From Thermoanaerobaculia bacterium (lineage in GTDB: Bacteria > Acidobacteriota > Thermoanaerobaculia > Gp7-AA8): DNA of 64,000 nt. Of the stretch, positions 1 through 64,000 are shown one piece after another; the stretch's first letter is position 1, and each line of letters opens with the position of its first letter. A program made the position numbers and the translations under genes. Under the pieces are notes generated by a model. That model was not told the DNA's origin. It saw only the letters and a list, made by a program, of their open reading frames with translations, and ran no database searches. The stretch covers positions 62,001 to 126,000 of the forward strand of contig JADGNZ010000009.1 in assembly GCA_017883205.1 (NCBI GenBank), in the 5' to 3' direction.

Positions 1-2
1 TC

Positions 3-719
3 CCTCGCTCGGAGTGCAGCGTCGAGCTGCGGCGCGAGCCGGACGGCGTCCTGGCCTTCGATCCGAAGTTCGATCTTGCAGGGATTGCTGCACCGGACGA
101 AGCCCGCATCTACATCGAAGCGCAGTACCGCACGTCCTACATGCGCTTCGATTGCGGATCGATCGGCAACCCGGCCATCCCGCGGGAGCGCCGGCTGACG
201 GAGATCGATTCCGACCGCGTCGTGCGATTCCGCATCAAGGTCGTCGGCCAGTCAGGCGGCGAGCATCGCATCATCGCGTCGTCCAATGACATGCTGATCT
301 CGTGCGATCGGGGCGGCTCCGGCACCCGGCTTCCGCTTCTTCCGGTCAACTTCGACGACCTTGGCGATCAGGTCTGGCGAATCCACTTCGAGGCAGATCA
401 GCCGGTCCTCGAGCTCAACAACCGCATCGACGCGATCGAGCGTTTGGCTCGCAGCGATCCTCAATTCTTCGCTCTGGTGTATCCGGCCGCGGTTCGCGAA
501 GTGCTGACGCACTACGTCTTGATCGAACGGCGGGACGAGGGCGATGAGGAAAGCGAGTGGCCGGCATTCTGGATTCGTTGGGCGCGCGAACTGGCCGGAG
601 AGTCTCTCCCCTCCGATGCGGATGACCGCAGTGCGTGGATCGATGATGTCGTCGTTGCTTTTTGCAGCTTGCACCGAGCGGCCGAAAAGATGCGGACGGG
701 AACGGAGGAGCCGCAGTGA
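3..719 (+). CDS. Hypothetical protein, 5' end outside window
   Basis: The reading frame is open from the window edge, so the true start lies upstream. About 238 residues of the C-terminal part are visible, with no signal peptide or membrane segment. I recognise no family. The visible part is acidic and seems to be a soluble alpha/beta protein (for example a stretch ending LPLLPVNFDDLGDQVWRIHF). Its stop overlaps the GTG start of the next gene in a GTGA arrangement, so the two are probably translationally coupled and act together. Confidence 0.7.
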   Translation, partial: PRSECSVELRREPDGVLAFDPKFDLAGIAAPDEARIYIEAQYRTSYMRFDCGSIGNPAIPRERRLTEIDSDRVVRFRIKVVGQSGGEHRIIASSNDMLISCDRGGSGTRLPLLPVNFDDLGDQVWRIHFEADQPVLELNNRIDAIERLARSDPQFFALVYPAAVREVLTHYVLIERRDEGDEESEWPAFWIRWARELAGESLPSDADDRSAWIDDVVVAFCSLHRAAEKMRTGTEEPQ

Positions 720-1441
720 CCGCGCTGCGGAAACTCAATCGGAAAGGGATCGCCGCGTTCCGCGAGTATCTCGCCAGCATTCGCGCGGGTGCCGAGTTTC
801 AACCCAGCCTTGCAGTGCTGTATGTCGACGACTTCTCGACGCCGGTGCTGCCACGCATCGATGTAGAGCCTCGCGCGCTGAAGACCAAACTCGCCGCCGC
901 GAAGTATCTGACATCGGTGCTCGAACCGCTCGAGAGTCCCTCGCTGAGTGCCGACGCCGAGCTATGGTCGTGGCTGGCGCTCTTCTTCTTCGATCAACTT
1001 TCTCCGATTCGGGGCGGGAAGCGGCGACCGCGCGAGGACTACTACTACATACCGAGCAGCCGGCGGCCGCAACGGCATCTCCTCGCCGGCGCCTACGGGC
1101 TCTATCGCCTCCACGGCGAGCATGCACGCGTGCTGCTGCATCCTTCGGTTCATCAGCACGGGCGGTTCCTCTTCGATCTCGATTACCGGCGCGATCTCCT
1201 GACCAACCGCGGCCTCATCGAGGTCGTCGATCGACTCTATTGGAACCCGGCCACCAGCCGTCCAAAACGCGGAGCTGCGAGCGACAACCAACCTGGAAGC
1301 CTCCGCCGCCTGATCGCCGTCGTCCAACAACTCGATCTCAACTACGACCTTTACGGCATGAGCGCGCCGGAGATCGAAGCGCTATTGCCCTCGGAGTTCG
1401 AAGCGTGGCGCAATGGAATTCCGCCGTCCGTGGCAGGGTGA
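716..1441 (+). CDS. Hypothetical protein, resembling DUF6339-type proteins
   Basis: This is a soluble protein of about 241 residues. I chose the GTG at 716 because it overlaps the upstream stop (GTGA) and gives the natural N-terminus MTALRKLNRKGIAAFREYL; an ATG at 662 would put 18 extra residues inside the upstream gene. The core contains AELWSWLALFFFDQL, then a histidine-rich middle (LLHPSVHQHGRF) and a C-terminal segment LDLNYDLYGMSAPEIEALLP. From memory this layout resembles DUF6339-like proteins that often lie in defence or DNA-modification clusters, but the match is unverified. Function is unknown. The pair with the upstream gene may be the end of an operon that lies mostly outside the window. 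Confidence 0.7.
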   Translation: MTALRKLNRKGIAAFREYLASIRAGAEFQPSLAVLYVDDFSTPVLPRIDVEPRALKTKLAAAKYLTSVLEPLESPSLSADAELWSWLALFFFDQLSPIRGGKRRPREDYYYIPSSRRPQRHLLAGAYGLYRLHGEHARVLLHPSVHQHGRFLFDLDYRRDLLTNRGLIEVVDRLYWNPATSRPKRGAASDNQPGSLRRLIAVVQQLDLNYDLYGMSAPEIEALLPSEFEAWRNGIPPSVAG

Positions 1442-1478
1442 CAGGCAGTCAGCGGAGCAAAAAAACTATCATTACTCC

Positions 1479-2318
1479 ATGCGCACATTGATTCTTGCGT
1501 CGCTCCTCGCGTTCACGGTCAACATCGGCGCGCAGACGCCGGAGACGCCGATCGGATTCATACCCGAGGCAATCGCTTTCAAAGACGGTCCGCCGACGCT
1601 GCCGCCGGGATCGAAAGTGTCCGTGCTCGAGGGCAACCCGGGCGCCGAGGGGATGTTCACGATGCGCGTGCGCATTCCGGCCGGCTCGGCGATTCCGCCG
1701 CATTGGCACCCGCGGCAGGAGCGCGTCACCGTTCTCGCCGGCGCCGTCGACCTCGGATTCGGCTCGGTTGCAAACAAGAGCTCCGTCACTCGCTATCGCG
1801 CCGGCAGTTTCTATCTGAACCCGCCGCGGATGGTGCACTACCTCTTCTTCCCTGAGAACACCGAGTTGCAGATCACGGGCGCCGGTCCGTGGGAGTTGAT
1901 GACGACCGACCCGAACGAGAAGCCGGCCGCGGCCGAAGGAACCTCGGTCAAGGTGCGAGACATCACTCCGGCTCCGGGCAGCGAGCTGACTCCAACAACA
2001 ACGATCAAGGCGACCGTCGATTACGACATCCAGAATTTCCGGCCGGACACCTACTTCCTCGATTTCGTCTTCGAGTCCCGAGTACCCAACCGAACCATCG
2101 GCGTCGCTCCCACCGTCATCCCCTATCGAAAAGGAGCCACGCAGTCACACTTCGTCGAGAGTGCGACCGGAACCATCACTCTGATTCAGGACCTCGGGCG
2201 CTTCGTCGAGCTTCCTGATCTCAAGCACCCTGTCCGCATGCGCGTCTACGTTCACGAGAAACGATCCGAGACCTCGAACCACGTGGTCGGGATGAGCGAC
2301 TGGATCGAGTTCCACTGA
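1479..2318 (+). CDS. Secreted cupin-domain protein
   Basis: A 279-residue protein with an N-terminal signal peptide ([19 protein letters not shown]), so probably periplasmic. Residues about 45-140 form a cupin barrel: [17 protein letters not shown] supplies the HxH...E metal-ligand pattern and [10 protein letters not shown] the final histidine. The second half (about 160-279) is a beta-rich domain of unknown function. I chose the ATG at 1479 because it starts the signal peptide; an earlier in-frame codon at 1413 lies inside the preceding gene. Substrate cannot be deduced. Confidence 0.85.
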
Positions 2319-2352
2319 CCAGCGGCACTTAGTTTGCTGCTATGTTCGCACG

Positions 2353-3330
<978 letters not shown>

Positions 3331-3355
3331 GCCCTGTCCTCGGATGAAGACCAGT

Positions 3356-3387
3356 GGATCTGCATCGATCTGCGTCATCTGCGGACC
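3356..3387 (+). repeat. Half-copy of dispersed repeat ATCTGCGTCATCTGCGG
   Basis: The segment just before the DUF1801 gene contains ATCTGCGTCATCTGCGGA. The same core recurs at about 22279-22349 and 49254-49316, where it forms inverted pairs. Here only one arm is visible. Confidence 0.7.
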
Positions 3388-3400
3388 TATACTTTCCGCC

Positions 3401-3928
3401 ATGCAAAGCAAGGCGACGACCGTTCAGGAATACCTGGCCTCCCTGCCTGCCGATCGACGGGACGCAATCGAGCGCGTGCGCGAAGTCATCCTTGCGAATC
3501 TCGACAAGGATTACGAAGAAGGAATGGCCTACGGGATGATCGGCTACTCGGTGCCGCACCGCGTTTTTCCCGCGGGATATCACACCGATCCGCGCCAGGG
3601 TCTGCCGTTCGCTGCGCTCGCTTCGCAGAAGAATTTCATGGCCGTCTACGTCATGGGTTTGTACACCGGCGGTGACGCCGCGAACGAATCCGCGCTGGTT
3701 CGCTGGTTCCGCGAGGCGTGGGCGAAGAGCGGCAAGAAGAAGCTCGACATGGGAAAGGCGTGCATCCGATTCAAGAAGGTCGACGATATTCCGCTGGATG
3801 TCCTCGGCGAAGCGATCCGGCGGATACCCGCGAAGGTCTACATCGAGAATTACATGAAGTCACGCCGCGCCATCGCGGAGGCAGGCGGAGCCCGCAAGGC
3901 CGCAGAGAAAAGGCGCAAATCAACATGA
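3401..3928 (+). CDS. DUF1801 domain protein (YdhG-like)
   Basis: A 175-residue soluble protein. The opening (TVQEYLASLPADRRDAIERV) and the middle (EEGMAYGMIGYSVPHRVFP, then ASQKNFMAVYVMGLY) are characteristic of DUF1801/YdhG-like proteins, a small alpha/beta fold of unclear function. I chose the ATG at 3401 over an earlier in-frame codon at 3344 because the interval consists of the dispersed repeat. The C-terminus is basic (GARKAAEKRRKST). The stop overlaps the start of the next gene in an ATGA junction. Confidence 0.85.
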   Translation: MQSKATTVQEYLASLPADRRDAIERVREVILANLDKDYEEGMAYGMIGYSVPHRVFPAGYHTDPRQGLPFAALASQKNFMAVYVMGLYTGGDAANESALVRWFREAWAKSGKKKLDMGKACIRFKKVDDIPLDVLGEAIRRIPAKVYIENYMKSRRAIAEAGGARKAAEKRRKST

Positions 3929-4455
3929 GAACTTCCGTACGAATCGCCACAGTCGCAGCACTGCTGTTCGCAACCTTCGCGTGGGCGGCGCCACCGCCTC
4001 CATGCACCACCATCATCGTCGTTCGCCACGCCGAGCAGACGGATCCCACAGCCGCCGATCCTCCGCTGAGTCCCGCCGGAGCCGCGCGGGCGACGGCACT
4101 CGCCAGGGCGATCGAACATTCGGGCGTGCAAGCCATCTACGTCACACAATTCAAACGTACGAAACAAACCGCCGCGCCTGCGGCTGCGCTGTTGCACGTC
4201 CCGCTAACCGAAGCTCCCGTCGATCTCGCGCACGTCGCCGACTATCCACGTCAACTCGCGCGCCGCGTGCTCACCGAGCATCACGGCGGCATCGTGCTGA
4301 TCGTCAGCCACAGCAACACCGTCCCCGGAATCGTGAGCGCGCTGACGAACGTGACGGTCCATCCAATCGCAAGCACCGAGTTCGACCGGTTCACCGTCGT
4401 CACCGCGGGCGCGGCCGGCTGCCAGCACATGATTCAGTCGCAGTACGGACACTGA
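3925..4455 (+). CDS. Secreted histidine phosphatase family protein
   Basis: A 176-residue protein with a signal peptide (first about 22 residues, ending FAWAAP). The phosphohistidine motif RHAEQ near residue 36 and the second conserved histidine in VLIVSHSNTVPG define the histidine phosphatase (phosphoglycerate mutase-like) superfamily. The signal peptide places it in the periplasm, so it is probably a phosphomonoesterase or a SixA-like phosphatase rather than a glycolytic mutase. Its ATG overlaps the stop of the DUF1801 gene. Confidence 0.88.
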   Translation: MRTSVRIATVAALLFATFAWAAPPPPCTTIIVVRHAEQTDPTAADPPLSPAGAARATALARAIEHSGVQAIYVTQFKRTKQTAAPAAALLHVPLTEAPVDLAHVADYPRQLARRVLTEHHGGIVLIVSHSNTVPGIVSALTNVTVHPIASTEFDRFTVVTAGAAGCQHMIQSQYGH

Positions 4456-4473
4456 TTCACGGGAGTTGTTTAT

Positions 4474-4533
4474 CACGCGGAGGCGCGGAGCAGCGGAGAA
4501 AGACAATCCCGCGTCTCCGCGCCTCCGCGTGAA
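4474..4533. repeat. Intergenic inverted repeat, family CGCGGAGACGCGGAGG
   Basis: Two arms rich in CGCGGAGGCGCGGAG and its complement CTCCGCGCCTCCGCG face each other across about 15 bp. A second copy lies at 40874-40950. It sits between the phosphatase gene and the response-regulator gene and can form a strong hairpin, so it may also stop transcription. Confidence 0.75.
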
Positions 4534-4595
4534 CCATAGAGCGTGCCTCGCAGCACCCTTCACCCCAAATTCACAATTAACCCTACGATGGAGCC

Positions 4596-5255
4596 ATGCG
4601 CCGCGTCCTCATCGTCGATGACGATCCGAAAGTGTGCGAGACGCTCGATCGCTATCTGGCGCATGCCGGCTACACGACGGCGTCGGCGCTGGATGGCGCG
4701 CGTGCGCTGGAACTTGCGCGGACGTTCGCTCCCGACCTGATCGTGCTCGACCTGATGCTGCCGCGCGTCGACGGACTTGAAGTCTGCCGGACGTTGCGCG
4801 CGAGCTCGCAGGTTCCGATCATCATGCTCACCGCGCGAACAACCGAGCGCGACAAACTCTCCGGTCTCGCGCTCGGCGCCGACGACTACCTGACCAAGCC
4901 GTTCAGCCCGCGCGAGCTCGTGGCGCGCGTCGAAGCTGTGCTGCGCCGGTCTGGATCGTCGGAGAAGAAGGAGTGCGTCGCGGCAGGCACCTTGATGATC
5001 GATCCCGATCGCTGCGAAGTCACCGTCGCCGGCGAGCCGGTCGTCCTGACAGCGACCGAGTTACGCCTGCTCCTCTCCCTGGCACGTTCCCCCGGCCGCG
5101 TCTTCCGACGCGACGAGCTGGCCCGTCTCGCCCTCGGCGACGACTTCGACGGCATGGACCGTACGATCGACGCACACATCAAGAATCTGCGCCGCAAAGT
5201 CGGCGCGGACATCATCGCCACCGTCTTCGGCATCGGCTACAAATTGGTGGCTTGA
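4596..5255 (+). CDS. OmpR-family response regulator
   Basis: A 219-residue two-domain transcription factor. The receiver domain has acidic residues D8-D10, the predicted phosphoacceptor D52 in LIVLDLMLPRVDG, the Thr in MLTARTTE and the Lys in DDYLTKPFSPRE. The C-terminal winged helix (about 125-219) ends DRTIDAHIKNLRRKVG followed by the usual GIGYKL. It overlaps the histidine kinase gene by one base (TGATG) and is its cognate partner. Regulon unknown. Confidence 0.96.
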   Translation: MRRVLIVDDDPKVCETLDRYLAHAGYTTASALDGARALELARTFAPDLIVLDLMLPRVDGLEVCRTLRASSQVPIIMLTARTTERDKLSGLALGADDYLTKPFSPRELVARVEAVLRRSGSSEKKECVAAGTLMIDPDRCEVTVAGEPVVLTATELRLLLSLARSPGRVFRRDELARLALGDDFDGMDRTIDAHIKNLRRKVGADIIATVFGIGYKLVA

Positions 5256-6718
5256 TGCGGCTCTTTCCTACACTGCGCGGCCGCCTCATCGCCATGGTCG
5301 CGGCACTCGTCGCCATCATGATCGGCAGCGTGGCGGTGATCTCCACGCGCGTGGCGCACTACGAGATCCGCAAGTTCGACGTCGCAGTGGCCACGGGAGG
5401 GAGTCCTCGCCCGATCTCCATTTTGTCTTTTCAGAATGAACGACCATCGCCGCCCACACCGGGGACGATTGCCGCGTACTACCGCGAGCACGGCACGTGG
5501 GCAGGCGTACAACCGGCCATCGATCAGACGGCGAAGAGTGCTGGAACGGACGTTCTTCTTTTCGATCGCGAGCGGCGACTGGTGGCCTCGTCGAGCACAC
5601 AACTTCGCAACGCACGGGTCGATCTCCTGGCCAACGGCATTCTGACGATCGAGCGCAACATTCCGTCGGGCAGGACGAACGAGCTAATCCGCGGACCGCA
5701 AGTGATCATGCGCGATGCGAGCGGCGGCGTCGCCGGCTGGCTCTTCCTGCTGCCCCACCGAAACATCGCGCTGGAACTGCCGCGCACCCGCTCGCTCGAT
5801 CGCTCCTTCTTCTGGATCTTTCTGGCGGCAATACTGTTCGGAGTCGTCATGGCCGTCGCCATCGCTCGCGCCATCAGCAGTCCGGTCGAGCGGCTCACCG
5901 CTGCGGCGCGGCGGATGGAGTCCGGCGATCTGGCCGTGCGCGTCGAGCCCGGCGGCGGCACGGAGCTGGAGGAGCTGGCGCATGGCTTCAACGCCATGGC
6001 CGCCACGCTCGCCCGCAACGAGGAACTGCGCCGGCGCATGGTCAGCGACGTCGCGCACGAGCTTCGAGCACCCCTGACGAACATCCGTTGCGAGCTGGAG
6101 TCGATGCAGGACGGCCTCACCGCGCTGACGCCCGAGCGCATCGCCTCACTGCACGACGAGACGATGCACCTCACCAGCCTCGTCGACGACCTCCAGGATC
6201 TCGCTCTTGCCGAAGCAGGCCGCCTCGACATCGACGCGCAACCGGTCGCAGTCGTTGCGCTGGCGCGCCGCGCGGCCGCGGGGATCGAGCCACGAGCGCG
6301 CGAGCGCGGCGTGACGATTCGCTGCGAGGGCGATGACGATGTCCATGATGGTCTCATGGTCCTCGCGGACGCGCGCCGCACCGTGCAGATCCTGACCAAT
6401 CTTCTGACCAATGCCGTAGCTCACATGGAAACCGCGGGCGAGATTCGCATCGCCTGGTCGCGCGGCGATGGCGAAGCGATCGTGCAAGTGATCGACAGTG
6501 GCGTCGGCATTCCGGCGAACGAGCTCCCGCACATCTTCGAGCGCTTCTACCGCGTCGACGTCTCCCGTTCCCGCACCACCGGCGGCGCAGGTCTCGGCCT
6601 CTCCATCGTTCGCCAACTCGTCGCGGCACACGGCGGTCGTGTGTGGGCGGAGAGCGAACCCGGCAAGGGCTCAACGTTTTCGTTCACGCTGCCAATCGAG
6701 AAAGGCAATCACCACTGA
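5255..6718 (+). CDS. Two-component sensor histidine kinase
   Basis: A 487-residue inner-membrane kinase. TM1 is at about 11-30 and TM2 at about 190-210, enclosing a periplasmic sensor of about 150 residues. A HAMP region follows (ISSPVERLTAAARRMESGD). The H-box DVAHELRAPLTNIR has the phosphorylated His near residue 267. The ATPase domain shows the N-box (ILTNLLTNAVAHM), DSGVGIP, an F-box-like HIFERFYR and the G2 box GGAGLGLSIV. The start ATG overlaps the regulator's stop. Its last codons and TGA lie inside one arm of an inverted repeat (6711-6767). Confidence 0.96.
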   Translation: MRLFPTLRGRLIAMVAALVAIMIGSVAVISTRVAHYEIRKFDVAVATGGSPRPISILSFQNERPSPPTPGTIAAYYREHGTWAGVQPAIDQTAKSAGTDVLLFDRERRLVASSSTQLRNARVDLLANGILTIERNIPSGRTNELIRGPQVIMRDASGGVAGWLFLLPHRNIALELPRTRSLDRSFFWIFLAAILFGVVMAVAIARAISSPVERLTAAARRMESGDLAVRVEPGGGTELEELAHGFNAMAATLARNEELRRRMVSDVAHELRAPLTNIRCELESMQDGLTALTPERIASLHDETMHLTSLVDDLQDLALAEAGRLDIDAQPVAVVALARRAAAGIEPRARERGVTIRCEGDDDVHDGLMVLADARRTVQILTNLLTNAVAHMETAGEIRIAWSRGDGEAIVQVIDSGVGIPANELPHIFERFYRVDVSRSRTTGGAGLGLSIVRQLVAAHGGRVWAESEPGKGSTFSFTLPIEKGNHH

Positions 6719-6767
6719 GACACAGAGGTCACAGAGCAAACCTCTGTGACCTCTGTGTCTCTGTGGT
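6711..6767. repeat. Intergenic inverted repeat, family ACCACAGAGACACAGAGG
   Basis: Two 26-bp arms (6711-6736 and 6742-6767) are complementary with one mismatch around a 5-bp loop. That mismatch creates the TGA stop of the kinase gene. A related copy lies at 42818-42871. The hairpin could act as a terminator. Confidence 0.85.
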
Positions 6768-6820
6768 TAGCCTTCATCACCCGTTCACAACTGAACCGTA
6801 CCTTGGTCGCGGAGGCACTG

Positions 6821-8689
6821 ATGAAAATCACACTGCTACTCACAACATTGCTGATCGCTGCGTCGGCGCTCGCACAGAACACGACGGACGAACAGCGTGT
6901 TGCCCAGCTCACCGCCGCTGTCGACAAAGCGGTGGCCGAGGACCGGTTTTCGGGCGTCGTGATGCTGGCAAACGGGGACAAACCGTTGCTTGCGCGCGCC
7001 GTCGGCATGGCCGATCCCACCAAGGGAATCGCCAACCGCCCGGACACGAAATTCAACCTCGGATCGATCAACAAGTTCTTCACCAGGATTGCAATCGGAC
7101 AGCTCGCTGCTGCCGGAAAGCTCGCGCTGGGCGACACCATTCGCCAGTGTCTGCCCGACTATCCCTCGGCCGTCGCTGACAAGATCACCATCACCCAGCT
7201 TCTCGATCATCGCTCCGGCCTTGGCGACATCTTCGGCCCGAAGTTCATGGCCTCGCACGCATCGCTGCGGAAGCTCTCCGATTACCTCCCGCTCTTCGCC
7301 GACGCACCGCTCGAGTTCGAGCCCGGCACGTCGCAGCGCTACTCGAACGCAGGCTTCGTCGTTCTCGGGTTGATCATCGAACGAGTGTCGGGACAGAGCT
7401 ACTACGACTACGTTCGCGACCACATCACGAAACCGGCCGGGATGAACGACACCGCGTCGTATGCCGTCGATGAAAACGTTCCGAACCGAGCGATCGGCCA
7501 AACCAAACGCGGTCCCGAGGGGCCGTTGCCGCAGCGCGGGAACAATAATGCGTCGTTACCCGCACGCGGAAGCTCGGCGGGCGGCGGCTATTCGACGGCG
7601 CCCGATCTTCTCCGCTTCACGCAGGCGCTGCTCGCCAACAAGATCCTGTCGAAGGGCTGGACCGACTGGCTATTCACGAACAAGGTCGATTCCGGCGGAA
7701 AGCGCGGCCTCGGCGTCGCCGGAGGCTCGCCGGGTGTCAACGCGGTGCTTGAGATCGCGCCGCCCTACACGCTCATCGTCCTCTCCAACTTCGACCCGCC
7801 ATCCGCCGAAGAGGTGGCGCGCGAGGGACGCAAAGTCGTTGGCATGGGCGACGAAATGAAGGAACGCCGCCGCGGAGGTCCGGAACCTCCGGGCGAAATC
7901 ATGATCGGCAAGCCTGTCAAGATTCCGATGGACCTCACGCATCACGTCCCTGTCATCGAAGCGAAGATCAACGGCAAGGGACCGTTCCGCTTCGATGTCG
8001 ATAGTGGCTTCGGCGGCATGATGAACATCAGCCACGCGCTCGCGGAGAAGCTGTCATTGCCGGTGATGGGCGAAGCGAGCAGCGGCGATCCGAGCGGCAA
8101 GAATCAGAAGAACGTCCGCATCCTCCACGTCGAGTCGATCGACATCGCCGACCTCCACCTCGGGCAAGTCGAGGTGACTGAGGCTGCTGCCGATGGCCCG
8201 CAACGCGATGTTGACGGCGTGATGGGATTGCCGCTCTTCACATCGCTGCTGGTGACATTTGATTACCCAAACAGCCAATTCGCAGTCGATGGCGGAAAGC
8301 TTCCCGCCCCGGACGGCAGCACTGTTCTCGCGTACTCGGTCGAGCACGGCGTTCCGACGATCGAGATCGACGTCGCCGGCACGAAAGTGACGACCGACAT
8401 CGACAGCGGCAGCCCGGCACTCCTGTCGATGCCGCTCTCGCTCGCGAAATCGCTGCCGCTCGCGGAAGCACCGCGCGTCATGGGACACGGACGAACCGTC
8501 GGCAACGAGTTCGACATCTACGCAGCGCCGCTCAAGGGCGCCGTACACGTCGGCGGAGTCACTGTCACCGATCCGATGGTCGATTTCGTCGACATCTTCC
8601 CGCGCGCGAACGTCGGCTTCCGCTTCCTGAAGGATCTCGTCGTGACGTTCGATCCGGAGGGCAAGCGCATGAGGTTTGTGAAGCCGTAA
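6821..8689 (+). CDS. Serine hydrolase (beta-lactamase family) fused to retropepsin-like domains
   Basis: A 622-residue protein with a signal peptide (ends SALAQ), so periplasmic or secreted. Residues about 28-330 form a class C beta-lactamase/penicillin-binding fold: the SxxK motif is SINK (Ser near residue 82) and the YxN motif is YSN (RYSNAGFVVLG). From about residue 370 two aspartyl-protease-like (retropepsin/PDZ-linked type) modules follow, each with a D-S-G: FDVDSGFGGM near 395 and TDIDSGSP near 528. I chose the ATG at 6821 because it starts the signal peptide. Natural substrate unknown; a peptidase or esterase role is likely. Confidence 0.88.
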   Translation: MKITLLLTTLLIAASALAQNTTDEQRVAQLTAAVDKAVAEDRFSGVVMLANGDKPLLARAVGMADPTKGIANRPDTKFNLGSINKFFTRIAIGQLAAAGKLALGDTIRQCLPDYPSAVADKITITQLLDHRSGLGDIFGPKFMASHASLRKLSDYLPLFADAPLEFEPGTSQRYSNAGFVVLGLIIERVSGQSYYDYVRDHITKPAGMNDTASYAVDENVPNRAIGQTKRGPEGPLPQRGNNNASLPARGSSAGGGYSTAPDLLRFTQALLANKILSKGWTDWLFTNKVDSGGKRGLGVAGGSPGVNAVLEIAPPYTLIVLSNFDPPSAEEVAREGRKVVGMGDEMKERRRGGPEPPGEIMIGKPVKIPMDLTHHVPVIEAKINGKGPFRFDVDSGFGGMMNISHALAEKLSLPVMGEASSGDPSGKNQKNVRILHVESIDIADLHLGQVEVTEAAADGPQRDVDGVMGLPLFTSLLVTFDYPNSQFAVDGGKLPAPDGSTVLAYSVEHGVPTIEIDVAGTKVTTDIDSGSPALLSMPLSLAKSLPLAEAPRVMGHGRTVGNEFDIYAAPLKGAVHVGGVTVTDPMVDFVDIFPRANVGFRFLKDLVVTFDPEGKRMRFVKP

Positions 8690-8701
8690 AATAGCCGGCG
8701 C

Positions 8702-9097
8702 TTGGCACTGCTGGAATTCATCGTATTTGGAACGCCGGTGACATCGCCGGGCCCTGCCAGAAAGTTCTGGCAAGAACGGATTCAGCGGGCCGGCGCGGAG
8801 GCAGCCCACGGTCGGCCGCCCTCCGCGGCGGACTCGTTGGTCCTTCGCATTGCATACTTTCACGTCGACTCTCCTGCCGGAGAGCTGGACAACATCGTCA
8901 AACCGATTCAGGACGCACTGAAAGGAATCGCATACGCTGACGACAGACAGGTCGTGGATCTGGTTGCCAGCATGCGTCGAAAAGGATTCAGTGAGGACGT
9001 TCCGATGACGGCAACGCTTTCAGCTGGCCTTGGAGGTGGAAGCGATTTCATTTGTGTTGCTGTGGATCAGTCATCAAGGATCGAGGTGTTTCAATGA
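8702..9097 (+). CDS. RusA-like Holliday junction resolvase
   Basis: A 131-residue protein starting at TTG 8702. The segment around residues 62-83 (LDNIVKPIQDALKGIAYADD) carries the RusA acidic cluster: D63, K67, D71 and D80/D81. RusA enzymes are small dimeric Mg-dependent nucleases that cleave four-way junctions, usually phage-derived. The TTG start is only 12 bp after the previous stop and has no obvious strong ribosome site, so the first residues are uncertain. The stop overlaps the next gene by ATGA, indicating a functional pair. Confidence 0.82.
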   Translation: MALLEFIVFGTPVTSPGPARKFWQERIQRAGAEAAHGRPPSAADSLVLRIAYFHVDSPAGELDNIVKPIQDALKGIAYADDRQVVDLVASMRRKGFSEDVPMTATLSAGLGGGSDFICVAVDQSSRIEVFQ

Positions 9098-9738
9098 CCA
9101 CGGAGCAGATGGAAGAGGAAAGGGTCGATACTCTGGCAGCCGAGTACCGGAGTAAGGGCTATGCCGTCCATGTTCGACCGGCAGAAAACGATCTACCTCC
9201 ATTTCTCAGAGAGTTCAAACCGGAGATCGTCGCCACGTCACCAGCAGGAAACGTGGTGATCGAGGTGACGTCGCTTCCGCGATTTGATGCCGAAGAGACT
9301 CAAAGACTAGCCGAGGCTGTCGAGCGCAATCCGGGATGGCGGTTCGACGTCGCGTTCGTCAATCCTCCGGTCGCGCCGGACATCCCCGCTCAGGAGCATC
9401 TCGCCGATGACGAGCAGGTCACGCGAATGCTCGAGAATGCGGAGACTCTTTCGAGAGAAGGACATGTCGAGGCGGCTGGCCTGATCGCCTATTCGGCGCT
9501 CGAAACAATTCTTCGCCGGCTGGCCCAGAGTGAAGCTCCTCAGATCGAACGTCAAAGCTCCTCGCGCGTTCTCAAAGAGCTCTACTCACTTGGCAAGATT
9601 CATCCGGATACGTTTGAAAAACTTCTTCCCCTGATGGAGTTCAGGAACGCAGTGGCCCACGGTTTTAGGCCGCGCAACGCCGCCCCAAGCATTCCGGAGA
9701 TGATCGACGAGATTCGCCATCTTCAAACTGCGGCGTAG
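9094..9738 (+). CDS. REase-like plus HEPN-like domain protein
   Basis: A 214-residue soluble protein. Residues about 1-100 resemble a PD-(D/E)XK restriction-endonuclease fold of the AHJR-like type: PEIVATSPAGNVVIEVTS has E44 and E57, but the expected Lys is Thr59, so nuclease activity may be weak or lost. The C-terminal half is helical and contains FRNAVAHGF, an R-x4-H motif typical of HEPN ribonuclease or scaffold domains. It is translationally coupled to the RusA-like gene. The pair looks like a mobile accessory or defence module; target unknown. Confidence 0.75.
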   Translation: MTTEQMEEERVDTLAAEYRSKGYAVHVRPAENDLPPFLREFKPEIVATSPAGNVVIEVTSLPRFDAEETQRLAEAVERNPGWRFDVAFVNPPVAPDIPAQEHLADDEQVTRMLENAETLSREGHVEAAGLIAYSALETILRRLAQSEAPQIERQSSSRVLKELYSLGKIHPDTFEKLLPLMEFRNAVAHGFRPRNAAPSIPEMIDEIRHLQTAA

Positions 9739-9795
9739 CGTTTGCGCGGCGGACAACTCCTGGTCGCCTGGCTCTGTGGTTTTAGCGTCTGAAGC

Positions 9796-10485
9796 TCAGC
9801 GCGACGCGTGCGTGATCGCGCTGGCGACCTGGGTCAGGAACGCCGAGGTTGAGAGCCAGCTCTTGTCGGGATAGTACGCAAAGACCGGACTGCCGCCGCG
9901 AATCGTATCGATGATCTTCTGCGACACTTCCGGCCGCACAGCCGGGCAACCCCAGCTTCGTCCGAGACGGCCAAGCGCCTTCACCGCCTGCTGGCTGACG
10001 TACGACGCGCCGTGCAGCACGATCATGCGGTCCCAGGCCATGTCGTTGACTCCCGCTTCCAGACCGCGCAGCCGGAGCGAGTAGCCGTTGCCGCCGTTGT
10101 AGGTGTCCGCGGTGACGAAAAGGCCGAGGCTGGTGGCAAGACTTCCTGGCTTGTTGGAGAAGAACGAGGCCACATCACCGCCGCTCGCTCTTCCGTGCGC
10201 AACCAATTCGCGGAAGAGCAGCTTGTGCGCCGCAAGGTCGAAGATGAAGAGGCGCGGCTGCGAAGACGGCAGCGAGTAGTCGATCACCGTCAGCAGGTTC
10301 CGGCGCGGAACGAGTCCCCGATCCTCAGCGCGCGTGGCCGCGTCGAGCGCCAGCTTCAGAACGTTGGGACGAAGGCCCGGCGCCTGCGTGATGAGCGAGG
10401 CGACGACGGCGTCGGATGAGTCCGCCGCGTGCATCGGCACAGCAAACGTGGCAGCCACAGCAATGGTGAGGAGCAGTCGTTTCAT
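9796..10485 (-). CDS. Murein L,D-transpeptidase catalytic domain family protein
   Basis: A 229-residue exported protein (signal peptide MKRLLLTIAVAATFAVPMHA). The YkuD-type catalytic motif appears as MIVLHGASYVS followed by GRSWGCPAV, giving the His and the nucleophilic Cys near residue 180. The layout fits the YkuD_2 family (PF13645), which makes or edits 3-3 peptidoglycan cross-links or attaches proteins. I chose the ATG at 10485 because it begins the signal peptide; 44 further in-frame codons upstream look non-coding. It is divergent from the phospholipase D-like gene. Confidence 0.9.
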   Translation of the reverse strand: MKRLLLTIAVAATFAVPMHAADSSDAVVASLITQAPGLRPNVLKLALDAATRAEDRGLVPRRNLLTVIDYSLPSSQPRLFIFDLAAHKLLFRELVAHGRASGGDVASFFSNKPGSLATSLGLFVTADTYNGGNGYSLRLRGLEAGVNDMAWDRMIVLHGASYVSQQAVKALGRLGRSWGCPAVRPEVSQKIIDTIRGGSPVFAYYPDKSWLSTSAFLTQVASAITHASR

Positions 10486-10637
10486 TGGTTTTCCCGGACG
10501 CTGGATTTGGACGCGGATGATAACAAATAACCTCGGGGAGTATTGCGCTCCCCTGACAACACCGGGGCGGGGACGCCCCGGTGTCCGCGAGCGAGACGCT
10601 CGCACTCCTTGGTTCACCTCATGCAGTAGGGCACCGC

Positions 10638-11900
10638 ATGAAGCGTCTCCTGCCCCTAATCATCTCGATTCTTTGCCTCTCGACTCTCCCGATTCACGCC
10701 GACGTCTTTCGTCTGCTCGAAGATCCGCGCGACGGTGCTCAGGCGCGCGTCGATCTCATTCAGCAGGCCCACTCCGACATCAGCGCCGTCTACTTCCTGG
10801 CCTACGACGACCGCATCACGCTTACCGCGCTCGGCCTGCTTCGCGATGCGCGGCGGCGGGGCGTCGGGCGCGTGCGGCTGATCGTCGACGCCAACTTTCA
10901 GCACATTCCCAAGCCCGTTCTCGCCTATCTGGCCGACGAAAACGTCGAAGTGCGCGTCTATCACCCGTTCACCTTCCGTCATCTGAACTGGCTCTTCCAT
11001 CGGATGCACGAGAAGGTCGTCGTCGTCGATGGAAAGCGCTACATCACGGGTGGCCGCAATCTCGCCGAGTCGTACTTCGGGCTGAAGAAACGCAATTACA
11101 TCGATCGCGATGTCTACGTCGAAGGACCCTCGGCAGCCGCGGCCCAACAGCACTTCGAAGATCTCTGGAACAGCAGCGATGTCTGCGAACTGAACGTGAA
11201 CGTCTCGCTCGCTGCAAAGGCGAAGGCGGCGCGCATCCTCGACGACGCCGCGAAGGGAATGACTCTCGAAGGCTTCGTCACGTTGAACACGAGCCGCGAT
11301 TGGTCTCGGGGATTGAACGACATCGCCGACGTTCGCTTTCTATGCGATCCAGTCGGACAGGCAAAGGGACCGCGCCTGGCGGTTCGGCTCGCTGAGGTGA
11401 TCGAAGGTGCGAAAGAATCGGTGGTGATCGAGTCGCCGTATCTCGTTCCGTCACCCGAAGTCCTGGACCTGTTTCGGAGAAAACGCGCCGAGGGCGTGCG
11501 CGTGCAGATCATCACCAACTCGCTGCGCTCCTGCGATGGCGCGTTGCCGTACGTCGCCTACCTCAAGTACCGCCACAAACTGCTGCGGGCTGGAATTGAC
11601 ATTCGCGAGTACCGCGGGCCCGACACGCTGCACGCCAAATCGCTCGTGATCGACGGCCACATCGTTCTGGTAGGCTCGTACAACATCGATCAACGTTCCG
11701 AGAACCAGGACAGAGAGGTGATGGCCGAGGCGGACGATGACGACGTCGCTCGGGAGTTGATGGCCGCGATCCGACATCACATCGATAACTCATGGGCCGT
11801 CGGGCGTGGCACAGAGGGTCCGCACGCGCCGCGCTCGTGGCGGTTTCGCGCGTGGGCGTCGCGATTCCTGCTGGTTCCTTTTGTCGAGAACCAGTTGTAG
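10638..11900 (+). CDS. Phospholipase D/cardiolipin synthase-like protein
   Basis: A 420-residue exported protein with a signal peptide (MKRLLPLIISILCLSTLPIHA). Two HKD motifs are present: MHEKVVVVDGKRYITGG in the first half and LHAKSLVIDGHIVLVGSYNI in the second. These form one active site of the phospholipase D superfamily, which includes cardiolipin synthases and phosphodiesterases. The signal peptide suggests action in the periplasm, on lipid or possibly nucleic acid. A small membrane protein gene follows 24 bp downstream. Confidence 0.93.
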   Translation: MKRLLPLIISILCLSTLPIHADVFRLLEDPRDGAQARVDLIQQAHSDISAVYFLAYDDRITLTALGLLRDARRRGVGRVRLIVDANFQHIPKPVLAYLADENVEVRVYHPFTFRHLNWLFHRMHEKVVVVDGKRYITGGRNLAESYFGLKKRNYIDRDVYVEGPSAAAAQQHFEDLWNSSDVCELNVNVSLAAKAKAARILDDAAKGMTLEGFVTLNTSRDWSRGLNDIADVRFLCDPVGQAKGPRLAVRLAEVIEGAKESVVIESPYLVPSPEVLDLFRRKRAEGVRVQIITNSLRSCDGALPYVAYLKYRHKLLRAGIDIREYRGPDTLHAKSLVIDGHIVLVGSYNIDQRSENQDREVMAEADDDDVARELMAAIRHHIDNSWAVGRGTEGPHAPRSWRFRAWASRFLLVPFVENQL

Positions 11901-11924
11901 GGCGTGTTCTAATCGCAGCGATCC

Positions 11925-12302
11925 ATGTACGAAAACCGGCGCGAAAAACTACTGACGCGGACCGAATTCGCGTTGCGGGTGCTGTGGCACTTCAGCGCAG
12001 CAATCCTCTCGGTGGCGGTCGCTCTTCTCGCCGGCGTGCTCGGATACCGTTACCTCGGCGGACTCGGATGGATCGATTCGCTGTTGAATGCTTCGATGAT
12101 CCTCGGCGGCATGGGGCCGGTCGATACGTTGAAGACGGACGGCGCCAAGATCTTCGCGTCACTCTACGCGCTCTTCTCCGGGCTCCTTTTCATCGGACTG
12201 CTCGGCTTGCTGCTGGCTCCCTTCATTCATCGCGTCATGCACAAGCTGCACATCGATGAAAGCGCGCAGGATGCAAAACGAAGTGCGAAGAGCAAGAAGT
12301 AG
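11925..12302 (+). CDS. Small integral membrane protein, unknown function
   Basis: A 125-residue protein with hydrophobic segments at about 20-42 and 84-105. Between them lies a re-entrant-looking stretch (SMILGGMGPVDTLKTDGAKIFASLYALFSG). The C-terminus is basic and cytosolic (HIDESAQDAKRSAKSKK). I do not recognise a named family. The short gap to the phospholipase D-like gene suggests co-transcription. Confidence 0.75.
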   Translation: MYENRREKLLTRTEFALRVLWHFSAAILSVAVALLAGVLGYRYLGGLGWIDSLLNASMILGGMGPVDTLKTDGAKIFASLYALFSGLLFIGLLGLLLAPFIHRVMHKLHIDESAQDAKRSAKSKK

Positions 12303-12330
12303 AGCAACGAACAACCTTCATTCTTCACGA

Positions 12331-12362
12331 TTCAGCCTTCAGCCTTCAGCCTTCAGCCTTCA
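12331..12362 (+). repeat. Short tandem repeat TTCAGCC
   Basis: A 7-bp unit TTCAGCC repeats four times immediately upstream of the YaeQ gene start. It lies where a ribosome site would be expected, so copy-number change could alter expression of the next gene. Confidence 0.85.
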
Positions 12363-12366
12363 AATT

Positions 12367-12906
12367 ATGGCTCTCACCGCAACGATGTACCGCTTCGGCA
12401 TCCAGCTTTCGGATGTCGATCGCGGCGTTTACGAGACGCTCGAATTGCCGATCGCGCGGCAGCCGTCCGAAACCGCGGAGTACATGCTGACGCGCGTGCT
12501 GGCGTGGTGTCTCGAGTACACGGAAGGCATCGCGCTGACGGAGGGCGTTGCGTCGGGCGATGAGCCGGCAGTGCTCGTGCGCGATCTCACCGGACGGATC
12601 ACCGCATGGATCGAAGTCGGAGCTCCCGACGCCGACCGCGTGCACCGCGGAAGCAAGCTCGCCGGCCGCGTAGCCATCTACACCCATCGCGATCCCGCCA
12701 TGGTCCTCGGCCAGCTCGCCGGCAAGAAGATCCACCGCGGCGATGAGATCCCGATCTACACCTTCGGCCGCGGCTTCATCGAAAGCGTGGCCGCCATCCT
12801 CCCTCGCCGCGCGTCTCTATCGATCACGGTCACCGAGCGCCAGCTCTATCTCGACGTCGACGACCAGTCGTTTTCGACGACGATCGAGGAGCGGCGCGCG
12901 GGGTAG
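12367..12906 (+). CDS. yaeQ: YaeQ family protein
   Basis: A 179-residue cytosolic protein matching YaeQ along its length: start ALTATMYRFGIQLSDVDRG, middle EGIALTEGVASGDEPAVLV and the region ITAWIEVGAPDADRVHRGSK. YaeQ has a PD-(D/E)XK-like nuclease fold but its function is not settled. The ATG at 12367 follows the TTCAGCC tandem repeat. It stands alone on the plus strand. Confidence 0.92.
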   Translation: MALTATMYRFGIQLSDVDRGVYETLELPIARQPSETAEYMLTRVLAWCLEYTEGIALTEGVASGDEPAVLVRDLTGRITAWIEVGAPDADRVHRGSKLAGRVAIYTHRDPAMVLGQLAGKKIHRGDEIPIYTFGRGFIESVAAILPRRASLSITVTERQLYLDVDDQSFSTTIEERRAG

Positions 12907-12931
12907 ATCGCGGCGGAGTAGAATTCTGGTC

Positions 12932-13195
12932 GTGAAGCGTAGCGACGATCCGGATATCACGAGCCCGAAAGCCCCAACACGCGAGGCAATCTACGCCCTG
13001 CTCAATTCGGTCACGCAGGAGACTGACCGCAGAGAGCTGGCGGCGGCACTGAGGCAAGGCCGAACCGTGTATCAGAGTGACCCGCGCAAACCGGACATGA
13101 TTGAGCGCATCGATGCTTCGGGACGACGGACCCGAGGAAGGTTCGAGAATGGGCAGTTTGTCGAGGCAAGTTCGTTGCGAAACTCGGGGCGATAA
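12932..13195 (+). CDS. Small hypothetical protein
   Basis: An 87-residue reading frame starting at GTG 12932, 25 bp after the YaeQ stop. It is hydrophilic, with no signal peptide. A helical middle (YALLNSVTQETDRRELAAAL) is followed by a basic segment (GRTVYQSDPRKPDMIERIDASG). I recognise no family. Codon use resembles neighbouring genes, supporting a real gene. Confidence 0.55.
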   Translation: MKRSDDPDITSPKAPTREAIYALLNSVTQETDRRELAAALRQGRTVYQSDPRKPDMIERIDASGRRTRGRFENGQFVEASSLRNSGR

Positions 13196-13624
13196 TTCAT
13201 TGTGCTAGCCCTTCGCTAGCCCATCGCTAGCCCGCATTTCTCGCACTCTTATTAAATTGATCACTTTCCCAATCGAGCGCCTTCTCCCCCCACGCTTTTG
13301 TGGGGGAGAAGGTGGCCGAAGGCCGGATGAGGGGGCGATCCCAGCACGACATCAGTGCATCTGCCGTGTTTTTAGGCAGTTCGGACGAGGCTCGGTTGAT
13401 CGCCTCGCGCAGGTGCTCCCCCCTCATCCGTCCTTCGGCCACCTTCTCCCCCCGCAAAAAGCGCGGGGGGAGAAGGCGCTCGATTGGAAAGCACTCCAAA
13501 GAAAAGGAAGAGGCGTAGCAAGGAGGCGCACCAAGCGTGTGAGAAATGCGCGGTCATGCGGCGAATGAGCCGCGCCTGATTCCAACCCAAACCCGCTATC
13601 CTTTCGCCGCACGGAGGGCATCGT
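13196..13624. repeat. Gene-free block with CTAGCCC and GGGGGAGAAGG inverted repeats
   Basis: It starts with three direct copies of a GCTAGCCC element (13204-13232). Then come two inverted copies of a repeat reading CGCCTTCTCCCCCCACGC, GTGGGGGAGAAGGTGGCC and GAAGGCCGGATGAGGG: one at about 13268-13335 and a reverse-oriented one at about 13418-13487. The same family recurs at 22233-22269 and 55078-55680. The short overlapping reading frames here are products of the repeats. Confidence 0.85.
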
Positions 13625-15118
13625 ATGGGCCGCTCACTCTTCGGAAAGTTGCATCGTCGGTTCGGGCGCCGTGTTTCGGGACAGGAGCGGCAACGCCGCG
13701 CAGCGGAACATTACGAACGGCTGCGCCAGGCCATGCCGGTCGGACTTGTCGGCGCGCCGCGGCGGATCGCGACCAAGAATCCGCGTGTCGCCGTGCTCGG
13801 TGCCGGATTCGCAGGAGTGAGCGCTGCGTGGTTCGCCTCGCGGGCGGGATTTGCGGTCACGCTCATCGAGCCGCTCGTTGTGGGCGGGCGCGTATCGTCA
13901 ACCGACAAACTTGTCCCGGGACGCATCCTCGAAGCGGGCGCGGAACTGATCGGAACCAACCATCCGCTCTGGCTCGCTCTCGCTGCGCACTTCGGACTCG
14001 CCCTCAGTGTCGTTTCGTCGGAAGACAACTACGCCGCCGCGGGGCTGGACATGCCGATGATCCTCGATGGCCGCAGCCTTTCCAACGCCGAACAGGAGAA
14101 GCTCCACGCGGAGATGGACAAGGTCTTCCGCCAATGGGGAGCCGAATCGGCCGTGGTCAGGAATCCGTGGATGCCGTGGACAACGCCGCGAGCGTCGGAG
14201 CTCGACGCAATGTCGCTCGCCGCGCAGATTCCCGCCACCGCCAGCGAACTGGCGAAGAAGGCCATCCTCCTCGAATTCGAGCTCGACAACTGCACACCGG
14301 CGGAGCAGCAAAGCTGGCTGGGCGCACTGTCGCAGCTTGCGGCAGGCGGCGGCTATGCGTTCTTCGATGAGACGGAAGTCTTCCGCTGCGCCGCCGGCAA
14401 TCAATCTCTCGCCCGCCGCCTTGGCGCAGGTCTCGATCTCAACCAGGGACGCGCGACGAACATCCGCACCAGCGGCGACCGCCTCTTCATCGAACTTGGC
14501 GGAGGCGTAGCCGACGGGCCGTACGATTTCGCAGTCGTGGCCGTACCGTCAGTGGCGATGGAAAAGATCACGATCGACGGCAAGCCCTTCCCGTATCAGG
14601 CCATCGCTCATGGTCCGGCCGTGAAGTACCTCTCCGGCGTCGAGCACCGCTTCTGGATTCCGGAAGGAGTCGCCCCGAGCGGGATGTCGGATCAGCTCGG
14701 GATGATCTGGGAGGGAACCGATAACCAGATGGACACAGCGCGCTTCGACGTGAGCGTTTTCGCCGGCGGCCGGCCCGCGCAACGCGCCATCGACGCGGGC
14801 GGCGGTCCGTCCTACTTTGCGCCTCGGCTCAACGCACTCCTTCCGCACTACGAAGCGTTCACCACGGAGTTCGAGAACTGGCCGAAACGCATCGGCATGG
14901 GGTACTCCACCCCCGCGGTCGGCGAAGTGACGACGAAGCAGAAGGCATATGCCGGCCTGATTGCAGGCCGCATCGCCGTCGCCGGCGAGCACACGTCGCC
15001 AGCATGGTTCGGCTTCATGGAAGGAGCGCTGGAGTCAGGACTCGTTGCGATGGCACGCATCGCAAACATCGCCGGGATCCCGCTCGCGCCCGAGTACGGA
15101 GACTTCCGAGCAGTCTGA
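13625..15118 (+). CDS. FAD-dependent amine oxidase
   Basis: A 497-residue flavoprotein. The FAD-binding Rossmann motif is VAVLGAGFAGVSAAWFASRA at about residues 52-71, ending in the acidic residue of LIEP. The C-terminal flavin contact region reads RIAVAGEHTSPAWFGFMEGA. Length and both motifs fit the monoamine oxidase/flavin amine oxidase superfamily (PF01593). The first about 45 residues are basic and lack a classical signal peptide. Substrate, an amine or amino acid, cannot be assigned. Confidence 0.9.
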   Translation: MGRSLFGKLHRRFGRRVSGQERQRRAAEHYERLRQAMPVGLVGAPRRIATKNPRVAVLGAGFAGVSAAWFASRAGFAVTLIEPLVVGGRVSSTDKLVPGRILEAGAELIGTNHPLWLALAAHFGLALSVVSSEDNYAAAGLDMPMILDGRSLSNAEQEKLHAEMDKVFRQWGAESAVVRNPWMPWTTPRASELDAMSLAAQIPATASELAKKAILLEFELDNCTPAEQQSWLGALSQLAAGGGYAFFDETEVFRCAAGNQSLARRLGAGLDLNQGRATNIRTSGDRLFIELGGGVADGPYDFAVVAVPSVAMEKITIDGKPFPYQAIAHGPAVKYLSGVEHRFWIPEGVAPSGMSDQLGMIWEGTDNQMDTARFDVSVFAGGRPAQRAIDAGGGPSYFAPRLNALLPHYEAFTTEFENWPKRIGMGYSTPAVGEVTTKQKAYAGLIAGRIAVAGEHTSPAWFGFMEGALESGLVAMARIANIAGIPLAPEYGDFRAV

Positions 15119-15209
15119 AGACTTCCCTCGGGAGTCGCTCATCGGGTGTCGGACATCGGAGGCCGACACCCTCACTGTCAATTGTCAATTATCCATTGTC
15201 AATTGCCCC
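15119..15209. repeat. Short hairpin and CAATTGTC repeats
   Basis: GGGTGTCGG and its complement CCGACACCC form a small hairpin at about 15145-15173. An A+T-rich stretch with three TGTCAATT-type units then ends between the two convergent genes. It is a plausible bidirectional stop region. Confidence 0.5.
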
Positions 15210-15626
15210 TCACCGCCACACGGACAGAATCATCCCTGCGGCGATGAACGATACGAGGTTGTAGGCGGAGTTGATCAGCCAGAGCGGCTTCTTCGTCATC
15301 GAGAAAATGGCGGTGGCGAAGCTCGTCGGCGCGGCGAATCCCACCCAGCAGATCGTTCCCACCATCGCGCCGCGCACGAGCGAATACGGGAAGAAGTGAT
15401 TGATGATGATGGCCATGACGTAGGACGTCAGCAATCCGCAGAGGAAGGACATGAAGAGGAGCACCGGCATCGCGCTGCCCGATCCCTCTTTCATCTTCTC
15501 TTCCGGGATGCCCATGAGCGCGATCCACGGCTTCTTGAAGATCACGGAGTACCAGAGCCCGCCGAGGATGAAGATGACGACACCACTGACGAGAATGGCC
15601 AGATAGTTCACATGAGGAAAAGCCAT
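15210..15626 (-). CDS. DUF1761 membrane protein
   Basis: A 138-residue integral membrane protein with four hydrophobic segments. The opening NYLAILVSGVVIFILGGLWY and the motif WYSVIFKKPW are characteristic of DUF1761. I chose the ATG at 15626 (MAFPHVNYLA); 16 additional codons upstream look non-coding. Function is unknown. It is convergent with the amine oxidase gene. Confidence 0.88.
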   Translation of the reverse strand: MAFPHVNYLAILVSGVVIFILGGLWYSVIFKKPWIALMGIPEEKMKEGSGSAMPVLLFMSFLCGLLTSYVMAIIINHFFPYSLVRGAMVGTICWVGFAAPTSFATAIFSMTKKPLWLINSAYNLVSFIAAGMILSVWR

Positions 15627-15679
15627 GGGAGCCTCCTTCTGCGCAGTCGTTGGGATCTGTGGCAAAGATACCACTGGTG

Positions 15680-15900
15680 TTGGGAGTGGGGGGGGGGGTG
15701 GGGGAGTCGCGAGTCGGGGGTCGGGAGTCGGAGATTGGTCTCGGCCTCACCGTCCGCGATATCGACTACGCCATCTCTGATCTCTGATGATCTCCGATCT
15801 CTGATCTCCGCCGCCCCCGACCCCCGACCCGAGTACTCTGACTCCCACCCCCCACACCCCACTCCCCACCCCCCACTCGAAAAACCACCGCACCTCGCGT
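15680..15900. repeat. G-rich/C-rich inverted repeat (GGGGGTGGGGAGT type)
   Basis: A G-rich strand (TGGGAGTGGGGGGGGGGG...) at about 15682-15735 faces a C-rich strand (CACCCCCCACACCCCACTCC) at about 15847-15885. The middle holds (T)CTCTGATCTC(CG)-type units. Similar blocks lie at 45040-45175, 45930-46110 and near 50350-50545. No coding sequence seen. Confidence 0.8.
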
Positions 15901-15916
15901 TAAGATCCACCTTCGC

Positions 15917-16987
15917 ATGTCCGCGCTTCGATCTGTCATCGCCGCCTCCGGGAGCTACATCCCGCCGGTCCGCGTTCCCAACTCGGATTTTCTGAATCAC
16001 GACTTCCGAGGGGCGGATGGCGCACCGATGTCCAAAAGTAATACCGAGATCGTCAACCAGTTCGAATCCATCACCGGCATCCAGGAGCGGCGCTACGTCG
16101 AGAACGGCACGGTCACGTCCGACATGGCGTACGCCGCAGCGAACGATGCCCTGACGTCGTCGCACATCGATCCCGAATCGCTCGACCTCATCATCGTCGC
16201 GCACAATTTCGGCGACGTGCGTAAAGGCGGCGGTCCGCCCGATCTAGTTCCCTCGCTGGCGGCTCGTGTGAAATCGAAGCTGCGCATCGCCAAACCGCGC
16301 GCGGCTGCCTTCGACCTCGTCTTCGGCTGCCCCGGCTGGATCCAGGGGGTCATCACCGCCGACGCCATGATCCGCGCCGGCGACATCCAGCGCGCCATGA
16401 TCATCGGCGCCGACACGCTCTCGCGCATCTCCGATCCGCACGACCGCGACAGCATGATCTACGCGGACGGCGCAGGCGCCACGGTCCTGGAAGCGCGCCA
16501 GACCGATGCGGGAATCCTGGCGCACGCGTCGCGCTCCGACACGCTCGACCACTCCGGCATGCTGTCGATGGGACCGTCCAACAAAGAGGAGGTCTTCATC
16601 GAGGCGCTCTTCCTGAAGATGGAAGGCCGCAAGCTATACAAGTACGCGCTGCAGACCGTGGCCAGCTCGATGAAGGAATGCCTCGACAAAGCCGGCCTCG
16701 CGCTAACGGACGTCTCGAAGATCCTCATTCATCAGGCGAACGGCAAGATGGATGAGGCAATCGTCACGGCGCTGTACGAGTCCGAGCACCTGCAGCCGCC
16801 GCCGGATGTGATGCCGATGACGATCTCCTGGCTCGGCAACAGCTCCGTAGCCACGGTGCCGACGCTGTTCGATCTGATCGCCAAAGGCCGGCTCAACGGC
16901 CAGTCCTTCCACCCCGGCGAGATCGTCCTCTTCGCCTCAGTCGGCGCCGGCATGCATATCAACGCCTTCGCCTACCGGATGCCGTAA
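15917..16987 (+). CDS. 3-oxoacyl-ACP synthase III family protein
   Basis: A 356-residue thiolase-fold condensing enzyme. The catalytic triad is readable: Cys in VFGCPGWIQG (near residue 137), His in ILIHQANGKM and Asn in WLGNSSVATVP. The Asn context and C-terminal GEIVLFASVGAGMH fit FabH-type ketoacyl-ACP synthase III. FabH condenses acetyl-CoA with malonyl-ACP to start fatty acid synthesis. With no fatty acid genes nearby and an N-terminal insertion (about 25-45), it could be a FabH-like enzyme of another acyl pathway. Confidence 0.92.
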   Translation: MSALRSVIAASGSYIPPVRVPNSDFLNHDFRGADGAPMSKSNTEIVNQFESITGIQERRYVENGTVTSDMAYAAANDALTSSHIDPESLDLIIVAHNFGDVRKGGGPPDLVPSLAARVKSKLRIAKPRAAAFDLVFGCPGWIQGVITADAMIRAGDIQRAMIIGADTLSRISDPHDRDSMIYADGAGATVLEARQTDAGILAHASRSDTLDHSGMLSMGPSNKEEVFIEALFLKMEGRKLYKYALQTVASSMKECLDKAGLALTDVSKILIHQANGKMDEAIVTALYESEHLQPPPDVMPMTISWLGNSSVATVPTLFDLIAKGRLNGQSFHPGEIVLFASVGAGMHINAFAYRMP

Positions 16988-17035
16988 GAGTGTGGGCGTC
17001 TCGTCAGGCGTCTCGCCCGACGGTAAATCGCTACT

Positions 17036-17216
17036 TTCAAAATGGGGTCAGGTCTGAGTTTGAAAGTGACAAATACGGCAGGGGTGTGAGTAGCCGGCAG
17101 GTTTCGTCACTTTCAAAACGGGGTCAGGTCTAGTTTTGAAAGTGACGAAATACGACAGTGGTGAGTAGCCGGCAGATTTCGTCACTTTCAAATTCAGACC
17201 TGACCCCACTTTGAAA
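17036..17216. repeat. Inverted repeat, TTTCAAAATGGGGTCAGGTCT family
   Basis: Alternating arms TTTCAAAAYGGGGTCAGGTCT and AGACCTGACCCCACTTTGAAA enclose spacers containing GTGAGTAGCCGGCAGRTTTCGTCACTTTC. There are three half-elements here; a two-arm copy follows at 17985-18096. This type of element resembles the palindromes mobilised by REP-associated tyrosine transposases, but no such gene is visible in the window. Confidence 0.85.
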
Positions 17217-17289
17217 GCGCAAACCCGCATCACGCCGATTTCGGCGTGACCTCGGATCGCCACGCATCGTGGGAGCACGTTGTCTGGCG

Positions 17290-17940
17290 ATCCACACAAC
17301 GTCGGGGAGCGGGAGAGCAGCGAAACGATGCCCGCGAGTAACGAAACGAAGCTCCCGAGCAACCAAACGTTGCGCACGTTTTTTCACGGAAAGAGCGTGC
17401 GCTTCAGAACGATACTCGCGACGTTCGAAACGGTTCTCGCGAGCAACCAAACGCTGCCCGCGAGCTTCGAGGCGTTGCGCACGTTCTTCCATGGTGAGAG
17501 CGTGCGCTTCAAGATGCTGCTCGCGAGATTCGAAACGTTTCTCACGCTCTTTCCACGGTTAAGCGCGCGCTTCAGAACGATACTCGCGAGGTTCGAAACG
17601 AACCTCGCGAGCAACCAAACGCAGCTCGCGAGTATCGAAGCATTGCCCGCACTCTTGCCAAGGTAAGAGTGTGCGCTTCAAAACGATGCTCGCGAGGTTC
17701 AAAACCTAGCGCGCGCTCTTTCCATGGTAAGAGCGCGCGCTTCAAGACGATGCTCGCGAGGTTCGAAGCGCAGCTCGCGAGCTACCAAACGTAGCGCGCG
17801 AGCTTCGAAACGTAGCTCACGCTCTTTCCACGGTAAGAGTGCGCGCTTCAAAACGATGCTCACGAGGTGCGAAACGAAGCTCGCGCTCTTTCCATGGTGA
17901 GAGCGGGCCTCGAGAACAGTGTCGAGAACTCTCCGGTTCG
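17290..17940. repeat. Degenerate 21-bp satellite array (CTCGCGAGNTTCGAAACG)
   Basis: About 30 diverged units of 21 bp share the pattern NNNCTCGCGAGNNNCGAAACG. They are interleaved with 42- or 43-bp units containing CTCTTTCCATGGTAAGAGCG. Because 21 is a multiple of 3, spurious open frames occur on both strands; they have no other sign of coding. No gene is supported between 16988 and 18252. Confidence 0.85.
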
Positions 17941-17984
17941 CAACATGCCGCGAGAGGAAACCTCCTCATCCGGCCTTCTGCTTT

Positions 17985-18096
17985 CAAAATGGGGTCAGGT
18001 CTAATCTTGAAAGTGACGAAAAACGACAGGGGGCGTGAGTTGCCGGCAGTTTTTCGTCACTTTCAAATTCAGACCTGACCCCATTTTGAAAGTGAC
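17985..18096. repeat. Second copy of the GGGGTCAGGTCT inverted repeat
   Basis: Arms TTTCAAAATGGGGTCAGGTCT (about 17983-18003) and AGACCTGACCCCATTTTGAAA (about 18071-18091) flank an inner GTGACGAAAAACGACAG / GTTTTTCGTCAC pair. Together with the copy at 17036-17216 it brackets the 21-bp satellite. Confidence 0.85.
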
Positions 18097-18252
18097 ACGC
18101 GCTGTCTTCCGCCCTCATCGGCACGCCGGACAGAGGGATGGACTGGGCGGCTGGCGTCGGCAGCGATGGGACGGTCGTGCAACCCACTCCCTCCTCCGTC
18201 GTATGATTGCCCAACTATTCTTCCCTGCGGTACCAACAATAAGGAGAGCTGC

Positions 18253-22203
<3,951 letters not shown>

Positions 22204-22232
22204 CCTCAGAATCACCACACTCCAAATTCGAG

Positions 22233-22274
22233 CCCCTTCTCCCCATCGCCTTTTGATGGGGAGAAGGGGTTTTT
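22233..22274 (+). terminator. Rho-independent terminator after VPS10-type gene
   Basis: A perfect 15-bp stem (CCCCTTCTCCCCATC / GATGGGGAGAAGGGG) with a 7-base loop is followed by TTTTT at 22270-22274. The stem sequence belongs to the dispersed GGGGAGAAGG repeat family. Confidence 0.9.
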
Positions 22275-22278
22275 CATT

Positions 22279-22349
22279 CATCCGATGTCGCAGATGAACG
22301 CAGGTCGATAGGTCTTTTATCTGCGCTCTATCTGCGTCATCTGCGGATA
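22279..22349. repeat. Dispersed CTGCGTCATCTGCGG repeat
   Basis: One arm (GTCGCAGATGAACGCAG) and an opposite arm (ATCTGCGTCATCTGCGGAT) form an imperfect inverted repeat just before the LD-carboxypeptidase gene. Relatives lie at 3356-3387 and 49254-49316. Confidence 0.75.
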
Positions 22350-22362
22350 AGCTTTTAACCCC

Positions 22363-23394
22363 ATGCTCAACCGCCGCGACTTCGCCAAACTCTCCGTCAC
22401 CGCCGCCGCAGCCGTCTCCGTGACCAGAAACATCAGCGCGGCCACACCAACCATCATCAAACCCAACAGACTGAAACCAGGCGACACAGTAGGCCTCGTC
22501 CTCCCCGCCACCGCCGCCTTCGAAGCCGACGAGATCCAGTTCGCCAAAGAGCAGATGGAAGCGATCGGCTTCAAAGTCGTCATCGGCAAACACGCCTTCG
22601 ACAAATGGGGCTACTTCGCCGGCCACGACCGCGACCGCGCTGACGACATCAATCAAATGTTCGCCGACGACACGGTCAACGGAGTCGTCTGCTACACCGG
22701 CGGCTGGGGCTCGCCAAGAGTTCTCCCCTACCTGGACTACGACCTCATCCGGCGCAAACCGAAAGTCCTCATCGGTTACAGCGACATCACCGCGCTCCTC
22801 AACGCCGTCCACAAGAAGACAGGACTCATCACCTTCCACGGCCCCGTCGGCGGCTCGACCTTCGATCCCTTCACGCTCGACAACTTCCGCAAAGTCGTCA
22901 TGACTGCCGAGCCGGCCGGCCTCCTCCCGACGCCATCAAAGAAACCGAACGAACTGATCGACCGCACCAACCGCATCCTCAAGATCGCGCCCGGCAAAGC
23001 CACCGGCCCCCTGATCGGCGGCAACCTGACGATGATCGCCACCCTGATGGGCACCCCCTACCAACCCGACACCACGGGCGCGATCTTCTTCCTGGAAGAC
23101 GTCCACGAAGAGCCCTACCGCATCGACCGCATGCTAACCACTCTCGCCCTCGGCGGGATGTTCGATAAAGCAGCCGGCATCGTCTTCGGTCGCTGCAGCG
23201 ACTGCGGCATCAAAGGCCCCAGCCTCAGCCTCGAAGAAATCCTCCGCGACCGCTTCGGCAGCCTGCCCATCCCCGCCATCTCCGGCCTCTCCTTCGGCCA
23301 CATCGAACAAAAACTAGTCCTCCCCATCGGCGCAAGAGCGACGCTCGACGCGGATGGGGGGACGTTACGGGTGGAGGAGGGGGCGGTGGGGTAG
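22363..23394 (+). CDS. LD-carboxypeptidase (peptidase family S66)
   Basis: A 343-residue protein that trims the terminal D-alanine of murein tetrapeptides. The N-terminus MLNRRDFAKLSVTAAAAVS is a twin-arginine-like export signal. After it come PGDTVGLVLPATAA, YTGGWGSPRVLPYLDYD and the nucleophile region LIGYSDITALL (Ser near residue 140). The late region FFLEDVHEEPYRIDRM carries the catalytic-triad Glu, and SFGHIEQKLVLPIG the His. With the L,D-transpeptidase at 9796-10485 it indicates active cell-wall editing. Confidence 0.93.
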   Translation: MLNRRDFAKLSVTAAAAVSVTRNISAATPTIIKPNRLKPGDTVGLVLPATAAFEADEIQFAKEQMEAIGFKVVIGKHAFDKWGYFAGHDRDRADDINQMFADDTVNGVVCYTGGWGSPRVLPYLDYDLIRRKPKVLIGYSDITALLNAVHKKTGLITFHGPVGGSTFDPFTLDNFRKVVMTAEPAGLLPTPSKKPNELIDRTNRILKIAPGKATGPLIGGNLTMIATLMGTPYQPDTTGAIFFLEDVHEEPYRIDRMLTTLALGGMFDKAAGIVFGRCSDCGIKGPSLSLEEILRDRFGSLPIPAISGLSFGHIEQKLVLPIGARATLDADGGTLRVEEGAVG

Positions 23395-23471
23395 TTGTCG
23401 CGAACCTGCGGCGTCGTCTGCAGGAACCATCGCGCAGAAGGGAGCAGAATGCAGCTTGAGGTGGCACCCCC

Positions 23472-24170
23472 ATGCGGCGATCGTCGGTACTGTTCCTCTT
23501 AGCATATCTAGTCGCGACAACCGTCGCCTCGGCCGCGACGTTCTCGGGGCGAGTCGTCTCTATTGCTGACGGCGACACCCTGACCATCCTTGACGCTCAG
23601 CACCAGCAACACAAGATTCGTCTGCAAGGCATCGACGCTCCAGAGTCGCGTCAGTCGTTCGGGAAAGTTTCGAAGCACAACCTCTCCTCGCTCGTGGCAG
23701 GGCGCGACGTCATCATCGAATACGTGAAGTTCGATCGATACGGCCGCGCGGTGGGAAAGGTGTTGGTGAGTGGGGTAGACGCAAACCTGGAGCAGGTCCG
23801 AGCTGGCCTCGCCTGGGTCTACACCGACTACGAGGGTGAGCTCACACCAAGCGATCGGAGCTTGTATCGCGCCGCCGAACGACAAGCGCGCTCGCTTCAC
23901 GCCGGTCTCTGGGCCGAAAGCAATCCGCTGCCACCGTGGGTGTTTCGCCGGCAAGCGCGCAACCACTCCGAAGGAACGCCCCGATCGGCTGCCGCGACGA
24001 TGCCCCCCTCGACCGCACCTGGCGCCGTGATCGGCAACCGCCGCAGTCACATCTTCCATCGGCCAGACTGTCCCAACTATGCTGACGTCTCAGCCAAGAA
24101 CCGGGTCGTTTTCGCTACGGCCGCGGCCGCGGAAGCCGCTGGGTATCGGCAGGCGAGAAACTGCCCCTAG
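23472..24170 (+). CDS. Secreted thermonuclease (SNase) with C-terminal sunset-type domain
   Basis: A 232-residue exported nuclease with a signal peptide (first about 22 residues). The staphylococcal nuclease core runs from FSGRVVSIADGDTLTILDA to about residue 150, with the catalytic Arg and Glu in IRLQGIDAPESRQ and a second Arg in FDRYGRAVGKV. The C-terminus (GNRRSHIFHRPDCPNYADVS ... AGYRQARNCP) is a small Cys/His module as in sunset/excalibur-like domains, possibly metal-binding. It degrades RNA/DNA outside the cytoplasm. It lies directly upstream of the channel-vWA gene, after which base composition appears to shift. Confidence 0.9.
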   Translation: MRRSSVLFLLAYLVATTVASAATFSGRVVSIADGDTLTILDAQHQQHKIRLQGIDAPESRQSFGKVSKHNLSSLVAGRDVIIEYVKFDRYGRAVGKVLVSGVDANLEQVRAGLAWVYTDYEGELTPSDRSLYRAAERQARSLHAGLWAESNPLPPWVFRRQARNHSEGTPRSAAATMPPSTAPGAVIGNRRSHIFHRPDCPNYADVSAKNRVVFATAAAAEAAGYRQARNCP

Positions 24171-24193
24171 TTAGTTAGTTCGTTAGGGGCAGT
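24160..24193 (+). terminator. Hairpin at end of thermonuclease gene
   Basis: ACTGCCCCTA (24160-24169) pairs perfectly with TAGGGGCAGT (24184-24193) across a GTTAGTTAGTTCGT loop. The stem uses the last codons and stop of the nuclease gene. No T-tract follows, so termination is only likely. The rest of 24194-24429 shows nothing recognisable. Confidence 0.55.
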
Positions 24194-24429
24194 CGATCTC
24201 GGATTCCGTCGGAGATCCGTCCACTGGAACAGCCCCCTCAAGATTCGGCTGTCCAGCAGCGCCCTTCAGGAATCGACGACGGGACCAAACCCTCCGAAAA
24301 GCCCTCCCACTTCCTGATGGCAACTGTCATGAGCCAGCGACAATCACGCTGATTCCAGCTATGCCGGGGTAGGGATTTGGCGTTTTCTGACACTCCTATG
24401 TACAGGGTCCTGTCTCACTTGGAGGAATT

Positions 24430-27279
24430 ATGCCGCGGCCAAGTCTCGCGCGCGATGGCGTTGGCGCAATCGCTATCGCCATATTTCTGAACATCGTCCT
24501 CGGCTTGTACTTCGCGGCCGATGGCCGCGTCGACCCTCGGGCACCGTTGCCGTTGTACGCCATCCGACCTACGACGGAACTCCTCGCCACGCTGCAGAGC
24601 GCGAGCACCCAGCCGATCCCGTTGATTCCCGTCGCATTCCGAAAGCCGGACAGCGACTCACTCGCGAATACACTTCTCGGTCTTCTCGTCTGGCTCCCCG
24701 CCACGGTGGGCGTCCTAGCGGCGTTGCTTCAGTACCACTGCGTACGCAGCGCGCTACTCGCCGCTGCCGATGATCGTTCCAAGCGGGACGGGGACTTACT
24801 CAACCTAGCCGTGCGACGCGCCGCGATCGTCACCGGCTTGTTATTTGTGATCGCGATCACATGGGCCGTGCTCGACAATGCATTCATAAGTCTACTGCTC
24901 GCGCTGCTCGTTCTGGGTATGGTTCTCTTAATCTCGGTGAGATCGGAGATCCCCAACCGTTTCGTGCTGATTGCGGCGCTTCTCTTCATGGTCTCTGGCT
25001 TGGCGGCCTCGATCACCTCGCATCGCTTGTACACGACGTACCACGGCCTCGTGTTGGTGCCGTTCAGCGACCAAGAGGAAGAGCAACGGCTGCTGACGGA
25101 CGTTCAGCGAGACATCAATCTGACGCCAAATTTGACGGCAAACGATGTCTTCGATCGTATCGAACGACTGCCATCCTTGGGTGGGTGGCACTCGGGCATG
25201 GCAATCTTCGCAAAGAACCGTGTAGCCACGAGGGGAGTGATCATTTCAGCGCTCATCTACTTGCTCGCCTTTTCACCCGGCTTGCAGCGGCTAAAGTCCG
25301 AGTATCAAATGCGCACAGGCTTCGTCATCGCCTACGCCTTGGTTCTATATCTTGCTGTGGGCGCGGCATTCGGACTGCTCTATTTTAATGAAGTACTGGC
25401 TGAGGCAGGACGTCAGAATGTTCTCTGTATCTTAGCTGGCGGAGCATCGGCTCCAGAGGCAGAGTTTGATCAGCTAAAGGTGCAATTCGCGCTCTTCGGC
25501 TGGAGCGAGAAGCTGGAGCGCGCGATCGAACAGATACGCCGCTCCACAACACGGCACTCTTCGGAAGTGGTTAAGGCGGCGCTTGCAGAGCACTGGTCGA
25601 ACAGCGTCATTGCTCAGGAACAACCCCAGAGCATTCGCGCTGCAGACGGGCGGCTGCTACCGGAAGCGCACCTAGTGACGAATCAGACCCTTGCCGACAT
25701 GTTCTATTTCTCGTTCGCTTCCTTCACGACTACCGGCTATGGCGACATTCGACCAGTAAGCGACTCCGCGCGTCTCTGGTCGATCATAGAGAACATTGCG
25801 GAGTTGCTCTTCACCGCGATCTTCTTCGTCGTGGCTCTAGCCGAGGCGAAGGCGGACGAAGAGCCGCCAAACTCCGCCGCAACCCCGGTCACGACCACTA
25901 TAAACGACACGACGAAGGCTCTCACCGTTGTTGCTTGTCTTTCCGCCGTGTTCTTGTCACGTTGTACGACCATAAGAGAACAGCCGATCGACGCGAGTGA
26001 GTTGCGAGGGACACCGGAGGCTCTGTGTCCCGCGCCAATGCCACCCGACGACGTGCAGGTACATGTAATCATCGATGACTCCCTTTCGATGCGGGGATAT
26101 TTCCGAGCTCAAGGTTCAGACTACCCAACCATACTCAATTCGTTACTCAATACCTTGCAGTCGACCTCCCGCGCGACGTTCTACCGCCTGTCGTCGCCGA
26201 AAACGCCGATCGAGATGGATGCCTCATACAATGACACCTTCTACAACCGGCCGAGCACTCCCCTCGCCGGTGCATTCCGACTCGTGCGGAACATCGATGC
26301 GAAGATTTCAATCGTCCTCATATCCGATTTTGTTGAGCCCGAGCATGGCGGTTTCCAGCAATTAAGTCGAGAACTCACCGCCGCGATGAAAACTCGGCCC
26401 TTCGTGGCGCTGTACGGCTGGAAGACACCGTACCGCCAAAACGACACGCAGTTGGGCGACCGTCCGTGGTACGCGCTTCTCATGTCTAGCTCGGAAGAGG
26501 GCCTTTCACTCGTCGAGCGCGCCTCAGGCGTGCAGGCGGCGAGCTTCCGCGGGACGGTCGAAAGCGTCAGCGCCGCGCGGCCCGCCGGACCGAACATCTT
26601 TAGGTCGCGATCATTCGCTCAGGTAGCTTCGCTTGAGTGGGTGGCAGACCAGTCTTCTGATCTTGGTTGGCAACCCGCCGTGAAGGACCAGCCGCTTCAC
26701 AAATGTGACAAATCGGAGCAGGCAGTTCAATACTCGGCGTACGTCCGACTCGCGCCCGACAACGGCGAGCTGCGTTTTCGAGGAGCGCTTGTCACAACGA
26801 TTCCGCTGAAAGACGTGGGCGACATAGCGGTTAGCGTTCGACGCGTTGACCGCGATGCGCACGGCAACTTAGTCAACGACGGGGTGGCCCCAAGGAACTC
26901 ATCCGTAAGAGTGCTTAGATACATCCAGGCAGACCCGTCACCAGCGGTCAGCCGAGCACGTCGAGCCCAGACTGCTTCTGCCTGCGGCGACAGCCAGGTG
27001 GAGGAACGATCGGAACCCGCCCCTCCACAGAGTATTCCGGTCGAAATTGTGTATTCCCTTCCGATTGACGGAGAGAAAACATCGTACATTGTCGAATTCC
27101 ACCCCGGACGTCTAAACCTGAGCTGCCCAAAGTGGATCTCCGATTGGTCCACGAGGGACCGAGGAACGTGGTGCAAGACGTTCAATCTCCAGGACATCGT
27201 CCAAGCAATCATTGAGGCGTCATCGAAGACGGAGACGTTTCTAATCCAGCGGCTCGTTTTAGCGAGGGCTGGTTCTTAA
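24430..27279 (+). CDS. Potassium-channel-like membrane protein fused to periplasmic vWA domain
   Basis: A 949-residue protein with a strong ribosome site (GGAGGA at 24421). Several TM segments occupy residues about 10-320. The pore region FASFTTTGYGDIRPVSD (about 428-444) has the potassium selectivity signature TxGYGD and is followed by a TM at about 451-475. A further hydrophobic stretch with a lipobox-like end (VACLSAVFLSRC, about 500-513) leads to a vWA-type domain: HVIIDDSLSMRGYF gives the MIDAS DxSxS pattern near 548, then IVLISDFVEP. The last about 250 residues are beta-rich. The vWA part resembles the lipoprotein at 30118-31761. Its stop overlaps the next start (TAATG). Likely inner-membrane with periplasmic C-terminus; ion selectivity is inference. 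Confidence 0.82.
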   Translation: MPRPSLARDGVGAIAIAIFLNIVLGLYFAADGRVDPRAPLPLYAIRPTTELLATLQSASTQPIPLIPVAFRKPDSDSLANTLLGLLVWLPATVGVLAALLQYHCVRSALLAAADDRSKRDGDLLNLAVRRAAIVTGLLFVIAITWAVLDNAFISLLLALLVLGMVLLISVRSEIPNRFVLIAALLFMVSGLAASITSHRLYTTYHGLVLVPFSDQEEEQRLLTDVQRDINLTPNLTANDVFDRIERLPSLGGWHSGMAIFAKNRVATRGVIISALIYLLAFSPGLQRLKSEYQMRTGFVIAYALVLYLAVGAAFGLLYFNEVLAEAGRQNVLCILAGGASAPEAEFDQLKVQFALFGWSEKLERAIEQIRRSTTRHSSEVVKAALAEHWSNSVIAQEQPQSIRAADGRLLPEAHLVTNQTLADMFYFSFASFTTTGYGDIRPVSDSARLWSIIENIAELLFTAIFFVVALAEAKADEEPPNSAATPVTTTINDTTKALTVVACLSAVFLSRCTTIREQPIDASELRGTPEALCPAPMPPDDVQVHVIIDDSLSMRGYFRAQGSDYPTILNSLLNTLQSTSRATFYRLSSPKTPIEMDASYNDTFYNRPSTPLAGAFRLVRNIDAKISIVLISDFVEPEHGGFQQLSRELTAAMKTRPFVALYGWKTPYRQNDTQLGDRPWYALLMSSSEEGLSLVERASGVQAASFRGTVESVSAARPAGPNIFRSRSFAQVASLEWVADQSSDLGWQPAVKDQPLHKCDKSEQAVQYSAYVRLAPDNGELRFRGALVTTIPLKDVGDIAVSVRRVDRDAHGNLVNDGVAPRNSSVRVLRYIQADPSPAVSRARRAQTASACGDSQVEERSEPAPPQSIPVEIVYSLPIDGEKTSYIVEFHPGRLNLSCPKWISDWSTRDRGTWCKTFNLQDIVQAIIEASSKTETFLIQRLVLARAGS

Positions 27280-27731
27280 TGTCCAGTGTCATCCCCTCGT
27301 TCCTGAGCGCACCGGTGTCGCCGTCACTGCCCTACGACCTTTGGCAGGTTGTGGTCCATGAGACCGTAATTTGGATACGCGTGGCTGGCATCACGGCCGG
27401 GATGGCAACGTTCGCAGCGTCCGATTCACGCCTCACGACGCTCTTCAGGCGATTGGGTAGATTCGTTCCGATCGCGATTATTCTACTGCCCGGCGTGATT
27501 GCGGGCTGTATCGTCGCGCTGAAATTCGATGCCGCATTCGAGGCGACATTTCATATGCCTGCGCCAGATATGGGGTCCTACGAGATCCGGTGCGCCACAT
27601 GGACGCTCCTGCCGCAACTGGTTATCGTGATGGCGTCACGCCTAGTTCACCACCTGCGACTGCTGACGAAGGTTGCGAATTGGTTCAGGGTAAAAGGACA
27701 ACAACTTCTCCAACTCGCTAAAGACCTCTAA
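27279..27731 (+). CDS. Small membrane protein coupled to channel-vWA gene
   Basis: A 150-residue protein with about three hydrophobic segments (about 20-48, 62-84 and 105-122). The middle one is VPIAIILLPGVIAGCIVAL. The basic cytosolic tail reads HLRLLTKVANWFRVKGQQLL. The start overlaps the upstream stop in TAATG, so it is almost surely co-expressed with the channel-vWA protein. No family recognised; it may be an accessory subunit. Confidence 0.75.
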   Translation: MSSVIPSFLSAPVSPSLPYDLWQVVVHETVIWIRVAGITAGMATFAASDSRLTTLFRRLGRFVPIAIILLPGVIAGCIVALKFDAAFEATFHMPAPDMGSYEIRCATWTLLPQLVIVMASRLVHHLRLLTKVANWFRVKGQQLLQLAKDL

Positions 27732-27795
27732 TAGTGCGGATTCCGTAGGCGGGCGCTCCGGCATTGAGACCTGTCCTCCTGATTTGCCGGCATAC

Positions 27796-28536
27796 TCACT
27801 TCCGGTTCCCGGTTGTGGGCTGCTGGCGGACGCCGGCTGCCTTGTAGTCGAAGATTATACGGATCGTCGTCCGGCGATTCATATCGTCGCAGGGATCAGC
27901 GCCGCGATCGTCGGCTGCGGCCCGGCAGGCGTCATCTGTCGGGTCACAAAGATCGCGCAGCGCAACGCAATCGCGCTTTCCATCGGCGTCTCGAGGGTCT
28001 TTTGCGGGTTCAGAGCTGGCAAGGCCAAGGGAAACCACGTTGTACCCTTGCTTCAATCCGAGGCTGTTCTGAGACAGCGCGTACATTACGGAGCTGGCCC
28101 GCCTTGCGCTGAGATTCCAGTTGTATGTGAACTGTTCCCGCTCGCGCGTTTCATAGTGTAGAGGCCGCGAATCAGTGTGGCCTTCCACGACAATTCGAAC
28201 GAGCTTCTTGATGTTGAGTTGGGGGTTCTTTCGTTCCTGTTCCTTCAGGGCGCTCAAGAGCACCGAGGTAATGCGCTGAATCTCCCGGAGGTCTTCTTTC
28301 TTGATCTCATCTTTGCCGGTCTCGAAATTGAGCAAGAGGTTGACGCAGAGATCCTGATCGGAGCACGGCTTAACGTCACGGGTCGCTTTGCTGATGTTGG
28401 CCAGTACGTCCGCCGCCATCTGCTGGGCGGGCGACTGTCTGGCGACGTCAACGGCGATGACAGCGAACATCAGAACGACCAGTCCGCTGAAGAGATCGAC
28501 GTATGCCGGCCAGGGCGAAAAGCGGCGTCCGCTCAT
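27796..28536 (-). CDS. MotB/ZorB-like stator subunit with OmpA domain
   Basis: A 246-residue protein with one N-terminal TM. The stretch PAYVDLFSGLVVLMFAVIA aligns with the MotB/ZorB segment in which a conserved Asp at the head of the TM binds the driving ion; here it is D14. A periplasmic helical linker is followed by an OmpA-type peptidoglycan-binding domain: RIVVEGHTDSRP, NLSARRASSVMYAL and the closing NRRTTIRIIF. An acidic, Cys-bearing insertion (about 195-222) precedes the last motif. The start overlaps the MotA-like gene's stop in ATGA, giving a coupled MotA/MotB pair. Confidence 0.87.
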   Translation of the reverse strand: MSGRRFSPWPAYVDLFSGLVVLMFAVIAVDVARQSPAQQMAADVLANISKATRDVKPCSDQDLCVNLLLNFETGKDEIKKEDLREIQRITSVLLSALKEQERKNPQLNIKKLVRIVVEGHTDSRPLHYETREREQFTYNWNLSARRASSVMYALSQNSLGLKQGYNVVSLGLASSEPAKDPRDADGKRDCVALRDLCDPTDDACRAAADDRGADPCDDMNRRTTIRIIFDYKAAGVRQQPTTGNRK

Positions 28537-30104
28537 CGTTTCTTCTTGGGCTGTGAGCCCTTTCTCCGCCAGAAAGCTCCGATCGGCCGTCGCAAGGTGT
28601 CAACCACGGCGCTGCTGGCGCGACGAATTACCCCAGGTGGTCGCGCAGATGCAAGGGTAGTTTTCTCGAGCTTCGCGGCCGAGAGCTCTATTCGATCCGT
28701 CATGCTGGCCAGCGTCGAGGCGAGCAGTTTGGCAGACGATGAGAGCTTTTCGGCCGAATCACGGTAGAGGCGGTTGAGATCCGCGCTGGTGGTCTTCGTC
28801 GCGCTGGCAAACTCGTGCCCGGCCCGGGCAGCCTCGTCGACGGCCTCTTTTGCCGACTTCGCAGCGGTCTCGAGCTCACTCCGAAACTGAGGATCGATCT
28901 CTTTGACAATCTGTTCGCGGAGAGTCTGTGCCTCTTCCCTCCAGGCGGTATCATAACGTTCAAAGGAGTTCTGCGCGTTCGCGACGGATGTGTCGACACG
29001 CACCGCAACACCTTCGAAGTCCTTCTTCAGCCGCTCGAAATCGGAGGTGACGGTCGACATCGCGTTCACCATGTTGATCTGGAACTGATGTCGGGCTTCG
29101 CTGTAGAGGTCCTTTAACTCTTGCTCGCGGGCCTCGGACGCCTCGTTGTAACTTGCGACGAGCGCGGCCGTCAGGTCTGCGCGCAGGTCCGCAGGCACCC
29201 TCTGCATCGCTGCTGCTGCTCCCGTTACCGAGGCGCTCATGTATGTGAGGGCGGTGTCGTATTTCTCGAAGGCTGTAGAGGCGTGATCTGTGGCCAGATC
29301 CAGCTTGGAGGTGATCTTGGCGAAATAGTCGTTGATGTTCGACGAGAGGGTCGTGGCGCTCTTGAGTGCAGCTCGCGACGTTTCGGCCATTTCCTTCAAA
29401 CCGACAACACTCGCGGAAATTTGTGCGCCACTCTCTCTCAGGGCGCTGGCGGCCTCGACCAAGGCGGTCTTTGCATTTGAGAGCTCGTCACGCTGCTGAG
29501 CCATCATGATTGGGATTGGCTGAAGCGTACTCGCCAGTTTTTCGATTACCGGCTCAAGGGAAAGGTGCAGTGTCGCGCCGAAGTTGGCGACGGGCTCGAG
29601 GACCTGCGTGAGTTTGGTCAGGACCGGGTCGGCGAACACGTCCATGAACGCCTCGATCTTCTTCCGTTTCGATGACTCGATCCAGTCGGCGATCAGGTTG
29701 CCGAAAAGGGTCAACAGGAGCCCGATAAACCCGACTGGAAAGGCCTTCGCGATTCCCCGGAAAAGGAGCTGGATCGTTTCATTCGCCCGTGCGGCGGCTC
29801 CCAGAGCGCCACTGCTCGCCGACTGCGCTGCTGCCCCGGCATTGCCAAATGACGATGCCACTTCCCACAGGCCCAGAAACGTGCCGGCGATCCCAACGAG
29901 TAGAAAAAGGCCGATCAAGCCGCGAATGTAGTTCGAGCGAATCTCGAACTGCTGCCAGATCGTGGGCGCCGGCTCGTCGTCGAACTTCCAGCGCGCGAAG
30001 CTGAAGAGGCTCTTGAGAACGAGGAATGAAATAAACAGATGTCCCACCGCGAAGATGCGGGCATGCTCCCAGTACGCGCTGAAAACGGACTGAATCAGGT
30101 CCAT
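28533..30104 (-). CDS. MotA/TolQ/ZorA-like channel subunit with long helical tail
   Basis: A 523-residue protein. Residues 1-140 hold three TMs: about 15-35, IGLFLLVGIAGTFLGLWEV (about 64-82) and FRGIAKAFPVGFIGLLLTLF (115-134). The GTFLGL and GLLLTLF segments match the MotA/TolQ/ExbB proton-channel family, including its pore threonines (T75 and T132). About 380 residues of predicted cytosolic helix/coiled coil follow, rich in Ala, Glu and Ser, ending with a basic tail. ExbB and TolQ lack such a tail; Zorya ZorA proteins have one. I chose the ATG at 30104 (MDLIQSVFSAYW); 30 codons upstream overlap the neighbouring gene. It pairs with the MotB-like gene. Confidence 0.86.
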   Translation of the reverse strand: MDLIQSVFSAYWEHARIFAVGHLFISFLVLKSLFSFARWKFDDEPAPTIWQQFEIRSNYIRGLIGLFLLVGIAGTFLGLWEVASSFGNAGAAAQSASSGALGAAARANETIQLLFRGIAKAFPVGFIGLLLTLFGNLIADWIESSKRKKIEAFMDVFADPVLTKLTQVLEPVANFGATLHLSLEPVIEKLASTLQPIPIMMAQQRDELSNAKTALVEAASALRESGAQISASVVGLKEMAETSRAALKSATTLSSNINDYFAKITSKLDLATDHASTAFEKYDTALTYMSASVTGAAAAMQRVPADLRADLTAALVASYNEASEAREQELKDLYSEARHQFQINMVNAMSTVTSDFERLKKDFEGVAVRVDTSVANAQNSFERYDTAWREEAQTLREQIVKEIDPQFRSELETAAKSAKEAVDEAARAGHEFASATKTTSADLNRLYRDSAEKLSSSAKLLASTLASMTDRIELSAAKLEKTTLASARPPGVIRRASSAVVDTLRRPIGAFWRRKGSQPKKKR

Positions 30105-30117
30105 TGATTCATGCGGC

Positions 30118-31761
30118 TCACTGCGTGTCCGTGGTTGCCGCGGCCGGACGCGGCGGGGGGTCCGTGCGGCAGACGTTGAGAGATGCCACGTCACGCGCGG
30201 ATGCGTCCTGCGTGATGGTACGCATCACTTCGATCAACATTCGATCCAGCGCAAGCACCTTGAACGGTTCGTCGATCAGTGAGTCGGTCGAGAGCTTCTG
30301 GAGGTAGGCGACTGCCCCTACCGGCGCCTTTCGATCGGAAAGCCGCTCCGCAGCATCAGAATAGGCGACCTTTGCTACAACGCGAATGGTCGTGGGCTGG
30401 TCGCAGGGCCGCCCACCACCGCCACATCGAATGTGCAATTCGCCGCGCATGGCGCCCTGCTGGTCTGCTCCTGCTTGTGAAAGAGTGAGTGAGCGGACGA
30501 TCGCGGCCCCGTCCTGGCGCTCCGTCTCAGCGATTTTCGTGGGCAATTCGGGAAGGTACTGAACGCTTGGCAATGAAAAAATCCGGTGGCAGCCGTTGTC
30601 GCCTGTTCCTGTTGAGAAGGTCAGGTCGATGATCTCGTCGGGCGTCGACTCTCTCGCAGCCGCGCAAGCCACCTCCGCGCGAAATGGGTTCCCATCCTGC
30701 ATTCGTTTGATCGCGATGAATCCACCCGCGTCCTCCGGAACGTCCGCGGCCTGGTGTTTCCTCTGCTGGCCGTGGATCAAAGAAACACGCGGAATGTAGC
30801 CTGGGTACAATTCGACGGGGGTGAAGGCTCCCAGCGCTTTGTCGGTAGCCTCGCTGAACACCGTGAAGTTTTCACCGAGGAGTGCTACGCGGTAGAGGTT
30901 GGCGCGCTCGTATAGGGAAGACAGAAATATGCGTCCCATGCTCGCATCCTTCGCCAGCACGATGACAAGCAGAGTTCGAGGGCCTGTATAAAAGAACGGA
31001 TTGAGCGCGCGATCTTCAGCGTCATTCGTGCGCAGCCGGATGTCGCCTCCAAGAGTCTCCTTGAGTCGCCGCGCCGTCTTGTCGGCCCATTCGGGGTCAT
31101 TGGGAATCTGCTGTCCCTCCCCGGAGAATTTGCCGTCATAGCGACCAAAGAGCGGCATGATCCAAATGCCTGGGTGCGCATTGGCGTCAATGAACTGGCG
31201 CAAGCGCTTCGCGACACAAGTCACGTCCACCTGCCCCGCACAACTGCTGCTCTTACCGGCTGCGGTGTACGGAACACCGTCGGTCACGATGACCGTCACT
31301 GACTCATCGTTGGCGTGGCCGACGATCTCGTCGAGATTCGTATCACCATGAGTCACGGTGTAGTTGATGGTGTCTTCCTGAGTCGGCAGATCGACAAGTC
31401 CCTCGGCGCTGAAAGCCTGAATGCGTGCGAGGGAAAACTCGACGCCGGAAGTGGGAGCACCAATCGAAGAACGCTTGACCCATTGAGCGAGCGGACTCAT
31501 GACGCCAGGGATGCTGAAGCCATGCATGGAACCTGAGGCATCGAGGAAGATTTGTACGCTGGCGGCTCGATCGGCCGGTCGCTCGTCTCGAACACAAAGG
31601 TCGTACGCGGCGAGAGGAGTACCGGCGGGCGTTCCCTTCAAGTCGATCGCAAGTACGGACGGGGGGGGCGGTGACACATCCTGATGCTCGGGTGGCCGGC
31701 AACCCGCGATCGTCAGTAGGGCGGCACAAGTCAGTGCGGAAACAACGATGACTCTTTTCAT
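30118..31761 (-). CDS. vWA-domain lipoprotein
   Basis: A 547-residue lipoprotein: signal peptide with lipobox TIAGC (lipidated Cys21). A von Willebrand A-like domain begins near residue 68, with the MIDAS motif FLDASGSMHGF (D74, S76, S78) and a later VTVIVTDGVPY, consistent with Mg-dependent ligand binding. After the vWA comes an Ig-like or beta-rich region with several Cys pairs (SSSCAGQVDVTCVAK, IRCGGGGRPC). I chose the ATG at 31761; a TTG two codons earlier is weaker. It lies between the ASKHA and MotA-like genes. The vWA module resembles that of the channel fusion protein, suggesting paired periplasmic sensors or adhesins. Confidence 0.85.
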   Translation of the reverse strand: MKRVIVVSALTCAALLTIAGCRPPEHQDVSPPPPSVLAIDLKGTPAGTPLAAYDLCVRDERPADRAASVQIFLDASGSMHGFSIPGVMSPLAQWVKRSSIGAPTSGVEFSLARIQAFSAEGLVDLPTQEDTINYTVTHGDTNLDEIVGHANDESVTVIVTDGVPYTAAGKSSSCAGQVDVTCVAKRLRQFIDANAHPGIWIMPLFGRYDGKFSGEGQQIPNDPEWADKTARRLKETLGGDIRLRTNDAEDRALNPFFYTGPRTLLVIVLAKDASMGRIFLSSLYERANLYRVALLGENFTVFSEATDKALGAFTPVELYPGYIPRVSLIHGQQRKHQAADVPEDAGGFIAIKRMQDGNPFRAEVACAAARESTPDEIIDLTFSTGTGDNGCHRIFSLPSVQYLPELPTKIAETERQDGAAIVRSLTLSQAGADQQGAMRGELHIRCGGGGRPCDQPTTIRVVAKVAYSDAAERLSDRKAPVGAVAYLQKLSTDSLIDEPFKVLALDRMLIEVMRTITQDASARDVASLNVCRTDPPPRPAAATTDTQ

Positions 31762-31774
31762 TACCAATCTCTCG

Positions 31775-34645
31775 TCACACCTTTGGCAGCCACTGTTTTT
31801 CGATCAGCAATTGAAGTGGCCCGCGGGTGTACCGCACGCCGCTGTGATATTCATCCGTCTGGAGATCCGCCCGCAACAACCCGGCATCGAAGGCCTGGGT
31901 CGCCCAGGCCTTCCCGTTCTCCGTCTGCAACCGGGTCCTGAAGGCTGCTTCGTCAAATTCGAGGGCGTCGTTGACGAATTTCTTATCAGCTGCTTCGCCT
32001 ACGAAGAGCGCATGCCAGGGATACCTCACCTCTCCGTTGGCGGAGTCGATTCCGATCGGGAGCTTAGCCGCTATCTCCTTCTCCGGAGAATCGACCGCCA
32101 TCGTCGCGACTCGCAGACATCCGCTGGCAACAGCTTGCTTCGGATTGTTGACGTGATGGGCACTTAGATCCAGCTTGACTCCATGTTGAGCCTCCATGGC
32201 CGCGGAGAGATTCTTCGCAAGCCGGCCGATTTCTTCTTTTACGAAGGCCGCCCCCTCCTCTTGCATCGGATCGGCCATGAGCTCATAGAATCGCCAACCG
32301 TTTCCGAGCGGGTACAAAGAGACCTTCTCTACGGGGTCGTGTTGCGAGCCGCGAGAGATGTACGAGCCAAGGAACGCCTCGAGGGCGACGAAGAGGAGTT
32401 GGTAGTACCGGTCTACCTCCGGTTTCCGGCGAGCCCAGTCCTTGCGGTCCGCCTTTCCCCTAGCGATGTTCATGGCGGCAGTGGCATATGCTTCGAGGTC
32501 GAGAGATTGCGCGCCTCGCCTCAGGAAGTACGATCCACCCACTTCCAGCGATCCGATCTGATCCTTGGCCGGACCATCGGTACTCCTGCCGATGGAGACG
32601 TCCAACGTTCCGCCGCCGAGATCTGCCGTGAACACCAATTCCTTCGCATGGGGTTGACCGAGAGAGGTCACGCCTGCAGTAGCTTCGTCGACGAACCGCG
32701 TCTTCGCGCGTGCCGTTGCAGGGTCTCCGCCTGTCCGGTTCGAAGCACGTTCGACCACACTGGCGATTTCTCCTTTGAACATTTCGAGGCGCTTCGCCGT
32801 GAACGTAAGCGGATACGAGAAGACACCCCGCACATTCAGGGGGCGGTCTCTAACTTGCCTCGAGGCCCCGATCAGTCCATGGATGAGCATCTCGGTCAGG
32901 TATTCGATGCGAATCTGGGCACGCAGCGGATCCGATTTGAATAGAAAGTCGTCGCGTGTAACGCTGTTGCAGCATGGCGTGCTGACGATACGCGCGACGC
33001 GATGGTCCTGACAGTAGACTGACTGAAAGCTCGTGTCGTCTGCGGCGCCCTTCGGAGCCAGACGATCTGCGGCGCCTTCGAAGTCGGCGGAGACGGTCAA
33101 TCCAACTACAGCCTGTCTCAGGTCAGAGCCGCTCAATTCATGCGAATCCGAGTGTGTCCCCTCCAGACTGAAGCGAAGGGCTGTGTTGGAGCTGCCGAAA
33201 TCGAAGCCGACGAAGAACTCGATTGGCGGCAATCCGCTGCGCGTTTCCTTGCGGCTCAGCAGCACCGTGCATGAAGCCTTCACGCTAGAGGTATTGGACA
33301 ACTCGAATGCCGGCAGCTCCGTGGCTTTACTCTCCGTGCGGATGCGGTTTTCACCGACGCCGCGCACATTCTTAGCGGAAGACGGAACTTGAATCGTTAA
33401 CCCGTCAGCAGTAGCAATGTCGAACCAGCTCCAGGTTGGCGGCACCAGGGTGGGGTTCGGATACATGGCAATCGACCCGGCCATGCTCGCAGCAGGGAGG
33501 AAGATCCACGAAATGTCGGCTGGCAGTCCCTTGAGCCCGAGCGTTACCTCGACGCGATTGTTGACCTTGCGAGCGCGGCCGGTGTTTACCAATCGCGCAT
33601 TCTCGATTCGCACAGGCAGCGGTATGGCTGCCACAGGCGCCGCCGGGTCGGGGTCACCTGGCCAGAGATAGCTCGAGTAATTGAGATCGTCGAGGCGATC
33701 GATAACCCGAAACGGAGTCCCGGGCTGCAGATCGAACGTCAGGTTTCGCACCGGTAGATTCGCGAGCGCGCTCACCGCAGGGTAAACGAACGTAACGGTG
33801 GCCTGATCTCTGTCGACGATAGGCGCCGGAGGCATCCGTATGGCTTTGGAGGGATCAGCCCACTGCAGCGCGCGCTCGCGCCATACGACGAATTCGCCGT
33901 CAGCCCAGGCGCATCCGTAGTCAGAGAGTAGAAGTTGCCTGGTCTGTTGGCACTTCGGGCACTTGAGCGCGAACATTGGGCTGTCTGGGGCCGGCTTCAC
34001 ACTCGCGGGAAGGAGCGGAGCGGCGCACTCTGCGCAGCGCGGGAACAGGAACGAGCCGTCTCCCGTGGGAACCAGGATCTCCGTGGATTCCAACGTGTAT
34101 GGGTCCAGAAAACTGAACGGGGTCAGCACGACTTCGCTCTCGGGAGTGGTGGTCGCAGGTCCGACGGCGCGCGGGCTGATGATCGGCGACAGCCGACAAC
34201 AGAACGGCGCTGAGTTGCGCTGCTTTGCTTTTGCTTTCTCGTCCAGGTTTTTGACAAGCTCGGTCAGCCGGCCGCGGACACGTTCTGTAATGGGAGCGGT
34301 TGCATCCCATGGACTTCCCGCGAGGTGCTCGTCGGGCAACGGCCGCACGAGGAGCACCGGGCTCACGACTCCAACGATCTTCCCTTCGCGGTCCAGCCAA
34401 GAGATTTTATCGAACACAGGGGCGCCGTCCCCACGTCCTCCTTGACGAGGTACCCAATTGAGAAATGGCTGTCCTTTCAGGGGCTGCTCAATCACCTTCA
34501 AGTCGTCGTTCAAGTACCAGAGAAGAAGCTTCCACCAGGCGTTTCGCTTCTGCTCGATCTCCAGCGTCAAGTTGCCGGTGGCCTCGAGCGCAGCCAGGTA
34601 TGCGAGGTCTTCATGGAAGAAATTGCCAATCGAAAGCGGATTCAT
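31775..34645 (-). CDS. ASKHA (actin/Hsp70-like) ATPase with zinc ribbon
   Basis: A 956-residue cytosolic protein. Residues about 200-235 contain a zinc-ribbon-like pair, CAEC and CPKC. The middle (about 290-460) is beta-rich. The C-terminal about 480 residues form an actin/Hsp70-type ATPase: phosphate-1 loop VGFDFGSSNTALRFS (about 478-492), phosphate-2 loop FTADLGGGTLDVSIG (about 671-685) and a helical C-terminus. It resembles Hsp70-like virulence-factor proteins of the SrfB type in general layout only; I cannot assign a family. The start overlaps the tubulin-like gene's stop (ATGA), so an actin-like and a tubulin-like NTPase are translationally coupled. Confidence 0.83.
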   Translation of the reverse strand: MNPLSIGNFFHEDLAYLAALEATGNLTLEIEQKRNAWWKLLLWYLNDDLKVIEQPLKGQPFLNWVPRQGGRGDGAPVFDKISWLDREGKIVGVVSPVLLVRPLPDEHLAGSPWDATAPITERVRGRLTELVKNLDEKAKAKQRNSAPFCCRLSPIISPRAVGPATTTPESEVVLTPFSFLDPYTLESTEILVPTGDGSFLFPRCAECAAPLLPASVKPAPDSPMFALKCPKCQQTRQLLLSDYGCAWADGEFVVWRERALQWADPSKAIRMPPAPIVDRDQATVTFVYPAVSALANLPVRNLTFDLQPGTPFRVIDRLDDLNYSSYLWPGDPDPAAPVAAIPLPVRIENARLVNTGRARKVNNRVEVTLGLKGLPADISWIFLPAASMAGSIAMYPNPTLVPPTWSWFDIATADGLTIQVPSSAKNVRGVGENRIRTESKATELPAFELSNTSSVKASCTVLLSRKETRSGLPPIEFFVGFDFGSSNTALRFSLEGTHSDSHELSGSDLRQAVVGLTVSADFEGAADRLAPKGAADDTSFQSVYCQDHRVARIVSTPCCNSVTRDDFLFKSDPLRAQIRIEYLTEMLIHGLIGASRQVRDRPLNVRGVFSYPLTFTAKRLEMFKGEIASVVERASNRTGGDPATARAKTRFVDEATAGVTSLGQPHAKELVFTADLGGGTLDVSIGRSTDGPAKDQIGSLEVGGSYFLRRGAQSLDLEAYATAAMNIARGKADRKDWARRKPEVDRYYQLLFVALEAFLGSYISRGSQHDPVEKVSLYPLGNGWRFYELMADPMQEEGAAFVKEEIGRLAKNLSAAMEAQHGVKLDLSAHHVNNPKQAVASGCLRVATMAVDSPEKEIAAKLPIGIDSANGEVRYPWHALFVGEAADKKFVNDALEFDEAAFRTRLQTENGKAWATQAFDAGLLRADLQTDEYHSGVRYTRGPLQLLIEKQWLPKV

Positions 34646-35949
34646 TTGCCCGCCCTCCTGCGCATCAGTCGGTACAGCAGTTCGGCGGCCGCGGCGCGAA
34701 GCACACTTTCGGCCTCTGGGTACGCGGCCTCGAGAATCGGATGAAGTCGCTCAGGAAGTTCCGCCGACGCCAGTGCTTCCCTCAACGCGGTGAAGTCGAC
34801 AATCGCGGGCTGCCTCGCCACCAGAGCGCCATCAAGCTGCCGGAACGTGTCGGCCATCGCGGCCGAGACTTTGGGGATGAATTTATCGAACGACTCTCCC
34901 TCAACGCGATCCATCCACTTCTTCCAGAACTGGAGCACACCGTCCCTTAGGAATCTCCCGACATATGCGCGGCTCAGGGGGTCCCGGCTGATAGTCTGCA
35001 GAAAGTTCCCGCTCACCAGGTAGCGGACAGCGTTCTTTGCCTTCTGCGAGCGATCCTTGAGTGCATCGCGAAGACGATTCACGCCGGCCACGTCGTCAGG
35101 AATACCGCCGATGGTTGTCGTCACAGGATTCTCGTATTCCTGCAACAGCCTGCTGATCCACCACGCACCTGCCCAGATCGGATTGCGGTCGGGAGGGAAC
35201 TTGCGGTCCGCGTCCTTGTCCCAGATCTCGTCCTGCGGGGACTCGAGCACCCGCCGCACGAAAAGCTTGGTGCCGCCGGCATCATACGCGTCGATATTCC
35301 GAACAAATTCCTCGTGGTTCTGATCGTGGCGGTCGACCAGATCGGCGTTGGCACGTGCCTCGCGAAATGTCAGATACCGACCCAGAGCAATGACGCTGAT
35401 GAAGCGCACCCCTCGGGAGCGGAGCAACTGAAGAATCGACGGAGTGAATCCGGTGCCTGCGCCCCCGAACGTGGAAGTAATCACGACCGCGCCGTCGACA
35501 TCGCCGAGGGCCGCGTACAGGTCAGAGATGAGCTTCCCAGCGTAGTACGGCCACGCAAAACCAAGGGCCGCGGGCGTCGCAAAAAGCCCTTCGTCGAGTC
35601 TGGCTTCGCGCAGTTTTTGCGACGCGTATGCCATTTCCGGCTTCATCGGCCGACTGCTGGCAGCGCTATTGATCACGGTCTCAATGTTTGCTTTGTCAAC
35701 CTTGAGGGAATGCCGCTCGAATGAAAACCGACTGCTTGCAGAGGTATCGATGAGGAAATCGCGCAACACCTCCCACGCCGGCCTGCGATCGCCGCCTTTT
35801 TCCGTCTCCTGATCGATCACGATTACCTTCACTTGCGGCACCGCTCCGGAGTTTTCGAGCGGCCCTATGCGCAGGAGATGCGCTCGCAGAAAGAAATCGA
35901 GAGCAGTTTGTCCCGTGCCACCAAGTGCAACGATCGCAAGGCTTGCCAT
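34642..35949 (-). CDS. Tubulin/FtsZ-like GTPase
   Basis: A 435-residue cytosolic protein. The N-terminal nucleotide loop is AIVALGGTGQTALDFFLRA (residues about 5-23). The tubulin signature appears as TSTFGGAGTGFTPSILQLL (about 155-173), a variant of the GGGTG(T/S)G motif, followed by a strand-helix pair (FISVIALGRYL). The C-terminal half is helical with no match to the usual FtsZ tail. This fits divergent bacterial tubulin-like (Tubulin_2/FtsZl) proteins rather than cell-division FtsZ. It lies 8 bp after the preceding membrane-protein gene and overlaps the ASKHA gene. GTP binding is likely; polymerisation is inference. Confidence 0.82.
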   Translation of the reverse strand: MASLAIVALGGTGQTALDFFLRAHLLRIGPLENSGAVPQVKVIVIDQETEKGGDRRPAWEVLRDFLIDTSASSRFSFERHSLKVDKANIETVINSAASSRPMKPEMAYASQKLREARLDEGLFATPAALGFAWPYYAGKLISDLYAALGDVDGAVVITSTFGGAGTGFTPSILQLLRSRGVRFISVIALGRYLTFREARANADLVDRHDQNHEEFVRNIDAYDAGGTKLFVRRVLESPQDEIWDKDADRKFPPDRNPIWAGAWWISRLLQEYENPVTTTIGGIPDDVAGVNRLRDALKDRSQKAKNAVRYLVSGNFLQTISRDPLSRAYVGRFLRDGVLQFWKKWMDRVEGESFDKFIPKVSAAMADTFRQLDGALVARQPAIVDFTALREALASAELPERLHPILEAAYPEAESVLRAAAAELLYRLMRRRAGK

Positions 35950-35957
35950 TCAGTACC

Positions 35958-36599
35958 TCATGTCCGATCTCTGGTCGTTTTTTGATGTCGTCGCGCAGTG
36001 GAATAGATATTGGGAAGAAGGGCGTAGACGACATACGCGAGCAACGCACCGACGATGGACGCCGACACGACGCTGGCGAACACCAGCAACGGATTGTCCA
36101 TCACAAAGGCTCCCCGTTTTCCCACGACGTAGCCTGTCGTCTGACGCCGCATCGCGAGAGCGTTCTGCGTCTGGTCCGGCGTGAGAACCTGCTTCTGTGC
36201 GGGATTCGTGGTGGCGTCGACTACCTTCACGTACAAGGGGTCGACACCTACCCACTGCCACGCGGGCGGCCAGATTGTGAGTACCAGACCGACGAGGAGC
36301 GCAACCGCTGCAGGAATGAGCGCACCCCAAAGGCATCGCTTGCCGATCCGGAGGTAGTCGCGATCCGTCAAGGCTAGAACGAGGGGTAGAACAAACGGTA
36401 ACAAAAACCCGACCAGGAAGAACCCCCATACGACTTCATCGATCAACGTGGCGACGCTCTGATCGATGTGGTCCAGCTTCGTAATAACTTGGTCGATTTG
36501 ATCGTGGGTCCCGCGAATCGTGGTTTGTCGATTGCACCCAACTCCTATCAGAAGAAGGGCGCTGACGAGCAGAACGGCCTTCCATCGCTTCGCCTTCAT
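35958..36599 (-). CDS. Membrane protein with lipobox-like N-terminus, first gene of the operon
   Basis: A 213-residue protein. The ATG at 36599 follows a strong GGAGGTG ribosome site; two GTG codons just upstream lie within that site. The N-terminal hydrophobic segment ends GVGC (Cys22), a weak lipobox. A helical stretch (DQIDQVITKLDHIDQSVATL) is followed by TMs at about 58-78 and 92-110, a loop of about 60 residues containing LTPDQTQNALAMRRQTTG, and a final TM at about 168-192. No family recognised. Gaps to the following genes are short, so it belongs to the same transcript as the tubulin-like and later genes. Confidence 0.78.
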   Translation of the reverse strand: MKAKRWKAVLLVSALLLIGVGCNRQTTIRGTHDQIDQVITKLDHIDQSVATLIDEVVWGFFLVGFLLPFVLPLVLALTDRDYLRIGKRCLWGALIPAAVALLVGLVLTIWPPAWQWVGVDPLYVKVVDATTNPAQKQVLTPDQTQNALAMRRQTTGYVVGKRGAFVMDNPLLVFASVVSASIVGALLAYVVYALLPNIYSTARRHQKTTRDRT

Positions 36600-36767
36600 C
36601 ACCACCTCCGTCTGTTGTCCTAAAAGGGAGCAGTTGACCTCGCGAGAACGACGATACGCGTCGTTGCGCTCAGTTCCGCGTTTGATCGTTTGGAATTGAT
36701 ACCGATTGCCGCAGGTATTCTAGACTGCCGGGATGGCAATGGTCCAGCTATCGTTCCGGTATCTCGT
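36600..36767. promoter_or_regulatory. Divergent intergenic region between the NTPase/stator operon and the Mla-type operon
   Basis: This 168-bp gap separates two divergently transcribed units and must contain the promoter of at least the minus-strand operon. A ribosome site for the minus-strand gene is visible at 36604-36610. I could not identify confident -35/-10 boxes or operators by eye. Confidence 0.5.
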
Positions 36768-38186
36768 ATGAACGACTCCGCTTCTTCGCCTGCAGGCGCC
36801 CCGCCCGCGATCGAGATCCGAGGCTTGAACAAGCTTTCCGTGCGCGGCGCCGACCTCACCGTGTGGCAGGGAGATCGTGTTGCCATCATCGGAAAGACAG
36901 GGCAAGGCAAGTCAGTGCTGCTCCGGTGTATCCTCGGCCTACTCTCTCCCGACAGTGGCGACCTGCGGCTGATGGGGCGTAAGGTGACACGCCGTTCCAT
37001 CGCCTCGGAAGGCGTTGGCGTCGCCTTCCAGCACCCCGGTCTTCTCGACGCTTGGTCCGTTGCCAAGAATCTCCGTGTCGCCACACGCGACGTTTTGAGT
37101 CGGAGCCGGATTGTTGAACTGCTCGCGTCTGTTGGGTTGACCTCGGTCGATCCCGAATCGTCAGTGACTCTGCTGTCAGGAGGGCAGCAGAAGCGTCTGT
37201 CTCTCCTGCGCGCGCTGCTTCGGGGCAATCGGCTTGTCGTGCTGGACGAGCCGACGAGCGGCCTCGACCCGCGAACAGCCGAGGCGATTGCCGAGATGAT
37301 GGCCGACGCTATCCGAAACGAACCACGTACGCTGCTCCTCGTCACCCACGACTACGAGACCGCTGTCCGGTTGTGCAACCGCATCATCACTCTCAGGCAC
37401 GACGGCACTCTTGTCGAAGTACCGATTCCTTCTACCGGAAGGGTCGTAGATGACGCCGTGGCACTTCGCGACGCGTTGCCGGACGAAGAAGCTACTATCA
37501 AGGGCCGGACCACGCGACCACCACGCTGGGGCATCGTTCCACTCACACTCGACCTGCTCGCCTTCGGCGTGCCACTTGCCGGTGTTGCGATGGGCTTGCT
37601 GGGCACACTGCTCGTGGCGCAGAGCGCGAAAGTCGGGGCTTTTGACGTAAGCCGCTACATTCCAGGAGCCGTCCTCCTCGGAGTCTGCCGCGAGATGGCC
37701 CCACTGGTCGTTGGTTTTCTACTCGCAGCCCGAGCGGGCGCGCGCGTGACGGCGGAACTGGCTGGCATGAGCTACACCGCTCAACTCGACTCCCTCCGGG
37801 CTCTGGGGCGTTCGCCCATCCGTCATTTTTTTCTGCCGTTTCTCACCAGTGCCGCCATCGCTTTCCCAATTTCGATCCTGGCCGGTGCCGCCCTTGCCAT
37901 CGGCGCGGCGGGTTTGTATGTCGGCCTGCCAACCGCAGGATTGAGTATCGGTACTCGCAGATTTTTCGACCTTGCCCGCGAAAGGATGGAAATGGCGCTG
38001 CTCTTCTCCATGCTGCTCAAGGGCGTCGGGATGGCGGCGACGGTGGTGACCGCGTCCTACTGGTGCGGCGCTCGGAGCGTGACCAGCGCGCCTGCCGTTG
38101 GGAGAGCGGTCACGCGCGCTGCGGTCCTGGGGTCGCTATCCGTAGTGCTCGTGGACATCGTTGTTTCGTGGCTCTTTTTCGGATGA
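36768..38186 (+). CDS. Fused MlaF-MlaE-type lipid transporter (ABC ATPase plus permease)
   Basis: A 472-residue protein joining an ABC ATPase to an MlaE-family permease. ATPase (about 10-235): Walker A IIGKTGQGKSVLLR, Q-loop FQHPGLLD, signature LLSGGQQKRLSLLRAL, Walker B LVVLDEPTSGLD and H-loop LLVTHDYE. The permease half (about 255-472) has four to five TMs and the MlaE-typical CREMAPLVVGFLLAARAGAR and ELAGMSYTAQLDSLRALG. These two parts are normally separate genes in Mla/Ttg2/TGD systems, which move phospholipids between membranes. I chose the ATG at 36768 (MNDSASSPAG). It overlaps the next gene region and is divergent from the stator operon. Confidence 0.92.
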   Translation: MNDSASSPAGAPPAIEIRGLNKLSVRGADLTVWQGDRVAIIGKTGQGKSVLLRCILGLLSPDSGDLRLMGRKVTRRSIASEGVGVAFQHPGLLDAWSVAKNLRVATRDVLSRSRIVELLASVGLTSVDPESSVTLLSGGQQKRLSLLRALLRGNRLVVLDEPTSGLDPRTAEAIAEMMADAIRNEPRTLLLVTHDYETAVRLCNRIITLRHDGTLVEVPIPSTGRVVDDAVALRDALPDEEATIKGRTTRPPRWGIVPLTLDLLAFGVPLAGVAMGLLGTLLVAQSAKVGAFDVSRYIPGAVLLGVCREMAPLVVGFLLAARAGARVTAELAGMSYTAQLDSLRALGRSPIRHFFLPFLTSAAIAFPISILAGAALAIGAAGLYVGLPTAGLSIGTRRFFDLARERMEMALLFSMLLKGVGMAATVVTASYWCGARSVTSAPAVGRAVTRAAVLGSLSVVLVDIVVSWLFFG

Positions 38187-38198
38187 AAGGAACGGACA

Positions 38199-38686
38199 TG
38201 AACTACAGGAAGCTCGGCCTCATCTCACTCTTGATTCTGGTGTCGCTTACGATTCACTGTCGGCAGGAGGAGGGACCTACGGAACTTCACTTCACCCTTA
38301 CGTTCAAGGACGCCCAGCAACTTCGCCCCGGCCAGTTCTTCCTGTACAAGGGTGTCCGAATCGGCCAGGCGACTTCTGTAACCCTCGATGGTTCTGGTGT
38401 GGTGAAGGTCAGTATGACGGTCGACGAGACGCATCGCGAACAGGTATACCGGGAAGCAACGTTCACGATCGAGAAGCTCAGTCTGCTGAACCCCAGCGGC
38501 GAGCATCAAATCGTCATGACGGATGGCGGCGATACCCACACACCGATTGAGGAAGGCGCTGTCATCGCCGGGAGCGAGGGCTGGCTCAGCGACGCAGCGG
38601 AGAAGGCTGGGCAGCTAGTGAATACCGCCACCGATCTAGCTTCGGACGCTGCCAAGAAACTCGGCGACAAGGCAAAGAAACCCTGA
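38199..38686 (+). CDS. MCE/MlaD-like substrate-binding protein
   Basis: A 162-residue exported protein with an N-terminal hydrophobic anchor (LGLISLLILVSLTIHC). A single MCE domain spans about 30-110: FTLTFKDAQQLRPGQFFLY, then KGVRIGQATSVTLDGSG and TVDETHREQVYREA. The C-terminal about 45 residues form an amphipathic Ala/Lys-rich helix. I prefer the ATG at 38199 because it has AAAGGA 7 bases upstream; an ATG at 38183 overlaps the transporter stop (ATGA) and is the alternative. MlaD-type proteins form hexameric rings that carry lipid for the adjacent ABC transporter. A terminator-like hairpin follows. Confidence 0.86.
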
Positions 38687-38690
38687 TCCA

Positions 38691-38727
38691 AAAGGCGGCC
38701 TGCGCGACCTCTCGCGCGGGCCGCCTC
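38691..38727. terminator. Bidirectional terminator-like hairpin
   Basis: GGCGGCC-T-GCGCGA and TCGCGC-G-GGCCGCC form a long stem with one mismatch around CCTC. An AAAA run on the left becomes a T-tract for the minus-strand gene at 38742, and the hairpin also closes the plus-strand Mla-type operon. Confidence 0.75.
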
Positions 38728-38741
38728 GGGTTGCTACTGCG

Positions 38742-39413
38742 TCACTTCTGCTTCGGGGTGGGTGGTGGTGCTGGTTTCGTCTTGCACGGATGACCGGAGC
38801 GCCCGCGGGCGGGCTGCATCGTCTTTACGTGGGCGACGAGTGAGGCGGCTCGGGCGTTACGGGTGTATCCCTTGGCGAGGTTGTACACATGCAACGCTTG
38901 CTGCACGACGTCCCAGCGCTCCCGGAATATGTTGTACCGAACGTCCCGTGCAAGCGCTTCGGCGGCTGCGGCGAGAGGCTCGAACCGCAGGTTGCGGGTG
39001 ATGCCCAGGCGTGTTTTCACCGGATCGAGACCGGTCGTTGCCTGCATCGACGCGTCGTTTTCCGCCGCGACGGCACTGGCTTCGGGAAACACGTCAGGGA
39101 CGGCGCGGGCCGCACGCATCATCTTGATGCCTTCAGCCGGCGCCGGCACGAAGTCGGGCAGGATCTGATAGAAACCGCAAAGCTGCGCCACCGACTGCTG
39201 GACAAGTCCGTCGAGCGCCGCAATGCCGGACGCTCCGGACGGGATCAAGAAGGCGCGCGCGCAGCGCGCGGTGGATCGCGCTGCGTTGCGCGACGCCGTC
39301 GATCGCGAATGTTCTCGCAGCCGGCTGACGGCGACCCGACCGGGGCCCACTGCGACACATACCGTATCGCAGCGTTGCGCCCTGGTTGCGCACGTGCGCA
39401 TCCACCGTGTCAC
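38742..39413 (-). CDS. Hypothetical helical protein, start uncertain
   Basis: The frame is open for 223 codons, but the first about 50 codons overlap the 43-bp satellite and are probably not coding. A more natural protein starts near IPSGASGIAALDGLVQQ (TTG around 39248), giving about 168 residues. It is helical (YQILPDFVPAPAEGIKMM, ERWDVVQQALHVYNLAKG) with a Pro/Lys-rich end (KTKPAPPPTPKQK). Its general layout, a helical core of about 150 residues then a Pro-rich tail, parallels the gene at 40090-40647 on the other side of the satellite; the two may be paralogues. Function unknown. Confidence 0.55.
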   Translation of the reverse strand: MTRWMRTCATRAQRCDTVCVAVGPGRVAVSRLREHSRSTASRNAARSTARCARAFLIPSGASGIAALDGLVQQSVAQLCGFYQILPDFVPAPAEGIKMMRAARAVPDVFPEASAVAAENDASMQATTGLDPVKTRLGITRNLRFEPLAAAAEALARDVRYNIFRERWDVVQQALHVYNLAKGYTRNARAASLVAHVKTMQPARGRSGHPCKTKPAPPPTPKQK

Positions 39414-39720
39414 AGCGTTACACCCTCGGTGCGCACGTGCGCACCTACCGTGTCACAGCGTCGCACCCTCGTTGCACGCGTGCGCACCCACCGTGTCACA
39501 GCGTTACACCCTCGGTGCACACGTGCGCATCCACCGTGTCGCAGCGTTGCACCCTCGGTGCACACGTGCGCACCCACCGTGTCACAGCGTTGCACACTCG
39601 GTGCACACGTGCGCACCCACCAGGTCACAGCGTTACACCCTCGGTGCACACGTGCGCGCCTACCGTGTCACAGCGTTGCACCTTCGGTGTACACGTGCGC
39701 ACCGGCCATGCCGCATCGTC
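39383..39720. repeat. 43-bp direct-repeat satellite
   Basis: Units of exactly 43 bp (spacing measured between successive CCGTGTC motifs at 39405, 39448, 39491, 39534, 39577, 39620 variant and 39663) contain GTGTCACAGCGTTACACCCT and CGGTGCACACGTGCGCACCC. There are seven or more copies, with degenerate ends to about 39770. 43 is not a multiple of 3, so frames crossing the array are not conserved protein repeats. The remaining gap to 40089 shows nothing recognisable. Confidence 0.92.
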
Positions 39721-40089
39721 GCACGCGTGGTGCGCAGGTTTGCACGCATCGTGTTGCAGCGTTCCATGTCGTCGTTTCCCCGCGTTGCCCCTTGACAAGT
39801 CCTTTCAACGGGCCTATATCGTTCGCTACAACGTCGAAGATCGTAGATTTTCGGCTTTGGCGGCTGTCGGCGGTATGGGCGTGCTGGATAAGCATGATGT
39901 GTCCCGTACCGGCGCGGGAGTTGAGTTTTCTCCTCCTGCCGCGGGCACCCGAGGTGTGTACACGCCTCGGGCAAACATCAACCGGAAGAATCGGCGCGTA
40001 GCCGTTTCTTCCAGCCGGTGGCCGCTCGCACTTGTCGACGAGTCGTGACGTCACCTCCGGCCTGACAGCTCGCATAAGGAAGCTATGTC

Positions 40090-40647
40090 ATGAGTGATAC
40101 CGTCAATAACACCCCTGTTTCATCGAACCCTGATCCGGCCAAGCTGACCGCCGAAGAGGTCATCGCCCAACTGCGCACCATGAGGTCGCAGATCGATGAC
40201 GTCGCGCCGTTGTCGAAGGAGCGGCGCAAGCTGGTCAAAATGCGTCTGCGGACGCAGACGGCGCCGGTCGTCGAAGCGTCGATCAGCGTGATCGGCTCGT
40301 CGGACAAGGTGGCGCAGGCTGTAGGCCAGCCGCTCGCCGGCGTTCTCCAGCTCCAGAGCGACTCTGTACACTGGAACCTCGTCGCCGATGAGCTCCGCTC
40401 GTTCCTCAAAGGCATCGAAGGGGCGAATCTGCTCCGTCGCGAGGAGCTCGCGTTCATCGCATCGCAGGCGTACTCGTTCGGATCGCAGCTCGCGCGGAGC
40501 CCGGTCAACGCCGACCTGGTGCCCCAGGTCGAGGAGATCAAGCGTCTGAAGACTCTCGCGCGCCGCAAGAAGGCGCCGCAGAATCCGCCGACGCCGTCTC
40601 CGACGCCAGCGCCTGCCGACGACACGTCTACGGCACCGAAATCGTAA
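40090..40647 (+). CDS. Hypothetical helical protein with Pro-rich tail
   Basis: A 185-residue soluble protein starting MSDTVNNTPVSSNPDPAKL, with AAGGAAG about 7 bases before the ATG. It is mainly helical (LTAEEVIAQLRTMRSQI, VADELRSFLKGIEGANLL, VPQVEEIKRLKTLARRKK). The C-terminus is Pro/Thr-rich (PPTPSPTPAPADDTS). I recall similar multi-copy proteins in Acidobacteria-like genomes but no named domain. It resembles the minus-strand gene at 38742-39413 in layout. Function unknown. Confidence 0.75.
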   Translation: MSDTVNNTPVSSNPDPAKLTAEEVIAQLRTMRSQIDDVAPLSKERRKLVKMRLRTQTAPVVEASISVIGSSDKVAQAVGQPLAGVLQLQSDSVHWNLVADELRSFLKGIEGANLLRREELAFIASQAYSFGSQLARSPVNADLVPQVEEIKRLKTLARRKKAPQNPPTPSPTPAPADDTSTAPKS

Positions 40648-40664
40648 AGTGGAGAGGTTTGTGA

Positions 40665-40694
40665 ACCCGGGCGCGCTCGCAGGCGCGCCCGGGT
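40665..40694 (+). terminator. Strong GC hairpin after hypothetical gene
   Basis: ACCCGGGCGCGC and GCGCGCCCGGGT form a perfect 12-bp stem with a 6-base loop, 18 bp after the stop codon. No T-tract follows, so it may act as a weak terminator or mRNA stabiliser. Confidence 0.6.
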
Positions 40695-40873
40695 AACCAT
40701 GAGGGTCACAAAGAACGACAACGCATCCGAACGTGCCTCTCACGCGAAGGCGCGAAGATCGCGAAGAGGCATTTCGCCGGGGGTACCCTCGGCAGACGGA
40801 GAAATGAACCATGTCATCGACGAGCCGTGGAGCTTGGGTGAGAAATCCCTCCTTAGTGTGAACTGAGAGAACC

Positions 40874-40950
40874 GTTTCACGCGGAGACGCGGAGGACGCG
40901 GAGGTATCTTTTTGTTTCTCTCCGCGCCCCTCCGCGTCTCCGCGTGAAAC
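40874..40950. repeat. Intergenic inverted repeat, CGCGGAGACGCGGAGG family, second copy
   Basis: GTTTCACGCGGAGACGCGGAGG and its complement CCTCCGCGTCTCCGCGTGAAAC face each other over about 30 bp. It matches the element at 4474-4533. The gap 40695-41010 has no gene. Confidence 0.85.
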
Positions 40951-41010
40951 GTCTTTTTCGTTCTTTTCGCTAATAGCGCTTCGCGAAATGTCGTCACGCG
41001 TTGCGCTGCT

Positions 41011-42804
41011 CTACTCCCCGCCCCGCTTCCCTTCCAACTCGGCCCACCTTGCGTATAGGCGGTCGACTGTGTCTTGGGCGGCGTCGAGGGCGGTGACGCG
41101 TTGCTGGAGGATGGTGGCGTCGGTGGCGATGGCGGGGTCTTCGACTGCGACTCGCGCGGCGTCGAGGCGTTCCTCGGCGGCGTGGACGTTTGACTCCATC
41201 GCGTCCCATTCGCGTTGTTCGGCGTAGGTCAGTTTCTTCGCCTTCGGCTTCGAAGGTCTCGCGTCGCGGGTGGGGGTGGCGGCGCGGGGGCGGTTTTCCT
41301 GCCATTGGGTGTAGTCGGCGAAGTATTCGGCGCCGCCTTTTCCGTCGAGGGCGAGGATCTGGGTGGAGACGCGGTCGATGAGGTAGCGGTCGTGGGTGAC
41401 GAGGACCAATGCGCCGGGGAAGTCGAGGAGGGAGTCTTCCAGGACTTCTAGCGTTGAGATGTCGAGATCGTTTGTGGGCTCGTCGAGGACCAGGAGGTCG
41501 GCCGGTTGGAGCATCAGTCTGGCCAGGACGATTCTGGCTTTTTCTCCGCCGGAGAGTTTGGAGACTGATGTCTCGAGTTGGTCGGGTTGGAAGAGGAAGC
41601 GTTTCGCCCATGATGCGACGTGAAGGGTGCGGTCGCGGTAGACGACTTGATCGCCCTCGGGGGCCAAGGCGCGTTTCAACGTCAGCGTCGGGTCGAGGCT
41701 TTCGCGGTTTTGTTCGAAGTAGACGATGCGGAGTTTTTCGGCTTTCTCGATGGTGCCGGCGTCCGGTTGCAGCTCGCCGGTAATCGTTCGCAGGAGCGTC
41801 GTTTTGCCGGAACCGTTGGGACCGAGGATGCCGAGGCGGGAGCCGGGGGTGAGGAGGATGTCGAGATCGGCGACGAGGAGTTTGTCGCCCATCGACTTGC
41901 GCAGGCCTTTGACGAGCCAGAGGCGCTTCGTTCTGCGCTCCGAGGCGGTGAAGTCGATCTTGGCGGTGCTGGTGTTGCTGCGCGATCTCGAGTCCGCCAG
42001 CTCCCCGATCAACCCCTCGGCGTTTTGAATCCGCGATTTCGATTTCGTTGTGCGCGCTTTCGGGCCGCGTCGGAGCCATTCGACTTCGCGCCGCACGAGG
42101 TTGGCGAGCGTCTCCTGATACGCGGCTTCGTTGCGCAGTAGCTCGTCGCGGCGCTCCAGAAAGTCTGAATAGTGGCCGTTGACCTGCAGGAGGCCGTCGG
42201 CGTACTGGCGATTGAGCTCCAGCATCCGGCGGGCGGTGTTCTCGAGGAAGTAGCGGTCGTGGCTGACGACAACGAAGGCTTTCGGTTCGGACTTGAGAAG
42301 ACCCTCGAGCCAGAGGATGGCGTCGACGTCGAGATGGTTGGTGGGCTCGTCGAGCAGCATGACATCCGGCTCGCGCGCGAGCTCGCGGGCGATGGCCAGG
42401 CGTTTGCGCCAGCCGCCGCTGAGCGTGGCAGTGTCCTGGGTGCGGTCCATGAAACCGGATTTGCCGAGGGCGATGGCGACGCGGGTTTGTTTGCCGTAGT
42501 CGTCGAGGATGTGATCGTTCTCGAGGCCTTCGAGGAGGACTTCTTCGATCGTCTTGCCATGCGCGAAGACGGGATCCTGCGGGACGTAGCCGATGCGGAC
42601 GCCTTTGCGCACGGCGCGGTTGCCGGAGTCGGCTTCTTCGACGCCGGCGACGATTTTCATCAGCGTCGATTTGCCGGAGCCATTGGGGCCGACGAGGCCG
42701 ACGTGGTCGCCTTCGAAGAGGGAAAAGGAGAGGTCGTTGAAGAGGGGGCGGGAGGTGTAGGACTTCGTGAGGCGTTCGCAGGTTAGGAGGACTGTCGGAG
42801 GCAT
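41011..42804 (-). CDS. uup: ABC-F family ATPase, Uup-like
   Basis: A 597-residue soluble protein with two ABC ATPase domains and no membrane part. Each has a Walker A (VGPNGSGKSTLM and LGPNGSGKTTLLR), a signature (LSGGWRKRLAIAREL and LSGGEKARIVLARL) and a Walker B (VMLLDEPTNHLD and LLVLDEPTNDLD). The interdomain linker (EVEWLRRGPKARTTKSKSRI) and the C-terminal coiled coil (about 525-597) are typical of Uup among ABC-F proteins. Uup acts on ribosomes or branched DNA rather than transport. It starts at ATG 42804 and is separated from the upstream gene by an inverted repeat. Confidence 0.93.
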   Translation of the reverse strand: MPPTVLLTCERLTKSYTSRPLFNDLSFSLFEGDHVGLVGPNGSGKSTLMKIVAGVEEADSGNRAVRKGVRIGYVPQDPVFAHGKTIEEVLLEGLENDHILDDYGKQTRVAIALGKSGFMDRTQDTATLSGGWRKRLAIARELAREPDVMLLDEPTNHLDVDAILWLEGLLKSEPKAFVVVSHDRYFLENTARRMLELNRQYADGLLQVNGHYSDFLERRDELLRNEAAYQETLANLVRREVEWLRRGPKARTTKSKSRIQNAEGLIGELADSRSRSNTSTAKIDFTASERRTKRLWLVKGLRKSMGDKLLVADLDILLTPGSRLGILGPNGSGKTTLLRTITGELQPDAGTIEKAEKLRIVYFEQNRESLDPTLTLKRALAPEGDQVVYRDRTLHVASWAKRFLFQPDQLETSVSKLSGGEKARIVLARLMLQPADLLVLDEPTNDLDISTLEVLEDSLLDFPGALVLVTHDRYLIDRVSTQILALDGKGGAEYFADYTQWQENRPRAATPTRDARPSKPKAKKLTYAEQREWDAMESNVHAAEERLDAARVAVEDPAIATDATILQQRVTALDAAQDTVDRLYARWAELEGKRGGE

Positions 42805-42817
42805 TCAGAGGCATTCA

Positions 42818-42871
42818 ACCACAGAGACACAAAGGACGCAGAGAGCTCTGTGCTCTCTGCGCCTCTGTGGT
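42818..42871. repeat. Intergenic inverted repeat, ACCACAGAGACACAGAGG family, second copy
   Basis: ACCACAGAGACACAAAGGACGC and the opposite arm GCGCCTCTGTGGT surround a CAGAGAGCTCTGTGCTCTCTG core. It is related to the element at 6711-6767. Confidence 0.8.
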
Positions 42872-42895
42872 GAATTGTTTCTTTTGCGAAATGAA

Positions 42896-44896
42896 CTACT
42901 TGTCGTTGTGCAGCTCGACGAACTCGTAGATGAAATTGCCGCTGCCGGCGGCGTCGGAGAATTCGTTGATGACGACGCCTTTGGCGCAGCCGGCGCCGGC
43001 GCCGCTGCCGGGGTTGGCGAGTGTCGTTACGCCGACTGTCCAGTTCGAAGTGATGCCTGCGCCGGTGCAGGGATCGATGCGTTGGAGGTCCTGATTCGCG
43101 CCTGAGGCCTCGGAGATCGTCGGGCCGTCGATGATGGTGCCGCTGGCGTTCTTGAGCGTGTAGTTTTCGCTGCCGTTGATCTGTGGGAAGGCGCCGGCGG
43201 TGGTGAGGTAGACGACGTTCGATCCGAGGGTGACGCCCCAGAAGGTCTGGAAGGCGGCCTTCGTGGCGTCGCGGCCGATGACGACGTAGCCATTCGCGGG
43301 AATCACGGTGCCGGCCGGGATCGTGTAGACGACGGTGGCGTTGGCCTGCGTGACAGTCCAGCCGGAGATGTCGGTGCCGGTGGGATTGTTGACGGTGACG
43401 CCGATGGCCGTGGACGTTCCGACGTTGAGCGCGGCGTCGTAGGCTTTCGCGGTCAGCGAGTGCGAACCGTTGGCGACCGAGGTGGAGTCCCAGCTATAAG
43501 AATACGGAGAGGTGGTGTCGGTCGACTTGAGCGCGCCGTCGACGTAGAACTCGACCTTCGTCACGCCGACGTTGTCGGACGCGGTGGCGTTGATGGCGAC
43601 GGTGCCGACGACGGTGGCGCCGTTGAGCGGAGCGGTGATGGAGACGGTAGGCGCAGTGGTGTCGCCATTGTTGTTGACGGTGACGGAGACTGCGGTCGAT
43701 GTTCCGACGTTGAGCGCGGCGTCGTAGGCCTTCGCGGTCAGCGAATGCGATGCGTTGCTGGCGGAGGTCGTATCCCAGCTCCATGAGTAGGGCGAGGTTG
43801 TATCGGTCGATTTGAGCGCGCCGTCGAGATAGAACTCGACCTTTGTTACGCCGACGTTGTCGCTCGCCGAGGCGTTGACCGAGACCGTTCCGTTGACCGT
43901 AGCGCCGTTCAACGGAGCGGTGATCGAAACGGTTGGAGGAGTCGTGTCGCCGCCACCTGAACCGTTGGCAATCCAGGCGATGCCGTTGGCGACGAGCAGG
44001 CCGTTGTCGTAGGTCGTGTCGTTGTAGCCGAGGTAGGTCGTGTGGCCGCAGGAGTTGGTGGCATCCTCGGTGACGGAGGAGTCGGCGATTGCGGCGATAC
44101 GGCCGGTGCCGTAAGTGGATGTCGCGTAAGTGACACCTGTCGTTGAGTCGTGCGTCGACGTCGTCTTCCAGATGTGACCCTGCGCGGCGCCGGACAGCGT
44201 CATCGAGGAGGAACCGAACAGTCCGAGGCCCTTCGTCGGCGAAGGAACACCGAACGTGCCGGTGAAGATGATCGGCGAGGTGGTGACGGTCGTGTAGTTG
44301 TGATCGGGATGATCGTCGAACCAGCCGAAGGTGGTGTCGGACGAGTTGTCGTTGTAGGTGATGCCGAAGATGCTCGGGCTGCCCATGAGCGCGTTGAAGA
44401 CGCCGGCCGCATCGATACCATCACTATTCCGGTCGGCGCCGGCGTGGTCGGAGATCATGAAAAGTCCGCCGCCGTTGAAGACGAAGTTGCGGATGGCGGT
44501 GATCTCGGTGGACGTCAGGGCGATGTTCGGCTCGGGCATGACGAAGACGTTGTAGTGGCTGAGGTCCTGTACGTTGGTTCCGTCGCCGTAGCTGATGCGG
44601 GCGCCGACGGGAAGGCTCTCAACGTGAAAGCCTTTCTTGACGAGATCGACGCCCATCGCCGAGAGTGCGCCGTTCCAGTACGTTTCAGCGGTGCCTGAGG
44701 TGATGCCCGACTGGTCAGGCGTGGGCAAACGTTGCGCGGTGCCGCAGGTGTCTTCGTCGAGGGTCCAGTCGGCGTTGCCGGCGGTCTGCGCGTGGGCGGC
44801 GTCGAAGAGGATGGTCTTCTGTTGTGCGACGGCGTGGGTTGCTGCAAAAAGGACAAATGTAACCAGGATGGACATCATGAGAGAGCGTTGTTTCAT
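42896..44896 (-). CDS. Secreted protein with Ig-like repeats and lamin-tail domain
   Basis: A 666-residue exported protein with a signal peptide (MKQRSLMMSILVTFVLFAAT...) and a ribosome site GGAGG 6 bases before the ATG at 44896. The N-terminal about 320 residues resemble a ThuA/glutamine-amidotransferase-like or GldG-like fold (HYNVFVMPEPNIALTSTEI, then FNGGGLFMISDHAGADRN). Two Ig-like repeats follow, each containing DNVGVTKVEFY then a DGALKSTDTTSPYS-type segment. The C-terminus is a lamin-tail domain (SGWTVTQANATVVYTIPAG to VINEFSDAAGSGNFIYEFVE). The last about 220 residues closely match the protein at 46171-48024. Confidence 0.87.
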   Translation of the reverse strand: MKQRSLMMSILVTFVLFAATHAVAQQKTILFDAAHAQTAGNADWTLDEDTCGTAQRLPTPDQSGITSGTAETYWNGALSAMGVDLVKKGFHVESLPVGARISYGDGTNVQDLSHYNVFVMPEPNIALTSTEITAIRNFVFNGGGLFMISDHAGADRNSDGIDAAGVFNALMGSPSIFGITYNDNSSDTTFGWFDDHPDHNYTTVTTSPIIFTGTFGVPSPTKGLGLFGSSSMTLSGAAQGHIWKTTSTHDSTTGVTYATSTYGTGRIAAIADSSVTEDATNSCGHTTYLGYNDTTYDNGLLVANGIAWIANGSGGGDTTPPTVSITAPLNGATVNGTVSVNASASDNVGVTKVEFYLDGALKSTDTTSPYSWSWDTTSASNASHSLTAKAYDAALNVGTSTAVSVTVNNNGDTTAPTVSITAPLNGATVVGTVAINATASDNVGVTKVEFYVDGALKSTDTTSPYSYSWDSTSVANGSHSLTAKAYDAALNVGTSTAIGVTVNNPTGTDISGWTVTQANATVVYTIPAGTVIPANGYVVIGRDATKAAFQTFWGVTLGSNVVYLTTAGAFPQINGSENYTLKNASGTIIDGPTISEASGANQDLQRIDPCTGAGITSNWTVGVTTLANPGSGAGAGCAKGVVINEFSDAAGSGNFIYEFVELHNDK

Positions 44897-45039
44897 TCTT
44901 CCTCCATTGATTGCAAGTGGTCTGAATGTTGACCACTTCGTCGTTGATTGACCCAGGGAGTGTGCAGTTCTTGACCAGAAGAAGGGGTGACTGGTGGGGA
45001 GATTGATGTTGAAGTGCAGGTAAAGTGCCTCTGTTGGGG

Positions 45040-45175
45040 AGTGGGGTGTAGGGAGTGGGGTGTGGGAGGGATTTGGTGTCGGGTGTCGGGTGTCGGAGAA
45101 AAAAATCGGCACGGCAAATTCTTGTTCCGACTTCCACTCCCTACTCCCCACACCCCACTCCCCGCATAGAATCAC
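45040..45175. repeat. G-rich/C-rich inverted repeat, second block
   Basis: GGGGAGTGGGGTGTAGGGAG (about 45038-45057) faces ACTCCCCACACCCCACTCCCC (about 45144-45164), with a GTGTCGGGTGTCGG pair inside. It lies in the divergent gap between the lamin-tail gene and the hydratase gene, so it may hold promoter signals I cannot resolve. Confidence 0.75.
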
Positions 45176-45178
45176 CAC

Positions 45179-45931
45179 ATGCTCGAACGAGATCTCACCG
45201 ACGGCATCCTCACCCTTCGCCTTTCCCACGGAAAGGCGAGCGCGCTCGATCTGGAATTGTGTACCGCGCTGACGAACGCATTCGAGGAGGCGGCGGCGGA
45301 TGACGATGTCGGCGCGGTCATCCTCACCGGCACCGGATCGATCTTCTGCGCGGGCGTCGATCTGCCGCGGATGATCAACGCCGGCGGCGATTACGTGCAG
45401 CTCTTTGTCGAGGCGTTGGATGCGGCGCTACGGGCGGTGTTCGTCTTCCCGAAGCCGTGCGTCGCCGCGCTCAACGGACACGCCATCGCGGGGGGCGCGA
45501 TCCTGGCGTTTGCCTGCGATCACCGTCTGATGACAGGAGGCAAAATCGGAGTCCCAGAGCCACTTGTCGGCGTTCCCTTCCCTCCGCTGGCGATGGCGAT
45601 CGTGCGCTTCGCGGTGCCGAAACCGCACCTGCAGCCGATGGTCTATTTCGGCCGGACGATGGACGCGGAAACGGGACGCGGCATCGGCATCGTCGATGAG
45701 GTGATTTCCGCCGAGCAGCTTCCCGTTCGCGCGCAGATTGTCGCCGAACAATTGATGTCGATCCCGCGGCACACGTTCCGTCTGACGAAGCGCCAGCTTC
45801 GCGAGCCGTACCTGCGCGATGCCGCGAATATCGCCAGCGCATCCGCCGACGAGATCGACGCTATCTGGTCCGATCCAGCGACGCACGCGCACATCCGCGA
45901 GTACCTGGCGATGACGCTCGGGAGGAAGTGA
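45179..45931 (+). CDS. Enoyl-CoA hydratase/isomerase family protein
   Basis: A 250-residue crotonase-fold enzyme. The oxyanion-hole segments are SHGKASALDLELCTAL and, near residue 100, VAALNGHAIAGGAILAFACD; the last is the family signature. The first catalytic Glu position of classical hydratases (after GGG) is not clearly conserved (LMTGGKIGVPEPLVGVPFPP), so it could be an isomerase or another crotonase-type acyl-CoA enzyme. It sits between two secreted lamin-tail genes and appears independent. Confidence 0.92.
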   Translation: MLERDLTDGILTLRLSHGKASALDLELCTALTNAFEEAAADDDVGAVILTGTGSIFCAGVDLPRMINAGGDYVQLFVEALDAALRAVFVFPKPCVAALNGHAIAGGAILAFACDHRLMTGGKIGVPEPLVGVPFPPLAMAIVRFAVPKPHLQPMVYFGRTMDAETGRGIGIVDEVISAEQLPVRAQIVAEQLMSIPRHTFRLTKRQLREPYLRDAANIASASADEIDAIWSDPATHAHIREYLAMTLGRK

Positions 45932-46110
45932 GGTCGGGGGGTGGGGAGTGGGGGGTAGGGAGTGGGAGTTAATTTTGTTTTCGGGTTGTCGATTGTCGGT
46001 TGTCGGAGAAGCTAATCGATATCCTCAACGCGCTACTCCGATGATGACTCACTCTCCGTAGAGACTTCGCCGCTCCCACACCCCACCACACCCCACCCCC
46101 CATCCCGCAC
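45930..46110. repeat. G-rich/C-rich inverted repeat, third block
   Basis: GTGGGGAGTGGGGGGTAGGGAG (about 45941-45962) is followed by TGTCGATTGTCGGTTGTCGG units and then CCACACCCCACCACACCCCACC (about 46074-46095). No gene is seen between 45932 and 46170. Confidence 0.75.
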
Positions 46111-46170
46111 GATTCCTGCATACAAACGCGCAAACGGCTCCCCCCAAACCCACGCATCAGAGGAGAAACG

Positions 46171-48024
46171 ATGAGACTTGTGCGTTCACTGATCCCGCTG
46201 TTCCTGTTCCTGCTTGCCCTCCCCCTCGCCGCGCAAAACCTCGAGATCCATTACATCGACGTCGGATGGGGTGGCTCGGTGTTCATCAAAGGTCCGACCG
46301 GCATTACCGTCCTGATGGAAGCCGGCAATACCGGCGAAGGAACGGCGCATGTCGTTCCCTACCTGGAGTCGATCGGCGTGCAGCCGGCCAACGGAATCGA
46401 CTACGTCATCGGCGGCCACCAGCATTGCGATCACATCGGCGGTCTCGATGAGGTCATCCAGGCCGGCTACAACGTTCACATCAAGCAGTATTACAACGGA
46501 TCGACGTACGCGTCGTCGTGCGCCGATGGCTGGAACGCAGCGGCGGCGACGACTACTGCCGGCGTACCGATCGCCATGCCGGTCGGCACCGTCATCGCCC
46601 TCGGCAACGGCGCCACGCTCACCTGCATCGCCAACAACGGCTCGATCATCGGCGGCGGCTCGGTTCCGGTGACCGACGAGAATGACCGCTCGATCGCGCT
46701 TCTCATCAAGTACGGCGGCTTCGATTACCTCTGGGCCAGCGACCTCGGTGGCGGCCCTGACGCCTGCACCGGCCGGGGAACCTTGCAGCTCGACGTCGAG
46801 ACCTCGGTCATCAACGCCATCTCGCCGGGCGGCGCGCATCCCCTGATCAGCGCCGGCGGCATCGATCTGATGCACGTCAATCACCACGGCAGCGAGAGCA
46901 GCACGAATCCGACGTACTTCAGCAAAGCGAAACCGGCAGTGGCCATCATCGGCGTCGGCGCCGGAGAAACGACCGGCTGGGACCTGCCCCGCATCAAAGT
47001 CGTCGACAGCGTTCTGCTCAACACCAGCGGTTGCGCGACGGCGCCTCCGACGTTCGTCCTGCAGACCGAAGAAGGAAGCCCTGCCGGAACCAACACGAGC
47101 CACTCCGGCTACTGCGTCGGCAACATCAAAGTCACGACCGACGGCGTGAGCATCTTCACGGTGTCCGCTGATGGATTGGTTCACCAGGGACCAAACGAAT
47201 TGGCAGCTTCCGGACTGCCGCGCAGCTTCACCATCGATGATTCCGGCGGCGGTGGCGGCGACGTGACTCCTCCGACGACGTCGATCACCGCGCCCACGAA
47301 CAACGCAACCGTCAGCGGCACGACCAGCGTGACCGCGTCGGCGTCCGACAACGTCGGCGTGACGAAGGTCGAGTTCTATCTCGACGGCGCGCTGAAGTCG
47401 ACCGACACGACCTCGCCCTACTCCTGGAGCTGGGACACGACCACTGCCACGAACGGATCGCACTCGCTGACGACGAAAGCGTACGACGCAGCGTTGAACG
47501 TCGGAACATCGACGGCCGTCAACGTCACGGTCAGCAACGGCGTTCCGGTGAACATCAGCGGCTGGACGCTGACGCAGGCAAACGCCACGCTGGTTTACAC
47601 GATCCCCACCACGACCACGATCGCGTCGAAGGGCTACGTCATCATCGGCCGCAACGCCACGAAGACCGCGTTCCAGACCTACTGGGGCGTGACGCTGGCG
47701 TCGAACGTCGTCTATATCAACTCGGCTGACACGATGCCGCAGATCAACGGCAGCGAGACGTACACGCTGAAGAACGCGTCCGGCACGACGATCGAGGGAA
47801 CGACCGTGGCGATGGACACATCCGGCGGCTCCGACTTCCAGCGTCTTACCTGCGGCGCGATCGGAACGCTGAGCAGTTGGACGAAGTCGGCGTCGACCGC
47901 CGGCAGCCCGGGCACGGGTGGCCTGAACGGCTGCAACAAAGGTCCTTTCATCAACGAGTTCTCCGACGCCCTCGGCACCGGCAACTACGTTTACGAGTTC
48001 ATCGAGCTGTATAACGACAAGTAA
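46171..48024 (+). CDS. Secreted metallo-beta-lactamase-fold protein with Ig-like and lamin-tail domains
   Basis: A 617-residue exported protein with a signal peptide (ends PLAAQ). Residues about 25-260 form a ComEC/Rec2-type metallo-beta-lactamase domain with the metal motif GGHQHCDHIGGLDEV (HxHxDH) near residue 78, a later DYLWASDLGGG and MHVNHHGSES. One Ig-like repeat (SDNVGVTKVEFYLDGALKST) and a lamin-tail domain (about 450-617) follow. ComEC-like MBL domains cleave nucleic acid strands; here the domain is secreted and lacks the ComEC channel. The C-terminus matches the protein at 42896-44896. A rho-independent terminator follows. Confidence 0.9.
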   Translation: MRLVRSLIPLFLFLLALPLAAQNLEIHYIDVGWGGSVFIKGPTGITVLMEAGNTGEGTAHVVPYLESIGVQPANGIDYVIGGHQHCDHIGGLDEVIQAGYNVHIKQYYNGSTYASSCADGWNAAAATTTAGVPIAMPVGTVIALGNGATLTCIANNGSIIGGGSVPVTDENDRSIALLIKYGGFDYLWASDLGGGPDACTGRGTLQLDVETSVINAISPGGAHPLISAGGIDLMHVNHHGSESSTNPTYFSKAKPAVAIIGVGAGETTGWDLPRIKVVDSVLLNTSGCATAPPTFVLQTEEGSPAGTNTSHSGYCVGNIKVTTDGVSIFTVSADGLVHQGPNELAASGLPRSFTIDDSGGGGGDVTPPTTSITAPTNNATVSGTTSVTASASDNVGVTKVEFYLDGALKSTDTTSPYSWSWDTTTATNGSHSLTTKAYDAALNVGTSTAVNVTVSNGVPVNISGWTLTQANATLVYTIPTTTTIASKGYVIIGRNATKTAFQTYWGVTLASNVVYINSADTMPQINGSETYTLKNASGTTIEGTTVAMDTSGGSDFQRLTCGAIGTLSSWTKSASTAGSPGTGGLNGCNKGPFINEFSDALGTGNYVYEFIELYNDK

Positions 48025-48037
48025 GTAGCCGCTTTAC

Positions 48038-48075
48038 GGAGCGCCGGTGCCTCTTGCATCGGCGCTCCCCTTTTT
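48038..48075 (+). terminator. Rho-independent terminator after MBL/lamin-tail gene
   Basis: GGAGCGCCG (48038-48046) pairs with CGGCGCTCC (48060-48068) across a 13-base loop and is followed by CCTTTTT. Confidence 0.88.
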
Positions 48076-48141
48076 GCTACCCTTCCGGCTCCCACACGGG
48101 CGCTTCCTCCGCGCTCTCAACTCCGTTTGCACCAATCACGC

Positions 48142-48468
48142 ATGATTACAATTCTTCTGGTGCTGGCGCTCCATGCGCCGAAAGCTACTGCTATGACAAA
48201 TGATGTTCTTCTCAAGGCGCGCTACAACGCAGTCGAAGGAACCGATCCCGAATACGGCCAGGGTGCGATCGAGCGCAACGAACTGCGCCATCACCCGCTG
48301 CCACACCTGGAGTGGCTGATCCTCGCCGAGGCGCCGGTGAACGCCTCGGAGTTGCAGACGAAACTCAACGACGCGGTCGATCCGAAGCACGGATCGTTCG
48401 TGGTGGTGAGTCCGACTGCGGAGGAGGAAGAGCAGGTGCGGTCGGGGAAGATTACGTTTCAGAGGTGA
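48142..48468 (+). CDS. Small hypothetical protein, possibly secreted
   Basis: A reading frame of about 108 residues. Starting at ATG 48142 it has a short hydrophobic N-terminus (MITILLVLALHAPKATA); an internal ATG at 48193 would give a cytosolic protein (MTNDVLLKARYNAVEG). The body contains ERNELRHHPLPHLEWLILAE and an acidic end (SPTAEEEEQVRSG). No family recognised. Codon use is consistent with a real gene. Confidence 0.6.
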   Translation: MITILLVLALHAPKATAMTNDVLLKARYNAVEGTDPEYGQGAIERNELRHHPLPHLEWLILAEAPVNASELQTKLNDAVDPKHGSFVVVSPTAEEEEQVRSGKITFQR

Positions 48469-48475
48469 GGCGACG

Positions 48476-48646
48476 TAGCGCAGACATTCTTGTCTGCTCC
48501 CGCCGGGCGTCCTCGCCCGGCGGTGGTGTGTCGCTGATCTCGAATCGATCGCAGGCTGGTTTTGAATCGGCCCAATCGTCCGCCCCAAGAAAAACTGCCG
48601 GGCAGGGACGCCCGGCAGTAGCAGACAAGAATGTCTGCACTACGTG
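48476..48646. repeat. Inverted repeat with CAGACATTCTTGTCTGC and GCCGGGCGTCC arms
   Basis: GTAGCGCAGACATTCTTGTC plus GCCGGGCGTCCTCGCCCGGC (about 48475-48522) is matched in reverse by GCCGGGCAGGGACGCCCGGC plus GACAAGAATGTCTGCACTAC (about 48597-48645). The roughly 70 bp between the arms is unrelated. It lies in the gap before the glycosylase gene. Confidence 0.8.
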
Positions 48647-48717
48647 AGGCCCGCTCGGAATGACAGTAACGCAACTCGCGTGCGTGACATGCTGGCGGTT
48701 GCTTTGAGGGTTGACAC

Positions 48718-49260
48718 ATGAAACCGACCAAGGAACAGCTTCTCGCAGCGGCCGGCACGACGTTGCCTGATGTGATCGCGCGCGATCTCGATGTGCTGTT
48801 CTGCGGCATCAATCCGGGGTTGTACACGGCAGCGGTGCAACAGCATTTCGGGCGGCCAGGGAATCGATTCTGGCCAACGCTTCATCGATCGGGATTCACG
48901 CCGCGGCTCTTTCATCCGTCGGAGCAACGGGAGCTGCTGCAGCACGGCGCGGGCATCACGAATGTTGTGGCACGCGCCACAGCTGCGGCGGCGGAGTTGA
49001 GCGCTGAGGAGCTCGTCGAAGGCGCGAAGATTCTGGAGAGGAAAGTGCGGCGCTTTCGGCCGCGCGTGCTCGCCATCGTGGGCATCGGCGCGTATCGAAC
49101 GGGTTTCGCTCGTCCGCACGCGAAGAGCGGGTTGCAGGACGAGACGATCGGCAGCACGCGTATCTGGATCCTGCCGAATCCGAGCGGGTTGAATGCGAGC
49201 TATCGGCCGGAGGATCTGGCTTCGCTGTATCGGGAGTTACGGGATTGTATCCGCAGATGA
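48718..49260 (+). CDS. mug: Mismatch-specific DNA glycosylase (Mug family)
   Basis: A 180-residue uracil-DNA-glycosylase-fold enzyme. The active-site motif is LFCGINPGLYTAA (GINPG, with the Asn as catalytic residue) followed by HFGRPGNRFWPTLH. The DNA-intercalating loop motif is WILPNPSGLNASY (NPSGLN). It excises U or alkylated bases opposite G. The gene end overlaps the convergent rlmN gene by 24 bp through a dispersed repeat. Confidence 0.94.
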   Translation: MKPTKEQLLAAAGTTLPDVIARDLDVLFCGINPGLYTAAVQQHFGRPGNRFWPTLHRSGFTPRLFHPSEQRELLQHGAGITNVVARATAAAAELSAEELVEGAKILERKVRRFRPRVLAIVGIGAYRTGFARPHAKSGLQDETIGSTRIWILPNPSGLNASYRPEDLASLYRELRDCIRR

Positions 49261-50466
49261 CGCAGATTGACGCAGATGACTCAATCTGTGTTCATCTGCG
49301 TCATCTGCGGATGAGCTCCGCATAGCCGCAAGCATCCCGCAGGCGGCGTGGCGGGCGGCGCCGCCGGAGTAGCGGCGAACGACCGGTGCGCCGAGGACAC
49401 GCAGCCCATCGCGAAACGTCGCGAGCTCTTCGTCCGAGGCGCGGCGAAAACCGTCGGGGCGGGCGTCGTTGACGTCGATCAGGTTGAGGCGCATCGGTAG
49501 ATCGCCGAAGAGCGCGCACAGCGCTTCGACTTCATCGTTGCCGGTGTTGATGCCGCCGAGGACGACCCAGGCGATGGTGACACGCGAATTGCCCGACGAT
49601 TGATACGCGCGCACGGCATCGGCAAGCTCGCGTACCGGCCACGCTGCGGCGGACGGGAGCAACATCCTGCGCCGGGAGTCGATAGCCGAGGTGAGGGAGA
49701 TGATCAGGCGGTAAGGGTGACGCTCGCGGGTGAAGCGGACGATCTGCGGCACGAGGCCGACCGTGGAGATCGTGATGTTCTTCGCGGCGATTCGTCCGCC
49801 GCACGGATGCGAGAGGATTTCGGCCGCGCGAATCACCGACGCGTAGTTGTGCAGCGGCTCGCCTTGTCCCTGGAAGAGCGCGCCGGTGACGATGCCGTCT
49901 GCTTCGTCGCGCACGGCGATCCATTGCGCGACGATCTCCCACGGATCGAGGTTGCGGATCAATCCGAGGCGTCCGGTCGCGCAGAAGGTGCATCCCATCG
50001 CGCAGCCGGCCTGACTGGAAATGCAGACCGTAAACCGCCCCGGAACTTCCAGCGGAATCCTCACCGCCTCGGCCAGCGCGCCGTCGTGCAGCCGGAAGAG
50101 GTACTTGACGAAGCCGTCGCTCGTGTCCGTCGCCCGCTCGACGATCTCGAGGCGGCTGCGTGTCGTCATTCGCTCGACCGCTTCTTCGACCGCACGCGGA
50201 ACCGGCCGTGCTGACGGAAACCCTTCGCGTCCGTGCGCGATCGCATGCGCGAGCACGCGCCGCGCCTCGGCGTCACGCACGATCACGCCGCAGGCGCGAA
50301 GATGCGCGGCGAGATCGTGAGGGAGAAGGCCGAAGAGGTGTTGTCGCGCGGGAGTCGTTTGTCGGGGGTCGGGGGTCGTAGAGGGCACGGGCGTCGCTTT
50401 CTGTCGGTGCAGAGTTGATGCGGCCGTCGGAATCGGCGAATCAAACAAGGCAGAGGGATGCGTCAA
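49237..50466 (-). CDS. rlmN: RlmN-like radical SAM methyltransferase
   Basis: A radical SAM enzyme of the RlmN/Cfr family, which methylates C2 of adenine 2503 in 23S rRNA (and tRNA). The cluster motif CAMGCTFCAT is in VCISSQAGCAMGCTFCATG. The SAM-binding GQGEPLHNY and the distal catalytic Cys (AARHAACGMLAAM) are present. As called it has 409 residues. The first about 45 are repeat-derived (PSTTPDPRQTTPAR) and the last about 25 come from the dispersed CTGCGTCATCTGCGG repeat, so the original protein was probably about 340 residues. The start codon is uncertain. Confidence 0.88.
   Translation of the reverse strand: MTHPSALFDSPIPTAASTLHRQKATPVPSTTPDPRQTTPARQHLFGLLPHDLAAHLRACGVIVRDAEARRVLAHAIAHGREGFPSARPVPRAVEEAVERMTTRSRLEIVERATDTSDGFVKYLFRLHDGALAEAVRIPLEVPGRFTVCISSQAGCAMGCTFCATGRLGLIRNLDPWEIVAQWIAVRDEADGIVTGALFQGQGEPLHNYASVIRAAEILSHPCGGRIAAKNITISTVGLVPQIVRFTRERHPYRLIISLTSAIDSRRRMLLPSAAAWPVRELADAVRAYQSSGNSRVTIAWVVLGGINTGNDEVEALCALFGDLPMRLNLIDVNDARPDGFRRASDEELATFRDGLRVLGAPVVRRYSGGAARHAACGMLAAMRSSSADDADEHRLSHLRQSASSADTIP
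49254..49316. repeat. Dispersed CTGCGTCATCTGCGG inverted repeat, third copy
   Basis: CCGCAGATGACGCAGATTGACGCAGATGA faces TCATCTGCGTCATCTGCGGATGA. It forms the overlap between the ends of the mug and rlmN genes and supplies the C-terminal codons of rlmN. Confidence 0.85.
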
Positions 50467-50545
50467 GGTTCCCAGCTCCGACTCCCGACCCCCGACAAAC
50501 GACTTCCGCGTATCCGACCCCCGAAACCCGACACCCGCACCTCAC
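50350..50545. repeat. Inverted repeat AGTCGTTTGTCGGGGGTCGG around the rlmN start
   Basis: AGTCGTTTGTCGGGGGTCGG at about 50352-50371 is matched in reverse by CCCGACCCCCGACAAACGACT at about 50486-50506. The left arm lies inside the called N-terminus of rlmN, the right arm upstream of it. Confidence 0.8.
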
Positions 50546-50937
50546 TCCCCGTTCAGCAGCAGCACGATCTCGAGCGTCCGCATGTCGGTGACGGCTTCTT
50601 CGACGACGCGATACTCGCCCTCGTGCTCGCGAATCAGCTTCAGGCGCTCGATATCCTGCAGGCTGACGCCGCAGGCTTTGGCGAAGGCGAGCCACTGGGG
50701 CGGCGCGTTGGCGATGATGGCGTCGTCATCCAGCATCTCCTCGCCGGCGCAGTTGAAATGCTCGCATCCGAACTGCTCGGCACATTGCGGGCACGGCGGC
50801 GGATCGTTGAAGTCGGCCAGCTCGCTCTCAGTGAGCACGCGCATCGTTCCGCCGCGCTTTTCGCGAACGTAACTGAGTCCGCTCTCGCTGTTGGAAAGAA
50901 GGTCGAAGCGCTGGGCTTTGGGCGTGTCGTCGGACAT
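50542..50937 (-). CDS. Hypothetical protein with Cys-rich motif
   Basis: A 131-residue soluble protein. Near residue 49 it has CPQCAEQFGCEHFNC, four cysteines and a histidine that could bind a metal. The C-terminal part is acidic and helical (ACGVSLQDIERLKLIREHEG). Start ATG at 50937. No family recognised. It lies upstream of rlmN on the same strand but 75 bp away with a repeat between. Confidence 0.7.
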   Translation of the reverse strand: MSDDTPKAQRFDLLSNSESGLSYVREKRGGTMRVLTESELADFNDPPPCPQCAEQFGCEHFNCAGEEMLDDDAIIANAPPQWLAFAKACGVSLQDIERLKLIREHEGEYRVVEEAVTDMRTLEIVLLLNGE

Positions 50938-51058
50938 GGAGGGGAGGATCGTATCGCACGTGGGCGCCGCAGTCCGGTGTCGGAAGCCGGAAGCAAGATC
51001 TCATTCCCCGACTCCCGATTTCCGCGCTGCGATAAAAAACGAAACAACGTTTGCGCGC

Positions 51059-51835
51059 TCAGCCCGGGGGAGCACTCTGCGATGCGCAGCGGGGTTGATC
51101 GCGGTCGTCCTGAATCGCCCCGGCGATCGCGTTGAGCGCATCGCGGCATTCGTCTGCGTCACCCGGTGGCCGGTGGAACAGCTCCAACAAGTCGTGTACA
51201 TGCCCACGGGCCAGATTGACCGCGTAACAATCGGGTGTCGTAGCTTGTTCGACGCCGATGGGATCGGGACGCGTCCATTCACTCAGCTTCCACAGCATCT
51301 CGTTCGTCAACGACCACGGTCCTTCGGGCGCGTCCTGCCAGTCGTCGACATCGCGAGTCTCCGCAGACGCGACCCAGCGACGGAGTTGCTCGTTCGTCGT
51401 CTTGCCCCTCTGCCACTCGCTCAACACGCGAACCAGCTCGCGACTGCCCAGGACTCTCCCATCGCGCTGCCCGTCGAGGTACGCAATAACCTGGTTGGCT
51501 GAATCGGCGAGGATCAGGTGGGCGTGATGAAGAATCAGAACCTCATTCTCATTGTCGAGCGTCGGCGCTTCGTAGGTGTAGACGATGTAGTCGGTACCGT
51601 CTTTCGCAAGTATCGATCCGCATCCTTCTGGATCGTATTCGGCGACGACCCTGGCCTTCGCATCGCCCCGCCAGATCTTCACGACGTCGAAGCCGAAGAT
51701 ATACTCGGCCGTTCCGCGGACCACCACCGTCGCGTTGTGAAACCGCTCGCGAGGCGGAATGTCGACCGTGATGCAGGCCATCGCCGTCCGGGCGCCGAGC
51801 GCGAGAGCGACTGCCGCGACGATTCGCATGCGCAT
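51059..51835 (-). CDS. Secreted hypothetical protein
   Basis: A 258-residue exported protein with a signal peptide (MRMRIVAAVALALGARTAMA) and a Cys just after the predicted cleavage site (CITVDIPP). The first half is beta-rich and resembles small tissue-inhibitor/CbiL-like beta barrels seen in secreted bacterial proteins (ATVVVRGTAEYIFGFDVVKIW, AKDGTDYIVYTYEA); the second half is helical. The match is by general pattern only. It is divergent from the VPS10-type gene. Confidence 0.7.
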   Translation of the reverse strand: MRMRIVAAVALALGARTAMACITVDIPPRERFHNATVVVRGTAEYIFGFDVVKIWRGDAKARVVAEYDPEGCGSILAKDGTDYIVYTYEAPTLDNENEVLILHHAHLILADSANQVIAYLDGQRDGRVLGSRELVRVLSEWQRGKTTNEQLRRWVASAETRDVDDWQDAPEGPWSLTNEMLWKLSEWTRPDPIGVEQATTPDCYAVNLARGHVHDLLELFHRPPGDADECRDALNAIAGAIQDDRDQPRCASQSAPPG

Positions 51836-51941
51836 GACCCATCATGCGTCAAGAACCGTGGGGGGGTGCAAAAGATCAGTCAATCTCGCAAACTTCCGAC
51901 GGACAACCAACACCCGGATCCTGCCACTACAATATCCGGCC

Positions 51942-54900
51942 ATGCAGAAAACGATTCGTGCCGCTCTCGTCGTCCTCTCGCTCGCTCTCCCTCTTGCCGC
52001 GCAGATCGATCCCGGGATGTATGGCGACATACGCTGGCGGATGATCGGGCCGTTCCGCGGGGGGCGCACCGTCGCAGCAGTGGGTGTGCCGCAGCAGCCG
52101 AGCGTGTTCTACATCGGCGTCAACAACGGCGGGGTCTGGCGGACGAACGACTACGGCCGGATCTGGACGCCACTTTTTGATGACCAGCCTTCCGGCTCGA
52201 TCGGCGCGCTGGCGGTTGCGCCGTCCGATCCGAACGTCGTCTATGCAGGCAGCGGCGAAGGTTTGCAGCGACCCGATCTCGCCACCGGCGACGGTATGTA
52301 CCGGTCGTCAGACAGTGGCAAAACATGGACGCACCTCGGCCTCCGCGACGCGCAGCAGATTCCGCAGATCGTCGTCGATCCGGCCGATCCGAACCGGCTC
52401 TTCGTGGCCGTTCTCGGACATCCGTACGGTCCAAACGAGGAGCGAGGCATCTTCCGCTCGACCGACGGCGGCAAGTCGTTCCAGAAAGTCCTCTACAAAA
52501 ACGAATTCACCGGCGCCATCGACGTCATCCTCGATCCGTCGAATGCGCAGACCGTCTACGCCGCCCTTTGGCAGGCGCAGCAGGGTCCGTGGGAGAACGC
52601 GTATCTCGATGGGCCCGCGACCGGCCTTTTCAAGTCGACCGACGGCGGAACGACCTGGAACGAGTTGAAGAACGGACTGCCCGACTCGAAGGTGATGGGA
52701 CGCCTCGGCATCGAAGTGTCGAAATCCGATCCGAAGCGGCTCTACGCAATCTGCGGCGTCGATGCGAAGTCGGGCGGTCTCTATCGTTCGAATGATGGCG
52801 GCGCGACGTGGACGCGCGCGAATACGGACGAGCGCATCTGGGGACGTGCTGGCGACTTCAACGAAGTGCGCAGCGATCCGAAAAACGCAGACATCGTTTA
52901 CGTCGCCAACGTCGTGACTTGGAAGTCAACCGATGGCGGCAAGACCTTCGCCTCGTTCCGCGGCGCGCCAGGCGGCGACGACTACCACCGCGTCTGGATC
53001 AATCCGAATGATACGAAGACGATCCTCATCGCCTCGGATCAGGGAGCGATCGTCACCGTCAACGGCGGCGAGTCGTGGAGCTCCTGGTACAACCAACCGA
53101 CCGCGCAGATGTTTCACGTCAACGCCGACAACGACTTCCCGTACCACGTCTGCGGCGGACAGCAGGAGAGCGGCTCGGCGTGCGTGGCAAGCCGTGGAGA
53201 CGACGGAGCGATTACGCTCCGCGAGTGGCATCCAGTGGGCGTCGAAGAGTACGGCTACGCGGTTCCCGATCCGCTCGATCCGAACATCATCTACGGCGGC
53301 AAGATCTCACGCACGGACCGGCGCACAGGCCAGGTCAAGGACATCACGCCGAAACCGCTTCGCAAAGGCGGCTACCGAACGGTGCGCACCGCGCCGGTCG
53401 TATTTTCGCAGGCCGATCCGCACGCGCTTTTCTTCGCATCGAACACGGTCTGGAAAACGACGAACGGCGGCGAGAGCTGGTCGGAGATCAGCCCCGACCT
53501 GTCGCGCAAGACGTGGGCTCTGCCCGAAAGTGCGCGCGGTTACGCGAACACGCCGCAGACGAAAGTGACGCAGCGCGGCGTGGTCTACGCGCTCGCTCCA
53601 TCGCCCCTCGACATCAACACGCTATGGGCGGGCACCGACGACGGCCTGATTCACGTCACGCGCGACAGCGGAAAAACGTGGACGGACGTGACGCCTTCCG
53701 AGCTGAAACCATGGGCGAAAGTCTCGATCCTCGAGGCGTCCCACACCGACGCGAACGAAGCGTATGCCGCCATCAACACCATCCGTCTCGATGAGCTTCA
53801 TCCGCACATCTACCGGACGCGCGACGGCGGCAAGACGTGGCAGCACATCGTCAGCGGCATCGCCGACGGCGCGACGATCAATGTGGTTCGCGAAGATCCG
53901 AAACACCGCGGTCTGCTCTTCGCCGGAAGCGAGACGCAGGTCTGGGTCTCGGTCAATGACGGCGATTCGTGGTCGTCGCTGCGCCAGAACATGCCGGCGT
54001 CGTCGATCCGCGATCTCGTCGTGCATGACGATGACGTCATCGCCGGCACGCACGGACGCGGCTTCTGGATCCTCGACGACATCGAGCCGCTCCGCCAGAT
54101 GAACGGGCGCTTGACTGAGGCAACGCTCTTCAAACCACAGCGCGCGATTCGCACGCGCTGGAACAAGTACACCGACACGCCGATGCCGCCCGACGAACCG
54201 ATGGGGCAGAACCCACCGGACGGCGCCATCATTGATTACTACCTCCCGTCGGCCGCGGCCGGCCCGGTGACGCTGGAGATTCTCGACAAGTCGGGTGCGC
54301 TGATCCGCCGTTACGCGAGCACCGATCCGGCGCCCGCACCGAAGGATGAGGGCAACATCCCCTGGTATTGGATCCGTCCGCTGCAATCGCCATCCGCCGC
54401 GGCGGGCATGCACCGCTTCACCTGGGATCTGCACTACGCGCCCGCGCCGGGCTCACGCAACTCCTATCCGATCGCCGCCGTTCCGCACGACACCGCGCCG
54501 TCGCCGACGTCGCCGTGGGTGCTTCCCGGCGATGGCTACTCGGTGCGATTGACGGTCAACGGCAGGACGCTCTCGCAGCCGCTGAGCGTGACGATGGATC
54601 CGCGCGTCAAGACATCGCAGGCGGATCTCGAGCAGCAGTTCGCGCTGTCAAAAGAGATGTACGACGACATCGCGCAACTGCAGGCGGCCGGTGAACGGAT
54701 CGGCACCGTCCGCAGCCAATTGCGCGCGGCAAAGCCGGTCAGCGAGGCCATCACCGCGCTGCGCAAACAGGCGCGCGAGCTTTCGGGCGTTGCTAGCGAA
54801 GACGACGACGAAGGTCCGCCATCCGCCGCTCCGAACCGCGAAACGGTGAACAGCCTTTTGCAATCGCTGCGTGCCATGGAGCGTCTGCTGCAGCAGTCGG

Positions 54901-55049
54901 ACGACACACCGACGACGCAAGCGCTCGCCGCCGTCGAAGATCGCCGGGCTGCGGTCGCCGAGGTGCTGGGACGCACGAAAGCGTTCGAGGCGGCAGCGCA
55001 GGCGGCGAAACTGCCGCCGGCGAAAGGATCGAGCGGGATCAAGCCGTAG
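51942..55049 (+). CDS. VPS10/sortilin-type beta-propeller protein
   Basis: A secreted protein of 1035 residues with a signal peptide (MQKTIRAALVVLSLALPLAA). It starts directly with the propeller, IRWRMIGPFRGGRTVAAVG, and contains many Asp-box motifs (YRSSDSGKTWTHL, FRSTDGGKSF, FKSTDGGTTW, RTRDGGKTW). The C-terminal about 250 residues include a beta-sandwich (LEILDKSGALIRRYAST) and a helical tail. It is a paralogue of the protein at 18253-22203 but lacks the LolA-like part. I chose the ATG at 51942 because it starts the signal peptide. Ligand or substrate unknown. Confidence 0.92.
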   Translation: MQKTIRAALVVLSLALPLAAQIDPGMYGDIRWRMIGPFRGGRTVAAVGVPQQPSVFYIGVNNGGVWRTNDYGRIWTPLFDDQPSGSIGALAVAPSDPNVVYAGSGEGLQRPDLATGDGMYRSSDSGKTWTHLGLRDAQQIPQIVVDPADPNRLFVAVLGHPYGPNEERGIFRSTDGGKSFQKVLYKNEFTGAIDVILDPSNAQTVYAALWQAQQGPWENAYLDGPATGLFKSTDGGTTWNELKNGLPDSKVMGRLGIEVSKSDPKRLYAICGVDAKSGGLYRSNDGGATWTRANTDERIWGRAGDFNEVRSDPKNADIVYVANVVTWKSTDGGKTFASFRGAPGGDDYHRVWINPNDTKTILIASDQGAIVTVNGGESWSSWYNQPTAQMFHVNADNDFPYHVCGGQQESGSACVASRGDDGAITLREWHPVGVEEYGYAVPDPLDPNIIYGGKISRTDRRTGQVKDITPKPLRKGGYRTVRTAPVVFSQADPHALFFASNTVWKTTNGGESWSEISPDLSRKTWALPESARGYANTPQTKVTQRGVVYALAPSPLDINTLWAGTDDGLIHVTRDSGKTWTDVTPSELKPWAKVSILEASHTDANEAYAAINTIRLDELHPHIYRTRDGGKTWQHIVSGIADGATINVVREDPKHRGLLFAGSETQVWVSVNDGDSWSSLRQNMPASSIRDLVVHDDDVIAGTHGRGFWILDDIEPLRQMNGRLTEATLFKPQRAIRTRWNKYTDTPMPPDEPMGQNPPDGAIIDYYLPSAAAGPVTLEILDKSGALIRRYASTDPAPAPKDEGNIPWYWIRPLQSPSAAAGMHRFTWDLHYAPAPGSRNSYPIAAVPHDTAPSPTSPWVLPGDGYSVRLTVNGRTLSQPLSVTMDPRVKTSQADLEQQFALSKEMYDDIAQLQAAGERIGTVRSQLRAAKPVSEAITALRKQARELSGVASEDDDEGPPSAAPNRETVNSLLQSLRAMERLLQQSDDTPTTQALAAVEDRRAAVAEVLGRTKAFEAAAQAAKLPPAKGSSGIKP

Positions 55050-55077
55050 CGATCGTTCTTGCGTTTCGGGGAACGCC

Positions 55078-55680
55078 CCCTCATCCGCCTTCGGCACCTT
55101 CTCCCCCACAAAAAACGTGGGGGAGAAGGCGCTCGTGGGAGAGGTTGTCGCGAAGGTTGTCGCGAAGGTTGTCGCGAAGGTTGTCGTGAAGGTTGTCGTG
55201 AAGGTTGTTGATCACGCGGCCGTGAGGTCACGCCATGCTCCTGAATCGAGCGCCTTCTCCCCTCGTGCTTTTCGAGGGGAGAAGGTGCCGAAGGCGGATG
55301 AGGGGTGCGGTGCAATCGACGGACACGAGGTTCAGGCCCTGCGTGACGCACGGCGCAGCTCTTGGGTTTGGCAACGTTGTCGGCGACAGTCCAACGCCCC
55401 CTCATCCGGCCTTCGGCCACCTTCTCCCCCACAAAAGCGTGGGGGAGAAGGCGCTCGACGGAGAGGTAATCGTGAAAGCTGGCGAACGCGCCGTCGTGTG
55501 TGAACACGCCATGCTCCTGAATCGAGCGCCTTCTCCCCTCGTGCTTTTCGAGGGGAGAAGGTGCCGAAGGCGGATGAGGGGTGTGGTGCAATCGACGGAC
55601 ACGAGGTTCAGGCCCTGCGTGACGCACGGCGCAGCTCCCGTTTGGCAACGTTGGCGCGACATCAAACGCCCCTCATCCGG
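55078..55680. repeat. Mosaic of GGGGGAGAAGG repeats and a GTTGTCGCGAAG tandem repeat
   Basis: Copies of the CGCCTTCTCCCCYYACGC / GTGGGGGAGAAGGYGCC family occur at about 55080-55135, 55245-55305, 55395-55460, 55515-55580 and, partially, 55665-55680. A 12-bp unit GTTGTCGCGAAG or GTTGTCGTGAAG repeats about six times at 55144-55207. A segment of about 110 bp (ATGCTCCTGAATCGAGCGCC through GGCGCAGCTC) is duplicated at 55234-55348 and 55510-55637. No gene is supported between 55050 and 55778. Confidence 0.88.
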
Positions 55681-55778
55681 CCACCTCGATGGTGATGTTG
55701 TGCGAGCAAGCGATTGCAAGATGCCGGTTGCGGGCGGTGATGCTTTGATGCTTCAGCGAGTTCTGGTATGATGCTTTG

Positions 55779-56042
55779 ATGCGAACCACATTGACGCTGG
55801 ATGATCAGCTTGCGAAGGCGCTCAAAGAGATCGCGCACCGCACCGGCAAGCCTTTCAAGGATGTCGTCAACGAGACCCTTCGAGGAGGGCTTCAGAAAAA
55901 AGGCGTGCAGCCGAAACCGTACCGGCTCAAGACGGTCTCGCTCGGTGGCGTTCTCGGGGGATTGAATCTCGACAAGGCGTTGAGCATCGCGGACGCTCTC
56001 GAGGACGAGGAGATCGCCCGAAAGCTCGAGATGCGTAAATGA
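55779..56042 (+). CDS. vapB: Antitoxin of VapBC-type system
   Basis: An 87-residue small protein. The N-terminus MRTTLTLDDQLAKALKEIAH fits a ribbon-helix-helix antitoxin, and the acidic C-terminus (SIADALEDEEIARKLEMRK) would bind the toxin. The ATG at 55779 is used; a TTG immediately precedes it. The stop overlaps the toxin start in ATGA. RHH antitoxins repress their own promoter, which must lie in the short repeat-edge region upstream. Confidence 0.88.
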   Translation: MRTTLTLDDQLAKALKEIAHRTGKPFKDVVNETLRGGLQKKGVQPKPYRLKTVSLGGVLGGLNLDKALSIADALEDEEIARKLEMRK

Positions 56043-56479
56043 TCCTGGCGGACGCGAACCTGCTCATCTACGCCATCGATCGAGACGCTCCCCATCACCG
56101 GCGGGCACACGCATGGCTCGTCTCGATCATGTCCGACGTCACCCCGGTCGCCCTCGCATGGATCGTCATTCTTGCTTTTCTGCGAATCACGACTCGCACC
56201 GGGATCATGCGCAACCCGCTGACGCCGGAGCAAGCCATCCGTTATGTCGACTCCTGGCTGGCTCAGCCACACGTCGTCATCGCCTGGCCCGGCGAAGACC
56301 ACTGGCCGATCATGCGGAGTCTCCTCCTGGCTAGCGGCACGGCGGGCAACCTGACTTCCGATGCTCACCTTGCCGCCATCGCCATCGAAAAGGGAGCAAC
56401 GATCCACACGGCCGACAACGATTTCCGGCGCTTTGCAGGGATCAGGGTGATGAATCCCATCGACAAACAAAGCCATTGA
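56039..56479 (+). CDS. vapC: PIN-domain toxin, VapC family
   Basis: A 146-residue PIN-domain ribonuclease. The first acidic residue is D5 in MILADANLLIYAID. The subfamily motif AWIVILAFLRITTRTGIM replaces the usual Glu-bearing helix. The C-terminal acidic residues are in TSDAHLAAIAIEKGA and TADNDFRRF. VapC toxins cleave tRNA or rRNA and are neutralised by the antitoxin encoded just upstream (ATGA overlap). Confidence 0.92.
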   Translation: MILADANLLIYAIDRDAPHHRRAHAWLVSIMSDVTPVALAWIVILAFLRITTRTGIMRNPLTPEQAIRYVDSWLAQPHVVIAWPGEDHWPIMRSLLLASGTAGNLTSDAHLAAIAIEKGATIHTADNDFRRFAGIRVMNPIDKQSH

Positions 56480-56512
56480 GCGGGCATACGGCTTGAGTAT
56501 GCCGACTACACC

Positions 56513-58180
56513 ATGAGACGTCTGCCCCTGATCCTGCTCCTCCTCCTCATCGTTCCGCGCGCAGACGCTCAGTGGCCGCAGATCGGCGCGAACCCAAGCC
56601 ATAGCGGACACGTGCCTGTGGCGGCGCAGCCCCTGCTTCAGCTCATGTCCGACATCGTCTACGACCCGTTCGTAGAACAGGAGCAGGCGGCCTCTTTCGG
56701 CGACCTCCTCGTTCACTACCAGGTGCCGCTCATCGACGGCGACGGCGTCTACATGGAATTCAAGTCGGGCGCATTCGTGACGCCGGAACATTGGGAGACG
56801 CAGGACTGGAGCATCCACGGCCTGCGTTGGCAGGACGGCACGCTGGCCGACCGCTGGACGGCGCCGAGCGACTGGAAGCCGGTGCCGGCGAACGGCGCCG
56901 CTTTTTTCGAGCCGGTATTTCACGCCGTGCTCGCGAATGGTTTTCTCTACATGCCCGCAGCCGGCGGCACACTGATGCAAATCGACCGCATCGATGGCCA
57001 CCTCGTGAAGCGCATCAATCCGTTCCCGTCGTTCGATCCGAACATCTACGTCTCCGGCGTTCCGGCAGCCGACGCGGCGGGAAACATCTACTACGGAGCG
57101 TTCGGACTCGATGCCGCCGATCCCTGGGGAAAGGACATCACCGGCGCGTGGCTGGTGAAAGTGCAGCCCGACGGCAGCACGCGCGCGATCCCGTTCGCTA
57201 CTCTCGTTCCGAATGCGCCGAGGGCGACGGATCAATGCACGTATTTTTTCAGCGGCAGCGCGCCGCACCCATTGCCGCCCTCGCCGTCCGCGGTGGCACC
57301 GACGATCCCTTGCGGTTCCGTGAGGCCGGGCATCAACGCTGCGCCCGCGATCGCCGCCGACGGCACGATCTACGTCGCCGGTCTGGCAAACCTCAATCCT
57401 CTCTGGTCGTACCTGGTGGCCGTCAACCCCGACCTCACGCCGAAGTGGAGCGCATCGCTGCGCAATCGTTTTCACGATGGATGCGGTGTGCTCATCCCAT
57501 ATGGAACTTCCTCAGGCTCCTGCCGGGCCGGCGCAGCACTGGGTGTCGATCCGAACGACAATCAGCCGGGCTCGGGAATCGTGAACGACGACTCCACATC
57601 ATCACCTGTCGTCCTCCCCGACGGCTCGGTCCTGTACGGCACCTACACCATCTACAACGGCGAGCGCGGACACCTGACACACTTCTCCTCGTCCGGAGCG
57701 TTCGTGGCCTCCTACGATTTTGGCTGGGACATCACGCCCGCGGTTTGGGAGCACGACGGCACGTGGTCCATCGTGATCAAGGAGAATTTCTACGAGGCTC
57801 CTCAGAAATACTTCATCACCCAGCTCGACGCGAATCTGCAGAGGGAGTGGCAATTCAGGAGCACGAACACGCAGGCATGCGGCCGCGCGCCGGACGGCCA
57901 TGTGTTCTGCGTTGACGAACAACCAAACGGCTTCGAGTGGTGCGTGAACGCGCCGGCGATCGACAGCCGGGGAGTTGTGTACGTGAACAGCGAGGACGGC
58001 AATCTGTACGCGATCGGCCAGACCGGCATCGTCCAGGAGAAGATCTTTCTCCAACTCGCCCTCGGCGCCGGCTACACGCCCGTGTCGATCGGTCCGGACG
58101 GAAAGATCTACGCGCAGAACGCCGGACACCTGTTCGCTGTCGGCGGCTCACGGCCGCGGGTGCGAGCAGTGCGGCACTGA
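56513..58180 (+). CDS. Secreted PQQ-type beta-propeller protein
   Basis: A 555-residue exported protein with a signal peptide (MRRLPLILLLLLIVPRADAQ). It carries repeated beta-propeller blades of the PQQ/pyrrolo-quinoline quinone-like type, such as GFLYMPAAGGTLMQIDRIDG, AAPAIAADGTIYVAGL-type blades and VVYVNSEDGNLYAIGQTG. There is no dehydrogenase active site to assign, so it may be a structural or binding propeller. Several Cys pairs are present. It stands alone after the VapBC pair. Confidence 0.88.
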   Translation: MRRLPLILLLLLIVPRADAQWPQIGANPSHSGHVPVAAQPLLQLMSDIVYDPFVEQEQAASFGDLLVHYQVPLIDGDGVYMEFKSGAFVTPEHWETQDWSIHGLRWQDGTLADRWTAPSDWKPVPANGAAFFEPVFHAVLANGFLYMPAAGGTLMQIDRIDGHLVKRINPFPSFDPNIYVSGVPAADAAGNIYYGAFGLDAADPWGKDITGAWLVKVQPDGSTRAIPFATLVPNAPRATDQCTYFFSGSAPHPLPPSPSAVAPTIPCGSVRPGINAAPAIAADGTIYVAGLANLNPLWSYLVAVNPDLTPKWSASLRNRFHDGCGVLIPYGTSSGSCRAGAALGVDPNDNQPGSGIVNDDSTSSPVVLPDGSVLYGTYTIYNGERGHLTHFSSSGAFVASYDFGWDITPAVWEHDGTWSIVIKENFYEAPQKYFITQLDANLQREWQFRSTNTQACGRAPDGHVFCVDEQPNGFEWCVNAPAIDSRGVVYVNSEDGNLYAIGQTGIVQEKIFLQLALGAGYTPVSIGPDGKIYAQNAGHLFAVGGSRPRVRAVRH

Positions 58181-58194
58181 GTACGAAGCGTCGT

Positions 58195-59130
58195 ACCCGC
58201 GGCTGGAGGTCGCGATCTCCTTCCCCGAGGTTGCAATCTCTCCGCACGAAGTCACGATCTGCTTCGACGAAGTCGTGATCTCCTTTGGCGAGATCCCGAT
58301 CTCCTTCCACGTGATCGCGATCTCGCTCCCCGAGGTTACGATCTCCGCCGGCAAGATCGCGAGACCACTTCACGAGATCCCGATCTCTTTCCTCGAAGTA
58401 CCGATCCCCTCCGTTCTTATCTCGATCTCCAGTTTTGAGATCGACATCCCCCTCTTTCTTAAACCGATCCCTCGGAGTCTCGTTTCGACCCCTCGGCTTC
58501 TCAAATGGACCCCTCCTGATCTCAAAGCGATCCCTTGGCTTCTCAAAACGACCTCGCGAAATCTCAAATCGATCTCGTTTCGAGATATCGCGACCCCTCC
58601 GAATCTCGAAACGATCCCTCGGAATCTCAAATCGATCTCCTTCCCCGAGGTCGCGATCTCCTCCGAAGAGATCGCGATCTCCATTTTTGAGATCGATACC
58701 CCTCTCAATCTCAAAACGACCCCTCCGAATCTCAAAACGATCCCCCGGAATCTTAAAACGACCCCTCCCAGTCTTAAAACGACCCCCCGGAATCTCGTTT
58801 CGACCCCTCCAATTCTTAAATCGACCCCTCCCGATCTCGAAAATTTGGGTTTTTTTCTTAAAACGACCCCTCTCCATCTCAAAGCGATCTATCGGTTTCT
58901 CAAAACGATCTCGCGAAGGGAGATATCGATCTCTTTTCTCGAGATCGATACCCCTCTCGAACTTAAAACGACCCCTCCGAATCTCAAAACGACCCCCCGG
59001 AATCTCGTTTCGACCCCTCCATTTCTTAAATCGACCCCTCCATTTCTTAAATCGACCCCTCCGATTCTTAGAACGACCCCCCTCAATCTCGAAGCGACCC
59101 CCTCCGAATCGCAGATCGACGTGATTTCTG
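58195..59130. repeat. Degenerate 21-bp satellite (CGACCCCTCCGAATCTCAAAA)
   Basis: About 44 diverged 21-bp units fill this gap. The left part has the form CGATCTCCTTCCCCGAGGT-CG, the right part CGACCCCTCCGAATCTCAAA-A or its TTAAA and CGTTT variants. As 21 is divisible by 3, very long open frames run through on both strands, giving 7-residue repeats (NLKTTPR on plus, RGRFEIR on minus). I treat these as by-products. No gene is supported between 58181 and 59255. Confidence 0.88.
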
Positions 59131-59255
59131 GAGATCGCGACTCCTCCGCCGATGCCGCGGACCTGACCACTGGGGGGCCTGACCAAGAGGTTCCGTATAT
59201 TTCAGAACATCTTTTCGATCGGATTTGGAAACTCACGGCCCGTGAGACCGGATCG

Positions 59256-62240
59256 TCAGCTCGTTCCCGGCCGCAGTGCGCTCGCCGGCACCGGCTCGCC
59301 GAAAAGGAATCCCTGGACGTCTTCGCATCCCTGTTCGCGCAGGAAATTGAGCTGCCGCTCGGTCTCCACGCCCTCGGCCGTTACGCGAAGCCGGAGACCA
59401 CGAGCCATGCCGATGACGGCGGAAACGATAGCGCGGTCGGCGGCGCTCGCTTCGATCTCCTGCACGAACTCCTGATCGATCTTCACGCTGTCGATCGGGA
59501 AGCTTCGCAGGTAATTGAGCGAGGAGTGGCCGGTGCCGAAATCGTCGATGGCAATCTGCAAACCCATCTCCCGCAAACGGTGAAGCGTGGCGATGGTGCG
59601 GTTCGTGTTCTGCATCGCCAGGCTTTCCGTGATCTCCAGCTCGAGACTGGCCGGCGCCAGTCCGGAGAGCTCGAGCGCCGCGGCGATCAGTTGGGGGAGA
59701 TCGGAGTGTTGGAACTGCCGAGGGGAGAGATTAATGGCCATGCGAAAGGAGGAACCGGCCTGCTGCCACATTTTTGCCTGACGGCAGGCCTCGTTCAGCA
59801 CCCACTCCCCGATCGGCACGATCAGCCTTGTCTCCTCGGCGACGGGAATGAACTCCTTCGGTCCTACCAATCCAAAACCCGGCCGGTTCCAGCGGAGAAG
59901 CGCTTCGACTCCGGTGATCCGGCCGGTGCCAATGTTGACCTGGGGCTGGTAGTACAACTCCAGCTCGTCGCGTCCGAGGGCGTGGCGCAGATCGCTCTCC
60001 AGAGAGAGCCGTTCCAGGGCCCGGCTGTTCATGGCCGGAGTGAACATCTGATAGGAGTTCCGGCCCGCGTCCTTGGCCCGATACATGGCGTGGTCGGCAT
60101 TCGCAAGAAGCGCCTCGGCCGTGTCGCCGTCGCTCGGAAAGAGCGCGATGCCGATGCTGGTCGTGAGAAACAGCTCGGTTCCCTCGATGGCCAGCGGCTG
60201 CGCGACGGTCTCGAGCACCTTCTGCGCGATCTTCGCCGCATCGTTGCTCGTCTTGAGGTCAGCGAGGAGCACGGTGAACTCATCGCCTCCCATCCGCGCC
60301 ACCGAATCCTCTTCACGGAGGGCGGCCTGAAGCCGCATCGCCACGGCCTTCAGAAACTCATCGCCGACAGAATGTCCGAGCGTGTCGTTGACCACCTTGA
60401 AGCGATCGAGATCGAGGAACATCACCGCGAGCGGGTGTTTCAGGCGGCGGGCGTGGGCCAGCGCGACGGTGAGCCGATCGCGAAAGAGCCGCCGGTTCGG
60501 CAGACCGGTCAGAGCATCGTGATAGGCCTGATGCTCGATGTGCTCTTCGACCGTTTTTCGTTCGGTGATATCGCGGGAGACGCCGACGACTTCGCGGGTC
60601 TGCCCCGAAATGACGTCGAGGATGATGCGGCTCGTCGTCTCGAACCAGACCAGCGAGCCGTCTTTTTTCTCGACACGATAGGCAAACGTCGTCGGACCCG
60701 ACTCGTTGATCAGTGCCGAGAGGTGGCGGACTTCTTCGCGGTCCGGCGGGAAAATGAAGTCGTAAAACGAGTGTCCAACGAGCTCGGAGGGCTCGTACCC
60801 GAGGAGGCGGCGCGACGCGTCCGAGGCATAGAGAATGATTCCGCGGCCGGAAGTCCGCGAGATCATGTCGGTCGAATTCTCGGCCATCAGCCGGTAGCGC
60901 GCCTCACTATTCCGCAGCGCTTCCGCGGCCATGCGCCGTTCGGTGATGTCGTTGTGCACGCCGATCGATCCGATTACGCTGCCCGCAGCGTCGACTACCG
61001 GCGAGCCGCCGATCTCCAGCCAGATCACCGTCCCATCCTTTCGTCGAATGCGTAGCTCATACTGATCGGCGACGTGGCGTATTCGCAGCCGCGTCTTCTC
61101 GTGCAACAGGGCCACGTCTTCCGGATAGGCGAGCAACAGATCAGCCTTCGTGCCGACGAGCTCTTCGCGCGAGTAGCCGACCATCTCGCAAAAACGATCG
61201 TTGACGAACTGCAGGATGCCGTCGTTGTCCGTCCTGGTGAGTCCTTCGCGCATCCGCTCGACGAGCAGGCGGTAGCGCTCCTCGCTTTCCCGCAGCGCGT
61301 TCTCAGCCAGCTTGCGGTCGGTGATGTCGATGACGGTCCCTTCCAGAATCTCGGGATCGCCATCGAGCAGGTGAACGCTTTCGATGAGCCAGCACGGGCG
61401 GCCGTCTTTCCGCCGCAGGGAGATCTCGTTGCTGGTCATCATCCGTTCCCGGCGAAGGACGGCGATGTAGTCGTCGCGGTGCGACGGATCCTGATAGAGG
61501 TCCCTCGCGGAGCGCTCCATCAACTCCTCACGAGAAGAGAAGCCGAGGATCCCGGCCAGGGCGTCGTTGCAATCGAGAATGCGGCCGTCGATCGTGTTGC
61601 GATAGACGCCGGCCAGGTTGCGCTCGAAGAGGAGGCGGTGTTGCTGCTCGCTGGCGCGCAGGGCCGCCTCCGTCCGGTGACGCTGGATGGCATTGACGAA
61701 AATCTCGCCGATGATTCGCAGCAGCGAGACCGCGTCCTCGCTCCAACGCCGCCGCTCCGCGGAGGCGACTCCAAGCGCGCCGAGAAACGCGTGGTTGTAC
61801 ATCATCGGCACGAAGGCGACGGAGCGGTTGCCGGCGCGCTCATACGCTTCCCGCTCGGCCGCCGCTTCTCCCGGCAGATCGTCGATCGAGATCGTCAGTT
61901 GCTGGAGATCGTTCAATCGTCCGGATGACCAGGGGAATGCCGCGAAAGGAACTTTCTCGCCGAGGCCACGGGGCACGCCTGGATCGGCATTCCACTCATG
62001 CGTGAGAACCGCCCACGCCCCATCGTCGCTGAACATGTAGATGTACGCGCGGTCGGCACCCACGAAACGGCCGACGCTCTCCAGCGCGGCGGTAATCTCC
62101 CGCTCGACGTCGGCGGCGGCGACGTTGATGAAGTTCGTGGAGATGCCGGAGATCAGCCTCTCGAACGCGAGGCGGTGATCGAGCATCTCATGCGCAGACT
62201 GCGCACCAACCTGTTTAGTGACCGGAATCACGTCCGACAA
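59256..62240 (-). CDS. GAF-PAS-GGDEF-EAL signalling protein
   Basis: A protein of about 994 residues that probably makes and/or breaks cyclic di-GMP. Order: an N-terminal GAF-like domain (about 25-200), three PAS/PAC domains (about 205-330, 330-455 and 455-580), a GGDEF domain with intact RMGGDEFTVLL near residue 650, and an EAL domain with GVEALLRWNRPGF, ITESLAM, IAIDDFGTGHSS and KIDQEFVQEI. Both catalytic motifs look intact. No TM or signal peptide is evident, so it is a cytosolic sensor. The start is TTG 62240, with GGGGGA upstream; GTG 62231 is an alternative. Confidence 0.95.
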   Translation of the reverse strand: MSDVIPVTKQVGAQSAHEMLDHRLAFERLISGISTNFINVAAADVEREITAALESVGRFVGADRAYIYMFSDDGAWAVLTHEWNADPGVPRGLGEKVPFAAFPWSSGRLNDLQQLTISIDDLPGEAAAEREAYERAGNRSVAFVPMMYNHAFLGALGVASAERRRWSEDAVSLLRIIGEIFVNAIQRHRTEAALRASEQQHRLLFERNLAGVYRNTIDGRILDCNDALAGILGFSSREELMERSARDLYQDPSHRDDYIAVLRRERMMTSNEISLRRKDGRPCWLIESVHLLDGDPEILEGTVIDITDRKLAENALRESEERYRLLVERMREGLTRTDNDGILQFVNDRFCEMVGYSREELVGTKADLLLAYPEDVALLHEKTRLRIRHVADQYELRIRRKDGTVIWLEIGGSPVVDAAGSVIGSIGVHNDITERRMAAEALRNSEARYRLMAENSTDMISRTSGRGIILYASDASRRLLGYEPSELVGHSFYDFIFPPDREEVRHLSALINESGPTTFAYRVEKKDGSLVWFETTSRIILDVISGQTREVVGVSRDITERKTVEEHIEHQAYHDALTGLPNRRLFRDRLTVALAHARRLKHPLAVMFLDLDRFKVVNDTLGHSVGDEFLKAVAMRLQAALREEDSVARMGGDEFTVLLADLKTSNDAAKIAQKVLETVAQPLAIEGTELFLTTSIGIALFPSDGDTAEALLANADHAMYRAKDAGRNSYQMFTPAMNSRALERLSLESDLRHALGRDELELYYQPQVNIGTGRITGVEALLRWNRPGFGLVGPKEFIPVAEETRLIVPIGEWVLNEACRQAKMWQQAGSSFRMAINLSPRQFQHSDLPQLIAAALELSGLAPASLELEITESLAMQNTNRTIATLHRLREMGLQIAIDDFGTGHSSLNYLRSFPIDSVKIDQEFVQEIEASAADRAIVSAVIGMARGLRLRVTAEGVETERQLNFLREQGCEDVQGFLFGEPVPASALRPGTS

Positions 62241-62365
62241 TCGAGTCCCCCAAAGGTGAATTTGTTACGTTAGCACCCTCCGGCAGGAGTTGCTCCACTC
62301 CGCTTCGGAACCCCGCATTCGTTGAAGTGCGAGCCCGGGTTCACTTCTTGCTCTAGAATCGGAGG

Positions 62366-62845
62366 ATGAGAAACCTCCTCATTGCCGCCGCGCTCGTTCT
62401 GGCAGCCTGTTCATCCTCGGCACCGGCTGCCCCGAAACAGAAGGCCAACATCCCCGATCCCGACTTCGAGATCCGTCAGCTCTCGGGAGCGGCGGAGCAG
62501 AACTACGCCGATGGACCGATCGAAGTGAAGTATCGCCTCGATATCGGCAACCGAGCCGACGTGCCGATCACGCTCGCCAGAGTCGAGATCGTCACGGTGA
62601 ATCCCCCAGGCGGGGCGTATAACCTCGATCCTTCGCACCGGTCGTATTACTTTCGCAAAGCGATCGAACCGCACCAGACCGCCACGATTGAGTTCTGGGC
62701 CAAGGCGATCAGCTACGGCCCCGATAATCGTCGTCAGAACGAGCCGGTCACCGTACGAGGCACCCTCTATTTCGAGTCGCCGAATGGCTACCTGCGCCAC
62801 GTGTTCATAAAAGAGCTCGGTCAGTACGCGGGTCAGAACGATTAA
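62366..62845 (+). CDS. Small lipoprotein, unknown function
   Basis: A 159-residue lipoprotein: signal peptide MRNLLIAAALVLAAC, with lipobox LAAC at Cys15. The mature part is a single beta-rich domain (KYRLDIGNRADVPITLARVE, YYFRKAIEPHQTATIEFW), similar in pattern to small Ig-like/FxLYD folds. It is divergent from the GGDEF-EAL gene. Function unknown. Confidence 0.8.
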   Translation: MRNLLIAAALVLAACSSSAPAAPKQKANIPDPDFEIRQLSGAAEQNYADGPIEVKYRLDIGNRADVPITLARVEIVTVNPPGGAYNLDPSHRSYYFRKAIEPHQTATIEFWAKAISYGPDNRRQNEPVTVRGTLYFESPNGYLRHVFIKELGQYAGQND

Positions 62846-63295
62846 TCAGGACAGAGAGCAGAGACAAGAGATCAGAGACAAGAGATCAGGGGCTATCCGG
62901 GAGGTGTCATCCACGGTTTCAAGGTGTCATCCTGAGCCTGCCGGAGGCGCCGCGTTGCTCGTTGCTTTCACCCAGACCTTCCTCGGCGCCGCAGGACGGC
63001 GAAGGATCTCAAGTTGCCGCGCACATGGCATGCGCCTCGTAATTTGAGATCCTTCGACGTCCTACGCCGCCACATCTTGCAGCGCGACGGCTCGAGTACG
63101 GATGGCGGCTCCGGCGTCTCAGGATGACACCGCTCCTTTTGCGCGCCGAGTGCGCAGCCGCTAACTGGACGGGTCGTTCTCTGGCGCGGACGAGGTTTGC
63201 GCCGGGGGTCTCTGGTCTCCGTCTCTGGTCTCCGTCTCTGGTCTCCTGTCTCTGGTCTCTCGTCTCTGATCTCTACGTCATAAGATGCGCGCCGA
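62846..63295. repeat. Gene-free block: GTGTCATCC inverted elements and (T)CTCTGGTCTC units
   Basis: AGGTGTCATCC occurs twice near 62906 and 62931, and AGGATGACACC at about 63119-63129 in reverse. GAAGGATCTCAAGTTGCCGCG faces a reverse arm near 63036-63060. At 63207-63275 the unit GGTCTCYGTCTCT repeats about six times just before the acyltransferase gene. No coding sequence supported. Confidence 0.8.
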
Positions 63296-64000
63296 ATGTT
63301 TCGAACGATATGGGCTGTGATCGTTGCGATCGCTGTCACGATTCCGCTGGCCACCGCCGTGCTGATCATTGCCATGCTTTCGTCGGCGTCGCCGTTGATC
63401 GAGCCCATCATCCGTTGGTGGGCGCGCGCGATCGTGTGGGGAGCGGGGATCGATCTGCGCAGCGACGGAATCGAGCGCATCGACCGCGGTAAGCGCTACA
63501 TCCTCATCGCCAACCATCACTCATATTTCGACATCCCATGCATCTTCGCGGCGGTCCCGCAGCCGATCCGGTTCATGGCCAAGAAGAGTTTATTCAGCAT
63601 TCCGATCTTCGGGTGGGCCATCGGCCGTGCCGGGTTCATCCCGATCGATCGAAAAAACCGGCGCACCGCGGTCAAGTCATTCGATCTGGCCGTCGAGCGG
63701 ATCCGGCGCGGCAATACGATCGTCATCTTCCCGGAAGAGGGACGCTCACGCGAAGTGGCGATGAAGCCCTTTCAGCGCGGCGCGTTCCTGCTGGCGATCC
63801 GATCGGAGCTGCCGATCCTTCCACTCGCGATCGACGGCACGTACGAAGTGTTCCGCGTCGGCGCGAGAAAGATCACACCGGGCGTCGTCACGGTGCGCGT
63901 GGGCACGGAGATCGAGACAGCGGGTGCCGGCGTTCGCGCCAAAGACGGTCTCCGCGAGCAATCGCGGTCGCAGATTGAGGTGATGCTCGCGCGCGGCAGC
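63296..64000 (+). CDS. plsC: PlsC-type 1-acylglycerol-3-phosphate acyltransferase, 3' end outside window
   Basis: The first 235 residues are visible and the frame is open to the window end. An N-terminal TM (about 5-28) precedes the acyltransferase domain. Motif I NHHSYFD (HX4D) is near residue 74, followed by MAKKSLFSIPIFGWAIG. Motif III is FPEEGRSREV and the later motif is LPILPLAIDGTYEV. Such enzymes acylate lysophosphatidic acid to phosphatidic acid at the inner membrane. The ATG at 63296 is the first one giving a TM-leading start. Confidence 0.93.
   Translation, partial: MFRTIWAVIVAIAVTIPLATAVLIIAMLSSASPLIEPIIRWWARAIVWGAGIDLRSDGIERIDRGKRYILIANHHSYFDIPCIFAAVPQPIRFMAKKSLFSIPIFGWAIGRAGFIPIDRKNRRTAVKSFDLAVERIRRGNTIVIFPEEGRSREVAMKPFQRGAFLLAIRSELPILPLAIDGTYEVFRVGARKITPGVVTVRVGTEIETAGAGVRAKDGLREQSRSQIEVMLARGS

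What the first reader, a model, noticed from the sequence alone, without database searches (positions are those of the whole stretch)
24430..36599. Candidate new multi-component machine: ZorA/ZorB-like stator with tubulin-like and actin-like NTPases and two vWA proteins
Seen: eight tightly packed genes. The minus-strand operon encodes a membrane protein, a tubulin-like GTPase, an ASKHA ATPase, a vWA lipoprotein, a MotA-like subunit with long tail and a MotB/OmpA-like subunit; gaps are 0-14 bp, with ATGA overlaps at 34642 and 28533. The plus-strand pair is a channel-vWA fusion plus a small membrane protein. Known: MotA/MotB, TolQ/TolR and ZorA/ZorB convert ion flow into movement. From memory, a comparative-genomics study (Makarova and Koonin, about 2010) described divergent FtsZ-like proteins together with vWA, GTPase and OmpA-family genes as a putative membrane-remodelling system; this locus may be an extended relative. 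Inference: a periplasmic vWA sensor passes a signal through an ion-driven stator to cytosolic cytoskeletal NTPases. The combination of stator, tubulin-like and actin-like parts with a potassium-channel fusion is not one I know.
Basis: partly seen in the sequence, partly recalled or inferred. Interest (0 to 1): 0.95.

Follow-up and report, generated by a model that had tools for sequence, protein, structure and literature searches.

The report
Ion-motor operon with paired cytoskeletal NTPases
A bacterium carries a run of genes, found in the same order in distantly related bacteria, that encodes a pair of proteins resembling ion-driven membrane motors beside a tubulin-like and an actin/Hsp70-like protein; they are predicted to work as one machine across the cell envelope, likely to sense damage such as a virus attack.

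Summary
A six-gene minus-strand operon (36605-27796) encodes a lipobox/membrane protein, a tubulin-like protein, an ASKHA (actin/Hsp70-fold) protein, a vWA lipoprotein and a ZorA-like/ZorB-like stator pair. The operon is a real unit: it recurs in the same order, with proteins about 24-37% identical, in two other genomes of the phylum (G377; G358, split over two contigs), and in a third (G031) where the stator and vWA genes are assigned mainly by place. In G031, G377 and G406 the tubulin-like and ASKHA domains are fused in one polypeptide, strong evidence that they work together. Of 396 genomes sampled, 8 carry this ASKHA type; 7 of these have a tubulin-like partner adjacent or fused, and 4 also have the stator. 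The tubulin-like family is nearer to FtsZl1/Tubulin_2 than to FtsZ; the stator is nearest to Zorya, but no Zorya effector was found. The plus-strand channel-vWA pair was not found in the three other stator loci and looks accessory. Best reading: a Zorya-like stator coupled to a tubulin/ASKHA NTPase switch, likely an envelope-breach defence. Coupling and role are inferred.

The parts
35958..36605 (-). Gene 1: small protein with a lipobox-like motif (GVGC) and several membrane segments (start GTG 36605 or ATG 36599)
   Evidence: membrane proteins of similar size (182-202 aa) stand at the same place in G031, G358 and G377; matched by place and membrane pattern only
34642..35949 (-). Gene 2: tubulin-like protein, 435 aa
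   Evidence: family
35449..35466 (-). Glycine-rich GTP-loop motif GGAGTG (residues 162-167), invariant in 11 of 11 close relatives
   Evidence: a GG[AT]G loop is present in 9 of 9 rows of the wider alignment
31775..34645 (-). Gene 3: ASKHA (actin/Hsp70-fold) protein, 956 aa; CxxC pairs in the N-terminal half, ASKHA domain about residues 475-858
33182..33202 (-). ASKHA phosphate-1 motif DFGSSNT (residues 482-488)
   Evidence: DFG[ST][ST][NH]T in 8 of 8 aligned rows
32600..32623 (-). ASKHA phosphate-2 motif DLGGGTLD (residues 675-682)
   Evidence: D-x-GGG-[TS] in 8 of 8 aligned rows
30118..31767 (-). Gene 4: vWA lipoprotein (lipobox IAGC, MIDAS-like motif DASGSM)
   Evidence: relatives in G358 and G377
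28533..30104 (-). Gene 5: MotA/ZorA-like stator subunit, three predicted membrane segments and a long helical tail (523 aa from ATG 30104)
27796..28536 (-). Gene 6: MotB/ZorB-like stator subunit, one membrane segment and an OmpA-type peptidoglycan-binding domain
28495..28497 (-). Codon of Asp14 at the start of the MotB-like membrane segment, the candidate ion-binding residue
   Evidence: WPxxxDL kept in 4 of 4 aligned B subunits
24430..27279 (+). Channel-vWA fusion (pore motif GYGD, C-terminal vWA motif DDSLSM); convergent unit, probably accessory, not core
   Evidence: no relative seen in the other stator loci
27279..27731 (+). Small membrane protein behind the channel-vWA gene; probably accessory

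Best explanation
The operon encodes a ZorA/ZorB-like stator pair, a vWA lipoprotein, a small membrane protein and a tubulin-like/ASKHA pair, and it is predicted to work as one envelope-spanning machine that likely detects envelope breach. Shown: the parts, their order, the kept Asp in the B-subunit membrane segment, the OmpA domain, the intact nucleotide-binding motifs, and tubulin-ASKHA fusions in three genomes. Inferred: the B subunit holds peptidoglycan and the vWA lipoprotein holds a periplasmic partner; breach or ligand binding opens ion flow through the A/B ring; movement of the A-subunit tail in the cytosol then switches the nucleotide state or assembly of the tubulin-ASKHA complex, which is the effector or its platform. 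The most likely role is anti-phage or envelope-breach defence, with the tubulin/ASKHA module standing where Zorya has ZorCD or ZorE.
For: Same gene order in diverged operons: G377 and G358 by profile for tubulin, ASKHA, vWA, A and B subunit, G031 by place for vWA and stator. Three tubulin-ASKHA fusions (G031, G377, G406). 7 of the 8 genomes with this ASKHA type, out of 396 searched, have the tubulin partner, 4 of 8 the stator. By equal contig length, 9 of 10 close tubulin-like and 7 of 9 close stator relatives share a contig with an ASKHA relative. ZorB HMM 6.5e-14; A-subunit profile matches solved ZorA 8qyd at E 4e-4 over positions 58-508. Zorya needs ion flow, peptidoglycan binding and the ZorA tail (PMC11890865, passages). 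Kaur et al. predict that tubulin/HSP70/vWA operons are conflict systems (PMC7159879, passages). Patchy occurrence: only the window's own genome among 196 relatives; GC 59.0% against 62.4% for the rest of the window.
Against: No known defence effector in the operon or in the ten flanking ORFs scanned. The three other loci with a stator are not low in GC against their surroundings in the same sense as the window's. The window's own A subunit matches ZorA HMMs only weakly (0.002) and in the tail, where any coiled coil may match. G031's B subunit shows no OmpA domain and no PADLOC match, and its A, B and vWA proteins are barely or not found by the family profiles. In G406, G171 and G195 the tubulin-ASKHA pair stands without a recognised stator, so the stator is not obligatory. 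Fold models are of middling confidence (pLDDT 59 and 62).
Confidence: 0.5

Rival explanations
1. An envelope-remodelling or maintenance machine, as proposed for FtsZl1 systems: the stator pulls or turns a membrane-bound tubulin/ASKHA assembly to shape or repair the envelope in normal life.
For: Makarova and Koonin proposed membrane remodelling for FtsZl1 operons with vWA and OmpA-family genes (PMC2875224, parts 1-2), and the window's tubulin-like family is nearer to FtsZl1 than to FtsZ. A fused Mla-type lipid transporter gene stands next to the operon, divergent.
Against: Patchy occurrence argues against a housekeeping role; the Mla gene was not compared in other stator loci, and none was named in the parts of those loci that were scanned.
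Confidence: 0.27
2. A motility or surface-transport motor: the stator drives movement along tubulin/ASKHA filaments or drives an envelope-spanning track.
For: Non-flagellar stators include gliding AglRS (PMC12505986, passages); the ASKHA model is close to filament-forming MamK and MreB.
Against: No adhesin, track or gliding gene was recognised among the operon proteins or the ten flanking ORFs scanned by Pfam; the stator resembles Zorya most.
Confidence: 0.08
3. Two separate modules that travel together: a tubulin-ASKHA-vWA system and an independent stator, co-located without working together.
For: The tubulin-ASKHA pair occurs without a recognised stator in G406, G171 and G195.
Against: The stator follows in the same place, order and strand in G377 and G358 and by place in G031, with overlapping genes in the window and in G377.
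Confidence: 0.08

Closest known systems
Zorya anti-phage defence (ZorAB stator with ZorCD or ZorE)
   Same: Stator with a long cytosolic tail, membrane Asp in the B subunit, OmpA-type peptidoglycan-binding domain (PMC11890865, passages)
   Different: No ZorC, ZorD or ZorE model matched in the operon or the ten flanking ORFs scanned; instead tubulin-like, ASKHA and vWA proteins in one operon
FtsZl1 (Pfam Tubulin_2) systems of Makarova and Koonin 2010
   Same: Tubulin-like protein of related type (profile score 61.3 against 37.1 for FtsZ), vWA protein, OmpA-family protein in the neighbourhood (PMC2875224, parts 1-2)
   Different: No PF13809 match, short tubulin-like protein, no P-loop GTPase found in the operon, stator and ASKHA partner present; the paper's main text holds no Hsp70, MotA or TolQ
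GAP1-N2/DO-GTPase conflict systems of Kaur et al. 2020
   Same: Some of these loci hold tubulins with two vWA proteins, others HSP70 (PMC7159879, passages)
   Different: No DO-GTPase was listed for the operon proteins; no MotA in the paper's main text
Tubulin_2 locus of G009, a genome of the same family (L008, L027)
   Same: Tubulin_2 protein, HSP70 protein with zinc-ribbon-like cysteines and a vWA-motif protein close together
   Different: Protein kinase-like gene and no stator recognised; proteins only remotely similar

Membership tests
Zorya | ZorA-like A subunit with membrane part and long tail | tested here: met
   Family profile matches solved ZorA 8qyd at positions 58-508, E 4e-4; the window's own protein alone is weak, E 0.002, tail only
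Zorya | ZorB-like B subunit with OmpA domain and membrane Asp | tested here: met
   ZorB HMM 6.5e-14, OmpA 3.4e-8, Asp in 4 of 4 aligned B subunits
Zorya | ZorC and ZorD, or ZorE, encoded beside the stator | tested here: not met
   No such PADLOC match in 8 operon and convergent proteins, 10 flanking ORFs or 6 flanking ORFs of G358 and G377
Zorya | Five A subunits around two B subunits, turned by ion flow | not testable with these tools
   No complex prediction or assay available
FtsZl1 (Tubulin_2) | Match to Pfam PF13809 | tested here: not met
   No match in the window's genome or in 11 family members at E up to 1
FtsZl1 (Tubulin_2) | Remote profile relation to Tubulin_2 proteins | tested here: met
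   Probability 93.6, score 61.3; maximum 23.0 in 60 column shuffles
FtsZl1 (Tubulin_2) | Extended coiled coil and helical C-terminal domain after the tubulin domain | tested here: inconclusive
   435 aa only; the C-terminal third is helical in a low-confidence model; no coiled-coil predictor was run
FtsZl1 (Tubulin_2) | Operon with vWA protein and P-loop GTPase | tested here: not met
   vWA motif present, but no P-loop GTPase family listed for the operon proteins at E up to 1
GAP1-N2/DO-GTPase system | DO-GTPase in the operon | tested here: not met
   Pfam has a DO-GTPase2 model (seen), and it is not listed for the operon proteins
Tubulin/FtsZ superfamily fold | Tubulin GTPase fold and glycine-rich GTP loop | tested here: met
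ASKHA superfamily fold | Actin/Hsp70 fold with phosphate motifs 1 and 2 | tested here: met

The most novel reading that the evidence does not exclude
A new class of bacterial machine in which an ion-driven rotary stator acts directly on a hybrid tubulin-actin-type assembly: ion flow turns or pulls a polymer built from a tubulin GTPase and an actin/Hsp70 ATPase that in some genomes are one chain, giving bacteria a motor-cytoskeleton coupling used to fight phages or reshape the envelope.
Probability: 0.2. Interest if true: 0.95.

Novelty: new variant of a known kind. Interest (0 to 1): 0.8.

Why it matters
It joins three lines that the papers seen here treat apart: Zorya stators, FtsZl1-type tubulins, and HSP70/vWA conflict systems. 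Natural tubulin-ASKHA fusions beside a motor make two open questions directly testable: what FtsZl1-type systems do, and how an ion-driven stator passes a signal to cytosolic NTPases.

Tried and rejected
SrfB as a relative of the ASKHA protein (a recalled lead): PF07520 rang in 0 of 60 genomes and in no control, so inconclusive. Phages, plasmids and viral contigs: no tubulin relative. GTDB r220 contigs scanned for conserved peptide words of the tubulin-like and ASKHA families: 146 and 52 stretches matched a word, none was confirmed; this reaches close relatives only and may leave out the window's own genome. Empty-site test: not possible, because the fused Mla gene beside the operon was not found in the 17 other genomes searched at E 1e-40. 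Host name: no 16S in the assembly; one close stator relative (54% identical over its length) is named Thermoanaerobaculia bacterium, a class of Acidobacteriota, so that phylum is likely, not shown. Rfam: nothing at gathering score in the window. Terminator between the convergent units: none found. Tubulin_2 neighbourhoods as direct relatives: of six Tubulin_2 loci read, only G009 contig 23 showed an ASKHA-like gene, weakly (Pfam HSP70). Class-wide ASKHA search: 13 of 148 genomes, but besides the window's own and G031 the 11 others match at 2e-4 to 1e-3 over about 65 residues of the DnaK-like motif and were not counted. Class-wide stator profile: besides the window's own, one weak tail match with a stop, and G031's stator was not found. 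Seven remote stator relatives (28-36% identical) have unseen contexts; three weaker ones were not used. ORF 35950-36429 overlaps the first gene and was set aside. That 8vvn is a Zorya structure is recalled; the table names it only MotA/TolQ/ExbB and MotB-related. Paper searches for a stator with tubulin, actin or Hsp70 parts listed no paper that describes the combination (open-licence library only; listings except for the papers named in the report). Searches gave nothing useful; one search was a wasted look-up.
Full report
What is there. Between 27796 and 36605, on the minus strand, six genes lie end to end with 4-bp overlaps or gaps of up to 13 bp: a lipobox/membrane protein, a tubulin-like protein, a large ASKHA protein, a vWA lipoprotein, a MotA-like and a MotB-like protein. 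Converging on them from 24430 are a channel-vWA fusion and a small membrane protein. The locus has 59.0% GC against 62.4% for the rest of the window; 56 other stretches of the same size span 61.3-63.4%. The three other stator loci differ little from their surroundings in GC.

Stator. The B subunit has an OmpA domain; its seven PADLOC matches are all ZorB, best 6.5e-14; NCBIfam lists type VI, MotD, MotS and other OmpA-type proteins at up to 2.4e-9. Its best solved relative is 8vvn_B, a MotB-related protein (Zorya by recall). The A-subunit family profile matches solved ZorA 8qyd at positions 58-508 (E 4e-4); of the 60 rows shown it is the only one that begins in the membrane part, the others start at 162 or later and are mostly coiled coils. 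The window's own A subunit matches ZorA HMMs only weakly and in the tail. The membrane Asp (WPxxxDL) is kept in 4 of 4 aligned B subunits.

Is it a unit? Close relatives in the public protein set: 10 tubulin-like, 13 ASKHA besides the window's own, and for the stator 9 close, 7 remote and 3 weak besides the window's own. Contig names are not given, so I judged by equal longest-contig length, which is an inference. By that, 9 of 10 tubulin-like relatives share a contig with an ASKHA relative (the tenth is on a 3,371-bp contig) and 7 of 9 close stator relatives do (the other two are on contigs of 2,724 and 3,252 bp). Five contigs hold all three. Four contigs with tubulin-like and ASKHA relatives gave no stator hit; one of them is only 5,233 bp long.

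Diverged relatives. The ASKHA profile with the G031 fusion added was run on 396 genomes of the phylum; 8 match at E 1e-5 or better, the window's own included. I read the loci of all eight. G377 has, in order, a membrane protein, a tubulin-ASKHA fusion of 1478 aa, a vWA protein, an A subunit and a B subunit (profile probabilities 96.0 for tubulin, 99.9 ASKHA, 98.4 vWA, 98.8 A, 99.6 B). G358 has the same order on two contigs, broken within the ASKHA gene (tubulin 96.6, ASKHA 97.9 and 99.6, vWA 99.5, A 99.2, B 99.3). In the seven loci of that of 79 ORFs score 40 or more, and all 16 are these tubulin, ASKHA, vWA, A or B genes; the other 63 score at most 33.9 as printed. Identity to the window's proteins is 24.5-36.8% for tubulin, ASKHA, vWA and B (A not measured). 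OmpA is found in the B subunits of G358 (above the cut-off) and G377 (just under it), and both match ZorB HMMs (4.8e-15 and 2.7e-9). The first membrane gene is matched by place, size and membrane pattern only.

G031, of the same class, has a 1599-aa fusion whose two halves match the tubulin-like and ASKHA profiles far above 100 shuffles each (41.3 against a maximum of 25.6; 72.1 against 29.3), in an operon of the same order with two further small genes. Its vWA and stator genes rest on place, on a ZorA HMM match in the tail of its A subunit (4.8e-9) and on the kept Asp; its B subunit has no OmpA and no PADLOC match, its vWA motif is degenerate, and the family profiles find its A and B subunits weakly (probabilities 5.5 and 45.6). 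G406 has a third fusion; G171 and G195 have separate adjacent genes. A vWA relative stands upstream in G406 and G171 (96.5 and 95.2) and is doubtful in G195 (12.5); no stator was recognised in these three 20-kb loci. G397 shows only the ASKHA-type gene in 11.6 kb. So 7 of 8 have the tubulin-ASKHA pair, 3 of them fused, and 4 of 8 have the stator.

What this says. Three fusions and four adjacent pairs make the tubulin-like and ASKHA proteins partners. The stator is an addition kept in diverged operons. The vWA gene lies between the NTPase genes and the stator genes in all four stator loci, in G031 by place. The channel-vWA pair was not found in the other three and is best set aside as accessory.

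Relation to known systems. The tubulin-like family is closer to Tubulin_2/FtsZl1 (score 61.3) than to FtsZ of the host and its relatives (37.1); the maximum in 60 column shuffles was 23.0 and 24.4. It has no PF13809 match, and the host keeps one ordinary FtsZ elsewhere. G009, of the same family, has a Tubulin_2 locus with an HSP70 protein bearing zinc-ribbon-like cysteines, a vWA-motif protein and a kinase-like gene, much like systems in Makarova and Koonin (PMC2875224; parts 1-2 of 5 and a term search) and Kaur et al. (PMC7159879; passages). Zorya shares the stator, not the effectors (PMC11890865; passages). The MotAB evolution paper (PMC12505986; passages) has no occurrence of tubulin or vWA. 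My searches listed no paper that describes the combination (open-licence library only).

Mechanism. Shown: parts, order, motifs, fusions. Inferred: the B subunit anchors to peptidoglycan, the vWA protein gates, ion flow moves the A tail, and the tail switches the tubulin-ASKHA assembly. Defence is preferred because of the Zorya-like stator, the patchy occurrence (only the window's own genome among 196 relatives) and the predicted conflict role of tubulin/HSP70/vWA operons. Envelope remodelling is the main rival. Neither was tested.

Noticed in passing
window 36690-38186 (+) and 38063-38686 (+): ABC ATPase and MlaE permease fused in one ORF, followed by an MlaD gene, divergent from the operon; the fusion was not found in the 17 other genomes searched at E 1e-40.
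   Followed up: partly
window 42896-45229 (-) and 46171-48024 (+): Two proteins with bacterial Ig (Big_7) and lamin-tail domains, the second with a weak metallo-beta-lactamase match.
   Followed up: no
window 23472-24170 (+): Staphylococcal-nuclease domain joined to an Ada-type metal-binding domain, just before the channel-vWA gene.
   Followed up: no
L061 3070-4827 (+): Short family-A DNA polymerase with 3'-5' exonuclease, convergent with the G358 stator genes; best PADLOC match is a reverse-transcriptase-associated polymerase model.
   Followed up: no
L064 8307-15445, L065 3907-10953, L066 7996-13676: Tubulin-like and ASKHA genes (fused in L065) behind a small membrane protein, without a recognised stator: a possible wider class.
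   Followed up: partly
proteins P0043-P0049: Seven remote relatives of the A subunit (28-36% identical, 515-599 aa) whose gene neighbours were not seen.
   Followed up: no
L026 596-1345 (-) and 1726-2829 (+): Two nuclease-like genes (Hjc-like; type I restriction R-subunit N-terminus) near the G031 operon.
   Followed up: no
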